Positions 1 through 64,000 of a stretch of DNA of 64,000 nucleotides are shown here, piece by piece; within the stretch, counting starts at the first letter, position 1; each line of letters begins with the position of its first letter. The stretch is taken from assembly GCA_027475525.1 (NCBI GenBank), contig JAMWFC010000117.1, positions 2,218,183 to 2,282,182 on the forward strand, read 5' to 3'. Source of the DNA: Macrolepiota albuminosa (Eukaryota; Basidiomycota; Agaricomycetes; Agaricales; Agaricaceae). The position numbers and the translations under genes are program-made. The notes beneath the pieces are model-generated. The model saw nothing but the letters and a program-made list of their open reading frames with translations. It made no database searches and was not told the DNA's origin.

Positions 1-1980
1 TTACCAGACCCACAAATTTCTGAACGTTATTATACGTTCATGGCACTCTCCACTCATGTATATAATCTACCTTGTTTTTGTCAGGATGAATGCCTTGACT
101 ATTAATCTTGTGTCCAAGGCAATCGACTGCCTCAGAGTAGAGCTCACATTTCTTCCATTTGAGGTACAGCAAGTTCAACCTCAAACATTTGAAGATCACT
201 CTAAGATGTTGTTTATGGTCCTTGATGGTGTCAGAAAAGACAAATATATTGTCTAAGTATATGTATACAAACTGTCCAATTATGTCTTGGAATATGGAGA
301 TCAACCTCTGAAACATAGCCGGTGCATTGCAGTCTCCAATCTGCATGATATTACTGATGTATGTTCCTATAATTGATAAGAACACTGTCTTATGAATATC
401 ACTTTCTCAAATCCAAACTTGCTCATATGCATCTGTCAGATCAATCTTTGACCTGAACTTGGCATGTGCCACGTCTTCTCAGATTACTTCCTAATTTGGC
501 AAGGAAGTTACATCTTTGATGGTGTTGTTATTGTATTGTCAAGCATCTAATGCTATTCTTAACGTCCCATCTTTCTTAGGGATACACAACAAAGGAGCTG
601 CCTGAGAGGCTGGTCTAGCCTCCCACTACTGGGCTCTCAAGTACTGGTTAGTCTTGTCTTGCAGTTGTTGCTGCAATGCCATCGGGCATCTCAGGAGGTG
701 GTACCAGTACACCTTGTTCTCCTCAATCAAATTGATTTCATGATTAACCTCCCACTACAGAGGCAATTCCTCCTTGGTACCATTGAGAATATCTGCAAAT
801 TTTTTCTGCCACTGCTGCCACAGGACAGGAATATCATTCCGAGTTAGCCCTACAGCCTTACTTTTTTCTTTATTTACTTTTGGTCTCTGGGGGTGCACTG
901 TCGCTCCCCTAATTGATCTAGGTTGCTCATATTTTTCTCTGAGGACTACTATTCTTAGTTCACTCTTATCCAGTATATGCAACCAAGCCAGAGGCAGTTG
1001 CTGCTGCCTCTTTGCAATGATAGACACTCCATCAAATATTATCTTGCTCAGCTAAGACACTTCTTTGGCAGTTGCCTGTCAAAAATGCTCTCCTTTCACA
1101 TTCCAGTGCAATCCCTTCCACGCATACATGGACAATACTAGTTTATTCCATTCTGGGGGCATTCTGGGATCAAATGCCCATTTGAATGTCAGATGCGGTA
1201 CAAGTTGATTAATCTCTCTATCATGAGCAACAACAATGTCTCCACTCTAACTTCTTCATCCATCACAAGGTCCTCAACCTTGATCTTTGACAATGTTGGT
1301 TGGCATTCAACCACCTTCTGAGGCTCACTGTCCTTAGCTCTTCTGCCATGGATTGCCACCTTACCCTGTACTTTGAGTGTACCAGTTTTTTTGGGCTCCT
1401 TTTTTCTTTTCAGAGTGTACTTATACTCTTCAACCTCCTGTTCTAGCACCATAAGTGCAGGACTATCGCTCAGCAAGCTCACCTGAGCTTGCTCTAACTT
1501 GACTTTCTTCTCTACAGTGGGAAATCATTTCTCACCGTCTAGTCATTTCTGCCATATTAATGGCTTCTTCTCAATAGCTCTGTGGCAATGGGTCCTTCCA
1601 TCTCCATTATCCAGAGCCACTCACATGGCTGGGATGGTCTCACTATCCACCATGATCTGATTATTTTCAAAGTCCAGAATAACATTATGCTTCTGCATGT
1701 ACGGCGTCCTGATAATCATGTCATAGCGGTCAAAGTTTGCCACATTGAGATATTCTTAGCTCCTAGTCTTTGCACAGGCTATAGCCACCTGTGTTCTGAA
1801 CTGAACAGTAGCATGACTGCCACAGTTCCCAGCTGAAGAAGCAATGGCTCCTTTAGCTCACTCATGTAAATGTCGTGTACCTGACAGAACTGAGGCATTA
1901 TACCAGTTGTTGTACTCCTAGAGTCCCACAAGGTCCAAGCCTTGTGCCCATCAACTTCCATGTACAATGCAAGGCACTCT
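1..1980 (-). pseudogene. Z1: decayed Ty3/gypsy pol (protease to RT), cut by window edge
   Basis: Reading leftward on the minus strand, the piece starts with a retropepsin remnant (1779-1967, active-site region reading DSRST instead of DSGST). It passes through a charged linker (1189-1482 and 755-1027) and ends in reverse transcriptase (38-780). The RT part shows a catalytic box YLDN in place of YLDD, then the downstream FLG-like stretch CLGHKINSQGI. Many stops and frame changes interrupt it, so it cannot be functional. RNase H and integrase would lie beyond the left edge. Its protease closely parallels the one in Z2 at 3071-4500, so these are two copies of one family lying head to tail. The call to gypsy is firm; exact domain limits are by eye. 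Confidence 0.8.
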
Positions 1981-1984
1981 TCCT

Positions 1985-2650
1985 GATCTGGTAAAGGAGT
2001 TACATTCTTTATGGTATTATCATTGCGCTGACATGTATCAAGAACTGTTTGAAGGGTTCCATTCTTCTTGGAGATGCACAGTAATGGTGCAGCCTGAGCA
2101 GTGGTGCATGGTGACTACCACTGAGCATTCAAATAGCAATTAGTTTTATTGTATAGTTGCTCCTGGAGTGCATGTGGGCAGTGCAGCAAGTGATACTTGT
2201 ATTGCTTGCTCTCATCTATGAGATTGATTTCATGGTTCACTTCCCACCATGGCAGAAGCTCCTCCTTGGTCCCATTGATCATATCGGCAAATTCTTCTTG
2301 CCATTGCTGATGCTACCAAGACATATCTTCCTTATAAAGGCTTGTCGCCTTCTGTTTCCCCTTCAGATGCACCAGAGGAAGTACTTCCACTGTGTCTGAT
2401 AGGGGCCAAGGCTGCTGTGCATATTGCTTGTGCATTGCAAGCACCCAATTAACACTGTCATTGGGTATGTGCAGCCTTAGCAGGGAATCTACTATTACTG
2501 TCTTATGAGCCATGAAGTTTTTCTCCTCATGTATGAGGGAATATGCTATGAAAACTTTGTCCAATGCTGGCTGGCAATACGCTGGTGCGCATTTTGCACA
2601 CATGTGGCTGCCACCAACTTGTTCTACTCCTGCGGCATTCAAGGGTCGTA
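1985..2650 (-). pseudogene. Z2: pol linker and RT amino-terminus, truncated
   Basis: Minus-strand segment homologous to 430-1027 of Z1. It holds the pre-RT linker (2313-2642) followed by RT start-like text around 2000-2300, including KKNGTL and LPDQE. At about 1980 the Z2 reading stops in mid RT and the next residues are the Z1 protease lead-in, so the rest of the Z2 RT is missing. A deletion or recombination between neighbouring copies would explain this. Stops and lost frames make it a relic. Its upstream neighbour is the Z2 protease, interrupted by solo LTR X1. Confidence 0.65.
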
Positions 2651-3070
2651 TGCCCAGTTGTACTCAGGAAGAGGAGCTGGTTGCTTCTATAAGGACCATG
2701 TGTCCTCACAATATAAGGCTTCTGCTTCTCGGTTGCTGTCCCTCAAGTCATCTAACTTGATTCATGAGGACATAGGTAGATATATATCTACTGAGTCCTC
2801 AAGCTTTTTTGCCTTTTGCTGTTGTTTATCTGGAGGCTTTGTGTCTCAAACATCAGGGGTGAGTATTTGCTTGTTTCTCATTTTGGAGGCTTGATACTCC
2901 TCCTCGCTCATCATCACCATGTTGTGGTCTGAGCTCAGTCCAGGCATAGCCTATACTTCCTCCACATTCTCCACAGCTAGCACTTTGCGCTGACTGAGTC
3001 AGAGAGAATCCTCATGCTTCTCTGTAGTATGGTGATGTTGCAGGCAATTATCAGTGTTGTCTGCTGTAGC

Positions 3071-4500
3071 TCATTCTGCTGAGATCACTTTCCCATTCAC
3101 TAGCACCTGGCAGTGCTCAAAGTCTAGCATGACTTTGTTACGCTGCATGAATGGTGTTCCCAGTATCATGTCATAGCAATCAAAGTTTACTACATCCATA
3201 TATTCCTGGCTATGTGAGCCTGGTGTCTGGATAGTTATATTTGTCCCATACTGCACCATAGCATGGCTCCCTACGGTGCCCAGCTGCAATGCCAATGGCA
3301 TGTCTAATTTCTGTATGGAAATTCTGTACATGTGGGTGAATTAGGGCATTGATAGGCTTCCACTCAGACTGAGCACATCAAGGAATATTATAGGCCAACC
3401 AACACTTGACATATTAGAGACTCTAGTGACTAGTTTGGAATACAGAGCAGCCCTAGCTCTGTCGCTCTACTACAGAACTTATCTATTTACTCTAATCACC
3501 AGTTACCAGTTCTTCAGCACATTTCATTTACTTATTTCAAAGACCAAAGAGGCTCAGAATATATAGCGCTAATATGATGGTGGGAGGGGGACTCTAACCA
3601 AATCCTGATCACTTCTATAAGGAGTCAGCAGTAGGTGCTGCCATTTGACAAGGCACCTCAATCAGAAGTCTAAAAGAATCAATAACAGCAGCACAGGATA
3701 TACTTAAACTCAACATTTGGACCTGTCAGGAACTGATACAATGAGTAGTGCTAACATTAGCACTCATGGCATCTGTCAAGGATTTTCTGACCATATTCCA
3801 GAACACCCTGGCCAATCGGAATTATATTAAGAGTGAGCAGACCTGTATATTTCTAAGTCAATTTAGAGTCGCTATTGGTTGCCACAAATTATAATGTCAT
3901 TGGTTGCCGTCATCTATGTGCAACAGGTCGCTATTGACAGGTCACCATTAGAGAGAACTACAAGGAGAGGTGCTAGGAGGTAGCACCGCAGATGAACTTA
4001 TCTTGGAAAATACAGTAGCACATAGTATATGAGATAGCTACTTCATATGTACATGACAACAAATTGTAACCTCTTGAGCACTTAATTACACTTAGCATTC
4101 AAATCGCATTAGCTTTATCTGACTTTGTCACTAAGTTGAGTGCTAGCTTTGTCTATTTCGTCTTCATCATTTACAATGCCACCTATAGACACATTACGCT
4201 GCACTACTTGTCTTTCTCTCTTTGTCTTTGCCTAAGCTATGGTGCTTACCGTTTGTTAGGTAGCACCTAAGGCACTATTATCTAGCACACCATTCTATCA
4301 TCTCTGCTCAAGCACACTAAGACCCTGTCAGGACTCCTCACAACTACATATGCCAGGTGCTGGAGATAGCATTGTACTGCGTATATGTCTAGCATACTCA
4401 ACCACAGTTGGTGTCATCAGTGTAATATCCAAAGTAGTACTCCCAGAGTCCCATAAGGTCCATGCTTTGTAGCCATTTACATTTACTGTAGTACTTGGTA
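3071..4500 (-). pseudogene. Z2: retropepsin domain split by solo LTR X1
   Basis: The minus strand reads a retroviral-type aspartic protease. The active-site part, WTLWDSGSTT, lies at about 4430-4480. The body, with LQLGT, ILGTPF and a C-terminal VLVNGK, lies at 3071-3331. The two halves are separated by the X1 LTR (3350-4419), and Z1 gives the uninterrupted version. The DSGST motif is intact, but the insertion kills the gene. In these gypsy elements the protease cuts the Gag-Pol polyprotein inside the virus-like particle. Confidence 0.75.
3350..4419 (+). mobile_element. X1: solo LTR, family X
   Basis: About 1.07 kb beginning TGATAGGCTTC and ending GGTGTCATCA. The same ends and internal text recur at 16663-17732 and, split, at 14262-14564 with 44124-44883. 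It interrupts an otherwise collinear protease, which fixes both borders. The 4-base flanks (GCAT left, GTGT right) differ by two transitions and may be a decayed target duplication. No internal coding region is seen, so it is called a solo LTR. Orientation relative to its parent element is not known; plus is nominal. Confidence 0.75.
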
Positions 4501-4509
4501 GAAGTACTA

Positions 4510-5460
4510 CTTGATAGTTCTGGAGCTTGCTAGTGTAGAATATGACCTTGAATTCCCACTGACTTTGACAACAAAAGGGATAATTATTATCTTGAATGCG
4601 TTTAATAATTTTGCAAAACGCCGAGGTTTTGAGGAATTATAATATTGAATGAGAATAATAATATTCTCACAAGTTGAGGTTTTTTAACAAACTCCGGCCT
4701 AAGCAATTCATTCTCTGGGAATCACCAAGCCTTTGCCTATCAATTGCCTGTTTATTCTCTACTAAACTTGGGCTATTTATATTGTTTTTCTGGTGCACAG
4801 ACTACTACCTACATATGACTTTTTATCGGAAACTCTCCAACTTCCAGAACGTATTTGATAGTCCAATTTCCCTTTTGGGAGGCCTGTTTCAGTGCTACCT
4901 ATTCCATCATTCAACTTCTTGTTCTGCCATTCTTCCGGATGTTTCAGATTGCCACTTCCCCATTTGCTTGAGCTTTATTTAGCACGATCCCATTCATAGA
5001 TCCTTTTTTCCTCTTTTAGCACCTCCCTGCATCGCCTACTTCTTTTCTTTCCTTTTTCCAGTTATGTCAAATCGAACATTGACTGATTTGATGATGAAAT
5101 TGAGAAATTATAATATTGAATGACAATAATAATTTCCCAATTTCATCCTATTCTATCCATTGCCAGCTTCCATGCTTTTCCTCTCCATAACGGTGGTTAG
5201 ACTATTGTTGAGCTGATAGTTTGAACTGGTCCCTGCCTGTTGTTCTGTACTTTTCTGTGTATTTGTTGGGATGTTTTTGAAGATACATTTTTGTTGAGAC
5301 TGCTATCAGGAGGCTTACAGTTTTCACCCCATGATTAAATATTTATTTTGACTTCTGGTGCATGGTGTGTCCCTGACTGCTGGTACAGCGTCATATATTA
5401 TATACGAGACCAGACACTCCTTGTCTGCCTGCTTCAATATAGGGTGCTGCAAAGTACTCT
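4510..5460. other. Unassigned AT-rich segment inside Z2, with direct repeat and hairpin
   Basis: This lies between the Z2 gag and protease, where pol linker is expected, but no retroelement protein is recognisable. A 28-29 base AT-rich block occurs twice in direct orientation (about 4634-4661 and 5105-5132). The first copy runs into a palindrome at 4650-4669 (arms TGAGAATA and TATTCTCA). The pair could mark a further small insertion of about 470 bases. The 102-codon plus-strand frame at 4674-4982 has no recognisable domain and I do not call it a gene. Confidence 0.35.
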
Positions 5461-5464
5461 CTGC

Positions 5465-7500
5465 TCAACAAAGAGTTACCTTCTTCATCTGTACAATGTT
5501 ATTCTTGTTGTGATCATTTGAAGACAGCCAATCTGTCATTGCTGCTAGGTACTCAGAGTTACTTTCACAACTGTAGTATTCATTGTTGTAGACATTGTCA
5601 TATATATCTACCATGACATACTCCTCCCCCTCCACAACCACATTCTTGGGCTCAGTGTCTGACATCTTCTCTGGGGGCTCTTAGTCATTTGTGAGGTGCT
5701 CAGCCTCAGACTCAGCAGAGATATCTCCATTACTCCCACTTGTGGCTGCAGTATGTGCAGCATGAAGGTGGGCACAGGGTGTATACTCCTTCTTTGGAGC
5801 TTCCGTCCTTGCAGGGCAATTGGTAGCATAATGGCCTGGCTGGCCACATGTGAAGCAGGTCCCTGTCTGACCAGGTGAGTTGGCCAGCTTGACTTCTGGC
5901 CTTGGCTTAGAGCATTCTCTGTCCAGAGCCTGCTCTGATCATGGGCAGCTTTGCCCTTGATTTGCAGTAGGAGATTTGTGTACCACAAACCACGTGTTGT
6001 GGTCATAATCTAAGTCAGCCTTCTTAGCCAGAAAGGTCCCCACATGCTGCCCTCGTGAGGGTGCTCCAGCAGGCAGTAGTCACCTGCTTCCTTCTTTGTA
6101 GCCACTACAATGTTCATAGTGGTTAGCAGTCTTAAGAGACTCCTCATATCTGATGGTGTACATCACAAACTCCTTCACATTGTTAACCTCTAGGGACAGC
6201 CCATCCTCATGTATTAGATAGTGGTGCATGTCTGCTGAGATACCATCCAAGAATGTTTCGAGCATCATATACCTGTCCAGGTATACTGCCGTATTCTGGG
6301 CATGGTCGTTAAAGGTATCATAGAACCCTTGTACACCCAACTTCTTAGTGTACTTGGCAGACTGGAAGTCCTGCCTTGCATCCTGTAGCATTGAGAGGTG
6401 CACAAATTGATTATACAGTCTTATAAGGACTCCTTTGAACATTCAATCATACTGGACCTAATTGATGTGCAATACTGCTTGTCAAAACCACTCCATGGCT
6501 TCTCTGGGCAAGAACTCAGGCAGAACAAAAATTCATTCTCATTCCATATGGTCACCTCTGTATAAGCATATGGCAAGGTGGGTACATATGTCCATTGCCT
6601 AGTCCTCCAAGTCACTAAACTTGGACACACCTGTGTAAGTGCAAATGTGTCTACTATCTGCTTTATGCAGCTTCACCCCATTTGGTAACTGTAAGGTTAC
6701 TCCCAAGGCATCATTGACTACTCAATGAAGGCAATTGTGCATGGCTTCATGATGCATCCAAATGGCCTCCCACTGGCCTAGAGATCTAGTTGCTAAATCA
6801 GCGGCTTGGGAAAATGATTTTCCTCATCCATCCTGCAGCAGATGTCCCGAGCCTCCTTGATTGTAGGCATAGTTGCCCTCATCTTGGGAAATTGATCTAG
6901 GCCATTTGTCCTGGCCTTTACCAGGGGCATTATGTCTGGTGGCACCATCTTGATTAAGGAAGTCTTCTTGATCATGATTGTTGTGCCATCCTAGTTTTAG
7001 AAAAGCTTGATTCTTCTGGCCCTGCATTACAAATTGACGATGCATCTTGTCAATGGACTTAGTGCCCTTGAATACAATGCCCTGATCGTCAATAAGAGGC
7101 TGTCCCTTAGTTCTGAGATTGCCATTGCACATATGTTGATATGCAACTCTGTCGCTCAACATTTCCACCATTGGCATGCGTGGCATCAAAGATGCCTCAC
7201 TCTCCACCTTAAATGCAGTGCTATTGTGTCCATCTAGGCCTGACATCTCTGTCCTAAGGTCTCAGTTATGCATGTGTGGGGGCTCCTCACACTACCCTTG
7301 TCCTGCTAAAGTATAAAAGATACTTACCAGTTTTACTTCAGGCACTTCCTGCATCTGTGCTAGTGCTTCTACTAGCTCAACTCCAATGTCTTGGTTACAG
7401 TGCACTGAGCATCCCTTGGACATGTGGCTTCAGGAGGTTGATACCTCTAATTGCCTTGCAGCCTTACGCTGCAAATACATTTGGAGTTCTATAGTGAGAA
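5465..7500 (-). pseudogene. Z2: gypsy Gag with CCHC zinc knuckle, decayed
   Basis: The minus strand carries a Gag remnant. A capsid-like part at 6080-6640 includes WFRQA-like and YDTFNDHAQN text followed by LDRYMMLETFLDGI. A zinc knuckle lies at about 5811-5860, spelled CFTCGQPGHYATNC (CX2CX4HX4C). An acidic tail follows at 5465-5665. The frame changes several times and stops are scattered. Upstream, 6793-7246 looks like the amino-terminal region. In family terms Gag forms the particle and the knuckle binds element RNA. Gag upstream of protease upstream of RT on the minus strand gives the order Gag-PR-RT for Z2. Confidence 0.75.
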
Positions 7501-8330
7501 CTCTCACCATTAAATCAGTATATTTAGTACTGAATACAGTGGGCACCTTGTGCCCTTGTCACCTAAGTGCTACTATATGTGCAGAAGCATAGTGCTTGAG
7601 TTGTGCCTGAGTGGTGTATTTCATCACCTCTGAGTGCAGATTCCAGAATATTTGCAAGTGCACAGTGTACACAGTTTTCAACCGCTGCTCCTCTGCTCCA
7701 GTGTTGTTGTTGCTAGATGACTCAATCACCTCCTCTGAGAGATCTGCAACCTCCTGGACTTCCTCCACTGCTGGTGTGCATGGGAAACAATTTTCTGTGC
7801 TGCCTACTTCCAGACTTGCATCCTCCTCTGGTACCTCCTCTATGCAGGCTTCCACTATCCTGGTAGGCATTGAGCCTGCTACAGCCCACCTGGCCCCACT
7901 ACTCCAGCTTGGAAGCCTAGGTCTTCCAGTTTACACTGATGACTTGGTGTCTCCTAAGGCACTCTGAGTGCTTGTTAACTGCCTAACCTTATCAGGAGGC
8001 CCTTTGGAAGCTAGCTGGCTGGACCATCAAAGTCTTCTTGGCAGCTGCGTAACTGGAGAAGTCAATCCTCCTAGCATTTTATCCTGTAGCCAATGCTGGC
8101 TATTATGTTGCGAGCTCTCAGCTCTCTAGGCCTTGCTTTCATTCCTAGACAGATCAGTGCTCTGACCTCAATCTTGAGCCTTGGATCTTGATTGACCCAC
8201 ATTAGACGCTTGCATATCCTGAGTGTCTATTGGGTTTTCTCATAGCTCATAGGTGTTCTGCCTACCATCAGTAGAGATTGCAGATATAGAGTTACTCATC
8301 AATTCCCTGTTTGAAATTTACATAATGTGG
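7501..8330 (-). other. Upstream region of Z2 (acidic frame, possible leader)
   Basis: Minus-strand text at 7559-7870 is rich in glutamate and serine and could be a decayed amino-terminal extension of Z2 Gag. I found no LTR border or primer-binding site, so the 5' end of Z2 is not defined. From 7970 to 8330 I see no coding potential on either strand. Confidence 0.35.
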
Positions 8331-8640
8331 CTGTGCAAGAAGCTCGAGAAGCTGATAGAGTTCTGTTAACAAACTCAGCGACTGACATTGGATGCTAGGC
8401 AATAGATCCTAGCTGGCAGATTCAGAAAAATATAATAAAGTTACAAGTTTGAGAGAGCTTAGTGGTCACACTGCACAGAATCAGACTAGTCCAGTCTATT
8501 GACTATGTAGTATGATACAAATATAAGCTGCTGAGTAAGCAGCAGATATCTAAGTATTTATAATTATATGAATAATATAATATTATAATAAATATAATAT
8601 AATATTTTACTACTATACTAAGTAAAAGCTATGTGGCCAA
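8331..8640. other. AT-rich spacer with a perfect hairpin
   Basis: The stretch is dominated by TA-rich simple sequence (about 8555-8610). At 8628-8651 there is a perfect inverted repeat with 10-base arms (GCTATGTGGC and GCCACATAGC) around a 4-base loop. It may be a relic of a transposon end. No gene is seen. Confidence 0.5.
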
Positions 8641-10700
8641 TGCCACATAGCAAACTATGCTATATAACTGTATCATGCTATTTTTGTTGTTTTTCACTAT
8701 TTTTTTTGTTTATTTTGAAGGCTTTCAGTACATTGGATAGCAAGGAAGCATGAGCAGAAGACTGGTCAAAAATAAACAATGCCTGGCATTCAGAGTAAGT
8801 CATTTTAAAAATGGGAATAGCACTTTCTTTAACTTGTTTAATGAGCTAATTACAGTCCCACCATGTATCACTATTGAAATCTGGATAAATTACTTTATAT
8901 GCTTCTTTTACAATGTTACTATCTTTGTCTTTGATCATAAGCCTACCATTATGTTTATTGATAAAGTCAGAAATGTATATTAGTTGATCATGGTTTTTTT
9001 TCATTAAAATTTGTTCTCTTTTTTGTATCTTTCAGAAAGTTCATGAATTTATGTCAAACAATAAAAAGTTTTTTTTTCTTATCAGGCAGATTTTTTAAAG
9101 TCATTTGCTTGGCAACATATTTCATCTTGCTATTGAGGCATCAAGACTCATTCATCAGGCTGCAATTCAGACTCAACATAGTGAAGATCTGGACCCTCAA
9201 AACATATTATCCACTATTCAAACTTTTGCATTTTAAGAAAAAACACTTCTTTACAATATTTGACAACATCTTCACATTCATGTTTATCCATATAGATACT
9301 TTCTTGGTATACAACAAGCCTCCAACCAAGTTTGACTAGCTATCGCTGAGCTGTGCACTCACAAAGTGACTTCTTCATAACAATATTGAGTGTTAAAAAA
9401 ATCATTATATTTAATTCTTCAGCAAAGTGCTGAGGTGTAACAAAATCAATTTGCTGCTCTGTTAACCATCTACATGCTGCAATTTTTTTTTAACAAAAAT
9501 CAAGCATTTTTGCTATCACTATGCTTCTTTTTTAGAAGCTGTTCAAATGTTTGATAGTGATATGCAAGAGCACAAATATGACGTGCATAATAATCAAGCT
9601 TAGCTCCATCATGCCATTGAATTGCAATATCTAGACTTGCTAATATCTACTTTCAACCTTTCAAAAGTAAAGTTAAAAAGTTTTGCAAGAGTTTTAGCTG
9701 ATAAGTCTGAATTAGTGTCAAAGTTTTCCAGTTTTTCTTGAGATCTTGTTTGATTTATTCTCTCAACTCTTTCTATTCTCAAAACTCAATATTCAGCTGC
9801 CTCTTTATAAGCCCTCCAATTTTTTTTTATAGTTCTGCATTATCATCAGCTTCTACAACAATGCCTTGAATTTCATCCTTATCATTATAGTATCTTTTAG
9901 ATGGTCCTGTTATTATTTTACTTGATGCCACAAATATGGCCATATTTTGATTGTTGAATTCAAGAGGTAGAGGAGTGATTGATTCAGTGTGTACTATTAC
10001 AGAAAATTCTGGCTGTTTTGGCTTGACTGCAATGAAATTATTGAGATTGCTTTGCTTTACAATAGTATCACAATAATGACAACATATGCATGCACTTTTA
10101 CTTCTAATATTTGGTCCTTTCTTATACTTTTTTTTAAATGTTCTAATGATGTTATATTTAATAAGTTTTTTTATTGACATTTTTACTAACAAACCTTTAT
10201 TATTACTCTTTTTCTTTGCTCTTAATTTTGCTAGAACTTAGTCCTTATCATATAGATCATTACCATTGTCAATAGCTATATAGATTAGTCATAAGACCTT
10301 CTTCATCTTCTGTCTATATGTCTGCACTATTCCACTCTTCAATATCCTCAGCCTAATCATCAGATTCATTCTCATACTAAAAATCAACTTTTAGACTGTC
10401 ATAAAATGTATGTGGTTCCTAGTTTTCACTTTTGGCCTCTGACAACAAGTTAGATATTTGATCAACTTTACTAGCAGGTAGAAAAAATGAAGGTTGTTGA
10501 CTTTCTAATATCTCAGCCTTTTGATTTCAAAGGCCAGAGGTGTTGTATCAACTTTGAAAACACTTTTTCTTTGCTATAAGATGATTTATTAGCAAAAATT
10601 AAGCTTTTTCCTTGTTTAGTTTACCAGAAAATTCTTTTTTGTTGTCATAATCATTGTCTGAACTCTAATAATTCAACTTAAAATAAATATTGTTGAAAAA
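8641..10700 (-). pseudogene. Unclassified AT-rich coding relic, possibly a transposase
   Basis: Several minus-strand frames have protein-like composition but no continuous ORF. At 9827-10192 the frame holds a cysteine/histidine cluster CICCHYC. At about 9540-9630 a second frame reads WHDGAKLDYYARHI, followed by CALAYHYQTFEQLL, which is unlikely by chance. Frames to the left (9040-9340) also look coding on the minus strand. I do not recognise the family; a decayed DNA-transposon protein is a guess from context. Base composition is far more AT-rich than elements A and B or the host genes. Confidence 0.35.
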
Positions 10701-10934
10701 AAAAAGTCGATTCTTGTATTTTTTGTGATTTTACCAAATATTTTTAGGAGGTGGCCAAATTTTGAGGGTCCCAAAACTCAAACTACAATTGAGCAAAATG
10801 TGCTCAATAATTTCAAGTCTACTGAGTCTAAATAGTCTATTCCAATAGTTTCTCTGACTTTTTTATTATTATGATTGATTTCTGATAGAGGTCTAGATGT
10901 TTTGTCAAGTTTGCTTGTCCTTGACTATACATTA

Positions 10935-11053
10935 TTATAGAGCTAAGATGCAGTTGTATGTTATGTAATTTTTTTTCAATTTTTTTTTGTTTAAATGCAT
11001 ATCATGTGAATCTTTTCAAAAAGGCCAAATATTGAGGCAGTTTTGTGCCAATG
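10935..11053 (+). mobile_element. Fragment of a Tc1/mariner terminal repeat
   Basis: The text GTGAATCTTTTCAAAAAGG followed by CCAAATATTGAGGCAGTTTT matches the right terminal inverted repeat of the complete Tc1 element at 49798-51398. The upstream stretch ATGCAGTTGTATG also matches. No matching left end or transposase is visible nearby, so this is an end fragment or a small non-autonomous copy whose other end has decayed. Confidence 0.65.
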
Positions 11054-12897
11054 TATATAAGTTGTTATTTTTCTGTATTAAGCCTGTTTCTCTGTCAAAT
11101 TTGTGAGAATAATATGCCTGTTATGTCTTTACTTTTTTATCTTTTGTTTTTTCAAGGCTGAAAAACATAAATAGAGTCCAAAATGCATTTTTAAAAGAAT
11201 AAAATGATATTAGCTCCTTAGTGCATGCCAAGAGCTTTTTTCTACTCCAGCAATCTCTGTTGCAATGACACATAATCAGAGCAAACACCATTGGTAAGTT
11301 GATTTAGATTTAGATTAGCTTTGCACAATCTTGATCACATTGCAGCCTGATCTGCCATGAGATGGCAAAGAGCCACTCTTGCTATTACAAGCATATTTTT
11401 TTCTGTAGCATTTATCCAGAGGTGCTGAGAGTGGCAGGGAAAATGTGCAAAAAATGTAAAGCAATAAAAGACTTCAATGAGTGCAATGCTACAAAGCAGG
11501 CAGCATTATTGTCTGCTAAAAAGCAGAAGAAGAAGTAGTAGTAAATTGCTCAGCTTAGATTTCTATATAAGTATTTGCTTGCATAGAATTGAAGACATGC
11601 AACTAACAGTGATGACAAGCCTAGAGTATAGATGGAAATATGATATATCTAAGCATGAAGAAGTTATTTGTCTGGTAAATTTGTGACTCAAGTTTGTCTT
11701 TTCTTTCTCTTGCTTCCTCACTGTTTGTTCTTGGACCTTGCTAATGTTTCTGTGAGTTTTTTTTCATCTCTTTTAGTATTATATTGTTGTTGTTTAAGGA
11801 GATGTCTATAGACTGTGTTTCATTTTTTACATGCACAGAATGTCTTAAATATATATATACCTTGCTTAATACATCTGTGCCAGTAAGAAACACTGCACAA
11901 ATAGAAGTTGTGGCACTATCAAGTGAGTACTCTGAAGAAGATGCAAATATGAGTTTTATATGCCTAAATAGTACCTGATGTTATTAGGAAGTACAAGGAT
12001 GAGCTAGCTCAAAACTGCATATACATAGAAGATTATAGTTCTAGTATAAAAAAGTGCACAGATATGTAACTGTGACACTTAGCTCAAAACACATCTACAT
12101 TTCTTCTACTCCTCCTCCTGCAAACTTACATCTTTTACTACATCTCTCTTGCTGATTGCTATCCACTCAACTCAAAAATTTATCTCATGTTGTTATCTCA
12201 CTTGGCCTTACTTTGTCTGGCTGTTTCAACAAAGAAGCAAAATTATTGAGATTAATTTGAAGCTTCTACTGGTAGTTATTTAGAGATTTATAGTAAGGAG
12301 AAGTTTTTGAGTGAAAGAAAATAGATGTTTTTGCAAGGGTCTTACTATAAAGGTTAACCATAGTTTTGCAAGAAGAAATTTTATGTCTTGAGTTCTGAAA
12401 AAGTTCTCAAATATTGGCAGCCCAATCTCAAGAAAATTAGACAATAAAGATCAAGCTAACTGCAAGAAACTATATATGCTGGTAGTATTAACTGTCTAAA
12501 ATGTAGCTATGTAGAATAAAAACAATGGAAAGGGTTTTGAATGCAATGTGCAGGAACTAAGTTAATTGTAACAGCTATGTAATTATTGTTTGTTTGTTTT
12601 TTATCAATTATTCCTGATCAGAAAATTTTTCTATACTCACCATTCTCAAAACTTATAGCTCTAGGCTTGGCAGTGCTGACTCTAGTAGCTGCAAGCTTAA
12701 GAGGTTGTCATGTCTATGCCTGGTGCCAATCTTAGTAAGCAGTATAGGCTCAATTTATTCATTTGTCTGCAGGCCCAAGTGTTAAACCAAGCAGCATCAT
12801 TGTTTTATGAGCACTATTTCTCCACAACTAACAGCTTTGAAACTGTAAGTTTTTTTTGTTGCTTTTTTTTACTATTGCATTTATTTTATGTTATAGC
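11054..12897. other. AT-rich region without a supported gene
   Basis: Short plus-strand frames (11477-11686, 11784-11978, 12710-12925) are interrupted by stops and match no family I know. At 12710-12850 there is exon-like text ending in a GTAAGT donor, which may be a relic of an intron-containing gene. Nothing here can be annotated with confidence. Confidence 0.3.
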
Positions 12898-13233
12898 TGT
12901 TGGAACTAGAACAACAGAATGCTAGGCTAGTGTCTCAACAGCACCTAGTAAACATGTAATTATTTCCTCAGAAATGTGTAAGCATAGTAAACATGTAAGT
13001 ATTTCTATGTACGAGCAAGTCAGTAAGTATTAGTATGTATACAAGAATTCGACATACTTTCAGAAACATGTAAATATAACTGAGGGTGCTTGTAAGTGGC
13101 TATGCAACTATATAAGATGAGTCCAAGACAAAGCAAAACAGTTGGCTCTCAATAGCTCTTTGTTGTGTCTGCTGTATATATCACAATATCACAATATCAC
13201 AATATCACACCATCACACCATCACACTCCAACA
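12898..13233 (-). repeat. 3' LTR of the Ty1/copia element
   Basis: A 336-base LTR bounded by the perfect inverted ends TGTTGGA and TCCAACA, as is typical of copia elements. It follows the RNase H end of the minus-strand copia pol. Next to it (13234-13247) is the purine-rich tract GTGGTAAGGAGGAG (minus strand), which would prime plus-strand synthesis. Near the inner edge are short tandem repeats of CACAATAT and CACACCAT (13178-13230). The matching 5' LTR was not found. Confidence 0.8.
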
Positions 13234-13291
13234 CTCCTCCTTACCACAAACACAATATATGCACTCCTTCTCATGCTGGAATCATAGTGTG

Positions 13292-14261
13292 CTAGGTGAT
13301 GCTGAGCATTTGGCATAGGCAGACAAAAAGTGGTTGTGGTAAAAGTTTTGTAAAGAGGTCAGCGACATTATCCTTTGTGTTTATATATTTAATAATAATC
13401 TTGCCTGTTTGCGCATGTTCACAAAGGAAGTGGTATTTAATGTTGAAATGTTTGACTTGAGTGTGTGCTGTCAGGTCTTCAGATAAGTTGATTGCTGCCT
13501 TATTATTACAGAATAATATAGTTGTCTTCATTGTAAAGTCCCAGCCTATAGCCTTTAGTAGCGCTCTGAGCCATGTACATTCCTGCACTGATTTATAGGC
13601 CACCATGTACTCAGCCTTGCACAAGGAAGTTGCCATGGTCTTCTGTTTTTGTACAGACTATGATACAGTGCCAGTTCCTAGTGACTATATGTAGCTGCCT
13701 GTGCTGCGTCTGGTGTCTGGGCAACTAGCCCAGTCTGCATCAGTAAAGCCTGGGAGGGAGATTGAAATGCTGCTTAGACATAATTTCAGAGTACTCATGC
13801 CTTTTAAGTATTGAAGCGATTGTATACTGGCATTTCAGTGTGATCTGTTGTAGTTGTTGAGGAATTGTGAAAGCTGCTGGACTACATATGCAATGTCTAG
13901 TCATGTCGCTATTGCTATATAGAGGAGGCAGCCAACAAGTGATCTGTAGGAAAGGCCTGCAATGTTGTTCTTCTCCTCCTTAATTTGGGCCTCATGGTCT
14001 GAGCATTGAAGTCAAAGGCCTAGCTCCATTGGCAGTAACAGCAGGTGAGCATCCTTCTGACTGAATTGCTGGACGACTTTGTTGATGAAGATGGTTTGAG
14101 ACAGTGCAACTGTGTGATTGATGTGATCCTACTTGACTGAGACTCCAACAATGTAGCATGAGTGGCCAAGGTCAGATATAGACCAGACTTCTCACAACTG
14201 TGATTTGAACCTTTGATTTTTGTTCTTGGAGCTAGCAATGGACAGAAAATCATCAACATGT
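13292..14261 (-). pseudogene. Copia pol: end of RT plus RNase H (left half of split element)
   Basis: Minus-strand RNase H is clear at 13292-13636: CKAEYMVAYKS, CNNKAAINLSED, KHFNIKYHFL and DNVADLFTKLL are copia signatures. Toward 14261 the frame, with stops, passes LVGCLLYIAIATRLDIAY and reaches VDDFLSIASS, the right half of the RT catalytic YVDD box. The X LTR inserts exactly there. The left half continues at 44884 with VIATVY, so the RT was cut between Y and VDD. The gene is dead by insertion and by several stops. Confidence 0.85.
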
Positions 14262-14564
14262 TGATAGGCTTCTACTCAGACTGAGCGCATCAAGAGACAT
14301 ACTACAGGCCTATAGACACAGGCCATACTGAAGACTCTAGTGATCCTCTTAGACACAGGACACCACATGCCTTAGCACCCAATTGTAGGTGTTGTTTATC
14401 AGTCTAAACCACCACTCTTAAGCCCTCAGCATACACCACTTATTGACTTTAGAGAATTAGAAGACCCAGGACTCATGACACTAGCACAATGGCAGGGACA
14501 CAACTTTGACCAAACCCCAATCAGTTCTATAAAGGAGTTAGCATTAGACGCTGCCATTGAACGA
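14262..14564 (+). mobile_element. X0 LTR, left part (outermost insertion into copia)
   Basis: Begins TGATAGGCTTCTACTCAGAC like the other X LTRs and matches their first 300 bases. It is then interrupted by element Y; the rest of the LTR is at 44124-44883. Flanking 4-mers ATGT (left) and GTAT (right of 44883) could be a target duplication decayed by two transitions. Because X0 sits in the copia RT and Y sits in X0, X0 is the first layer of the nested stack. Confidence 0.75.
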
Positions 14565-15498
14565 TGATAACACCCAAAGTCTGGTTAGTAACAAATATAG
14601 CAATAGTGTTACCATACCAAGAGCTTGCGTTGGGCATGCTAAAAGTGATGAGGGGAGTCCCAGGCAGGTCTCAGAGAACGCACCTATGAAAATAAGATAA
14701 AGTCGGGAAAGGGTCAGCAAGTGTCAAGCGCTAAGGCAAAAGCACCTATGAAAGAAGCAGTAAGTGAACATGGCAATGTAAATGGCAAGAACACTGTAAG
14801 CTTAGCAAAGTCTAAGCGTTGTTAATGCCTGCTGTAGCTGCAAGGCATGAGTATGTCGAGGGCTAGCAATAGTCTTCAACTGCCGATGACTTCGACGTTG
14901 CCAACTGTAAATGAAATTTAGACCGTAAGGAAGACTGGAGTAAGAGGAGCAGGAAACTCTGTTCTGATTCCTATGTACAAGTCAGTAAGTACTTTTTATA
15001 CTACAAGGAGTTCACCATTGCCAGTGACTAACAATCGCCAAAGTGCGGTAAACTAGAAAATTTTATAGGGGTAGCCCTAATGGTTTCAGATCCCTACCGT
15101 TTATTCAAGACTCTTAGCGATGCCAGGTGGCAGATCGCAATGCTAAACCATCAATCCATCAACCTTCTGTCTGTCCAAAATACTAAGCAATGTCAGGCGT
15201 CAAATCGAGGCGCTAAGCAATGTCAGATGCCAAGGTCAAATGCTAAGCTGTCCATCAGTTTTTGATAGATCATCACATCAGTCTTCTTTCCAAGTGCTGT
15301 CATCAGTGACTGATGCCATTTGTCAGTTGTCATTCTGTCTGCTGTTGGCGCTATCATTGATCAGATCTGCTTCTTGCCATGCGCGGCTGTCAAATATTGC
15401 CCAAAATTGGTTAATTAGCGCACACTAAAGTATTCTGAGCCAGTGCCATGTTGCCGTAGCCTGCCATTGATGCGCTGATCCTGTATGGGGTCCTATCA
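14565..15498 (-). repeat. 3' LTR of element Y
   Basis: A 934-base LTR matching 42348-44119 after removal of the X' insertion. The outer flank is ACGA. Read on the minus strand, the bases next to its inner edge (15499-15509) include the purine-rich run TTGGGAAGA, a plausible polypurine tract. Shared internal text includes GGTTAGTAACAAATATAGC and GATCCCTACCGTT. Confidence 0.8.
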
Positions 15499-15668
15499 TC
15501 TCTTCCCAACTGAAAAATTGACTGTCTTGAGTCACCAAATATGGTTACCATTACCACTTTTGTGACAAGTGGTCCATGCATTCTTCAGATTTTGTTTATA
15601 GTCCTAGCGCATGAGTTTGGACTTCACCTCTCTTTTCCTGATTTTACCTGGCACTCATTTTAAATAAA

Positions 15669-16662
15669 ATGTCTTTCTGTATTCCAACTCTGCCCCCCGT
15701 TCCATCCCACAAGGCCCAAGATGCGGCCCATGCTTATATTGCCAAAGTGAATAACTTTCTCAAGCGAATTGATGGTGTTGGCATAGAAGCGCCTGTAAAT
15801 TTGGTGGTTGCTGTTATGAAGCTATACAAGTGGTGGCTGGATGTGCGCATTCTTGGCATGGGCTGGGATTGCAAGATAGAGGTTCAGGAGTGGTGCCATT
15901 TGCGGTACTTAGATTACTGTGGTGCTGAGTGGCTAGCACCTTTTTCTCGTTTTATGAGTTCTTTTAGTTCTTGCCGTGTCGCTAGCTGATCAAGTTGCCA
16001 GGCTCCTCCTCCCGTTCCAACAATTGAGGACAAGTTGGAGGATATTCTGTCTGGGGCGTTGCTGATGATGGTAAGTGTGCCTGCAGCAGAGTGAGTATTT
16101 CTAACCCATTTATTCTGACTTGGCTTTGGTCTGATTTGTCCCCTCACAGCAAACAGGAGGTGTTGGCACCTCTTGCATGCATGCAGGTGGACGAGGAGAT
16201 TGCGGCAAGGTGAGAGGAAGTTTCCCCAGATTTTCGGGAGATTACCAGAGCGCTGGAGGAGCAGGAGAGGGCAGCAGCGTTGGCAGCAGAGATCATTGTG
16301 GGGAAGGCACCTGCCACCAAGAGGCAGAGAACTGATGAATCTGGCAAGGTAGGTTGTGCTGGCAGTACTTTGAGCCCAGTGCTGCCAGCTAGCAAGTCGG
16401 GCTCGCCAAGGAAGCTGGCAGGTGCTTCCAAACACAAGGTATGTGCTGATTTTGCTTGCCATTGCCAATGGTCACTAACAATATTTGCAGAGTCACAAGG
16501 CGGCTCCTCAATACACAGTGAGTGGTACTTTGAAACCTGGTCTCCTTATTTACCATGATCTATTTAGGCGCCGACGCAGTCCCACTTTGACAACAAGGAG
16601 CTCAAGGGTCTGCTCTTGCCGCGTCACAAGGAGGCTGTCTTGAATGAGGGTCAGGAAGCTGG
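15669..16662 (+). pseudogene. Antisense intron-containing gene of element Y, 5' part
   Basis: Opposite in strand to Y gag and just inside its 3' LTR. Exon 1 starts at 15669 (MSFCIPTLPP) and continues past one TGA at 15987, probably a decayed CGA, to a GTAAGT donor near 16069. Later exons carry a helical stretch EITRALEEQERAAALAAE and a basic, nuclear-localisation-like ATKRQRTDE. Small exons around 16375-16560 are separated by introns of about 50 bases with GTATGT and GTGAGT donors. The last exon runs into the X2 LTR at 16663 and resumes in frame at 39171. No known domain; the cysteine spacing differs from the A/B antisense protein. Exact splicing is approximate. Function unknown; basic composition suggests nucleic-acid binding. 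Confidence 0.6.
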
Positions 16663-17732
16663 TGATAGGCTTCTACTTGGACTGAGCGCATCAAGGGACA
16701 TTATAGGCCAAACAACACTTGACGTACTGAAGACTTTAGCAACCAGTTGAGAATATAGAGCAGCCCTAGCTCTGGCAACCTACTACAGGACTTAGCCATT
16801 TACCCTAACCACTAGCTACCAGGCCTTCAGCACACTCCATTCACTTATCCCAAGGACAAAGGAGGCTCAGAACAAATAGCGCTAACACGATGGCGGGAGA
16901 GGACTCTAACTAAACCCTGATCACTTCCAGAAGGAGCCAGCAGCAGGCGCTGCCATTTGACAAGGCACTTCAATCAGAAGTCTAAAAGGATCAAGGATGG
17001 TAGCACTGGATATACTTAAATCTGACATCTGGACCTGTCAGAAACTGATACAATGAGTAGTGCTGACACTAGCGCTCACAGCGTCTGTTGAGGATTTTCC
17101 GACCATACCCTGGAACAACCTGGCCAATCGGAATTATAGTAAAAGTGAGCAGACTCGTACAATTCCAAGTCAATATAGAGTTGCCGCTGATTGCTGTGGG
17201 TCATAACACCATTGATCACCGTCATTCATATGCAAAAGGTCACCGTTGACAGGTCACCATTAGAGAAAACCACAAGAAGAGGTGCTAGGAGGTAGCGCCG
17301 CAGATGGACTTGTATCTTGGCAAACACAGTAGCGCATAGTATATAAAATAGCTACTTGACATGTATATAACAACGAATCGTAATCTCTTGAGCACACAGT
17401 TACACTTAGCGTTCAAATTGCACTAGCTTTCTTTGACTTTGCCACTAAGTCAGGCACTTGCCTTGTCTATCTCGTCTTCGTCGTTTACGGTGCCACCTCA
17501 GGCACAATACGCTGCGTTACTCGTCTTTTTTTTAATATCTTTGTTTAAACTACAACGCTTACTGTCTGCCAGGTAGCCCCCAAAGCGCTATAATTTAGCG
17601 CATCATTTTATCACCTCCACTCGAGCACACCGGGACCCTGTCAGGACTCCTCACAACTATGCACACCAAGCGCTGAAGACAGCGTTGTACTGCGTATATG
17701 TCCAGCGCACCCAACCACAGTTGGCGTCATCA
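16663..17732 (+). mobile_element. X2: solo LTR inside the Y antisense gene
   Basis: Starts TGATAGGCTTCTACTTGGAC and ends GGCGTCATCA, 1070 bases, collinear with X1. Flanks CTGG (16659-16662) and CCGG (17733-17736) are a 4-base target duplication differing by one CpG transition. With it and element A removed, the Y antisense reading frame is continuous. No coding content. Confidence 0.8.
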
Positions 17733-17740
17733 CCGGCATC

Positions 17741-18500
17741 TGTCACGACCCCTCCCCTCTGGGCCCACCCCAGGACACCCCTGGAACACCATCCAGGACC
17801 CTCCCTCCAACCCCACAGGACACGCCCCGCCATCACGACTGCCGACACCACCATCATGCGCATCAAGGACCGCCATCAGCCGCCACCAGCCCCGATCAAC
17901 AATCGGATCATGCGACTTGTTCCTGGCCATCATGCATCACGCATCACAACCCCCTCCACGCCAATTGATCGCATGCCCTACATGCGCGATCCAGGTATAC
18001 AGTCCCTGCCCACTACTCAATGACTCCCAGAACCCATCCCAGACACCCTGGAACCCCGAGACCCGGTCCCATAGTACTTATAGCATAGTTCCCTGTTGTA
18101 TTCGCTAGTCTTAATATTACACTGCTTACACTGTTTTCACTTGGTTACTTGAATTGTTGCGTGCCCTCTATTTGACTGGTATGCATTGACTGGCACGCTT
18201 GACTGGCACGCTTGGATAATTGCATGCTCTAAGACTGGTACGCACTTCGTGACTTTAATTTACTGACCTGGTCTCGTCTTAGAACCTCCGGTTCACGACT
18301 CGACCCCCACCCAAATTCCCCGGTTACTCCCCACCCAAAACCCCTGGACCAAGTCCCCTCTCCCGGGAGTATCCCTGTCCACGTTTTGAACCCCGGAATC
18401 CTAGCCCCAGAGTTCCAGACACCTGAGTATCCATGGGTCAAGTCCGCATTGTAAGGGCGATTGCTTTCCCGGAAAGCCCCTGACTCAGCGGAACCTGACA
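17741..18500 (+). repeat. 5' LTR of element A
   Basis: 760 bases from TGTCACGACCCC to GCGGAACCTGACA. A TATA-like TTATAG at 18078-18083 lies about 25 bases before AGTCTTAATATTA (18107-18119). That 13-mer is the predicted start of R because it pairs with the primer-binding site just after the LTR. Downstream, GACTGGYAYGC-type motifs repeat several times (18175-18245). The matching 3' LTR is 38419-39165. Confidence 0.88.
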
Positions 18501-18513
18501 TAATATCAAGACT
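18501..18513 (+). promoter_or_regulatory. Self-complementary primer-binding site of element A
   Basis: TAATATCAAGACT directly abuts the 5' LTR. It is the reverse complement of AGTCTTGATATTA in the LTR; in this LTR copy (18107-18119) the match is 12 of 13, in copy B 13 of 13. In Tf1 of fission yeast the 5' end of the transcript folds back on such a site and primes reverse transcription without a tRNA. The same mechanism is inferred here. Confidence 0.75.
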
Positions 18514-18530
18514 CCCTCCTTATACCGTTT

Positions 18531-19564
18531 TTGATGGCTATGTATACTCACACCTACTACCCCATGGGCTACCAGACCAACCCCTATGGGTGCCCAGTAT
18601 CCGATCACTACTCCGCACAGACCCCCCGCCCCATCTATCCACCCCTCCCATACAAACCTCTGTATCTCTACCGCCACTGGGCCCCCGACCCATCCCTCTA
18701 TGATCTGGGGCCCTCAGCCAGCTGGGCCCCTCCGCCCAACTTAGCCATGGCACAACCCGTGGAGGTCCCCTTGTACCGGAGCATCCCCAGGGGCCTGCCG
18801 GAGACCCCACCAGTACCCAGTGGACCTCGCCCGATACCCTCCAGCAAGGGCCCCTTTGCACCCACCTCCTACTACGGTTACCAGCGCCCTGCCCCTCAAC
18901 CCTGGGTACCCCTCAACTACGACTACCCTCCTCGACACTACCCAACCGCCGCCCCACCCACTTGGACTCCCCCCTCACCAATGGGACGACGACGTCTCGA
19001 GGACTACGAACGGCAACGAGACGAAGTGCTCTGCTCGCTCAGGATCTCGCCGGAGGACTTTGCGCAACGGGCAAGGGCGCTACTCACGGAATTTGGACAC
19101 AACGACTTCACAGGCACACCAGAGGACTGGGCCCATTGCTTGGTCGAATTCGGGGATCGTCTCACGTGAGGAGAACTCCCGGAGCAGACTATGGTAAAGT
19201 ACAGGCGCAACACAATCCTCCACGAAGAATTACAGCAACTGCTCAACGAAGTCCACGCGTCCCCCTCCCCCCGACCCCTCAACGACCCCGCGGACCCAGG
19301 TTGCTCGATTTACATTCGACGGGAACCCCTGAAACCGGCCCCGGCAGCCTGACAGCCCCTGCGGTCCCCACTCCGGAACAACGACAACGGGAAGAGCAAC
19401 AAAACACCTTAGCCATATTGCGGTCCCTCAATCCGACTGGAGGCCTCTTCGATCAACCCGCTGCCTGCATGGTAGGCTTGTCAACTCACCGCAGGGCTAA
19501 CTCTGTTCCTAGTACCTTCAAAACCTGGGGACAGCCCCAGAGACCCCTGGAACCGCTCCTGTGA
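18531..19564 (+). pseudogene. Element A ORF1: proline/tyrosine-rich protein upstream of Gag
   Basis: Begins MMAMYTHTYYPMGYQ. The first 150 residues are rich in proline and tyrosine. A charged helical region follows (RRRLEDYERQRDEVLCSLRI, then EDFAQRARALLTEFGH and EEL-type helices). In A the frame is broken by TGA at 19167 (CGA in copy B) and by a one-base deletion near 19352. With these allowed for, it ends at TGA 19562-19564, a stop also present at the matching place in B. The capsid frame begins at the next codon, ATG 19565. The TGA shared by both copies suggests a separate ORF1 of about 345 residues rather than a long Gag. No recognised domain; an amino-terminal Gag module is the main alternative. 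Confidence 0.65.
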
Positions 19565-21235
19565 ATGGACAACGCCCGACCTCCGCCCCTGGCAAACCCC
19601 AGTAGAGCCCGAGTGGACACCCCCAGCACGGACGACACGCTGTGCTACATCGACAAGCTCGCATGCGGCAACAACAAACAACGTCCCGTGCCCGCTCCGG
19701 CACTGCCCCCCACGTCCACCCCAGCCCCTCCGGAACCCAGTTTCCATCGTGATCTGCCACCCCACTTCGACCTACGGAACCCCCTGCGACCCCCGATGCA
19801 AGCACGACCCTCCCAGGCTGAACGTCCCCCATGCAATCCGGCACCCAACCCAGCACCCGGCCCCCCTCTGCCCGACCTGACACCGCCAAACCCTCCCCGA
19901 CCGCCTCCGCCACCAGCCAAACCTCGAGGACGACCCCCAGGTCCCCCACCTCCGCCACCCCCTGCGTGGAGACCCGGGCCTCCCCCTGGCAGAAATGAAC
20001 CCCCCTGGGACAACAGACCTCCCGGGCGCAGACCCCCAGGTGAGCCACCCGGAGGAGGCCCTCCAGGCGGGTGGGGTCCTGCCTTTAGTGCTTTTCCTCC
20101 ACAAGGAGGGGGGGGTAACCATTATTACTATTACTACAATGCCGGCCCCCCTCCCCGCAACGCTGCTGGACCAGACGACGCTCGTAATGCCCTCACCCGC
20201 GAAGGACGTCTGGACATTCAAAAGCCCGACGCTTTCACGGGCTGGGACCTCCAAAAATGGCGTACATTCCTTACTCAGTGTCTCAATACGTTTCAGGCGA
20301 AACCACTCACGTTTCAGGTTGACAGCTCCCGAGTGGCCTTTGCCACCTCGTACCTCCAGGGGATCGCCTTCGACCACTACACGGCCCTCATCCAGTTTGA
20401 CCCCAACAACCCGGCACTCTCCCGCTGGCAAGCCTTTGTCGACGAGTTCTCCAGGAAATTCAGGATCTACGATACCGTGGCCAAAGCCGAGGACAACCTC
20501 TTCAACCTTCGGATGTGCTCAGAAGAACGTTTTACCACCTTCATTGTATGTTTTGAAAAGGAAGCTTACGAGACAGGCTGGAATTACAGCGCCCTCCAGT
20601 ACGCCCTCCGCCGTGCCCTGCCACAACATATCAAGGACGTTCTCCGACTCACCCCGAAACAACCCTCCTACGACGGATACAAGGCCCTCATCATGCAGAT
20701 CGACCAACGCTACTGGGAAGACTGCAGCGAGTACTCGAACTCCCGACCCCCCTGGAACCCTAGGGGAGGACCCCCATGGCCCTCCGGCAAAACCCCCAAC
20801 TCCCAAATCCAAAACCCCGGTCCCCCCGCGTTCCCTGGTGGCTGACCCCCGGTGAGTCGCGGCCCGCCCAATACTAACCCCAGCAGCGGCGCTCGCCCCC
20901 AGGCTCAACTCAACGCCGCTGTGGCCGCCAACGACCTGGGCGACGCGCCAGACCCCAAGGAACCCCCGGAAGACTCTGAAGACCCCGACTTCACCAACGT
21001 GCGGGACGAAGAAGCCCTCCGGGCCAACCGGCTTTTGAAAAAGGGGCGACCCTGGGTCGAGGTCCCAAGGGAGGTGCAGGAACGACGGAGAAGGGAGGGT
21101 GTCTGTATACTCTGTGGTGAGAAAGACCATTTCATCTCCGAGTGCCCCCAACGACAGGTCATGGGACGTGCCACCTGGACCTTCAAAGGGGAGAATGCCA
21201 CCTATGAGTACTCAGAAAACGACCCAGCGATTTAG
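19565..21235 (+). pseudogene. Element A Gag: proline-rich region, capsid, CCHC knuckle
   Basis: From ATG 19565 (MDNARPPP) an extremely proline-rich stretch runs about 180 residues. The capsid core follows (LQKWRTFLTQCLNTF, YLQGIAFDHYTALI, ARWQAFVDEF-type and TGWNYSALQYALRRALP), typical of Ty3/gypsy Gag. The ORF stops at 20843 (TGA) and continues at 20852 in the same frame, suggesting one nonsense change. The knuckle is [14 protein letters not shown] (CX2CX4HX4C) near 21111-21152, and the ORF ends at TAG 21233. Gag would form the particle and bind RNA. The pol frame is -1 relative to this frame and overlaps its end. Confidence 0.85.
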
Positions 21236-21239
21236 ACCC

Positions 21240-22734
21240 AGAAAATACTCTAAATCGCGGAATCGACCCCGACGTCTTCTCTGCCTTGGTCTCACATCTT
21301 CACTCCACGACACTCATACAAGACACCCTCACGGCTTACCTACCCTCCCACTCTTCACACTCCCTCCTCCTCAAAACCTGCCTCACCCCCTCCGGAACCC
21401 CCCTCAACATCCTCGTTGACAGTGGCGCCACCGACAACTTCATCAACGAAGCATGGTCTACCTTCACCCGGGCACCCGCTCAGCGACTCCCGGTCCCGGT
21501 ACGGCTCTGCCTCTTCAACGGAGACGCCTCTACGGCGGGAAACATCACTCACTTCATGTGTATGCCCGCTACTTTCGCCAACGGACAGACTCACACTCTC
21601 CGGATGTTGATAACCAAACTCCACCCTTCTGCACCCCTGGTCCTAGGGCTCCCGTGGCTCCAAGACACCAACCCCCGCATCGACTGGCGACATCTTACCC
21701 TTTGCCTGACCTGGAACCCGACGCCCGACGATCAGCAACTTCTCTTCGACATCCCCCACTCTCCAAATCCTACTCCAAAGGACGGGCCCCCACCACCCCC
21801 CGGACTCCAGTCCTGCTCGTCCCAATCCTTCGTCATCAATGCCAGGCTGGACGGTGCCCTGGGACCAATATCGGCCCTCATCGACAGCGGAGCCACCAGA
21901 GTTTTCATCAGCGACGCCCTCGACCTCCCCCATGACTCCCTCGACCAGCCCCTCCGCCTGCAACACCTCGACGGCATCCCCTCCTCCTCTGGCCCCATCC
22001 AGAGGTCTCACTTGGGGCACGTGACCCTGGACAACGACTACAAGTTCACCTCCGACTTCTTGGTCACGCGACTTCACGAATCGACCCCGATGGTGCTGGG
22101 ACTACCCTGGCTGCGCGATACGAACCCCAACATCGACTGGAGGACGCTTATCATGACCTTCCCGGAACCTGAAGACTACCCCTCAACCGCCGTGCACCTC
22201 CGGGCCCTAGGAAGCGACCCGATGCCCAACACCCCCGGGATGACTGCCGTGCCCCCCACGCCTGCACCACCCACGCCCGTCCGAGACCGCAAGGCCCCTG
22301 ATCGACCCCCAAACATTCCTCGGAACAAGTACAAAGGGCCAAACTACCCCGGCCGGTCTCAGACACATGTCACACCCGCTCCAGCCAATGTATCCGCGAC
22401 CCCAATCGACCCGAACGAACTCGACATTAGGATCATTGGGGCCGCCCCCTTTGCCCGCCTCATGAAGGGTGGAACTCCCACGTTTCAGCTGCACACCTCG
22501 CCTTCTCTCCTGGAAGAACATCTACAAGGGGACGCTATTCCCCCGGAGAAGAAAACTGAGGAGCAGATCCTCCGAGAAGTAGTTTCCCCAGAGTATTACG
22601 AGTTCGCTGATGTATTCTCCGAAGGAGACGCCAAGGAGATTCCCCCTCACCACCCCTATGACCATACCATCGACCTCGAGGAAGGAGCCGCCCCCCCTTT
22701 CGGCAAGGTGTACAACATGTCGGAGGCTCGGTAA
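21240..22734 (+). pseudogene. Element A Pol amino-terminus: two retropepsin domains in tandem
   Basis: The frame is open from upstream of 21286, in -1 relative to Gag. Repeat 1 has ILVDSGATDNFI and, about 85 residues on, [16 protein letters not shown]. Repeat 2 has [13 protein letters not shown] and [16 protein letters not shown]. Each repeat thus has its own catalytic DSGA and its own alpha-helix/flap end. Known retropepsins act as homodimers of one such domain, so a tandem pair could fold as a single-chain dimer. A linker rich in proline and the pre-RT segment ([28 protein letters not shown]) follow. A 38-base deletion near 22729 then shifts frame at MSEAR. Copy B shows the undeleted text. 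Confidence 0.88.
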
Positions 22735-24055
22735 GGGATTCATCTGACCCTCCATCTCCACCGCCGGAGCCCCAGTTCTATTCGCCAAGAAGAAGGACGG
22801 CTTGCTCCGACTCTGCGTCGACTACCAGGGACTCAATAAAATCACCAAGAAGAACCGCTACCCGCTCCTGCTCATTGGCGATCTGGTCGATCGACTCCGT
22901 AGTGCCAAGGTTTACACGAAAATCGACCTCCGCTCCGGTTACAACAATGTCCGCATTGCCCCGGGACACGAGTGGAAAACCGCGTTCTGCATGCGGTATG
23001 GTCTGTTTGAGTATCTTGTGATGCCTTTCGGAATGACTAACTCCCCCACCACATTCCAATACTTCATGAACAACATCTTCCACGACATGAGCAACATCTT
23101 CGTAATAGTCTACCTGGACAACATACTCATCTACTCCAACTCGAAGGAGAACCACCAGAAACATGTCCAGCAAGTCCTCGAACGCCTCCAGAAGCACAAC
23201 CTCCACGCCAAGCCCGAGAAGTGTTCATTCCACACGGAAGAGATTGAGTATCTTGGCGTCATAGTATCCCCGAATGGCGTTTGCATGGACCCCCACAAGG
23301 TCGAGGCCATCGTCAACTGGCCGCAGCCCCAGAACGTCAAGGAAGTACAGTCCTTCTTGGGTTTCGCTAATTTCTACTGGAGGTTCATAGATAACTACTC
23401 CGGCATCACGAAACCCCTCAACCAGCTCATACGCAAGGATGTCGGCTGGAACTGGGACAGTAAGTGCCAGAGCATCTTTAACCTGCTCAAGGAGGCTTTC
23501 ACAGTCGCCCCTGTCCTCTGGCACTACAATCTGGCCCTCCCGATTATCCTAGAATGTGATGCCTCCGACTACGCCATTGCCAGGATTCTCTCGCAGATGG
23601 GACCTGACGGCGCGGAGCCCCAGCCAGTCGCCTTCTACACCCGGTCCATGATCGACGCTGAGCTCAACTACGACATCTACGACAAGGAGCTCCTCGCCAT
23701 TGTCAAAGCCTTCAAACAATGGCGAGCCTACCTCGAAGGAGCCCAGCACCGGATTCAGGTCTACTCAGATCACAACAACCTGCAGTACTTCACTACAACC
23801 AAGCAACTTAGTCGACGGCAGGCCCAGTGGTCCGAGATCCTCTCGGAGTACGACTTCACAATCCAGTACCGCCCGGGACGACTTGGAGCTAAACCCGATG
23901 CCCTCACTCGTCGACCGGACGTCTATCCCAAGAAGTCGTTTGAGGCGGAACGCAATGCGTTCAATCATTGCGTGGTGATTCCTCCCGAACATTTGAATGC
24001 CGTACTGATCTTAAACGACAAAGGGACCCTGAGCCAGATCCGCCGCGCCCCCTGA
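22735..24055 (+). pseudogene. Element A Pol: reverse transcriptase and RNase H
   Basis: From about 22780 the RT reads [49 protein letters not shown] and the catalytic box YLDN (YLDD in copy B), a G-to-A change that removes an essential aspartate. The connection [18 protein letters not shown] leads to RNase [43 protein letters not shown]. It ends RRAP at TGA 24053. The same TGA occurs at the same place in copy B. The family copies element RNA to DNA inside the particle. Confidence 0.92.
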
Positions 24056-25115
24056 GACAAGTACTTCACCGACCATGACCCCCGCAGCCCTCCTGATGGA
24101 ACCGACCGGGACCCCGCCTTCTCCTTGTCCCCCGACAAAAAACTCCTCCTCCAGGACGGCTGCATCTACGTCCCGGATCACGCCTGACTCCGCTATGACG
24201 TCCTTCGTCAACACCACGACCATAAGCTCTGGGGACACCCTGGAATATGTAAGACCCTCCAGCTTATCTCCCAGACTTACTTTTGGCCAGGGTTGAAGAA
24301 GGATGTGACCCGCTACATTTGATCATATGAACCCTGCCTCCGGGCCAAGGTCTCCCAGCACCGACCATACGGACTCCTGAAACCCCTGCCGGTCGGACGA
24401 CGCCCCTGGTCCTCCATATCCCTGGACCACATCGTCGAACTCCCAGAATCTGAAGGGTTCGATGCCATTCTCGTCGTTGTGTGCAGGCTAACCAAACAGG
24501 GCATCTTCCTACCCTGCCACACCACGGATACCGCCCCGGACTTCGCCCAGCTGTTCCTCGAGCACGTCTTCGCCAAACATGGTTTCTACCCTGCCACACC
24601 ACGGATACCGCCCTGGACTTTGCCCAGCTGTTCCTCGAGCACGTCTTCACCAAACACGGACTCCCAGACGACATCGTCTCTGACCGTGGCCCACTCTTCG
24701 TATCCAAGTTTTGGACTTCCCTGTGTAAGGCACTTGAAGTAAAGACTAACCTCTCTACCGCCTACCACCCCGAAACCGACGGCCAAACCGAAAGGGTCAA
24801 CCAGTCTCTCGAGCAGTACCTCTGACTGTACGTCAACTACTTGCAGGACGACTGGCGCGCCGAGCTCCCCCTGGCCGAGTTCACCTACAACAACACACTG
24901 CACTCTGCTACCAGGATGTCACCCTTCTTTGCCAACAAAGGATACCACCCTCGACTGACGCTCTCGCTCCGGGACATCCCGTCGCATGCCACCCACAAAG
25001 TTGTCCAGGATCTCCAGTCCCTTCACGAGTTCCTCCGGGAGGAGATCGACACCGCAAACCAGGCCTATGCGAAACACGCTGACCGGAAACGGGAAGACAC
25101 CCCCAACTGGGCCCC
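24056..25115 (+). pseudogene. Element A Pol: integrase, left part, broken
   Basis: The zinc-binding amino-terminus (HHDHKLWGHPGICKTL then CLRAK) lies at about 24205-24345 with two stops. The catalytic core has [12 protein letters not shown] with its aspartate, then [14 protein letters not shown], then [20 protein letters not shown] with the glutamate. At 24506-24659 a 77-base segment is present twice and shifts frame; the two copies differ by five transitions. A TGA at about 24823 interrupts QYL/LYVNYL. The gene ends at 25115 where element B inserts within WAP; the last part is at 35859. Integrase joins element DNA to the host. Confidence 0.9.
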
Positions 25116-25837
25116 TGTCAGGTTCCGCTGAGTCGGGGGCTTTCCGGGAAAGCAACGCCCTTACAATGCGGACTTGACCCACGAATACTCGGGTGTCTGG
25201 AACTCCGGGGCTAGGACTCTGGGGTTCAAGACGAGGACAGGGGTAATCCCGGGATAGGGGACTAGAGTCCGGGGGTTTTGGGTTGGAGGTAACTGAGGTT
25301 AGAGGGGGTCGAGTCGTGAACCGGAGGTTCTAAGACGAGACCAAGTTAGTAAATCAAGAGTCGCAAAGTGCGTACCAAAACTTAGAGCACGCAAATACTT
25401 AGGCATGCCAGTCGAAGCGTACCAATCAAGGTGTACCAGTCAAGCAAAAGGGCACGCAATAACCAAAGTAACAGTGTATGTAATATCAAGACTGGCGAAT
25501 ACAACAGGGAGCTATGCTATAAGTACTATGGGGCTGGGTCTCGGGGTTCCGGGATGTCTGGGATGGGCTCCAGGGGTCATTGAGTAGCGGCAGGGGCTGC
25601 ATACCAGGATCGCGCGTGTGGGGCATGCGATCAATTGGCGCAGATAGAGCCGTGATGCGTGATGCGCAATGGCCGGGAATGAGTCGCGTGATCCGATCGT
25701 TGATCGGGGCTGGTGGCGGCTGATGGCGGTCCTTGATGCGCATGATGGCGGGGCATGTCCTGTGGGGTCGGAGGGAGGGTCCTGGAGGGTGTTCCGGAGG
25801 TGTCCCGGGGTAGGCCCGGAGGGAAGGGGTCGTGACA
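25116..25837 (-). repeat. 3' LTR of element B
   Basis: 722 bases, TGTCAGGTTCC to TCGTGACA on the plus strand, i.e. TGTCACGA to GAACCTGACA on the element strand. It lacks 21 bases present in the 5' LTR (around 35750-35771). Just inside (25838-25850) the element strand reads the purine run GAAGGGGAGGTGA, the likely polypurine tract. The antisense gene starts 126 bases farther in, so its promoter would be in or next to this LTR. Confidence 0.88.
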
Positions 25838-25963
25838 TCACCTCCCCTTCAGCGCTGAGACCCTCCAAGGCGCGCGTAGCCAGTGGTCCGGACCGGGGTC
25901 CAACCGTGGGATCCGGCACCTGACTTGCCACATATCGAAAAAATTTTACCGTCAAGTCCAACC

Positions 25964-27672
25964 ATGTCGCGTACGCCAACGCATTCCCCGACGCCCCCAC
26001 AAACCAACGAGGTCGCGCCCTTTATGGCCTGGGAGGCCCGGGATGCGCGGTATCGAGCCCGCCTGGACCAGGAGCGCGTGGCGGCGCTTGCACAACAACG
26101 TGAGTGCTTTCGCAATGGTCCGCTTACCGTGGCTGACTTTTCCCCTTCAGAACAACGATCTTCCCCCGCTCTGGAGGCGGGTCCCAGCCGTCTTCCGGAG
26201 CCTGCCTCTAGTGGCCCCCCGGCGTCGTCATCCGGTTGTCCCATGCCTACCTTCGCGCGGATGACCGTCCGCCCCCCGCGCCCACCTCCTCCTCCTCGTC
26301 CTAGGCTGACCGCCTCTCGTTTTCGCCGTTCCGGGATGGCGGTGGGGGCCATTTCTGAAGTCCCGGCGGACCGGCATGTTGCGTGGGAGGAGGTCTCACA
26401 GGAATCCTTTAGGGAAGCCCTGGAGAGGCCCCAGGGCTTGCCTCCTCATGCCTGGTGTGTGAGCAACGGGCCGGTAAGTAACCTTGCACCTCTGGTTTCG
26501 TTGCTGACCTCAGCGCAGTGTCTGCACTGTGCCCGCTGGGGGGTGATGTGCCTTTTCGAGGTCCCGGGCCCTTCGTCCCGCTGGGACACGTCTGTGTGCA
26601 AGGTGTGCCGCCTCAATCACGAACGATGTTCCGTGTCGGCGTTGTGGAGGGCGTGTTGCGTCGCGAGGGAACAGGGGTGGCCGCTCGGGGGGATTACCCG
26701 GAGGATGGGAGTTGAGGAGAGGGATTGGGTGGCGGAGCCGGAGGGGGAGCTACAGGCGGTGCCCGCGGGGGGTTCAGGAGGGGAATCGGGGAGCGGGGGT
26801 GCCATTCAGGTGGGGGGCCGGGGCCGGCCCGTGGTCCTTATCATGCGCCGGGTGACCTGGGCCGGGGGGAGTTGGGAGGGGCACGGCGGACGCCCTGACA
26901 AGGGAAAGCGGCAGGAGCCTGTCCCCCAGGCCTTCCAAGAGGGCGCGTCTGCCCTCTGAGACCCCGTCCCCGGCCTCTCCCGTGCGCGTTTTCCCGGCAG
27001 TGTTCTCTCCACTGTCTGGGCAACCTTTGGGCGTCGAGGTAAGGGAGTTGCAAGCGCGTCTGGAGCGGGCCGACCGGGAGAGGGAGGAGGCGGCGCTATG
27101 GCAGGGATTGGAGGAGGATCGCGAGGTGGCCCTCCGGGAGTTGGGGGAGGCGAGGGTGGCGCGGGGGGAGGCCGAGGCCCGGCTGGACACCATGGGGGCC
27201 AGGCTGGAGCAGGGGCTAGGGCTCCCGGGGCAGGGTCCCTCGGGGCTGGTCGAGGCTCTGCGCCGAGACGTAGTGATCGGGCGCATGGCCTCCCTAAGTG
27301 AGTACTCCCCTTCTTGTGGCTGGGCTGGTACTGATATCTCCAGGCTGGGCCTGGGAGCATCGCCTGCTCCTGGACGGAGTGGCCGCGGCGTTTGCCTCCT
27401 TGCAGGAGGGGCTGCAGTCCAGAGCGGGAAGCCCCGGGGTGGAGCAGGGTCTGGACCTGCTGGGGAGGCTGGTGACCACGCACCGCCAGAGGAACGTCCC
27501 AGCCCTGGGATCGTGGTTTGAGCGGGTCCTGGACGAGGGCGAGCAGCTCCCGTCGTGGGACCAGCTGGCAGAGGAAGTCTTGCAGGAGCACGGTCCAGAG
27601 GGAATGGGGGAGGCCTTCCGGGGCTGGCCGAGAGGAGGGGAGGGTGAGGATGGTTCGGGGCCCCAGCTCTAA
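25964..27672 (+). CDS. Element B antisense gene: paired CX2CX6C cluster plus coiled coil
   Basis: Opposite to B gag-pol, between chromodomain and 3' LTR, convergent with pol (whose stop is at 27953). ATG 25964 (MSRTPTHSP). Exons 25964-26099, 26151-26473, 26519-27297 and 27344-27672; introns of 51, 45 and 46 bases have GTGAGT or GTAAGT donors and CAG ends. Exon 3 opens with CLHCARWGVMC, a 15-residue linker, then CKVCRLNHERC: two CX2CX6C halves, like a fungal Zn2Cys6 binuclear cluster but without its usual basic residues. Then a basic PSKRARLP and a long charged coiled coil (RELQARLERADREREEAAL). The tail ends GEDGSGPQL. Relative to copy A an 8-base shortfall near 26915-26945 shifts frame, so B's copy may be damaged. 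A DNA-binding or dimeric regulator is inferred, not shown. Confidence 0.72.
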
Positions 27673-27952
27673 GGGCCCCCGTTTCCTTTCTGTTTTTTCT
27701 TTCTTGACATTGCTGGTTTCGTTTCCATAGTTCCTGCCTTTGTAATATTTGTAATTATAGAAAATGTATATACTTCGGTCTGTTCGAGTGAGTAAAAGGA
27801 AAGGTAATGTGGCGAGAAAGCGAGAGACCTTGCCCGACTCCAGGACACTACTACGAAGAGGTACTGAGAGAGAGTGAGTTGTGGAAAAGGAAAGCGGAAA
27901 GTATACATGGGAGTTGAATCCCTACTGAGCCCAGAGGCGGGGGTTACGCCCA
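27673..27952. other. Convergent 3' spacer between antisense gene and pol of B
   Basis: About 280 bases between the two stop codons. It contains T-rich stretches and a TTGTAATATTTGTAATTATAG-like region (27740-27760) where both transcripts could end. No ORF of note. The matching region in A is 36319-36594. Confidence 0.5.
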
Positions 27953-29392
27953 CTACTGCCGTCTGTGTGTCCTGCGCCCGGGAAGGTCGTTTTCCGAGTG
28001 CCGTTGTTGGAAGTCCCGGAGTTTGTCGAGGGCGCCTTCGAGGTTTCGGTGCGGTTCCCAAGTGTTGTCCTCCAGGCCGTATCCCTTCCACCGTACAAGG
28101 AAGTGGGGTCGTCCACGAATGTCCCGGGAGTCGAGGATGTCTTCAACCTCGTAATGGTACTCGTCCTTGACCTCGACCGGGGGAGGGGGCTCGGGGCGCT
28201 GTTCAGGGAAGGGATCCGGGGGGTGTCGCTCCAGGAGGCGGACGTGGAAAACCGGGTGCAGACCTTTTAGTCCCGGGGGAAGCTCGATCTTATAGGCGTG
28301 GGATGAGACCTTCTTCAATACTTTGAACGGGCCGAGACGCTTGTGATTGAGTTTTGGGGAGGGCTGGCAGGTGCAGAGGTGTCGTCGATCTAACCATACC
28401 TTTGTCCCGGGGGTCCAGTCGGGGGTGTCTTCCCGTTTCTGGTCAGCGTGTTTCACGTAGGCCCAGTTCGCAGTGTTGATCTCTTCCCGGAGAAACTCGT
28501 GAAGGGATTGGAGATCCCGGGCGACCTCGTGGGCGGCGTGCGACGGGATGTCCCAGAGCGAGAGTGTCAGTCGAGGGTGGTATCCCTTGTTGGCAAAGAA
28601 AGGGGATACCCCGGTGGCAGAGTGCGGCGTGTTGTTGTAGGTGAACTCGGCCAGGGGGAGCTCGGCACGCCAGTTGTCCTGTAAGTAGTTGACATACAGT
28701 CGGAGGTACTGCTCAAGAGACTGGTTGACCCTTTTGGTTTGGCCGTCAGTTTTGGGGTGGTAGGCGGTAGAGAGGTTAGTCTTTACTTCAAGTGCCTTAC
28801 ACAGGGAAGTCCAAAACTTGGACACGAAGAGAGGGCTATGGTCAGAGACGATGTTGTCCGGGAGTCCATGTTTGGCGAAGACGTGCTCGAGGAACAGCCG
28901 GGCGAAGTCCAGGGCGGTGTCCGTGGTGTGGCAGGGTAGGAAGATGCCCTGTTTGGTTAGCCTGCACACAACGACGAGAATGGCATCGAACTCTTCAGAC
29001 TCTGGGAGTTCAACGATGTGGTCCAGGGATATGGAGGACTAGGGGCGTTGTCCGACTGGCAGGGGTTTCAGGAGTCCGTATGGTCGGTGTTGGGGGACCT
29101 TGGCCCGGAGGCAGGGTTCACATGATCGAATGTAGCGGGTCACGTCCTTCTTCAACCCTGGCCAAAAGTAAGTCCGGGAGATCAGCTAGAGAGTCTTACG
29201 TATCCCAGGGTGTCCCCGGAGCTTGTGATCGTGGTGTTGACGGAGGACGTCGTAGCGGAGTCGGGCGTGATCCGGGACGTAGATGCAGCCGTCCCGGAGG
29301 AGGAGTTTTTCATCGGGGTACAAGGAGAAGGCGGGGTCCCGGTCGGTTCCGTCGGAAGAGTTTTGGGGGTCGTGATCGGTGAAGTACTTGTC
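27953..29392 (-). pseudogene. Element B Pol: integrase with carboxy-terminal chromodomain
   Basis: The core is intact over 338 codons (27953-28969): [53 protein letters not shown], the GPY/F-type end WLDRRHL with [19 protein letters not shown], then a chromodomain [20 protein letters not shown] followed by [20 protein letters not shown], with the usual aromatic residues. Upstream (29000-29390) the zinc-binding HHCC part is readable (GHPGI, SCEPCLRAK) but has stops. A TGA at 29393 separates it from RNase H, as in A. Chromodomains of this class bind methylated histone H3 and steer integration to heterochromatin; this fits the nested setting. Confidence 0.92.
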
Positions 29393-31024
29393 TCAGGGAG
29401 CGCGGCGGATCTGGTTCAGGGTTCCTTTGTTGTTTAAGATCAGTACAGCATTCAGATGTTCGGGAGGAATCACCACGTGATGATTGAACGCATTGCATTC
29501 CGCCTCAAATGACTTCTTGGGGTAGACGTCCGGTCGATGGGTGAGGGCATCGGGCTTGGCGCCAAGTCGTCCCGGGCAGTACTGGATCGTGAAGTCGTAT
29601 TCCAAGAGGATCTTGGACCATCGGGCCTGTCGTCGACTGAGTTGCTTGGTCGTGGTGAAGTACTGCAGGTTATTATGATCCGAATAGACCTGGATCCGGT
29701 GCCGGGCTCCCTCGAGGTAGGCCCGCCATTGCTTGAAGGCTTCGACAATGGCGAGGAGTTCCTTGTTGTAAATGTCGTAGTTGAGCTCGGCGTCAATCAT
29801 GGACCGGGTGTAGAAAGCGATTGGCTGGGGCTCCCCACCGTCAGACTCCATCTGTGAGAGGATCCTGGCAATGGCGTAGTCGGACGCGTCACATTCCAGG
29901 ATGATCGGGAGGGCCAGGTCGTAGTGCCAGAGTACCAGGGCAACTGTGAAAGCCTCCTTGAGCAGGTTAAAGACGCCCTGGCACTTACTGTCCCAGTTCC
30001 AGGCGGTGTCCTTACGCACGAGCCGGTTGAGGGGTTTCGTGATCCCAGAGTAGTTGTCTATAAACCTCCGGTAGAAGTTAGCGAAACCCAGGAAGGACTG
30101 TACTTCCTTCACGTTCCGGGGCTGCGGCCAGTTGACGATGGCCTCGACCTTGTGGGGGTCCATGCGAACGCCGTTCGGGGATACAATGACGCCAAGATAC
30201 TCAACCTCTTCCATATGGAATGAACACTTCTCAGGCTTGGCGTGGAGGTTGTGCTCCCGGAGGCGTTCGAGGACTTGCCGGACATGCTTCTGGTGATCCT
30301 CCGGTGAGTCAGAATAAATGAGGATGTCGTCCAGGTAGACGATCACAAAGACGTCGCTCATGTCGTGGAAGATGTCGTTCATGAAGTATTGGAACGTGGC
30401 GGGGGAGTTAGTCATTCCGAAAGGCATCACAAGGTACTCAAACAGACCATACCGCGTGCGGAACGCGGTTTTCCACTCGTGTCCCGGGGCGATGCGGACG
30501 TTGTTGTAACCGGAGCGGAGGTCGATCTTCGTATAAACCTTGGCACTGCGGAGTCGATCGACCAGATCGCCAATGAGCAGGAGCGGGTAGCGGTTCTTCT
30601 TGGTGATCTTATTGAGTCCCCGGTAGTCGACACAGAGTCAGAGCGAGCCGTCCTTCTTCTTGGCGAATAGAACCGGGGCTCCGGCGGCGGAGGCGGAGGG
30701 TCGGATGAATCCCTTACCGAGCATTTCGTCGAGGTAGTCCTTGAGAGCCCGGAGTTCGACCTCTGACATGTTGTAGACCTTGCCAAAAGGGGGGGTGGCT
30801 CCTTCCTCGAGGTCGATGGTGTGATCATAGGGGCGGTGAGGGGGGATCTCCTTGGCGTCTCCTTCGGAGAATACGTCAGCGAACTCGTGATACTCCGGGG
30901 GAACTACTTCTCGGAGGATTTGCTCCTTGGTTTTCTTTTCCGGGGGAATAGCGTCCCCTCGTAGATGTTCTTCCGGGAGAGAAGGCAAGGTGTGCAGCTG
31001 AAACATGGGAGTTCCATCCCTCAT
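29393..31024 (-). pseudogene. Element B Pol: reverse transcriptase and RNase H
   Basis: Starts with the pre-RT segment ([51 protein letters not shown]). One TGA at about 30636 replaces the CGA seen in A. RT continues with [34 protein letters not shown] and an intact catalytic [10 protein letters not shown]. RNase H follows: [39 protein letters not shown]. It ends RRAP then TGA. Unlike A, the active sites are conserved, so only nonsense codons block it. Confidence 0.92.
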
Positions 31025-32406
31025 GAGGCGGGCAAAGGGGGCGGCCCCAATGATCCTAATGTCGAGGGCGCTCGGGTCGATCGGGGTCGCGGAAGCATTG
31101 GCCGGAGCAGGTGTGACGCATGTCTGAGACCAGCAGGGGTAGTTCGGCCCTTTGTACTTGTTCCGAGGAATGTTTGGGGGTCGATCGGGGGCCTTGCTGT
31201 CTGAGACCAGCAGGGGTAGTTCGGCCCTTTGTACTTGTTCCGAGGAATGTTTGGGGGTCGATCGGGGGCCTTGCGGTCTCGGATGGGCATGGGGGGCATG
31301 GCAGTCGTCCCGGGGGTGTCAGGCGTCAGGTCGTTCCCTAGGGCCTGGAGGTGCACGGCGGTCGAGAAGTGGTCTTTGGGTCCCAGGAAGGTCATGGTGA
31401 GCGTCCTCCAATCGATGTCAGGGTTCGTGTCGCGCAGCCAGGGTAGTCCCAGCACCATCGGGGTCGATTCGTGAAGTCGCGTGACCAGGAAGTCGGAGGT
31501 GAACTCGTAGTTGTTGTCCAGGGTCACGTGTCCCGAGTGAGACCTCTGGATGGGGCCGGAGGAGGAGGGGATGCCGTCGAGGCGTTGCAGGCAGAGGGGC
31601 TGGACAAGGGAGTCGTGGGGGAGGTCGAGAGCGTCGCTGATGAAAACTCCGGTGGCTCCGCTGTCGATGAGGGCCGATATCGGTCCTGGGGCGCCGTCCA
31701 GCCTGGCATTGATGACAAAGGATTGGGATGAACGGGACTGGAGTCCGGGGGGTGATGGGGGCCCGTCCTTTGGGATAGGGTCCGGAGAGTGGGGGATGTC
31801 GAAGGGGAGTTGCTGGTCGTCGGGCATCGGATCCCGGGTCAGGCGAAGGGTGAGATGTCGCCAATCGATGCGGGGGTTGGTGTCTCGGAGCCATGGAAGC
31901 CCTAGGACCAGGGGTGTGGAAGGGTAAAGCTTGGTTATCAACATCCGGAGGGTGTGAGTCTGTCCGTTGGCGAAAGTAACGGGCATACGCATGAAATGAG
32001 TGATGTCCCCCGCCGTAGAGGTGTCTCCATTGAAGAGGCAGAGCCGTACCAGGACCGGGAGTCGCTGAGCGGGTTCTGGGGCGGAGGTAGACCATGCTTC
32101 GTCGATGAATTTGTTGGTGGCGCCACTGTCAATGAGGGTGTCGAGAGGGGTTCCGGAGGGGGTGAGGCAGGTTTTGAAGAGGAGGGAGTGTGAAGAGTGG
32201 GAGGGTAGGTAAGCCGTGAGGGTGTCCTGTATGAGTGTCGTAGAGCAAAGATGTGAGACTGGGGCAGAGAAGACGTCGGGGTTGATTCCGCGATTTAGAG
32301 CGTCTTCTGGGTCTAAATCGCCGGGTCGTTTTCCGAATACTCGTAGGTGGCATCCTCCCCTTCGAAGGTCCAGGTGGCACGTCCCATGACCTGTCGTTTG
32401 GGGCAC
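31025..32406 (-). CDS. Element B Pol amino-terminus: two retropepsin domains in tandem
   Basis: A long frame in -1 to gag. Repeat 1: [16 protein letters not shown], then [16 protein letters not shown]. Repeat 2: [16 protein letters not shown], then [17 protein letters not shown]. The two repeats are clearly diverged from each other, while each matches its counterpart in A, so the duplication predates both copies. The downstream frame is lost at an exact 77-base tandem duplication (31121-31197 repeated at 31198-31274). Deleting one unit puts this ORF in frame with RT, so the break may be an assembly artefact. Confidence 0.88.
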
Positions 32407-34041
32407 TCGGAGATAAAATGGTCTTTCTCACCACAGAGTATGCAGACGCCCTCCCTTCTCCGTCGTTCCTGCACATCCGTCAGGACTTCGATCCAGGGCC
32501 ATCTCTTCTTTTGAAGCCGGTTGGCCTGGAGGGCCTCCTCGTCTCGTTCGTCGTTGAGGTCGAAGTCTTCGGGGTCTTCTGGGGGTTCCTCGGGGCTTGG
32601 CGCATCGCCCGGGTCGTGGGCGGCCACGGTGGCATTGAGTTGGGCCTGGGGGTGGGCGCCGCTGCCGGGGTTAGCATTGGGCGGGCCGCGACTCACCAGA
32701 GGTCGGCCGCCAGGGAACGCGGGAGGGCCAGGGTTCCGACCTTGGGGGTTGGAGGCTTTGCCGGAGGGCCAAGGGGGTCCTCCTCTAGGGTTCCAAGGGG
32801 GTCAGGAATTTGAATACTCGCTGCGGTCTTCCCAGTAGCGTTGGTCGATCTGCATGACGAGGGCCTTGTATCCGTCGTAGGAGGGTTGTTTCGGGACGAG
32901 TCGGAGGATATCCTTGATGCATTGTGGCAGGGCACGGCGGAGGGCGTACCGGAGGGCGTATCGGAGGGCGCTGTAGTTCCAACCTGTTTCATAAGCTTCC
33001 TTCTCAAAACGTACGATAAAGGTGGTGAAACATTCTTCTGAGCGCATCCGTAGTTCCAACCTGTTTCATAAGCTTCCTTCTCAAAACGTACGATAAAGGT
33101 GGTGAAACATTCTTCTGAGCGCATCCGAGGTTGAAGAGGTTGTCCTCGGCTTTGGCCACGGTGTCGTAGATTCCGAACTTCCCGGAGAATTCGTCGACGA
33201 AGGCTTGCCAGCGAGCGAGTGCCGGGTTGTTGGGGTCAAACTGGATGAGGGCCATGTAGTGATCGAAGGCGATCCCCTGGAGGTACGATGCGGCAAAGGC
33301 CACCCAGGAGCTGTCAACCTGAAACGTGAGCGGCTTTGCCTGAAATGTATTGAGACACTGAGTGAGGAAGGTACGCCATTTTCAGGGGTCCTGGCCCGTG
33401 AAAGCATCGGGCTTTTGAATGTCCAGTTGTCCTTTGCGGGCGAGGGCGTCGCGAGTGTCGTCCGGTCCGGCAGCGTTGCGGGGAGGGGGGCCAGCATTGT
33501 AATAGTAGTAGTAGTGATTACCCCCCCCTCCTTGAGGAGGAAAAGCACCAAGGGCGGGGCCCCACCCGCCAGGAGGTCCTCCTCCGGGTGGCTCACCTGG
33601 AGGTCCACACCCAGGAGGCCCGTTGTCCCAAGGAGGTTCGTTCCTGCCAGGAGGGGGCCCGGGTCTCCACGCAGGGAGTGGCGGAGGTGGAGGGCCTGGG
33701 AGTCGTCCTCGGGTTCGTTCCTGCCAGGAGGGGGCCCGGGTCTCCACGCAGGGAGTGGCGGAGGTGGAGGGCCTGGGAGTCGTCCTCGAGATTTGGCTGG
33801 GGGTGGCGGAGGTGGTCGGGGAGGGTTCGGCGGTGTCGGGTCGGGCGGAGGGGGGTTGGGTGCTGGGTCGGGTACTGGGTTGCGCGGGGGACGTTCAACC
33901 CGGGAGGGTCGTGCTTGTATCGGGGGTCGCGGGGGGTTTTGTAGGTCAAAGTGGGGTGGCGGAGCCACGCGTAAGCTCGTCAATGTAGCACAGCGTGTCG
34001 TCCGTGCTAGGGGTGTCCGCGTGGGGTCGGGCGTTGTCTGT
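32313..34041 (-). pseudogene. Element B Gag: proline-rich region, capsid, CCHC knuckle
   Basis: Follows ORF1 after the shared TGA (34042-34044). A proline-rich stretch (33600-33980) is interrupted by an exact 77-base duplication at 33635-33788. The capsid reads SYLQGIAFDHYMALIQFDPN and ARWQAFVDEFSGKFGIYDT, loses one base near 33130, and is duplicated over 77 bases at 32973-33126. The knuckle [14 protein letters not shown] is at about 32396-32437. The ORF ends SENDPAI at 32313, overlapping the pol frame. Removing the two duplications restores most of the frame. Confidence 0.85.
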
Positions 34042-35085
34042 TCATGGGAGGGGTTCCAGGGGTCTTTGGGGCTGTCCCCAGGTCTCGAAGGTACTAGAAA
34101 CGGAGTTAGCCCTGCGGCGAGTTGACAAGTCTACCGTGCGGGCCGCGGGTTGATCAAAGAGGCCTCCAGCTGGATTGAGGGACCGCAACATGGCTGAGGC
34201 GTTTTGTCATTCTTCCCGTTGTCGTTGTTCCGGAGTGGGGACCGTGGAGGCTGCCAGGGCTGCTGGGGCCGGTTCCGGGAGTTCCCGTCGAATGTGAATT
34301 GAGCGACCTGGGTCCGCGGAGTTGTTGAGGGGCCGAGGAGAGGGGGACGCATGGACTTCGTTGAGCAGTTGCTGTAATTCTTCCCGGAGGATCGTATTGC
34401 GCCTATACTTTACCATGGTTTGCTCCGGGAGTTCTCCTCGCGTGAGGCGATCCCCGAATTTGACCAGGCAGTGAGCCCATTCCTCCAGAGTGCCTTCGAA
34501 GTCGTCGTGTCCGAATTCCACGAGCAGCGTTCTTGTCCGTTGCGCAAAGTCCTCCGGTGAGATCCTGAAAGAGCGGAGTACCTCGTCCCGTTGCCGTTCA
34601 TACTCTTTGAGGCGTCGTCGTCCCATTGGCGAGGGAGGGGTTCGAGCGGGTGGAGCGGCGGCTAGGTAATGACGAGGAGGGTAGTCGGGGTAGGGGGGTC
34701 CTCGGGGTTCTCGGGGTTGGGGGACGGGGCGCTGATAACCGTAGTAGGGGGTAGGCGCAAAGGGGCCCTCGCTGGGGGAAATCGGGCGAGGTCCACTGGG
34801 TACAGGTGGGGTCTCCGGCAGGCCCCCGGGGATGCTCCGGTATGAGGAGACCTCCACGGGTCGTGCCATGGCTAAGTTGGGTGGAGGGGCCCAGCTGGCT
34901 GAGGGCCCCAGGTCGTAGAGGGACGGGTCGGGGGCCCAGTGGCGGTGGAGGTATTGAGGTTCGTACAGGAGAGGTGGATAGATGGGGCAGGGGGTCTGCA
35001 CGGAGTAGTGATCGGGTACCGGGCATCCGTAAGGGTCGGTCTGGTACCCCGTGGGGTAGTAAGTGTGAGTATACGTAGCCATCAA
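34042..35085 (-). pseudogene. Element B ORF1: proline/tyrosine-rich protein upstream of Gag
   Basis: Starts MMATYTHTYYPTGYQ at 35085 and is open for 292 codons to TGA 34207. There copy A has CAA, so the ancestral codon was probably CGA, which decays to either by a CpG transition. Reading on, it reaches the TGA at 34042-34044 shared with A. The carboxy half has helices (RRRLKEYERQRDEVLRSFRI, KYRRNTILREELQQLLNEV). No domain recognised. Position before Gag and conservation in two copies suggest a real element protein. Confidence 0.65.
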
Positions 35086-35102
35086 GAACGGTGTAAGAAG
35101 GG

Positions 35103-35115
35103 AGTCTTGATATTA
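35103..35115 (-). promoter_or_regulatory. Self-complementary primer-binding site of element B
   Basis: On the element strand TAATATCAAGACT abuts the 5' LTR (35116). The exact reverse complement, AGTCTTGATATTA, is inside that LTR (plus-strand 35481-35493), so all 13 bases can pair in the transcript. This is the arrangement expected of self-primed Tf1-like elements. Confidence 0.78.
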
Positions 35116-35858
35116 TGTCAGGTTCTGCTGAGTCAGGGGCTTTCCGGAAAAGCAACGCCCTTACAATGCGGACTTGACCCACGAATACTCGGGTATCTGG
35201 AACTCCGGGGCTAGGACTCCGGGGTTCAAGACGAGGACAGGGGTAATCCCGGGATAGGGAACTAAAGTCCGGGGGTTTTGGGTTGGAGGTAACTGAGGTT
35301 AGAGGGGGTCAAGTCGTGAACCGGAGGTTCTAAGACAAGACCAAGTTAGTAAATCAAGAGTCGCAAAGTGCGTACCAAAACTTAGAGCACGCGAATACTT
35401 AGGCGTGCCAGTTGAAGCGTACCAATCAAGGCGTACCAGTCAAACAAAAGGGCACACAATAACCAAAGTAACAGTGTATGTAATATCAAGACTGGCGAAT
35501 ACAACAGGGAGCTACGCTATAAGTACTACGGGGCCGGGTCTCGGGGTTCCGGGATGTCTGGGATGGGCTCCGGGGATCATTGAGTAGCGGCAGGGGCTGC
35601 ATACCGGGATCGCGCATGTGGGGCGCACGATCAATTGGTGCGGATGGAGCCGTGATGCGTGATGTGCGATGGCCAGAAACGAGTTGTGTGATCCGATCGT
35701 TGATCGGGGCTGGTGGCAGCTGATGGCGGTCCTTGATGCGTGTGATGGCGGTGTCGGCGGTCGTGATGGCAGGGCGTGTCCTGTGGGGTCGGAGAGAGGG
35801 TTCCGGAGGGTGTTCCGGGGGTGTCCCAGGGTAGGCCCGGAGGGGAGGGGTCGTGACA
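35116..35858 (-). repeat. 5' LTR of element B
   Basis: 743 bases with the same TGTCACGA and CCTGACA ends as the A LTRs. It includes the predicted transcript start at 35493 (reading leftward) with a TATA-like element just upstream (35516-35523 region). Flanked on its outside by GCCCC, half of the B target duplication. Confidence 0.88.
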
Positions 35859-36318
35859 GCCCCCGGGGCAAAGGTATGGTTAGATCGACGCCACCTCCGC
35901 ACTCGCCGGCCCTCTCCAAAACTCGATCACAAGCGCCTTGGCTTGTTCAAAATATTGAAGAAGGTCTCATCTCACGCCTACAAGATCGAGCTTCCTCCGG
36001 GACTAAAAGGTCTGCACCCAGTATTCCACGTCTGCCTCCTGGAATGACACCCCCCGGACCCCTTCCTCAAACGATGCCCCGAGCCTCCTCCCCCGGTCGA
36101 GGTCAAGAACGAGTACCACTACGAGGTTGAAGATATCCTCAACTCCCGGGATATTCGTAGACGACCCCACTTCCTCGTACAGTGGAAGGGATACGGCCTG
36201 GAGGACGACACTTGGAAACCATGCCGAAACCTCGAAGGCGCCCTTGAAAAACTCCGAGACTACCAGCAGCAGCACCTGGGAAACGACCCCCCCAGGCGCA
36301 GGACTCACAGACGGCAGT
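35859..36318 (+). pseudogene. Element A Pol: integrase carboxy-terminus and chromodomain
   Basis: Resumes A's integrase after the B insertion: [32 protein letters not shown], with one TGA near 36046. The chromodomain is [20 protein letters not shown], then [20 protein letters not shown]. The key aromatic positions are kept, but the usual WEP is WKP. It ends at TAG about 36318. Without B the protein would join WAP to this segment in frame. Confidence 0.9.
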
Positions 36319-36594
36319 AGTGGGCGTAACCCCTGCCTCTGGACTCAGTAGAGATTCAACTCCCATGTATATTTTCTCCCTTCCCCTTCTGGATCTTACT
36401 CTCTTTTAGTACCTTTTCATAGTAGCGTCCCGGGATCTGGGCAAGATGTTCTTTCCAGTTTCTTTCGGTTTCTTTTGCCCCCTACTCATACTTCTCACTG
36501 ACCCGGGACAACCAAGTATATACAATTTTTTATAAGTACACTATACTACAGCTACAGGACCACGAAGCAAGCGACAGCAAGAAAACGGGGGCCC

Positions 36595-38292
36595 CTAGAG
36601 CTGGGGCCCTGAACTACCCTCACCCTCCCCTCCCCTCGGCCAGCTCTGGAAATCTTCCCCCACCCCCTCCGAATCGTGTTCCCGCCGCACCTCCTCGGCC
36701 AGTTGGTCCCAGGACGGAAGCGGCTCACCCTCATCCAAAACTCGCTCAAACCACAACCCCGGGGCCGGGACGTTCCTCCAGCGGTGCGTGGTCACCAGCC
36801 TCCCCAACAGGTCCAGACCCCGCTCCACCCCGGAGTTCCCCGCCTCTGACTGTAGTTCCTCTTGCAGGGAGGCGAGTGCCGCGGCCACTCCATCCAGGAG
36901 CTGACGATGCTTCTGAGCCCAGCCTGGGGATATCAGTACCGACTCAACCACGAGAAAAGGAGTACTCACTGAGAGAGGCCATACACCCAATTACCACATC
37001 TCAGCGCAGAACCTTGACCAACCCCGGGAGGCCTTGCCCAAGGAGCCCAACCCCCTGCTCCAGCCTGGCCCCCATGGCGTCCAGCCGGGCCTCAGCCTCC
37101 CCCCGTGCCACCCCCACCTCCCCCAACTCCCGGAGGGCCACCTCGCGATCCTCCTCCAGCCTCCGCCAGAGCGCCGCCTCCTCCCTCGCCCCCTCCTCGC
37201 GTTCCTCCCTCTCCCGGTCTGCCTGCTCTCAACGCACCTGCAATTCCCTCACCTCGGCGCTCAACGGTCGTCCAGACAGCGGGGAGAATACCGCCAGGGA
37301 TGGGGAGGCCGGAGATGGGGTCTCCACGGGCAAACACACCCTCTTGGAGGGGCCCAGGGAGGGACTGGGCGACGCCCGCTGCTTCCCCTTGTCCAGGCAC
37401 CCTCCCTGCCCCTGGATACCAGACCAAGGAGCCCGGCGCGTGATCAGCACCACGGGCCGGCCCCGGCCCCCCACCCGGGCGACCCCCTGACCCCCCGACC
37501 CCCCGCTGGGCGCCTCTGCAGGCGCTGCGGGCACCTCCCCCACCGGCTCCGCCACCCAATCCTGCTCCTCGACCCCCATCCTCCGGGTAACCTCCCTTAG
37601 CGGCCATCTCTGCTCCCGGGTGACACAACGCGCCCTCCACAGCGCTGACATGAAACAACGTTTGTGGTTGAGGTGGCAAGCCTCACACATGGCCGTGTCC
37701 CGGTGGGACGAGGGGCCCGGAACTTCGAACAAGCAAAGCACCCCTCGACGAGCACAGTGCAAGCACTGCACCGGAGTCAGCAAGAGGGATCAGAGGTAGG
37801 AAAACGACTCACTGGTCTGTTGTTCACGCACCAGACATGAGTAGGCAGACCCCGGAGCCTCTCCAGAGCCTCCATGAACAGATCCTGCATCGTGCCCGCC
37901 CACGCAACACGTTGACTCTCCAGGACCTCTGACATGGTCCCTATCTCCATCCCGGAACGATGAAAGCGGGGGGCAGGCAATCTAGGATGGGGAGGGTGGA
38001 CAGTCATGCACGCAAAGGTCAGCGCAGGACGGCTGGAACCCGCTCCAGGAACAGATTCCGGGAGCTGGCTGGGACCCGCCTCTGGGGCAGTGGTGTTGTG
38101 TTGTTCTGAAAAAAGAAGATCAGTAGCGACAAGCGAGCGGCACAGAAACCACTCATGTTGTTGCATGAGCGCCGCCACGCGCTCCCGGTCTTGGCGGGCT
38201 CGGTACCACGCGTCCCGGGCTTCCCAGGCCATGAGGGGCGCGACCTCGTTGGTTTGCGGGGGCATCGGGGAATGTATTGGCATACGTGACAT
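36595..38292 (-). pseudogene. Element A antisense gene: paired CX2CX6C cluster plus coiled coil
   Basis: Counterpart of 25964-27672, opposite to A gag-pol. ATG at 38292 (MSRMPIHSP). The first donor has decayed (ATGAGT for GTGAGT). Intron 2 is 37766-37812, 47 bases, against 45 in B; only its removal joins the exons in frame, strong evidence that it is spliced. The cluster is CLHCARRGVLC and CEACHLNHKRC, 15 residues apart, identical in spacing to B. After a basic SKRVCLP stretch the coil is cut by a TGA at about 37230. The last exon ends SSGPQL at 36595. Conservation of cysteines and splice sites between decayed copies suggests past selection. Confidence 0.72.
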
Positions 38293-38418
38293 GTTTGAAC
38301 TTGATGGTAAAATTTTTTTTTGATACGTGGCGAGTCAGGTGCCAGATCCCACGGTTGAACCCGGTCCGGACCACGGGCTACGCACGCCTCGGAGGGTCTC
38401 GGTGCTGAGGGGGGGTGA

Positions 38419-39165
38419 TTTCACGACCCCTCCCCTCTGGGCCCACTCCGGAACACCCCCGGAACACCATCCGGGACCCTCCCTCCGACCCCACAGGACA
38501 CGCCCTGCCATCACAACCGCTGACACCGCCATCATGCGCATCAAGGACCACCATCAGCCGCCACCAGCCCCGATCAACAATCGGATCATGTGACTTGTTC
38601 CTGGCCATCACGCATCACGCATCACAACCCCCTCCGCACCAATTGATCGCGCGCCCCACACGCGCGATCCAGGTATACAGTCCCTGCCCGCTACTCAATG
38701 ACTCCCAGAACCCATCCCAGACACCCCAGAATCCTGAGACCCAGTCCCGTAGTACTTATAGCGTAGTTCCCTGTTGTATTCGCTAGTCTTGATATTACAC
38801 TGCTTACACTGTTTTCACTTGGTTACTTGAATTGTTGCGTGCCCTCTATTTGACTGGTATGCATTGACTGGCACGCTTGGATAATCGCGTGCTCTAAGAC
38901 TGGTACGCACTTTGCGACTTTAATTTACTGACCTGGTCTTGTCTTAGAACCTCCGGTTTACGACTCGACCCCCACCCGAATTCCCCGGTTACTCCCCACC
39001 CAAAACCCCCGGACCAAGTCCCCTCTCCCGGGAGTATCCCTGTCCACGTCTTGAACCCCGGAGTCCTAGCCCCAGAGTTCCAGACACCCGAGTATCCGTG
39101 GGTCAAGTCTGCATTGTAAGGGTGATTGCTTTCCCGGAAAGCCCCCAACTCAGCGGAACCTGACA
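38419..39165 (+). repeat. 3' LTR of element A
   Basis: Same ends as the 5' LTR except that the first bases read TTTCACGA instead of TGTCACGA. It is preceded by the purine run GAGGGGGGGTGA (about 38407-38418), the likely polypurine tract. It ends CCTGACA at 39165, followed by the target duplication GCATC. It retains the predicted transcript start AGTCTTGATATTA near 38784. Confidence 0.88.
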
Positions 39166-39170
39166 GCATC

Positions 39171-39401
39171 ATGATGGAGAAGATGAAGGGAAAGAAGACT
39201 GTTTCCCTGGCAACCTGGCAAGCTTTTAAGGAGGCGCGAGGAGCAATAAGTAACTTGTTGATTTTCTTCATTCTTGCCACTAACTTCCTGAAGGAAGTGC
39301 GACAAATGCTGGGCAGACAACAACTCAGAAGGCTGTTGGTTTCCGACTGGAGCCCAGCCATGCTATTGTTGTGGTGCCTTGAAATGTGCTTGCACTATTG
39401 A
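39171..39401 (+). pseudogene. Antisense gene of element Y, 3' part
   Basis: Directly after A's target duplication the frame left at 16662 continues: GQEAG joins IMMEKMKGKKTVSLATWQAF, then KEVRQMLGRQQLRRLL, ending at a stop at 39401. X2 and A together put 22.5 kb into one codon neighbourhood without changing frame. A possible small intron lies near 39248-39295. The end is basic and helical. No domain recognised. Confidence 0.6.
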
Positions 39402-39959
39402 CAGGGCCAAGAGTCACAAGCGTGGCGGTGTGCCAGATGCCCTTGTCGAGAAGACGTTCACTTGCACTTGTAAAGGTGACCTCTAGAGGCTGTGGCTCAG
39501 TCACACAGCTGGCAGAGGGAGATCCAAAGTGTATTAGAATATATACTGACAATATCAAGGTAGCTACTTACCTGGCAGAGGGAGATCCAAAGAGAACAAG
39601 TCTAGGGATTCCCTATGCCAGGTTGGATGCTTCTGGGGCCTCTGAAGCATGGGAAACAACTGTACAGTACAACAAAACCTTAAAAACTCAAAAATTGCCT
39701 ACACAAACACTTGTACAAATAAAGGGCAAACTCTGGCAAACTCTGGCTTATATAAGCAGTCTGGAAGCGGTGCTGAGTGGGCCCACACTTGTCTGAATGG
39801 TGGCTAAAGAACCAGAGCATCTCAAGGGCTGAGAGTAGTACTAACAGATAGTGTTGAAAGAATAGAAACAGTGAAATGAAATAATGTCAGAAGAAATAAG
39901 AGAATGAATGGAAGGGGAGTAAAGAGATAAGGAGTGAGAAAAGAAAGAAATGAGGAGTC
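39402..39959. other. Region of Y where RT-integrase should be; no coding content seen
   Basis: Between the Y protease and the antisense gene end there is no RT, RNase H or integrase text in any frame. A 21-base segment starting CTGGCAGAGGG occurs twice, 63 bases apart (39509 and 39572). The short plus-strand frame 39386-39796 has no recognisable domain. Confidence 0.5.
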
Positions 39960-40353
39960 TCCTGACAGCGAGGCCTAAAGATCTGTCTACTGTACCGTTA
40001 GCACTCTGCATGTTTAATATAATGGTAGGGTCATAAATGAGGCCCAGATTGTTAGCAACTTCAGCTGCCATGGAAATAATTTGGGACCCACTATTCACAA
40101 TAGCTTCTACCTCGTGCTTGTTGTCTACCATTAGTGCGACTGAACAGATATTGTGTGATTCTTGAGCAACAGTAAGGATTGCCAGGTCTTCTCCATGTTC
40201 TACCAACCTAAGATAGGTTTCTACTGGGTCCACAGAGGTGGCGTTGGTGATGGTATCGGCAGGAGGTTCATCAGTATCAGGAGAATCAATGGTAACAGAA
40301 AAACCAGGAAGCGCATTGTCGAGTTCATTGACCTCAGCAACGGCTGTTGCCAA
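39960..40353 (-). pseudogene. Element Y retropepsin
   Basis: The minus strand reads ALMVDNKHEVEAIVNSGSQI, then ISMAAEVANNLGL and MQSANGTVDRSLGLA, the pattern of a gypsy protease whose active-site DSG has become NSG (one G-to-A change). The frame then runs into unrelated low-complexity text, so pol was lost after the protease. It sits directly downstream of Y gag. Confidence 0.75.
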
Positions 40354-40509
40354 GGGTCATTGGAGAGTGACTGCAGTCTTGACTTGGTTGCAGACATCTG
40401 GGGCAATGCTACAAAGTTCTTCAACTGATAAAGTGACAGCAGTTTTCATGATGCAACTAAAGATGTGGTTTGACTTTTCTATATCAAATATTGGCGCAGT
40501 AGGTCAGTA

Positions 40510-42280
40510 ACCGCCTTCAGGACGCTTTTTAGAAGTGGCAAAGTTTTGTTGTGTGGGAGCATGATATCAGTCAGAGATCCCTGAGTAGGGGTGGAGAGGC
40601 AGCAAAGATGGTTCAGGAGTGGCAAAGGACGAGGATGGCTCTGAGGTTGTAGCTGGAGGTGCAGCAGGAGCAGGAGTCAGTAACTTGCTAGCGGGAGGCA
40701 TTGGCTTATATCCTTTGAGAGGTTGTTTAGGCTGCTTAACTTCAACCCCATCAAACACCTGATTCTTAAGTGAATCCAATTCCTTCTGTAGCTTAGCCAT
40801 TTGTTCTTCCTACAAGAAAGTAGGATGGTTGCCAATGCTGTTGAAGTGTAAGACCTTGTGAATCATTTGCTGTTGAGTCGCCTGTTCAGGGTCAGGGTTG
40901 GCGTTGCCAGAAAGTGTGCTGGTGACGATTTGCCTTGGATTGCACCTATGCCATTCATCAACTCGCTCCTGAAAGGACTTCTTGTCAGGGTAGTTGGGGA
41001 TGGTGGCACCAGTAGTTAGAACTATCTTGCCGTTGATAGCCCTTTGAATTCTTCCTTGCCAAATATAGTTTTCTAAAGTAGTGCAGCATCCTCTAGTCAT
41101 AGTGTGGCCAATTTCCCCACAAAAGTGGCAAGGGCCAGGCGCAGGTACATTAGCAGGTCAGTTAGCAGTGAGGTTGGTTGTAATCATGGTTTCAATACGA
41201 GTCATGGCAGAAGCGACAGCAGCGGTAACGGCAGCATTAAGATCCTCTTTCTTAACAAAGTTGGCAACAAGAGGCAGGATAGGAATTATACCGTTGGTTC
41301 GCTCAGTGGGTGGGCTCATCCTAGCATGTTGTATATCAATGCCAGTGTCCGTTCCCTTGAGGACCCATTTGCCAGCCTCAAAGACATCAGAAACATTGTA
41401 TGGCTCCTCTGGACAATGGGCCTGCTGGACAATTTTTAGGCGATGAGCAATATGAGTCCACAATGAAATCGGGATGCCTTGTTGGAATAGACGACATTCC
41501 TCATTGATATAGAGCTTGCCATTTTGCAGAAGCCATTTAGCAATTTTCTGGAACTCGCAGTAATACGTAGAGAATGTGCCAAGCAAAGATGTGCTGTTGT
41601 TGAATGATTCTTATACTAATTTCTGCAACTCATTTACCGTGTATCGGGTAGCCTCTTCAGCGCCAGGGTACAACTGGATTACTGCCATCTTCCAGCCTTC
41701 ATATGAGGCACCTTGGGCTGGAACTGGTGGTGCGGCAGGAACAAAGGCGGCAAACTTGGCAAGACCTGTTCACGTCTCTGCCATGTCATATGACATGTAT
41801 CTTGCCGTGTATTCTTTCATCTGCATGTGGTCAGTAATTCCACAGTCCCTGAATAAATATTCTAACTCTTTGAAGTACTGAGAGAGCTCCTATGGCTTGG
41901 ACTTGTCCCATTTTGGTGCCAAGAAGTGATTACATGGTGGCATGCGCTGAACTTGTTGTTCCATGGCAACTGTAATGCCAAGTTCAGTTAGCGGATGTGG
42001 GGAAGGAGTTCTAAATATTGGCAACAGGGTAAGAGAAATGACAAGTTAAGAAAGAGGTGTTAAAGGACTGATAGGGGTAATGGGTTGCGGTACAGCAAGT
42101 GGCAATGCTAAAAGGTTGTCAGCGCTAAAATCGAGAGAACGCAGGAAGAGATCAGGAAATTTGTCTACAGTGGCATTCTGTAGTTCCTGTGTGAGAGAGA
42201 AACCTGGTAAGGCACCAGGTAGTTGTGGAGTTGACAGGCGGGAAGGAGCTATGCCTTCTGCTGACTGCTCTAGCAGATGG
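40510..42280 (-). pseudogene. Element Y Gag with CCHC knuckle
   Basis: An amino-terminal part near 41960-42280 is followed by a capsid region (LAPKWDKSKP, YFKELEYLFRDCGIT, LYPGAEEATRYTVNELQ, then FQKIAKWLLQNGKLYINEEC). The knuckle CHFCGEIGHTMTRGC (CX2CX4HX4C) is near 41083-41130, followed by a coiled segment (AKLQKELDSLKNQVF). Stops are scattered. The sequence belongs to a different gypsy lineage from A and B. Confidence 0.8.
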
Positions 42281-42347
42281 TGCCTATGCTAGAGACAGGT
42301 TTCTGGTGGAATTCTGCCCTAGAGATCTCTCATGGTAGGCTCCAATT

Positions 42348-44119
42348 TGATGATGCCCAAAGTTTGGTTAGTAACAAATATAGCAATAGTGTTACTGTAC
42401 TAAAAGCTTGCATTGGGCACACTAAAAGTGATGAGGGGAGTCCCGGGCAAGTCCCAGAGAACACTGTAAGCTTAGCAAAGTCTAAGCATTGTTAATGCCT
42501 GCCGTAGCTGCAAGGTGTGAGTATGTTGAGGACTAGCAATAGTCTGCAACTGCCAATGACTTTGACGTTGCCGACCATAAATGAGATTTAGACCGTAAGA
42601 AAGACTAGAGTAAGAGGAGCAGGAAACTCTGTTCTGATTCCTATGTACAAGTCAGTAAGTACTTTTTATACTACAAGGAGTTCACCGTCACCAGTGACTA
42701 ACAATCGCCAAAGTGCAGTAAACTAGAAAATTTTATAGGAGTAGCTCCAATGGTTTCAGATCCCTACCGTTGATGAGCCTGCATTGTGGCTGGCTACAGA
42801 TAGCACCAATACCCGCATCTTACATTGGCCCACTAGTACCACCAGAAGCGCCATGCTCTAGTGCTTCCAGTGCTATTTTTCTCATATTTTCACACTAATA
42901 ACTCGCAGCTACAGACTCCAATTACTCTCAGACCATTTTTATGGCACCACTTATTCTTTGCACCACTATTGACACCTCACCGCACCTTGCCACTTGCACT
43001 CCAAGGCTATATATTTACACAGACACTTGGCATCAGTCAATCCGGCATAATGCTCTTAGCCAGTGGCAGCGCTTACAAGGGGAAATGATGAAGTATTTCC
43101 GTGACAGCATCATCATGGACCTTTTTACTATACAATTCAATTCACTGCATTTACTTACATTTTTATCAGTTCACCACCCTCTAGCGGTGCTTAACCTCTT
43201 AGCGTCGGCTAACTTTCTTTACTATAAATACCTACTTTTTGTTAGTAGTACAGGGAATCAATTTGGCAGTAGGGATCGTATCCCAACATTTTGGTCTCCA
43301 TATGCAACAGACTACCTCTTGTTGACCATGTCAAGCAAGAGGACTCTGCTCTAGTTTTCTATTTCTCTCTCTCTAGTGCCTTGCAACTACGGCTTGGCTT
43401 TCATGCTTAGATCCGCTAAGCAATCTCATTCTTTTATTATCACATTCTAGGTGCTAACACTTAGCGCCTCTTAGCAACCCTTTCTCACACCTCTTAGCGC
43501 CTTCCTTAGCAACTTTCCCATGCTCTTAGCGCTCCCCTTTAGCAACTTTTAGTGCCCTGTAGCCATATTTTGGAGCCATATGCAAGTGCCTCCAATCACC
43601 CACTTTCCTTGCTACCAACCTCTTGCCTATCGTGTGTTCTCTGGGACCTGTCCAGGACTCTCTCACACACTTAGTGCGCCCAAAGCTATATCGGCTAAGT
43701 AGCTGCACTAGTGATAGTCCACGCAGCACCCAGCTCGATTTGGGCGTCATCACCATCCATTCAAGATTTTTAGCGATGCCAGGTGGCAGATCGCAACACT
43801 AAACCATCAATCCATCAACCTTCTGTCTGTCCAAAATACTAAGCGATGTCAGATGCCAAAGTCAAATGCCAAGCTGTCCGTCAGTTTTTGATAGATCATC
43901 AGTCTTCTTTCCAAGCACTGTCATCAGTGACTGATGCCATCTGTCAGTTGTCATTTTGTCTGCCATTGGCGCTATCATTGATCGGATCTGCTTCTTGTCA
44001 TGTATGGCTGTCAAATATCGCCCAAAATTGGTTAATTAGTGCATGCTAAGGTATTCTGAGCCAGTGCCATGTTGCCATAGCCTGCTGTTAATGCGCTGAT
44101 CCTGTATGGGGTCCTATCA
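42348..44119 (-). repeat. 5' LTR of element Y, split by X'
   Basis: Matches 14565-15498 in two blocks (42348-42770 and 43753-44119). Its outer flank is ACGA (44120-44123), pairing with 14561-14564. On the element strand the text just inside, TTGGAGCCTACCATGAGAG (42329-42347), is a possible tRNA-type primer site; the tRNA was not identified. Confidence 0.78.
42771..43752 (+). mobile_element. X': solo LTR in the Y 5' LTR
   Basis: Begins TGATGAGCCTGC and ends GGGCGTCATCA, 982 bases, with flanks CCGT and CCAT (one transition). The corresponding Y 3' LTR runs uninterrupted across this point. Its end has the same layout as family X, so it is probably a related LTR family. Orientation is nominal. 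Confidence 0.7.
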
Positions 44120-44123
44120 ACGA

Positions 44124-44883
44124 GGCACTTCAATCAGAAGTTTAAAGAATCAGTAGCAACAGAATAGGATATATTCTAGCCCAACATTTTATTTATTAAA
44201 AATTGATACCAGGTTTAATGCCAACAATAGAACTGCATCTGTCAAGGATTTTCTGAACATACCTCGCAGAGGCTTGGCCAATCGGAATTATACTAAAAAG
44301 TGAGCAGACTCATACAAAGTTTAAGTTAGTTTAGAGTTGCTGTGGCCAATAAGCTATAATGCTGTTGGTTGCCGTTTTCTCATGTGTGCCGGTTGTCATT
44401 GACAGGTTGCCATTACCTGCAACCATAAGGAGAGGCGCTAATTGGTAGTGCCACAAATAGACCTATTTCAAAAATATAGTAGTGCATAGTATAAAAGATA
44501 GCTACTCTGCATGTACATAACAATGAATCGTAACCCTTGAGCATCCAAGTTACATTTAGCATTCAAATTGCACTAGCTTAGCCCAATGTTGCTACCAAGT
44601 TGGGTGCTAACCTTATTTGTCTCATCTTCATTGTTTGCAGTGCCACCTATGGGCACATTACATTGCACTATTTGTCTTCATCTTTGTATCTTTGCTTAGG
44701 CTACAGCACTTACAGTTTGCCAGGTAGCATCTGAGGTGCTATTTTTTAGCATGTTGTCCTATCACATTTATTTAAGCACACTGGGACTCTGTCAGGACTC
44801 CTCACAACTACACATATCAGGCACTGAAGACAGCATTGTACTGCGTATATGTCCAGCACATCCAACCCAAGTTAGCATCATCA
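44124..44883 (+). mobile_element. X0 LTR, right part
   Basis: Continues the X LTR from where 14564 leaves off (CACTTCAATCAGAAG onward) and ends AGCATCATCA. Beyond 44883 the copia RT resumes. Together with 14262-14564 it makes one X LTR split by Y. Confidence 0.75.
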
Positions 44884-46330
44884 GTATACAGTGGCAATGA
44901 CCGTGCTAGTTGGCAATGTTCTGTAGTAGATGCACAACTCACAGGCTAGCCTGAAGAACCCCCATAATAACATATGCTCATTTAAGGTTTGGTTCTAGAT
45001 GCATCCTGCCTGTTTTATTTCATACAAACCACGTACTAATTTGCACACCCAGTCTTCCTTCCCAGGCTCCTCAAAACTGGTTGGCTGCTTCATATACTGC
45101 ATTTTGTCATTGGGTAGGATACCATATAAGAAGGCTGTTTTGACATTCATTTGGGTTACATTCCAGTTTTCTGCAGCTGCAATGTGAAGTAGAATTTGCT
45201 ACAATTCCATGTGCGCAGTTGGGAATGTGGTCTTGTGGTAATCCTTTTTATAGACCTGTTTATATCCTTTGAACACTAACTGTACCTTGTTGGATTCCTG
45301 TGCTCATCTCTTTTTATTTTGAAGACTGGTCATCTCTTTCTGATCTTGTATTCTCCAGATAATTGCAATCATGGTACAAATTTATAGACTCCCATTTTTT
45401 TTAGCGACTTGAGTTTCTCTTTGTAGCCGTCCTTCCACTTCTGTATGTCTGGTCCCCTTTTTGCTTTCTCCCATGTCTTGGGCTTGTTGTCAAAAATCTA
45501 TTGGTAATGGGTTGACATTATTCAATTGGATCAAGATAGCTGCTAATATTTGATCAAAATCGACTGTAGGTGCCAGCATCTGTTCCTCAACAATTGCAGG
45601 TTGCTATTGTATTTTATTGGTGTTCTGCATTGCTTCTGCCCTCCTGTCTGCTCTCTGTTCTCTTATCCTTCTTTCACTTTTCCTCACTTCCTCAATTGTC
45701 CTTTCTAATCTAGTCAGTGGTTGGATTCCATCAGCACTTGCCTTTTCTGTTGGTATTTGGGCATGACTTGAGCGTTAGAGCATGGCATTTGCATAGTCAT
45801 CTGGGGCATGTTGTTTGGATAGGATGGCCAGATTAATGTCATCTATGTTGAAACCTATGTTGTTGTTGTCATCACTTTGCTCTGGCATCAGCAAAGCATT
45901 CTTGTCAAGGTCATGTAGGCTAGGAATGGGTGACTCTGTTGTCAGTAGTGGTATGTTTGCAGCAGTCAGTGATTTGTGCTGTTTGATGAACTTGACATGG
46001 TAGGATTGGTAGACCTTTTTATTCTTGGCATTTTAGCATTGCTACGTCTTTGAGTTAGTGCCATATCCAATAAGGATATACTTGATTGACTTGAGAAAGA
46101 TCTTAGAATTGTGCATAGGGATGAAAACAAACAATTAGCAGCCTATTTCATGCATATAGGAGTAATTGGGCTGACAGCTGTGCCATACTTCATATGGTGT
46201 TTTCCTAGCAAGGGACTTTGTAGGTATTTTAGCATGCAGATGAGCGGCTATGAGATAAAACTCATCTCACAGAAAATCTGGACAGTTTGAGTCTATCCTC
46301 ATCATTCTAGCCTTGCCCATCAGTATTCAA
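44884..46330 (-). pseudogene. Copia pol: integrase end and RT (right half of split element)
   Basis: Minus-strand text reads from the integrase end (RKTPYEVWHSCQPNYSY, KYILIGYGTNSKT) through a hydrophilic linker to RT: ENWNVTQMNVKTAFLYGILP, QPTSFEEPGKEDWVCKL, then VIATVY at 44884 where X0 interrupts. Several stops. Gag, protease, the integrase amino-terminus and the 5' LTR are not recognisable to the right, so the element is truncated near 46330. Confidence 0.82.
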
Positions 46331-47870
46331 TACATTTGCTCAACCCTGCCTATGTGTGCCAAAGTATGTGGGGTGCTACGCTCACTTGTTATACCCCTTG
46401 TCTAGTACATAGTGATGTTCTCAGGGTAGGGCATCACAACGGTATGTGTCATACATTGTATGGGAGCTTGCTTTGTGCCATACTATATGTGTCCAGCGGA
46501 GTCCACTACACTGGAGCAGAGCAGTCCCCACAGTGCCATTGAATACAGAGCCACGGACATGTCACAATATGCTGTATGACATGGTCTAGTGGATCGATAA
46601 AAGATGGGCACACACATATGCATGCAGGCCCAGTAGATGCCAGCAGACACTAGTGGACGTCGATGTGCGTCAGCAGCCGCTGGCAAGCATCAGCCCACGA
46701 GTGAAAACCTCCTCTATTGGCAGACGTCATGGCATAAATAAACTCTCCTCGAGGCTCCCCACTTCCCTCTCCTCTCCCTTCCTCCCTACAATAACTCAAG
46801 GCTGTATGCCTCCCCTTCCCTTCTTTTTCCACCCCTGATGCCAGCAAGATCTATGCAGGCCTACGCAAGCCACCAGTAGACATCTACACAGACATACATC
46901 GATAGATTCAAATCTATGCAGGCCCATGCAGGCCTGTGCAGGACACCAGCGGACATCCACATAGGCCTATGCAGGTCCACAGAGTCTGGTTGGACCAAGG
47001 AAAAAGGTAACTCATCTTGCCTGCCATATGCCTATGGAGGGAAATCAAACCCCCAGCCTTAGGAAAGTCTTCAGCAATAGAACACACATTTAACCATTGC
47101 ACCACAGGTCCGTTACTAACAGATAGATTCAAAGGTCAGATAACACAATAAACAAATGCCCACCTATATTTCCACAGGTTCCTGTATGGATTTTTTGAGG
47201 TGAAAAGGGAGTGGTATACCTCTCAAAAGAGTTTTCGTGGCTCGAAAGGGGCATTGACATCAGCAGCCATCAGCTGGCATCCATTGAAGTTTGTCAGCAG
47301 CTGTTGTGACCTGCTGGCATCCGTTGTACATCTGTTGGCATCCACTGAATATCTGCTGGTATTTGTTGGCATTCACAGGAATCCATCGGCAACTCCTGGC
47401 ATTGTCTGGCATCAGGGCAGAAGAGAAGAAAACAGGGTATGTGGGCATCTGCTGCATGGGGTGGCATCTTGGAGAGCGTGAGGGGTGGCCAAAGAGGAAG
47501 GGGAAAAGGAAGGAGCATAGGTGTCTGCTGGCGTATCAGCAGACATAGCAGATGTCAGACATCAGGTCAGGGGAGAGGAGGAAAGCGGGGTGCATGTGGT
47601 GGACGGGAGTGGCGTGTGAGGTAGTGTGGGAATGGAAGTGGGGAGAAAGAGGAGCATGGTATGCCAGCAGATGTAGCATATGTCAGATGTCAGGTCAGGG
47701 GGAGGAGGGAAGTGGGGTGCATGTGGTAGACAGGGGTAGCATATGAGGTAGTGTGGGAAGTGGAGAGGATGGCACTGGGAAAAAAAAAGGGAAAAGGGCA
47801 GAAGAGGGTGTGTGACGGTCCGCTGTCCACTGGCATGCCAGCGGATAGTAGCTGACATCAGCAGTGCAAT
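46331..47870. repeat. Cryptic repeats built from TGCTGGCATC / CCAGCAGACATC motifs
   Basis: A long stretch made of variants of CTGGCATCCRTTG and its complement (46480-46720, 47260-47420) and of CAGGCCYATGCAGG (46850-46980). At about 47550-47765 a G-rich block of roughly 120 bases is present twice in tandem. No protein-like frame. Composition and repetition differ from all neighbours. A SINE-like piece lies inside it at 47041-47112. Confidence 0.55.
47038..47112 (-). repeat. tRNA-derived SINE head
   Basis: On the minus strand a tRNA-like segment has a box A TGGTGCAATGG (47094-47104) and a box B GGTTTGATTTC (47041-47051). Spacing fits a tRNA with a longer variable arm. It cannot fold as an intact tRNA by eye, so it is read as a SINE or tRNA relic carrying an internal RNA polymerase III promoter. 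Confidence 0.5.
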
Positions 47871-48341
47871 CAGTCCCAGTGGTTCAGTGAAATATTTGTT
47901 TATTGATATTCAATATTGTGTACAGCAGTGTGTTCTACTCCTCCTACTTCACCTTAATGGGGTCTAATAGTGTGTTTTTATACAGGTGCATTTTTGCTCT
48001 ACATGTACATCATACTGATCTGTAGTAAGCGTCTGTGGTAGTTGATCTGACCAAAACTCTAGAAATTACTGAAGTGAGATAGGATAGAGGAGTTGGTGCA
48101 TGAGATCATTCTAGTACACATAACAAGTGACAATACATCAGGACTGGCTACTTTTTTTACAAAGACCAGCATAAAGATAGCCAGCCACAGTGTATTATCA
48201 ACTTGTCATGAGCACTAGAATGAATACATACACAAACTTGTCCATCTTATGCCACTGCAGAAATCTCTGAAGTTTTCAATGGATCAAATTCATGATGCTA
48301 GTGGATGTTAGTGGCCTATTGCTATTATATAATGTGAACTA

Positions 48342-48412
48342 GCAGGAGTCGAACCCACCTCTTGTGCACAATATGAAATATCAATTTATGAATATTCCAT
48401 TGTACCACAGGT
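48342..48412 (-). repeat. tRNA-derived SINE head
   Basis: The minus strand shows box A TGGTACAATGG (48397-48407) and box B GGTTCGACTCC (48345-48355). It lies in opposite orientation to the three SINE units that follow. The anticodon region is not tRNA-like. Confidence 0.6.
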
Positions 48413-48519
48413 GCTTACTACAAGTCAGGATGGTGTTCATGTAGTACACAAATGGACCCATATAGAATTTGAACAGATAGAGAATTTACTGCAACTAGTG
48501 CATCTGTATTGAATTGACA

Positions 48520-49320
48520 ATATTAGACTGATATTTATTTACACTATAGAAGTATACAAGAAAGAGGAAAACCATGGGGTGTAGCAGAATATTAGACTGA
48601 TATTGATTTACACCATAGCATTATACACAAAGCATCTATAGTGTAGTGGAATATTTCCAATTGGTATTCTTTGTATCTTGCAATAGGTGGGTTTGACTCC
48701 CTCTAGTGCATTGACATTGAATTTAAAAATTTTTAACCACACACAGAATATTAGACTGATGTTTATTTACATCATAGCAGTGTACATAGCATCGGTGGTC
48801 TAGTGGAATATTATCCATTGGTCTTTATTATGTCTTGCAGTAGGCAGGTTTGATTCTTACTAGTGCATTTATGTCAAACTGTTTAGAATTTTTGACTTGC
48901 TTAGCTAATTGTTATTTACTACACAGTATGATAAACAAAGTAAGGTTCTAATTCAAACAGGGTGACATAATATCTATTTAGACTATACCTGCTTAGCTAA
49001 TTGTTATTTACTACACAGTATAATAAACAAAGTAAGGTCCTAATTTAAACAGAGTGACATGATATCTATTTAAACTATAGCAGTGTACAGTAAGTATCAA
49101 TAGTCTAGTGGAATATTATCTATTGGTATTTGTTGTGTATTGCAGTAGGTGGGTTCGACTCCTGCTTAGTGCAATAAACATTAAAATGTTTGCAATTTTT
49201 GACCTGCTTAGCTAATTGTTATTTACTAAACTGTAAAATAAACAAAATAAGGTTTTGTCAAGCAATAAATCAAACTTCTTTTGTAATTTAAACAAGGTCA
49301 CATGATATCTATTTTCAGAA
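48520..49320 (+). repeat. Cluster of three tRNA-Gly-derived SINE units
   Basis: tRNA-like heads start at about 48632, 48789 and 49094. The second begins GCATCGGTGGTCTAGTGG, the 5' sequence of fungal tRNA-Gly; box A (TAGTGTAGTGG, TGGTCTAGTGG, TAGTCTAGTGG) and box B (GGTTTGACTCC, GGTTTGATTCT, GGTTCGACTCC) are kept in each. The anticodon arm is replaced by AT-rich text (GAATATTATCCATTGGT), so they are not functional tRNAs. A shared body, TGCTTAGCTAATTGTTATTT onward, occurs at about 48896, 48989 and 49204. Each head is preceded by a common ATTTACAYYATAGCAGTGTACA lead, suggesting tandem units. Transcription by polymerase III and mobilisation by a LINE are inferred from SINE biology. Confidence 0.65.
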
Positions 49321-49368
49321 CTTGCTTCATGTAAAGTTCTCATCTGTTTCTTTAATCCTCCATCCACC

Positions 49369-49733
49369 ATGTCTAATGAAGAACTCCACCAACGGGTCAT
49401 TGACGTGGATGTTCAAGTATTATACCTTGCTCTCAGAAGAGATTTGCGTCAACTCAAAGCACAGCAGAAGGACCTGGTAAGATACAAGCACTCCTGCCTA
49501 ATAGATATGCACTAATAGTCATCCTGTAGATTGACATGTGGTTCATAGTTAGAGACATCAAGGATGACAAGAAACTCCTCCTTGATGCCAGGAGAAGTTT
49601 CATCAATGAAGTTATCTTGCTATTCCAGAGCAAGCTTTCTAACGAGGATATGATCAGGCAGTTGAAGGATGCTGCAAAAAAATGGACTCAGAGGAGTGGA
49701 AGGGGGAAAGAACCAAGTGGGGGCGAAGAATGA
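49369..49733 (+). CDS. Small two-exon gene, 103 residues, unknown function
   Basis: ATG at 49369 in a CCACC context. Exons 49369-49476 and 49530-49733 are joined across a 53-base intron (GTAAGA donor, TGTAG acceptor) in phase 0. The protein is charged and helical: QVLYLALRRDLRQLKAQQKD, IKDDKKLLLDARRSFINE, and a basic end WTQRSGRGKEPSGGEE. A coiled coil is likely; no family recognised. It has no stop or frame damage although it lies between SINEs and the Tc1 element. It could be a host gene or part of an unrecognised element. Base use is close to the host genes. Confidence 0.5.
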
Positions 49734-49797
49734 CCTGATCTGTCAATCAAGGCTGGTCTGTCGATGGCACTGGCATGAGAAGACCGGATAGGTCATA

Positions 49798-51398
49798 CAC
49801 TGGCTTAAAAAACTGCTCCAATGTTTGGCCTTTTTGGAAAGATTCACATGGTGTGCAACAATTACATAAGCAAAAAATCATAGAAAATCACATGACATAA
49901 AACTACATCTTGGCTTTATAATGACGTATAAAACATGTGATTTGGATAAGAACTTGCTGATTAATAAATCAAACAAAATATTCAATCATTGGGGCAGTTT
50001 TTTGACCCACTCTAATTTACTCTAATTTTCATATCTAGTACTTGGTATGGCCTCCATTTGCCTTTATAACTGCCTTGATCCTTCTAGGCATGCTCTCTAT
50101 GAGGCTTTGGCATACCTCTGATGGTATTTCATTCCACTCCTTGACCACTCTCTCTCACAACTCATGCATTCTTTTAGGGGGTACCTCATACTCCAAAAGT
50201 TTGCACTTGATATAAATCCAGAGATGTTCAATGGGATTGAGGTCAGGAGATTGGGCAGGCCAGGATATCACAATGATGTTGTTATTAGAAAACCAGGTCG
50301 TTGCCCATTTGGAGGTGTATTTTGGGTCATTGTTCTGCTGAAAATATTGTCCTTCCTCCTCCATTTTCAACTTCTCAAAGCTTTCCACCACTCTCTTATC
50401 CAAAATCTCACAATACTGTGCAACATCCATCTTTCCTACTCTATTCCAACTCATGCAGCCCCATACCATTAAATTGTTTCCTCCTCCATGCTTGACAGTT
50501 GGTGTAGTAGTGCAGTCAGATAATGGTTCTCCTGGAATTTTTCATATATATACCTTCTCATCTGATTCAATCTGATTAATCTTTGTCTCATTACTCCACA
50601 AAATTCTTTTCCAATCCTCCACTGTCCAGTTTTCATAATACTGAGCAAACTTGAGTCAGTTTGCACGATGAGCAGCCTTGAGCATAAGAACTTTCTTCTT
50701 TGTTGCTGAGCAAAAGCCTGCCTTCTTCAATGCATTTCTGACTGTCTGAAGATTGACAGGACTAGAGATAACAGAATTAATGAACTGTGTAGCTTGAACA
50801 GCATTATCCAGCTTCCCAGTAGTAATTTGATAAATAATAAACTGTTTGTCACATGCTGTAAGCTTGGAAGGATGACCTCCAGGATGATTCTCTTTGTTGC
50901 TCTCCAGCTTTTTGCTGATCTTCTCCACAGTGCCCTTCTCCAGGCCAGTTTTTGCTTGAATTTGATGCTGAGAATACCCCTCATTGAGGAGAAAAGCAAC
51001 AGAAGAGTGATTGGCAGCAGAAACAGGTCACATGATGGTGGTAGAGTGTCAAGAAGGTGATTGATTGAAGTTGAACATGTCAAATTAGTACAAACAAGGT
51101 CACATGACATTGTTTATACTTCTTACAAAGTGTTTCCATCTTCTCTTCTACTGCTGAAAAGTATTGAGAAAATATGAAAATTAAAGTGAGTCAAAAAACT
51201 GCCCCAATGATTGAATATTTTGTTCAATTTATTAATCAGCAAGTTCTTATCCAAATCACATGATTTATACATTATTATGAAGCCAGGATGCAGTTGTATG
51301 CCATGTGAATTTCTACGATTTTTCACATATGTAATTGTTGCACACCATGTGAATCTTTCCAAAAAGGCCAAACATTGGGGCAGTTTTTTGAGCTAGTG
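49798..51398 (-). mobile_element. Complete Tc1/mariner element
   Basis: Inverted ends begin CACTGGCTTAAAAAACTGC on the left and CACTAGCTCAAAAAACTGC (complement) on the right, flanked by TA target duplications (49796-49797 and 51399-51400). The terminal repeats are long, roughly 230 bases (49798-50030 and 51165-51398), and each contains a second internal GGGGCAGTTTTTTGA block. The transposase lies between them on the minus strand. A fragment of the same family is at 10935-11053. Confidence 0.88.
50155..50928 (-). pseudogene. Tc1 transposase, catalytically dead
   Basis: The amino part (50656-50928) has helix-turn-helix-like text GGHPSKLTACDKQFIIYQI and VNLQTVRNALKKAGFCS. The core reads WSNETKINQIESDE, GGGNNLMVWGCMSWNRVGKM, QQNNDPKYTSKW and SPDLNPIEHLW. 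In a DD34E enzyme the first two should be WSDET and QQDND; both catalytic aspartates are asparagine here (GAT or GAC to AAT or AAC). At least one frameshift lies near 50520. The end is intact. It cannot cut DNA, but its ends could be moved in trans. Confidence 0.85.
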
Positions 51399-51419
51399 TA
51401 AACAACTAATTGTCTGTTT

Positions 51420-51729
51420 ATCTATCTGCTTGTTGCAATTTCTTGCTATATCTCTGCTTCATTGGCAAACTTATATTATGGAACTTTATATGCTGAGCAC
51501 TTACAACCAGACATTTAAGCTTGAATATGCTAAGCTTCTAGTTGAATCAGCCCCAAAAACACTGACACTTTTAACCTCAACTTTTAGCACCTACTCCTTG
51601 GCAACCCTTCACTTACCTTGCTACACCCCCAGTATTTAGATGTGTTTTCTGAGACCTAGCATGCCCAACACATTACCTGGCTTAGTAGCTGTACACTAAT
51701 TAGCTACTTACCAACTTTTGAACATCATC
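51420..51729 (+). repeat. LTR fragment related to X'
   Basis: Text such as TTGGCAACCCTTCACTTACC, TGTGTTTTCTGAGACCTAGC and GGCTTAGTAGCTG parallels the last 250 bases of X', ending AACATCATCA at about 51729. No matching start is seen, so this is a truncated, decayed LTR end next to the Tc1 element. Confidence 0.45.
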
Positions 51730-51796
51730 ACCAGACACTAATTAAAGTGAAAAGATAACTCACCATGCCACAAGGATATGAGAATTCATGAGCATC

Positions 51797-52050
51797 AGTT
51801 TGTTGTATGCATTCAAATGATGACAGGAAAGACATGATGTTCAATATTAATATGCTCTGGAACAATGGCAAGGACCTGAAGAGTAGACAAGATGTCGGGA
51901 GAGAATCTGGTATCTTTGGAATACTTCGCATTAATCAAGGAGACTAACGGCTGAAGTGCCATATTGTCGTTCGTGGGCGAACCTTCGTCGGGAGCAATCA
52001 ATCATCTACTGTAAGGAAAATAAGTTTTCGGGCCTTGTCTGCCTGTCATC
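51797..52050 (-). pseudogene. Inverted partial copy of the arrestin gene
   Basis: On the minus strand the frame 51813-52001 reads IAPDEGSPTNDNMALQPLVS and INAKYSKDTRFSPDILSTLQ, then EHINIEHHVFPV, nearly the same as exon 3 of the alpha-arrestin gene at 55536-57307. The similarity extends to about 52050 at DNA level (AGGCCCGAAAACTTATT) with a short insertion. There is no start and no further exons, so it is a gene fragment. It lies in opposite orientation to its parent, 4 kb away, at the border between the transposon block and the gene-rich part. Confidence 0.85.
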
Positions 52051-52562
52051 GCTTGCGTTTCATTTCTTTGCCTGTTTTGTAGGTGTTCTGGGCGTTGCGT
52101 CATTTTCGAATATGTCTCCATCTCTCTCTCGTTTCCTCCCATTAATTTTCTTCGACGGCGATTGGTCTCCTGCGTGTGGTAACCTCCCGCTCTGTCTGGT
52201 GGTTCTTTGTACGCTATATATACGCTCATTCTTTGCATTTTCCTATTGCTTCCTTCCTTCAAGGCCGGGGATAATTCTGAACCACGATGCTTACGTAATA
52301 TATAGACAACTGATACGTGGGTGACAAGTAACGAGCACAGAGACTTGCTCTGTGACAGTACCGAACCGTTGTCGACCAAGGTATGTAAATTTCGCTGGGT
52401 CTACCATGCATCCTCCACCTCGCATCCCCCTCACTTCCGTCCTCCATCATATCTCAGACTCCCTGTAACCACATCCAAACTATCCAAGCACATCATCATC
52501 CACACGCTCCTTCGCTGGCCCATCCCGATTCGTTGACCTTCTGACTTTTGAACTAAACGGCC
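52051..52562 (+). promoter_or_regulatory. Upstream region of the KH-domain gene
   Basis: About 500 bases without a supported ORF. TATATATA at 52215-52222 and pyrimidine-rich stretches (52100-52145, 52415-52450) are usual in fungal promoters. The transcript start is not determinable from sequence alone. Confidence 0.35.
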
Positions 52563-53937
52563 ATGCCAGACGCTGATTCAAATAGAAAACGGTCTCGCTC
52601 TCCGTCCGACAGTGACCCTCCCAAGCAATACAAGCGTGTTAATACAGGCACGACCGTAGGTGCGGATGAGGGCGCGGCCAGTGGTGCAGGCTCTGTATCA
52701 CTTTCATCCTCTTCGGACGTAACAATGGTCGATGCTCAGGCTATTGGCGCTGACGATAATGCCGGATCAACCTCCGGTTCAATTCAAGGTAAAAACAAGG
52801 ACAGTAAGTCAGGCGATGGCAAGTCAGACAGTGCAACTACTTCTGGCGAGCCTTCGTCTTCGACCGCGCCCCCGCCTCCATCTGCGATGATTCACATGCG
52901 TTGCTTGATCGTAACTCAGGATGCATCTATTATCATCGGCAAGGGTGGCTCGCATGTAAATGAAATCCGCGAGAAGAGTGGTGCGCGTGTCATGGTTTCT
53001 GAGAGTATACCGGGTAATCCGGAACGTATTTTGAATGTCAGTGGACCTCTTGACGCTGTGTCCAAGGTTAGTGAATATCATATGCTGTCAAAACCGTTTA
53101 TAAATCATTAACAGGCATTCGGCCTCATTGTCCGCCGTATCAACGATGAACCATTTGATGTACCTTCTGTTCCTGGAAGCAGAGCAGTGACCATTAAATT
53201 CATGATACCCAACTCGCGCATGGGCTCAGTTATCGGAAAACAGGGTTCAAAGATCAAGGAAATCCAAGACGCCAGTGGTGCTAGATTGAATGCTAGTGAA
53301 GGAATGTTACCTGGCTCCACAGAGGTAAGACGGCCAATTGCAGGGTCTCACACGAGTGATTTTGACTTGGAAAACAGCGTGTGCTCAGTGTTGCTGGGGT
53401 TGCTGACGCCATACACATCGCAACTTATTACATCGGGAATATTCTCATTGAGGCGCAGGAACGGATGCCTTCTTCTTCGAATTCTAGTTACCGCCCATCT
53501 AGTAATTCTCGCCGACCCAATTATGGTGGCTCTTCTTACGTTCCCGGATACCATAATCCCTCACCTTACGGACCTCCATCTCACAACCCGCCGCAGCAAC
53601 TTCAGACCCAACAGATCTATATCCCGAATGACCTGGTCGGTTGTATCATTGGTAAGGGAGGCAGCAAAATCAATGAGATTCGACACATGAGCGCGAGCCA
53701 GATCAAGATCATGGAGCCTGGCGCCGTAGGTGTTGGGATGAATGGCGCACCGGCGCCAACGGGCGGTGAGGGTGAACGATTGGTTGTTATCACTGGTCAG
53801 CCTGCAAACATTCAGATGGCAGTACAACTATTGTACCATGTAAGTTTCCATGTGATGAGGATCATATACATGGCTGAAATTTGCTGCAGCGACTTGAGCA
53901 GGAGAAACAAAAACAACTGCGTGCAAGTGCCTCCTAA
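52563..53937 (+). CDS. Three-KH-domain RNA-binding protein (Rnc1/Pbp2/PCBP-like)
   Basis: Exons 52563-53066, 53115-53324, 53378-53839 and 53890-53937 give 407 residues, all introns in phase 0 with GT-AG borders. A polar, low-complexity start (RKRSRSPSDSD) precedes KH1 (MRCLIVTQDASIIIGKGGSH, residues about 108-170), KH2 (FMIPNSRMGSVIGKQGSKIK, about 195-265) and KH3 (IYIPNDLVGCIIGKGGSKIN, about 312-385). Each has the GXXG loop (GKGG, GKQG, GKGG) that grips single-stranded RNA. Three KH domains and this length match fission yeast Rnc1 and budding yeast Pbp2/Hek2, which bind mRNA and affect stability and localisation. The ending EQEKQKQLRASAS is short and basic. First gene right of the transposon block, intact. 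Confidence 0.92.
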
Positions 53938-54161
53938 AGCTTCAATATTTTTTCCGTGTTGCGTAAACCAGAAGGTGAATGAGAGCATGTATCTCGTCTG
54001 AACACTACTGTAGTCTTAGTTATCGTTTTCGTATTATCTTGTTCAAATGACGCACAGTTATTACGTAATTATTCCCAACAACGGAAAATAAATAATAATT
54101 TTGCTTTGACAACTATCACCATCAAAAACTTGCTGCCTCGAAGAAAGGGACTATAGTACTC

Positions 54162-55281
54162 ATGGCTTCGATACTCAAGGCGCAGAAAGCAAATGCGACG
54201 AAAGCTGACGCTAAAGGAAAAAGGAAAGCGAATGACATGGATGGCGATCACGACACAGAGGTCGTTGCGGCCAAAAGGAAGAAAAATAAGCAACGCGTCT
54301 TGCTACTCTCCTCTCGTGGTATCACACATCGTATGAGGCATCTGATGAATGACCTTGAAGTGCTTTTACCGCATGTAAAAAAGGGTAAGTAAGACTTGCC
54401 TGAGTCGCTGACGCAAACAGCTGACATTCATCCCAGACTCAAAACTCGATTCCAAATCGCAACTTCACCTCCTCCCTGAACTTGCAGATCTCAACAACTG
54501 CAATAACACCCTTTACTTCGAAGCACGTCGCCATGAAGACTTGTATCTTTGGGCAGCAAAAACCCCAAACGGTCCCAGTATAAAAATGCATGTCCAAAAT
54601 GTGCACACGATGGACGAGCTTAAAATGCATGGAAATTGTCTCAAGGGCTCTCGGGGTCTTTTGAGCTTTGACAAGGGCTTTGACGAAACTGAGTGGGGTC
54701 GCCTGACGAAAGAAGTGTTTACACAGGTAAGTAAGCGTTTTTGCTTACGATTTTTTTAGTGTATCAATGCCATTGACCTCAGATATTCGGGGTACCATCT
54801 ACAGCACGGAGGGCGAAACCTTTCATTGACCACATTCTTACGTTTTCGCTGCTTGATTCAAAAATTTGGTTCCGTAATTTCCAGGTTCGCATCGTCATCA
54901 ACATCCATTTAATGTCCCTCAATTGCTTGTTCCACCAGATAATCGAAAAGGACCCTTTACAGCCCAACGGACCTCCACAGACAACGCTTGTTGAAATCGG
55001 GCCGCGATTTGTGCTCACCCCGATTCGGATTTTCGAGGGCGCGTTTAGCGGTGCAACAGTATTCTCAAACCCGGGTAAGCTCATACAATTATTCAGATAG
55101 ATGGGCGGCTGATCTGTTTTCTCCAGAATTTGTGTCACCATCTGCTGTTCGTTCGGCGCTGAGACGAGAAAAGGGCCACAAATACGGTCAGCGCAAAGAT
55201 GCGGAAGAAGAAGGCCAAAGGAGAAAAGCGATGCGTATGCGAGAAGAAGATGAGTTGGCTGTGCACAAAGTGTTTGCGTGA
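54162..55281 (+). CDS. BRX1: Brix-domain ribosome biogenesis protein BRX1
   Basis: Exons 54162-54384, 54437-54726, 54783-54884, 54939-55074 and 55127-55281 give 301 residues, close to the yeast protein. The start is a lysine-rich nucleolar-type tail (AKGKRKANDMDG, AAKRKKNKQR). The Brix domain follows: VLLLSSRGITHRMRHLMNDL, LPELADLNNCNNTLYFEARR, PNGPSIKMHVQNVHTMDELK, GLLSFDKGFDE, SLLDSKIWFRNFQI and LVEIGPRFVLTPIRIFEGAF, all strongly diagnostic of Brx1. Brx1 acts in the nucleolus with Ebp2 in assembly of the large ribosomal subunit. All splice sites are GT-AG and frames join cleanly. The start was chosen as the first ATG before the basic tail. Confidence 0.96.
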
Positions 55282-55535
55282 CAGTGCAGGGTTGGTAGTG
55301 ACCTTGTCTCGAGCTTTAAAGAGAGAGAGAACAATAGACAATTGTGGCAAAAGACATGTTTGTAAACGGAGACAAAAGGAAACCCAAAGTAGGAACATTG
55401 ATGAGACACTTTCAAACGATTGTGGGCGTGTCTTGTCCCTTGTTTTCCTCCAAATGTTACCGGTCATTATTTATACGCTCAGTATGAAAGTCCATTGTCT
55501 GCTGTACCTCGTCCACGCCATCGTCGCCTCTCATA
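55282..55535. other. Short intergenic region between BRX1 and arrestin gene
   Basis: 254 bases holding the BRX1 3' end and the arrestin promoter. TTTATACGC at about 55470 is a possible TATA element. No ORF supported. Confidence 0.4.
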
Positions 55536-57307
55536 ATGTCAGTCTCCATAGATATTGCGCCGAGCGCGGATTCGATCGATATGATTGGTGACGCTGACCC
55601 ATTGTAATTACCCTTCGATCTCCCATCTCTGTGTCCTAGCTCACTGTCTAATATTCAGGTCAAGTTACTCCCTCTCTGGTCATGTCTCCATTGCCCTGAC
55701 TTCCCCATACGCTATCTATGGGCCGCGACGGACGGCTCGTATCCTGCTTCACTCTGTAACTCTCACCTTTGAGGGTCAGTCTGAAGTCCTAATGCCACTG
55801 ACTGGATATTCCGCTGTGCGATTGTGCACAGAGACTCACGAGATCACACCACCTGAGCCGGTTGAGATGAATAATGAAGGTCATGAAGACTCTGGCAAGC
55901 CTTGTAGGTCTTATACCCTGCTCATCCACTGCTCCCTCAATCCAAGCTTCAGGTTATTGGCATGCTCTTTTCAATATGTCCATACCTGGATGGCTTCCTC
56001 CATCAGCAGTCTACGGGGTCGAGGGTGCAGAGGTCCGATATACATTGTTTGCAGAAGTCAAGTATACTGTGGTTTGCGACAATGACAAAAGCTCCTTCTC
56101 CCTGCTGTGTTCTCCTTTTCGATCTCGTATGAGACATGTGGAAGCCCGAAAACTTATTCTCCTTAGACGATTGATCGCTCCCGACGAAGGTTCGCCCACG
56201 AACGACAATATGATACTTCAGCCGCGAGTTACATACTTGATTAACGCGAAGTATTCCAAAGATACCAAATTCTCTCCCGACGTCTTGTCTACCCTCCAGG
56301 TCCTTGCCACCGTCCCAGAGCATATCAATATCGAACATCATGTCTTCCCTGTCACCATTCGAATGCGTACAAAGGGTTTGCTAGCAGACGAATGTAAAAG
56401 AATCCAGGTCAACTCGGTATCTGTCGATGTCGTTCAAAAGGAAAGGTATAGGTCAGTGCGAATGTTATCATTATCCTTGAGTCAACTTCTGATCATTTGT
56501 ACCGCCAGGTCGACCATTGTCGAAGGCTATCGCCGTCGCTATCCTATGTCTCCACCTAAGCAGCAACCTCCGTATCTTCCTCTTCGGGATCCCCACCCAA
56601 TGGCAGCCATCTACGAATCAGGTTTCAGTGGTTGTATAGCCTATGGAAGAAATGTTTCTCGTGAATTTTCTATCCTTCCTCCTGGTGAACCTGGGTTCCA
56701 TTTCCTCGGCGAGGACAACTATCCCTTCGCTGCAGATGCTGATTCATCCGCCGAATGGCAAACCTGGTATACCTTGGAGAGCTCCGTACCCTTCGTACAT
56801 CATGCCGTCGATGACGACACGGTTAAATGGGCCGGGCCTTCTATCATCCGTCCGAGCCTCTATTCTCCTCTGATCAGTGTTCTTCACGAAGTTGTCGTTG
56901 AACTGAACTGTACATACACACTCCCCGAGACTGATGAAATCGTGGCCGAGCGAATTTCTTTCTCGATCCCTCTACGCTTTCAGTCTTTTGCACCGAATGC
57001 TCAATCGTCTCGCAATGTGCCACGGCTTGTGACCCCTCAGTCTGGGTCATCTGTGTCCTCTCTGCCTTCTCCAAAATCATATACATCCAGTCTCCCTGCA
57101 TACTCGCAATTATTTGATCACAATGGTGATCGCAAGGTCGATCATACCACACCTCTTCCGCTTTATACACCCCGAGTGCCACCTAGAGCATCCTCTTCTT
57201 CTCTTAGTATTGGCTCTGACACGGACTCTGAGTCTGAAAACACAGAGATGCGAGAAACAGAAATAGATCCTCTCCTGTCAAGTCGTCATAGCTACGACTC
57301 GGATTAG
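55536..57307 (+). CDS. Alpha-arrestin-like protein with LPxY motifs
   Basis: Exons 55536-55603, 55659-55903, 55953-56451 and 56509-57307 give 536 residues; intron phases (2, 1, 2) match. The amino-terminal arrestin fold is seen in YSLSGHVSIALTSPYAIYGP, LHSVTLTFEGQSEVLMP and VEGAEVRYTLFAEVKYTVV. The second fold is seen in EHINIEHHVFPVTIRMRTKG and SVLHEVVVELNCTYTLPETD. The serine-rich tail has LPAY and LPLY, LPxY motifs of the kind that recruit Rsp5/Nedd4 ubiquitin ligases. In fungi such proteins guide ubiquitination and endocytosis of membrane transporters. The start rests on ATG 55536 with a GTAATT donor and is less sure than the rest. An inverted partial copy lies at 51797-52050. Confidence 0.85.
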
Positions 57308-58508
57308 ATATCATTCTCTTTCATCACATTCTATCCCACCCAGCTGAGTTATCGTGACGTAACGTCTCTGACATGTATTGTATCATTTTCGGCGGTCTGT
57401 TAATCATTTCTAGTATCATATTTGTTTTATACATACACACACTACTATACTACTATACCTGTATTCTTATAATAGTAAACACCCTTCATAAGCATATGCT
57501 GGATTGACAATAACTTGATACCTATGACCATCTTCTATAGATGATTTCTGGAATATTTCTTTCTTGGAAATTTTCCACAATTCTCACCACCGACAGAGTG
57601 TAGTTATCAATCGCCAGACAGATCTTGTTTCTGAAACAGATGATGCATTCCCTCCAAAGGATTATCACCTTCTTGCCTCTTAGGATTCGGAGTGGGTACC
57701 TCTCCGACTAGAATCACCTCAAGGGGGAATCATTCATGTAAACGCATGAAATATAAATGTCCTTTATTGTGTTCTTTCCATATCATTCGGGATTTTATGA
57801 TGCTAAACACTGAACAAGGTGACGCCGAACCAGATCAAGGGATGTAACTGTTCTAAGCGCCACCACATCAGAAAAACATATATAGTCAATGCATGTAAGT
57901 TAAAGATTTTCAATAACATCAGTCGTGTTGTTTCAAGCTTCCGACGTCACAGACATCAACATAAACTTGTCATTTTCAGCAACCCAGCGATTAGCAGGAG
58001 ACAGGATTTTCACGAATACTACGCCACACCAGGTTCGAAGCTTTCTCAAGAAGCGAAGTACAACATAACAGACTTCCAGGAAATCCGAGGACGTGACTAA
58101 AGAAAGAGAAACATGAAATGCATCGGGATACAGCCGAAAATTCTGGTTGCGTCACGGCTAAGAGGTGGGCAGATGGTCCTTCACATAATTGCAAAAAGGT
58201 ACTGCTTCATGGTCGTAGATCATATAATGAGATGTTAGTCATATAGAATGGAAGAATGAGTGGGAGGAAAGAAAAAGAGATGTATTATCGAGAGATAGAA
58301 TTTGTTAGCCCGATTATTTGAGAAGTCTGCGAGAAAGGAGTATCATAAAGAGAAAATGTCTTGGGGGACCATTGCTGGTGAAGCTGCAGTGCAAGGATTT
58401 CCTGTGCAATCAAGATGGAATAATTTGTGGCATCCATGATGAAAGTATGTGTGACACGGACAAACAACGCGTCTTTGGCACGTGCCTCGCGTTTGTTGTG
58501 GTTACCTT
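57308..58508. other. Intergenic region without a supported gene
   Basis: Contains the arrestin 3' end (AT-rich at 57400-57480) and about 1 kb of unassigned sequence. A minus-strand frame at 57607-57735 has protein-like text (GEVPTPNPKRQEGDNPLEGM) but no exon partner. Frames at 57819-58100 and 58285-58548 have no recognisable features. Confidence 0.4.
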
Positions 58509-60224
58509 ATGTCCGACGAGAGTGACCTCGGTGCATCCGCCAGACTAGTCTTGCTAGATACATACTCATTCATCTCTTTTCAGGTGGCCTCAAGTCCACA
58601 GGTACAGTAGTCCGGGCGAAGTCTGCTCGAACTACCAAACCCCCAAGTCGCACGGAGGCCGGCCCATCATCAAAGCCAACGAAAGGGCGTAAGGACGTAC
58701 CACAGCTCACAACAGACATTTCAGACATCGAGGAACTGACCGCTCCAAGTGGTCCATTCGATTTTGCCACCGTGGACGCTGACAATGACGAACCAACTCA
58801 AAAGATGCAATCTCAGAACGCTGATCCTGTGCCTGCAGCTAATGGGAAGACAACTGCGAAGGGGAAGGGGAAGGCTAAAGCTCCTCAGACAAAATCTGCC
58901 GTCAGGAAGCCAGTCGATGACCCCATGGATGTCGATCCGATAGAAGTTCCAGATGAAACTGAGGAGGAACCTGGGCCTCGGCGTCAGGGTATGGCGAAAC
59001 CTGATAGCCGGCTGAAACCCACTAAGGCGCGCCGGAAAGAAGCTGACGAGATAGCTAGACTAACAGAGCAACTCAGACGGGTGCGTTTCATTTGTTCTCG
59101 TATTACATTAAGATGGTCAGTGACAATATGTCATAGGCACAAGAGCAAATTACAACGCTCTCTTCACAGCTAGAAGAAGCATTTAATACACGGGAGACAG
59201 AACCTGAGAAGTTGTATAGACTCCAACAGGCTCAGTTTGAGGTACAATTGAAATGTACGTGTGGCCGCTCCACGAGAAAACAAGAAAATTTAAAAAGTTT
59301 TGCTTTAGCACACACGGATGTAATAAAGGAACTAAACCATCAACTCGCGATGAAAGAGCCGCTAATGCGCTCAGGAAATACCACCGTACTAAATCTCTTG
59401 ACGCGTGAAGCTGCAGACGAGGAAAAACGAGTTGTTGAACATGAGGTCGAACGATGGAAGTCTGTCGCAGAGCAGAGGCAACGGGAAATAAGGCAGCGTG
59501 ACGCTCGCATAACAGAACTAGAGCAAGTTGGTGCGTTGTCAACTTTACCATTTTCCAGAAAAGCGTGTTTAATTCAACTTTTATTCTAGAGAAAGATCTG
59601 CGTTCTGAACTTAATGCCGAGATTGAAAGGTCTGGAGCCCTAGCCGCCAAAGCCAACCGTGTACCATCGTCAACTTCACGTGGCAGGGGACGCCCAGCAG
59701 GTGTTGATGATCCAAAACATGCAGAAGTCGTTCGGTTCTACGAGGACGTCACTAACCTTCTAATACCTGGAATGAAGGCGATTCCAGGACAGTATCTAGA
59801 GCTAGACGAATGGGTTCTCACTTGCATATACACTTTCTTTGATGAGAAGGAGGATGACCCTCAATCCGCGGCGCTCAAAAGTCAGTCTTTTTTCCGCTTA
59901 CAGGATTTATTTGATTTTTATTTTTGTCCATCAGGCTTTAACTTCAACTTGCGACTCTGCCACGAACCAGACCCATCGCAGGATCAACCTTCAGAACCAG
60001 TCACTTCGAAGGATCAACTTTTACCGATGGTGTATTTCACGCCGCAGAATCTGGATATGGAACCGATGGAGTATGTGGAGAAGTTGGACTTTTTAAAAGA
60101 ACCATTTTCATTTGGACGACATCAACTACCGCTATTTTTGAGGACGTTATACCAAAGGATGAGCGACGCATTGAAGCAGAGTGATGGAGATGATGACTCG
60201 GTGCAAGAGGTAGATGCATTGTGA
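58509..60224 (+). CDS. Csm1/Pcs1-like monopolin/kinetochore protein
   Basis: Exons 58509-58530, 58584-59080, 59137-59254, 59309-59526, 59592-59880 and 59935-60224 give 477 residues. A disordered, lysine-rich first third (TAKGKGKAKAPQTKSAVRKP) precedes coiled-coil segments (EIARLTEQLRR, ELNHQLAMKE, VERWKSVAEQRQREIRQRDA). The globular end has VVRFYEDVTNLLIPGMKAIP, FNFNLRLCHEPD, VYFTPQNLDMEP and YVEKLDFLKEPFSFGRHQLP, which match the Csm1/Pcs1 carboxy-terminal domain. Csm1 forms V-shaped dimers that link kinetochore parts and, in yeasts, act at rDNA and in meiosis. The first exon (7 codons, GTGCAT donor) and the 54-base intron at 59255-59308 are least certain. Confidence 0.78.
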
Positions 60225-60720
60225 TCTGGAATTAGTGTGGTGTGTTTTATGAAATCTTTGACGAATATAAAGATCCGCTGGATGCTTGTTTGTTCTTTAG
60301 GGCATTTACCGACTCATGTGTGATCTTTTGAAAGCTATAAGGAATATTAGCTTTCAGGCTGAGGCCGGTCGACAGATTATCGTTCAGAAGCAGGTCAAGA
60401 AACTGTTACGTTGATTAGCTCACCTCCATGTCTCAATTCTTAATGAGGAGTCCTCATTACCAAGTGCAGCGATCCAAGTGCAGCGATCTGGGATCCCAAC
60501 CTTAGCGCCACCGATTCATGCCCGAAATCCGGGAGGACGCCGCACTCAGTATCGAATGTCACTTCGATAAACTTTCATATTGAACCATGCATTGTGCTAC
60601 AGTGTGTCATGTCAATCGGCTCAACCTTCTGGCTATTTCTGAAAGAGGCTAACAGGCGTCGTAAATGCAACGCCGAATGTATACCTCGTGCTCGGTACTT
60701 CTGTCCTTTAGTGCTTAATA
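60225..60720. other. Intergenic region, nothing recognised
   Basis: About 500 bases after the Csm1-like gene. It has no ORF of note and no clear repeat. GCAGCGATCYRRG occurs twice close together near 60468-60490. Confidence 0.4.
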
Positions 60721-60724
60721 GGGT

Positions 60725-61370
60725 GAGTCAAGTATAGTTAGTGATTATGACTAGTATAAAACGATCTTTAACTGACATCGGATGTTGGACTAGTCGGTGC
60801 CATATTCCACACTCCCTCAACGTTGAAACTTGACACGAAAGCAATTGATGGTATCATGACCAGTATTCTCAACAATCCTTGAAATGGCAGATGTGAATGG
60901 ACGAATTGGAGCCAAAAATTCCACATTCCCTGAAATCTTGACATGACAGGATATGTGGAACAGTTGGTGATTGACATGACTCGTATTCTCAACGATCAAT
61001 ATAAAATGACAGATGGTGTGGATGGATCATTCGAAATCAAATATTCCATGCTCCTTAGCTTCGATTTGAAGCTTTGACATGACAGATGTGCGAAACAGCG
61101 GGTGACGTCACGGCCAGCATTCCATTCTCAACTATCGTGTGAATTGACAGATGTGAATGGAGCCTTCCGGGTCATATATTCCACCTTCGTCTCAAGGTTG
61201 ACTTCGACTGGAAGCTTTGGAACGACAGTGAAGCAGTTGGTAACGTTATGACTAGTATTCAATGCTCATGTATAATGACAGATGTGGATGGACTATTCGG
61301 GACTAAATCCGTCTTGTATTCCACGCTCCTTTCAATGTTGACTTGAAGCTGTGACACGACGTTACCATGC
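60725..61370. repeat. Minisatellite of about five 112-139-base units
   Basis: The phrase ATTCCACNCTCCYTYAANGTTG recurs at about 60806, 60918, 61045, 61178 and 61318. Each is followed by TTGAAGCT/TTGACATGACAG-type text, GTGGAACAGTTGGTGA, GACTAGTATTCTCAA and ACAGATGTGAATGGA. Units are 112 to 139 bases and are clearly diverged. No frame runs through. It lies between two host genes, away from the transposon block. Confidence 0.75.
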
Positions 61371-61439
61371 GACTGAGAGAAGAGAAGAGAAGAAAGGAAA
61401 TTTTGACGAACTTTACAAGGTTTTGTTTGAAAATTGTTC

Positions 61440-63390
61440 ATAAGATTCAACCCCGGCGAGGCTGAGGGCTGCATTGAAGGATAAATGTTTTCTTGGGTTT
61501 ATCATCTTACAATCGAAAGACATACCACCAATGGACTGTCTATCATCTTGCTTTTCATATTGCTGCGGCGTTTATTAAAGCGCAGCGTTGAAAGTTCTCG
61601 TTCAACTGTAGCTTGGGAACGAGCCTGACGGATTTCCTGTCTGGTATTTAGCCTGCCGGGCAACATTGCATCAGAAAGGAAATCAGAAGCCAATCCAGGC
61701 GACTTACGTCACAAGCAGAGAGGTCGCATATACTATAGGATTCTTTAGATTAGCATGTGTCGACAAAGGTGAAGATATATATGCAAACAAACGTTTTGAG
61801 ATAACAAAATGTAGGCCCATGAAAATGAGATTATGATCCATAGCGAGATACTATCATTTGCAAAGGTTCAATTATCTGCCAGAACATCCACGAGACAAAA
61901 ACGTACGCAAATCATTGAAGCAATCGTTCCAACGCTGACATATCCAAGTGAGGTTATATACAAAGTGTCATAAATAATAAACGTACCTTGTGAGAGTTCC
62001 CATTTCAAAAGCATATCGTACTAACAAGTCGATCACGACGTTGAGACTATTACTACTTGGATGAGAATTTTCCGAACATAAACGTAATAGCATCCTTGTA
62101 CATACCTAGCAGCATCCACACGACTACTTTGCAGAAGGAAGAGAAGGGAGAAGGTGATCAAAACGTCTATGCCAGAAGAGAGTGCGAGGCCCAGAGTGAA
62201 CAACCACTTGAAGAAGGGTTAAATTTACACAGAAGGAAGAGGAGAGAGAAAGTCGCTTGCCCTAAATTCCATGGTGAACTTGGAGAAGGATTGAAGGCGT
62301 ATCCTATCGAGGGGATTTAAGCTCCAAATGTTAGGCTGGGGATGGAAAAGACTCACATTTCTGCTGCGGTGCCTAGAAGCAGGACATTGATCAGAGTACA
62401 ACGAACCACAACACTTGGAACCTACTACACGCCGAAGCTGTACGAGTGAAACGCGTGTTAAAAAGTCTGGTCAAAAGAGCAGAAGACAAAAGACTCGTAC
62501 CTAGACGAAAAACAGCTAATACAAGCTGAGAGAAAGCCTTTTTAATTTGTATCATGGCGCGAGAGGCTCATGAGCTTACGACAGGCAGAGTCAGGCGCCA
62601 TCGTCGCTTGCTTACTGTAGTAGATGTATTTAACCGTTGTTTCAAGTATACCATGAGAGCCTTACACAAGAATATCCGATGCGCAAAAAAGCTGGTGAAT
62701 CAGGTGAAGTCAACTGAGCATGCAGATGAGATTTTGACCCGAGGCTTACCAGTGTACCAAGAAAGTAAGGATCGCCTGACCGTTTGATAATTGATAAGGT
62801 TGATCAGGGAACGAGTTGTCTCCATATGCTCACAGTGAATACAATTGAAAGCTTCGATGCTCGTTAGTCAGGAGAGATGACATAGCTCAAAGATATGCTA
62901 ACAGCAATATTCCTGAGAGAGTGGGTGGGATAACGTGAGTTTGCAGAGATTTTGGAGTAAAAAGGACAAAGACAGACCAGGGTATAGAATCAATCTTCGC
63001 CGAAACACCATAGTAGAATATCATGTAGTCCCACAAAGCTGACCAGACGAAACACGTATGGCATATCTCAAGAATCCTGCTTTCATGTTGGCCTGTAAAC
63101 CATTTCTTGTTAAGATCCAAAGACGGACCAGGCAAGCAATACCTGATTTGAGTGTCAAGTCCGCGACGCGGGATTGTTAGTATGTAGTACGTACTAGAAC
63201 TTTTAATTGCAAACTATCGGTTGGGTAGAGTTTGAAGTAGAGGACGACCTGAACGGCCACGACTCCAGATAAACTATAAAACGTTCGTCAATCAAAGAGG
63301 ATGGAGGAACGTATTTGTGACGAACAGTGCGGAAAAGAGACCGCAAAGGAGAAGGGCACCTAGGGTCTTTGAAATGTCAACCGAGGTCAT
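61440..63390 (-). CDS. DUF6534-type multi-pass membrane protein, many exons
   Basis: The minus strand starts at ATG 63390 (MTSVDISKTLGALLLCGLFS). Exon pieces in order: SGVVAVQVVLYFKLYPTD (63190-63265), ILEICHTCFVWSALWDYMIF (62990-63070), ILTFLVHC then FFAHRIF (62640-62800), LSKRRWRLTLPVV (62570-62610), LNVVIDLLVRYAFEMGTLTS (61980-62040), NLIFMGLHFVISK (61800-61840), then LYATSLLVTLNTRQEIRQAR (61630-61720). These follow the order of the Agaricomycete DUF6534 family, with several transmembrane segments and the terminal NSLLATLNAR-like motif. Introns of 50-60 bases have GT-AG ends where I could fix them; some joins and the stop (near 61440-61550) are not settled. Function of the family is unknown. 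Confidence 0.65.
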
Positions 63391-64000
63391 AGTTGGGGAT
63401 AATAAGGTACCAAGCTTGTTTCCACTTGCACGTTCATAAGTATGGATCCCTTTTAACACTTTGATCATTTTTTCCTTCTGACAAGACCGATCAAAGAGGT
63501 AGTTATTCAGGGGAAATGTACATGTGGAATTTGTTTCTGCTCGTGTATACTTTGTTACCGAGAAGGGCCGAAAGTGGATTGATTGCATCAGTCTCTAATT
63601 ATGGTGAGGTACATGTAAAGTCAAATTACCCATGCACAAGCTTGTGAGCGAAAAAAGTGCTATATTGCACACACTATTGTGAGCCCACCGTGTGTAAACT
63701 CATCCCTAACTTTCTGATTGCTTCTGCAATATCTCGCGCTTGACTCGCATCGTAACAAGTCGGATACAAGTTCGGGGCAAGTCGCAAATCATCCAGCTGT
63801 CGACCACAAACCGAGGAATTATTTGTAGTGTATGGGCTAAAAGCCATGGCGATGGGTCGCGTCGGAGGCGAAGATTGCATCAAACCGGTTGTCATGTGGT
63901 TGAAAATCGAGTCGGAGTGTGAGAGCGGAGTGTATGAGAGTCGGAGTGTAAGTATAGTGTTTTCAATTAAGAACTACTGAAGAAGAAACATGCCGGATAA
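63391..64000 (-). other. Window end; possible small exon on the minus strand
   Basis: A minus-strand frame at 63674-63895 (MTTGLMQSSPPTRPIAMAFS, with VCGRQLDDLRLAPN later) looks protein-like but matches nothing I know and may be an exon of a gene running past the edge. At 63905-63950 a GAGTCGGAGTGTRWG motif repeats three times. No other feature is seen. Confidence 0.3.

Follow-up and report, generated by a model that had tools for sequence, protein, structure and literature searches.

How does a gene with introns of its own persist inside a retrotransposon, and what might it do there? The question is raised by a 64,000-nucleotide stretch of contig JAMWFC010000117.1 of Macrolepiota albuminosa (the window), part of a 100-Mb genome in 129 contigs, for which an earlier note had described a spliced gene opposite gag-pol, between the chromodomain and the 3′ LTR, in both copies of one element. 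The coordinates bear out this arrangement, and both window elements carry the antisense gene at that position.

Two Nested Chromoviruses with an Antisense Gene

Element B, with gag-pol on the minus strand, spans 25116–35858 with GCCCC on either side, and its LTRs (25116–25837 and 35116–35858) have TGTCA..TGACA termini. It is nested in the pol gene of the related element A, which lies on the plus strand at 17741–39165 and is flanked on both sides by GCATC; the two 5-bp sequences are target-site duplications, and the borders of both elements were set by eye. In Pfam scans, Chromo (51.2 bits) and SH3_Tf2-1 (66 bits) both exceed their cut-offs, and the chromodomain at the C-terminus of the integrase marks the elements as chromoviruses, that is, chromodomain Ty3/gypsy elements. 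RVT_1, RT_RNaseH, protease, and Retrotrans_gag also score above cut-off in the window elements, and the integrase core, rve, reaches 19.7 bits, under its cut-off of 32.6. The reverse transcriptase (RT) of element A is closest, among the named proteins listed, to that of Termitomyces sp. T112 (68–76% identity). Elements A and B are 82–95% identical from the LTR to pol and 68–83% identical across the antisense gene. The features of the locus are as follows.

17741..39165, plus strand: element A, split by element B (25116–35858) (repeat comparison)
25116..25837, minus strand: element B 3′ LTR (repeat with 35116–35858, TGTCA..TGACA termini, 5-bp duplication)
25841..25963, plus strand: antisense gene 5′ leader, with a polypurine tract on the minus strand (sequence alignment)
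25964..26099, plus strand: gene B exon 1, with ATG, 136 nt in most rows (copy comparison)
26100..26150, plus strand: gene B intron 1, GT..CTGAC..AG, 51 nt (49–53 nt among 12 open copies)
26151..26473, plus strand: gene B exon 2 (copy comparison)
26474..26518, plus strand: gene B intron 2, GT..CTGAC..AG, 45 nt (44–47 nt among 12 open copies)
26519..27297, plus strand: gene B exon 3, with Cys cluster (26519–26629), post-Cys segment, Gly-rich linker, basic stretch, and coiled coil
27298..27343, plus strand: gene B intron 3, GT..CTGAT..AG, 46 nt (45–48 nt among 12 open copies)
27344..27672, plus strand: gene B exon 4, conserved C-terminal region, stop at 27670–27672 (copy comparison, structure model)
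27953..28969, minus strand: element B integrase C-terminal part, Tf2-1-like SH3, and chromodomain (Pfam profile scan)
35116..35858, minus strand: element B 5′ LTR (repeat comparison)
36595..38292, minus strand: gene A, exons 38292–38157, 38105–37813, 37765–36970, and 36923–36595 (copy comparison)

Every intron of gene B has a GT donor, a CTGAC or CTGAT branch-like site, and an AG acceptor, and the gag-pol frame lies clear of the exons. The earlier note was exact in its coordinates for introns 2 and 3, in the lengths of intron 2 (47 nt in gene A, at 37812–37766, and 45 nt in gene B), and in the cysteine spacing; intron 1 was implied by its numbering but given no coordinates, and the start that it gave, 25838, is the edge of the LTR and not of the gene, whose ATG exon runs from 25964. 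The note was also silent on the diversity island described below and on the decay of both window copies. In gene B, the frame is disrupted in exon 3, with the first stop at residue 299; gene A has in-frame stops, the first at residue 321, and AT instead of GT as the donor of intron 1. The same change of donor, at window position 38156 in copy A, is found in L009, L030, L068, and L070, and in copy A it falls within a CpG, as would be expected of decay driven by methylation.

The approximately 120 bases upstream of the ATG are much alike across most of 15 aligned elements, L079 being the clearest exception, and the leader (25841–25963) is 88–100% identical in 18 tabulated pairs. This leader holds CGG/CCG triplets, which may be there by chance in G+C-rich DNA; Zn2Cys6 factors bind triplets of this type. 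In the adjoining U3, at 25774–25822, an 11-nt unit is repeated 4.5 times as a degenerate array with a 75% match.

The Gene across the Genome

In its own genome, the gene has 54 matches at the DNA level and at least 143 protein matches to exon 3, from the best 140 of 1188 candidates scored; 115 of these 143 rows lack an internal stop, a figure biased toward intact copies by best-first scoring. The loci examined comprise 30 found by DNA, 30 found by protein (nine of them second fetches), 14 diverged loci, and six more. The earlier note had proposed presence in related elements as a test, and the gene lies opposite an integrase-chromodomain (IN-chromo) region in 60 of the 60 loci fetched with flanks, a set that includes nine second fetches of one place each and the window copy. 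Approached from the other side, at least 66 of the best 150 chromodomain matches (of 1514 candidates) have a listed exon-3 row within 4 kb, in the opposite orientation in all 66, when 141 of the 143 exon-3 rows are used for the pairing. Six elements were sampled from the remaining 84 chromodomain matches without a listed partner, and all six contain the gene; chromodomain elements that lack it were thus looked for and not found among these six. Four of them carry a deeply divergent cassette type with 49–59% identity in exon 3, of which three copies are open, with 560 residues and matching introns. These four (L075, L077, L079, and L080), compared in exon 3 with the L018 type, are carried by a similar element.

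Once three introns are removed, 12 distinct copies are open over 520–560 codons. Their introns measure 49–53, 44–47, and 45–48 nt, and the frame is kept despite these differences in length. The length of intron 1 is not divisible by three in six of the 12 copies, that of intron 2 in four, and that of intron 3 in six; at least one such intron is present in 10 copies (all except L049 and L060), so that splicing is required for the frame there. Exons 1 and 2 jointly keep the frame in 44 of 59 rows. Only 14 of 65 rows (12 distinct sequences) are open at the expected length; L012 and L021 read on past the position of the usual stop; L070 is open, but no ATG aligns in it; the remaining rows are interrupted, some through the artefact described next. 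Splice sites other than the AT donor are lost in L026, L058, L071, and L072. L060 is a possible mosaic, like L049 in exons 1 and 2 and the start of exon 3 and like L018 in exon 4, through either recombination or assembly.

Exact tandem duplications in two copies number 65 in the window and the fetched sequence (363 kb, some places being counted twice); all have a period of 77, no other period between 25 and 199 being represented, and we infer them to be an artefact of graph assembly with k = 77. Within the window, such duplications occur at 31121, 32973, and 33635; element B has three exact ones in gag-pol, and element A has one that is near-exact. The artefact breaks reading frames in some copies, and the linkage of segments and the identity of copies (for example, eight equal exon-3 scores) may be partly assembler-made, so claims of linkage need care.

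Purifying Selection on the Predicted Protein

The 12 open copies differ at codon positions 1, 2, and 3 at rates of 0.166, 0.137, and 0.354, respectively, and a codon model gives ω ≈ 0.16. These copies represent mostly old divergences, and choosing open copies excludes stops but not amino acid changes. By the NG86 method, the median ω is 0.208 for pairs with dS of 0.5–0.8 (27 pairs) and 0.22 above 0.8 (31 pairs), with a range of 0.155–0.253 over the 58 pairs with dS > 0.5; among closer pairs, the median is 0.238 for dS of 0.2–0.5 (2 pairs) and 0.347 for dS < 0.2 (6 pairs). A ratio near 1, which the earlier note had named as evidence against the gene, is not what these copies give (medians of 0.21–0.22, and 0.35 for the six closest pairs). 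By region, in the 58 pairs with dS > 0.5 (54–58 usable per region), ω is lowest in the post-Cys segment (0.065), the C-terminal exon (0.115), the N-terminus (0.116), and the Cys cluster (0.148), and higher in the basic stretch (0.214), the coil (0.326), the tail (0.46), and the Gly linker (0.74). Pairwise ω for IN-chromo is 0.09–0.35, with one near-identical pair at 1.1, and the gene, at 0.16–0.22, is conserved like the other proteins of the element.

We also considered a conserved alternative frame in exon 3 and rejected it, as the five other frames are all interrupted in 11 of the 12 open copies; in L060, two opposite-strand frames are likewise open. Third-position G+C in the open copies is 0.77–0.83. 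The sequence evidence shows a protein-coding gene of four exons, accessory to a large family of chromoviruses, opposite gag-pol and kept by purifying selection. The proposal that a chromovirus carries a spliced antisense gene coding for a protein agrees with the 12 open copies and their ω of about 0.16.

A Predicted Product with Six Cysteines and a Coiled Coil

The cluster CX2CX6C-X15-CX2CX6C begins at the first codon of exon 3. All six cysteines are kept in 12 of the 12 open copies, and in an alignment of 24 of the 32 stop-free rows the six columns are filled in 24, 24, 24, 23, 24, and 24 rows; the stop-free copy L058, outside the alignment, lacks the third cysteine. The cluster is followed by a conserved segment, GWPLxGITRRMGVEERDW, and then by the Gly-rich linker. 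The basic stretch of the product reads DKGKRRASPSPSPGPSKRAR, a pattern that we take to be a likely nuclear signal. In the structure model of exon 3, residues 186–247 form a long helix (mean pLDDT of 74–97 by block), and the Cys region has helices at residues 2–7 and 28–36 with pLDDT of about 50. The exon-4 model is poor (pLDDT 52), with C-terminal helices predicted at low confidence.

Known Zn2Cys6 factors have a basic stretch and a coiled coil downstream of the cluster, a layout like that of the gene here, and their canonical loop has 5–12 residues. Here, in each of the 24 aligned rows and in the two window copies, 15 residues separate the cysteine halves, a length outside that range. The Zn_clus profile (PF00172) was not reached in the scan of the window (10.8 bits; cut-off 21), and it matched 4 of the 24 exon-3 rows at E ≤ 1, with a best E of 0.082. 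Since the profile failed, we do not call the product a Zn2Cys6 protein, but its layout may work like one. The Zn2Cys6-like character proposed in the earlier note is thereby qualified: the cluster resembles that of Zn2Cys6 proteins and falls short of the Pfam profile.

On the same 24 rows, Pfam gave weak coiled-coil-like matches, to Cep57_CLD_2 in seven (best E 0.00076) and to Talin_middle in two. Neither a bZIP family nor DUF1985/DUF287, the domains of VANC, was found in the scans of the window and the 24 rows. A sequence search of the PDB returned nothing significant (best E 0.59 and 0.66), and a search of it by fold, with Foldseek, returned no matches.

Searches outside this genome covered proteins and viral contigs. 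One intact protein found no homologue at E ≤ 0.001 among the 7989 candidates that shared most words, a search probably swamped by low-complexity words, and residues 126–236 alone found none at E ≤ 10 among 46 candidates. The RT of element A, used as a control, retrieves 4483 relatives at E ≤ 1e-20, with Termitomyces, Pleurotus, and Trametes among the 120 listed, so agaric proteins are present in the database; the search needs shared 5-residue words, and the antisense gene may be unannotated there. IMG/VR contigs gave 88 pattern hits and no relatives. No host relative of the gene was seen in the protein database searches or in the exon-3 search of its own genome.

A Diversity Island over the Gene

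We compared 35 elements, namely 24 of L002–L027 (without L010 and L016), nine loci fetched later, and both window copies. Diversity rises over the gene:

26000..27900, no strand: diversity island, with a mean pairwise difference of 0.15–0.32 per 100-base bin and 0.075 in the bin at 27900

The corresponding values are 0.07–0.16 in the LTR and leader and 0.06–0.10 from 27900 through the integrase. The edges of the island are sharp, and the raised diversity covers introns and the 3′ UTR in addition to exons. At fourfold sites, the median difference is 0.32 in the gene versus 0.155 in the adjacent IN-chromo region; the value is higher in the gene for 537 of 595 pairs and is not for the other 58, which include pairs of the same cassette type. 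Of the 595 pairs, 561 are usable for a comparison with both flanks; the gene is more diverse than either flank in 488 of them by its exons and in 491 by its introns. A higher mutation rate in this part of the element is made less likely by the integrase fourfold sites, which, some 280–1230 bases past the end of the gene, differ half as much.

The 77-base artefact should not create regional diversity. Assembly as the cause of the island was tried and rejected, for the island persists in the 15 of 35 elements (both window elements A and B among them, despite the duplications noted above) whose fetched locus has no exact 77-base duplication: there the gene exceeds IN-chromo in 102 of 105 pairs, with medians of 0.364 versus 0.167.

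Distances in the gene and in IN-chromo are weakly correlated (0.32). L018 and L051 differ at fourfold sites by 0.347 in the gene and 0.080 in IN-chromo, and L015 and L020, of one cassette type, by 0.097 and 0.190. The gag regions of L018 and L051 have identities of 91–98% in all of seven bins but the first, at the edge, where identity is 77%, these stretches having been picked by their distance from the chromodomain and assumed to belong to the same elements. Because the gene is more diverse than the backbone and the two sets of distances correlate weakly, cassette and backbone appear to differ in history, as exchange by recombination would give. Deep divergence at an ω near 0.2 suggests long-kept types, not relaxed constraint, and a gene that is kept by selection yet is more varied than the rest of its element suggests a module for self-control or against silencing.

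Possible Roles of the Antisense Gene

The introns are antisense in the genomic RNA and go unseen by the splicing of gag-pol, and they can thus persist through retrotransposition. By the same logic, introns on the antisense strand imply that the gene needs a promoter of its own, as the earlier note had argued, most likely near the 3′ LTR. The nearest candidate would be an antisense promoter in the adjoining U3 or leader, from which the transcript would be made and then spliced. The product, of 520–560 residues, would enter the nucleus by way of its basic stretch and pair through its coiled coil, and the six-cysteine cluster would bind DNA or chromatin of the element, so as to tune the expression of gag-pol in the manner of HBZ. 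Were such control specific to type, elements would retain divergent cassette types and exchange them by recombination, and a diversity island would arise. We judge this reading, a self-acting nuclear regulator encoded by a spliced antisense gene, to be evenly balanced between right and wrong. A narrower form, which we hold only tentatively, likens the cassettes to those of phage repressors: one chromovirus backbone would carry divergent, interchangeable antisense regulators under frequency-dependent selection, each controlling or protecting its own type while rare types escape. The leader and LTR, where such a regulator would most obviously act, vary little among cassette types, which fits poorly with type-specific operators there.

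The strongest rival, although an unlikely one, is that the protein counters silencing as VANC does, by binding its own element and removing host methylation or heterochromatin, so that silencing drives the diversity of the gene. VANC is TE-encoded and sequence-specific and, as the available part of the source describes it, far more variable than its own transposase (PMC5735166), and the accessory gene here is likewise more variable than gag-pol; against this, VANC targets are often tandem repeats, whereas the repeats here, besides the 77-base duplications, have periods of 7–37 and at most 5.6 copies, the U3 array at 25774–25822 being one of them, and the Pfam scans gave no VANC domain. Next comes a copy-number factor like Ty1 p22, acting in the virus-like particle or on integrase or Gag of its own type, to which we assign a small probability. 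In Ty1, control is described as depending on a gag that is specific to the subfamily and spreads through transfer and recombination (PMC7055915); the shape is comparable to that of type-specific cassettes on a shared backbone, and a coiled coil could mediate self-association. Yet p22 is, by the account available, a fragment of Gag (PMC4599808), and the antisense product is not read from gag; a Gag target predicts co-variation, but in six of seven bins the gag of two cassette types is 91–98% identical; and a nuclear site of action is what the Cys cluster and the basic stretch suggest.

Slightly lower still we place a role at the RNA level, in which overlapping sense and antisense transcripts would yield double-stranded RNA and small RNAs, new cassette sequences would escape the pool, and the RNA would matter as much as the protein. 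Diversity does extend to the introns and 3′ UTR and drops abruptly close to where the gene ends, and antisense transcripts of LTR elements can, according to the text available of two papers, trigger dsRNA silencing (PMC7264820, PMC12786077). This account leaves the ω of 0.16 and the conserved cysteines unexplained, and the leader, which would be double-stranded too, is conserved. That the gene is a captured host gene of transcription factor type, a passenger without function for the element, seems very improbable: the introns imply an origin at the DNA level or in antisense, and a Zn cluster with a coiled coil is a common layout of fungal factors, but ω stays at 0.155–0.253 at synonymous distances above 0.5 (58 pairs), every element sampled with flanks has the gene, and neither the protein database nor the own-genome exon-3 search turned up a host relative. 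There is next to no likelihood in a chance open frame in G+C-rich DNA or in a product of assembly; a third-position G+C of 0.77–0.83 lengthens random frames and 65 exact 77-base duplications are artefacts, but the excess at third positions, ω, the intron lengths, and the cysteines hold across deep types, and the other exon-3 frames are all closed in 11 of 12 copies.

What has come to light is an antisense accessory gene with introns, strong selection, and a regulator-like layout, with well over 100 matches in one fungal genome. The sharply bounded peak of diversity points to type-specific action as the thing to test.

Comparison with Known Systems

The six-cysteine region resembles that of Zn2Cys6 factors (PF00172) in its two CX2CX6C halves and in the basic residues of the first half, and differs in its 15-residue loop and in a Pfam score of 10.8 bits against a cut-off of 21. 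HBZ of HTLV-1 and APH-2 of HTLV-2 are described as products of a spliced antisense transcript from the 3′ LTR that regulate LTR activity, HBZ binding its partners through a zipper (PMC3185765, from the portion available). The gene here likewise adjoins the 3′ LTR in antisense and is spliced as far as can be read from its sequence, but it has a Cys6 cluster instead of a bZIP match and belongs to a chromovirus, not a retrovirus. VANC of Arabidopsis VANDAL elements is comparable in being an accessory protein that a TE encodes and that varies far more than the protein for transposition, and differs in belonging to a DNA transposon, in its domains, and in that the accessible text describes no antisense arrangement (PMC5735166). 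With Ty1 p22 the likeness lies in subfamily-specific self-control and a control region that recombines (PMC7055915, in the part available), and the difference is that p22 is a Gag fragment.

Closest in arrangement are the antisense additional ORFs (aORF-3R) of plant LTR elements, which the available text of one review exemplifies by Grande gene23, RIRE2, Retand, and PvRetro13, an upstream promoter of its own and a nuclear product being reported for Grande (PMC7264820). The gene here shares their antisense position between pol and the 3′ LTR and, like them, is present in most copies of its family (at least 66 of the best 150 chromodomain matches and six of six from the sampled remainder). The review never uses the word intron, whereas the chromovirus gene has three, and its available text describes neither a Cys6 cluster nor a comparison of accessory and pol diversity (PMC7264820). 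In fungi, the nearest precedent is brtn, an antisense additional gene of Boty-like Ty3/gypsy elements in Botrytis cinerea and Sclerotinia (Zhao et al. 2011), which we liken to the present gene by the description in the citing papers (PMC7264820, PMC8365987, as far as available).

Antisense additional ORFs at this position were thus already known in plants and in fungal Boty, and the novelty claimed in the earlier note for a fungal chromovirus was too wide, although no spliced or Cys-cluster example was found. Our literature search, mainly outside subscription papers, met no fungal chromovirus reported to carry an antisense gene that is spliced or has a Zn cluster, and the word antisense is absent from the main text of PMC3248453 and PMC2864245. 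As far as this search shows, four things are new: a structure of several introns supported by many copies, a Cys6 cluster, a measure of the selection on the gene, and a diversity island. Descriptions of antisense accessory genes in LTR elements go back to the 1990s, and the 2020 review, in its available text, gives their function as unknown and calls for study of antisense and spliced transcripts (PMC7264820). With the gene described here, the question of what such genes do would become experimentally open in a fungus.
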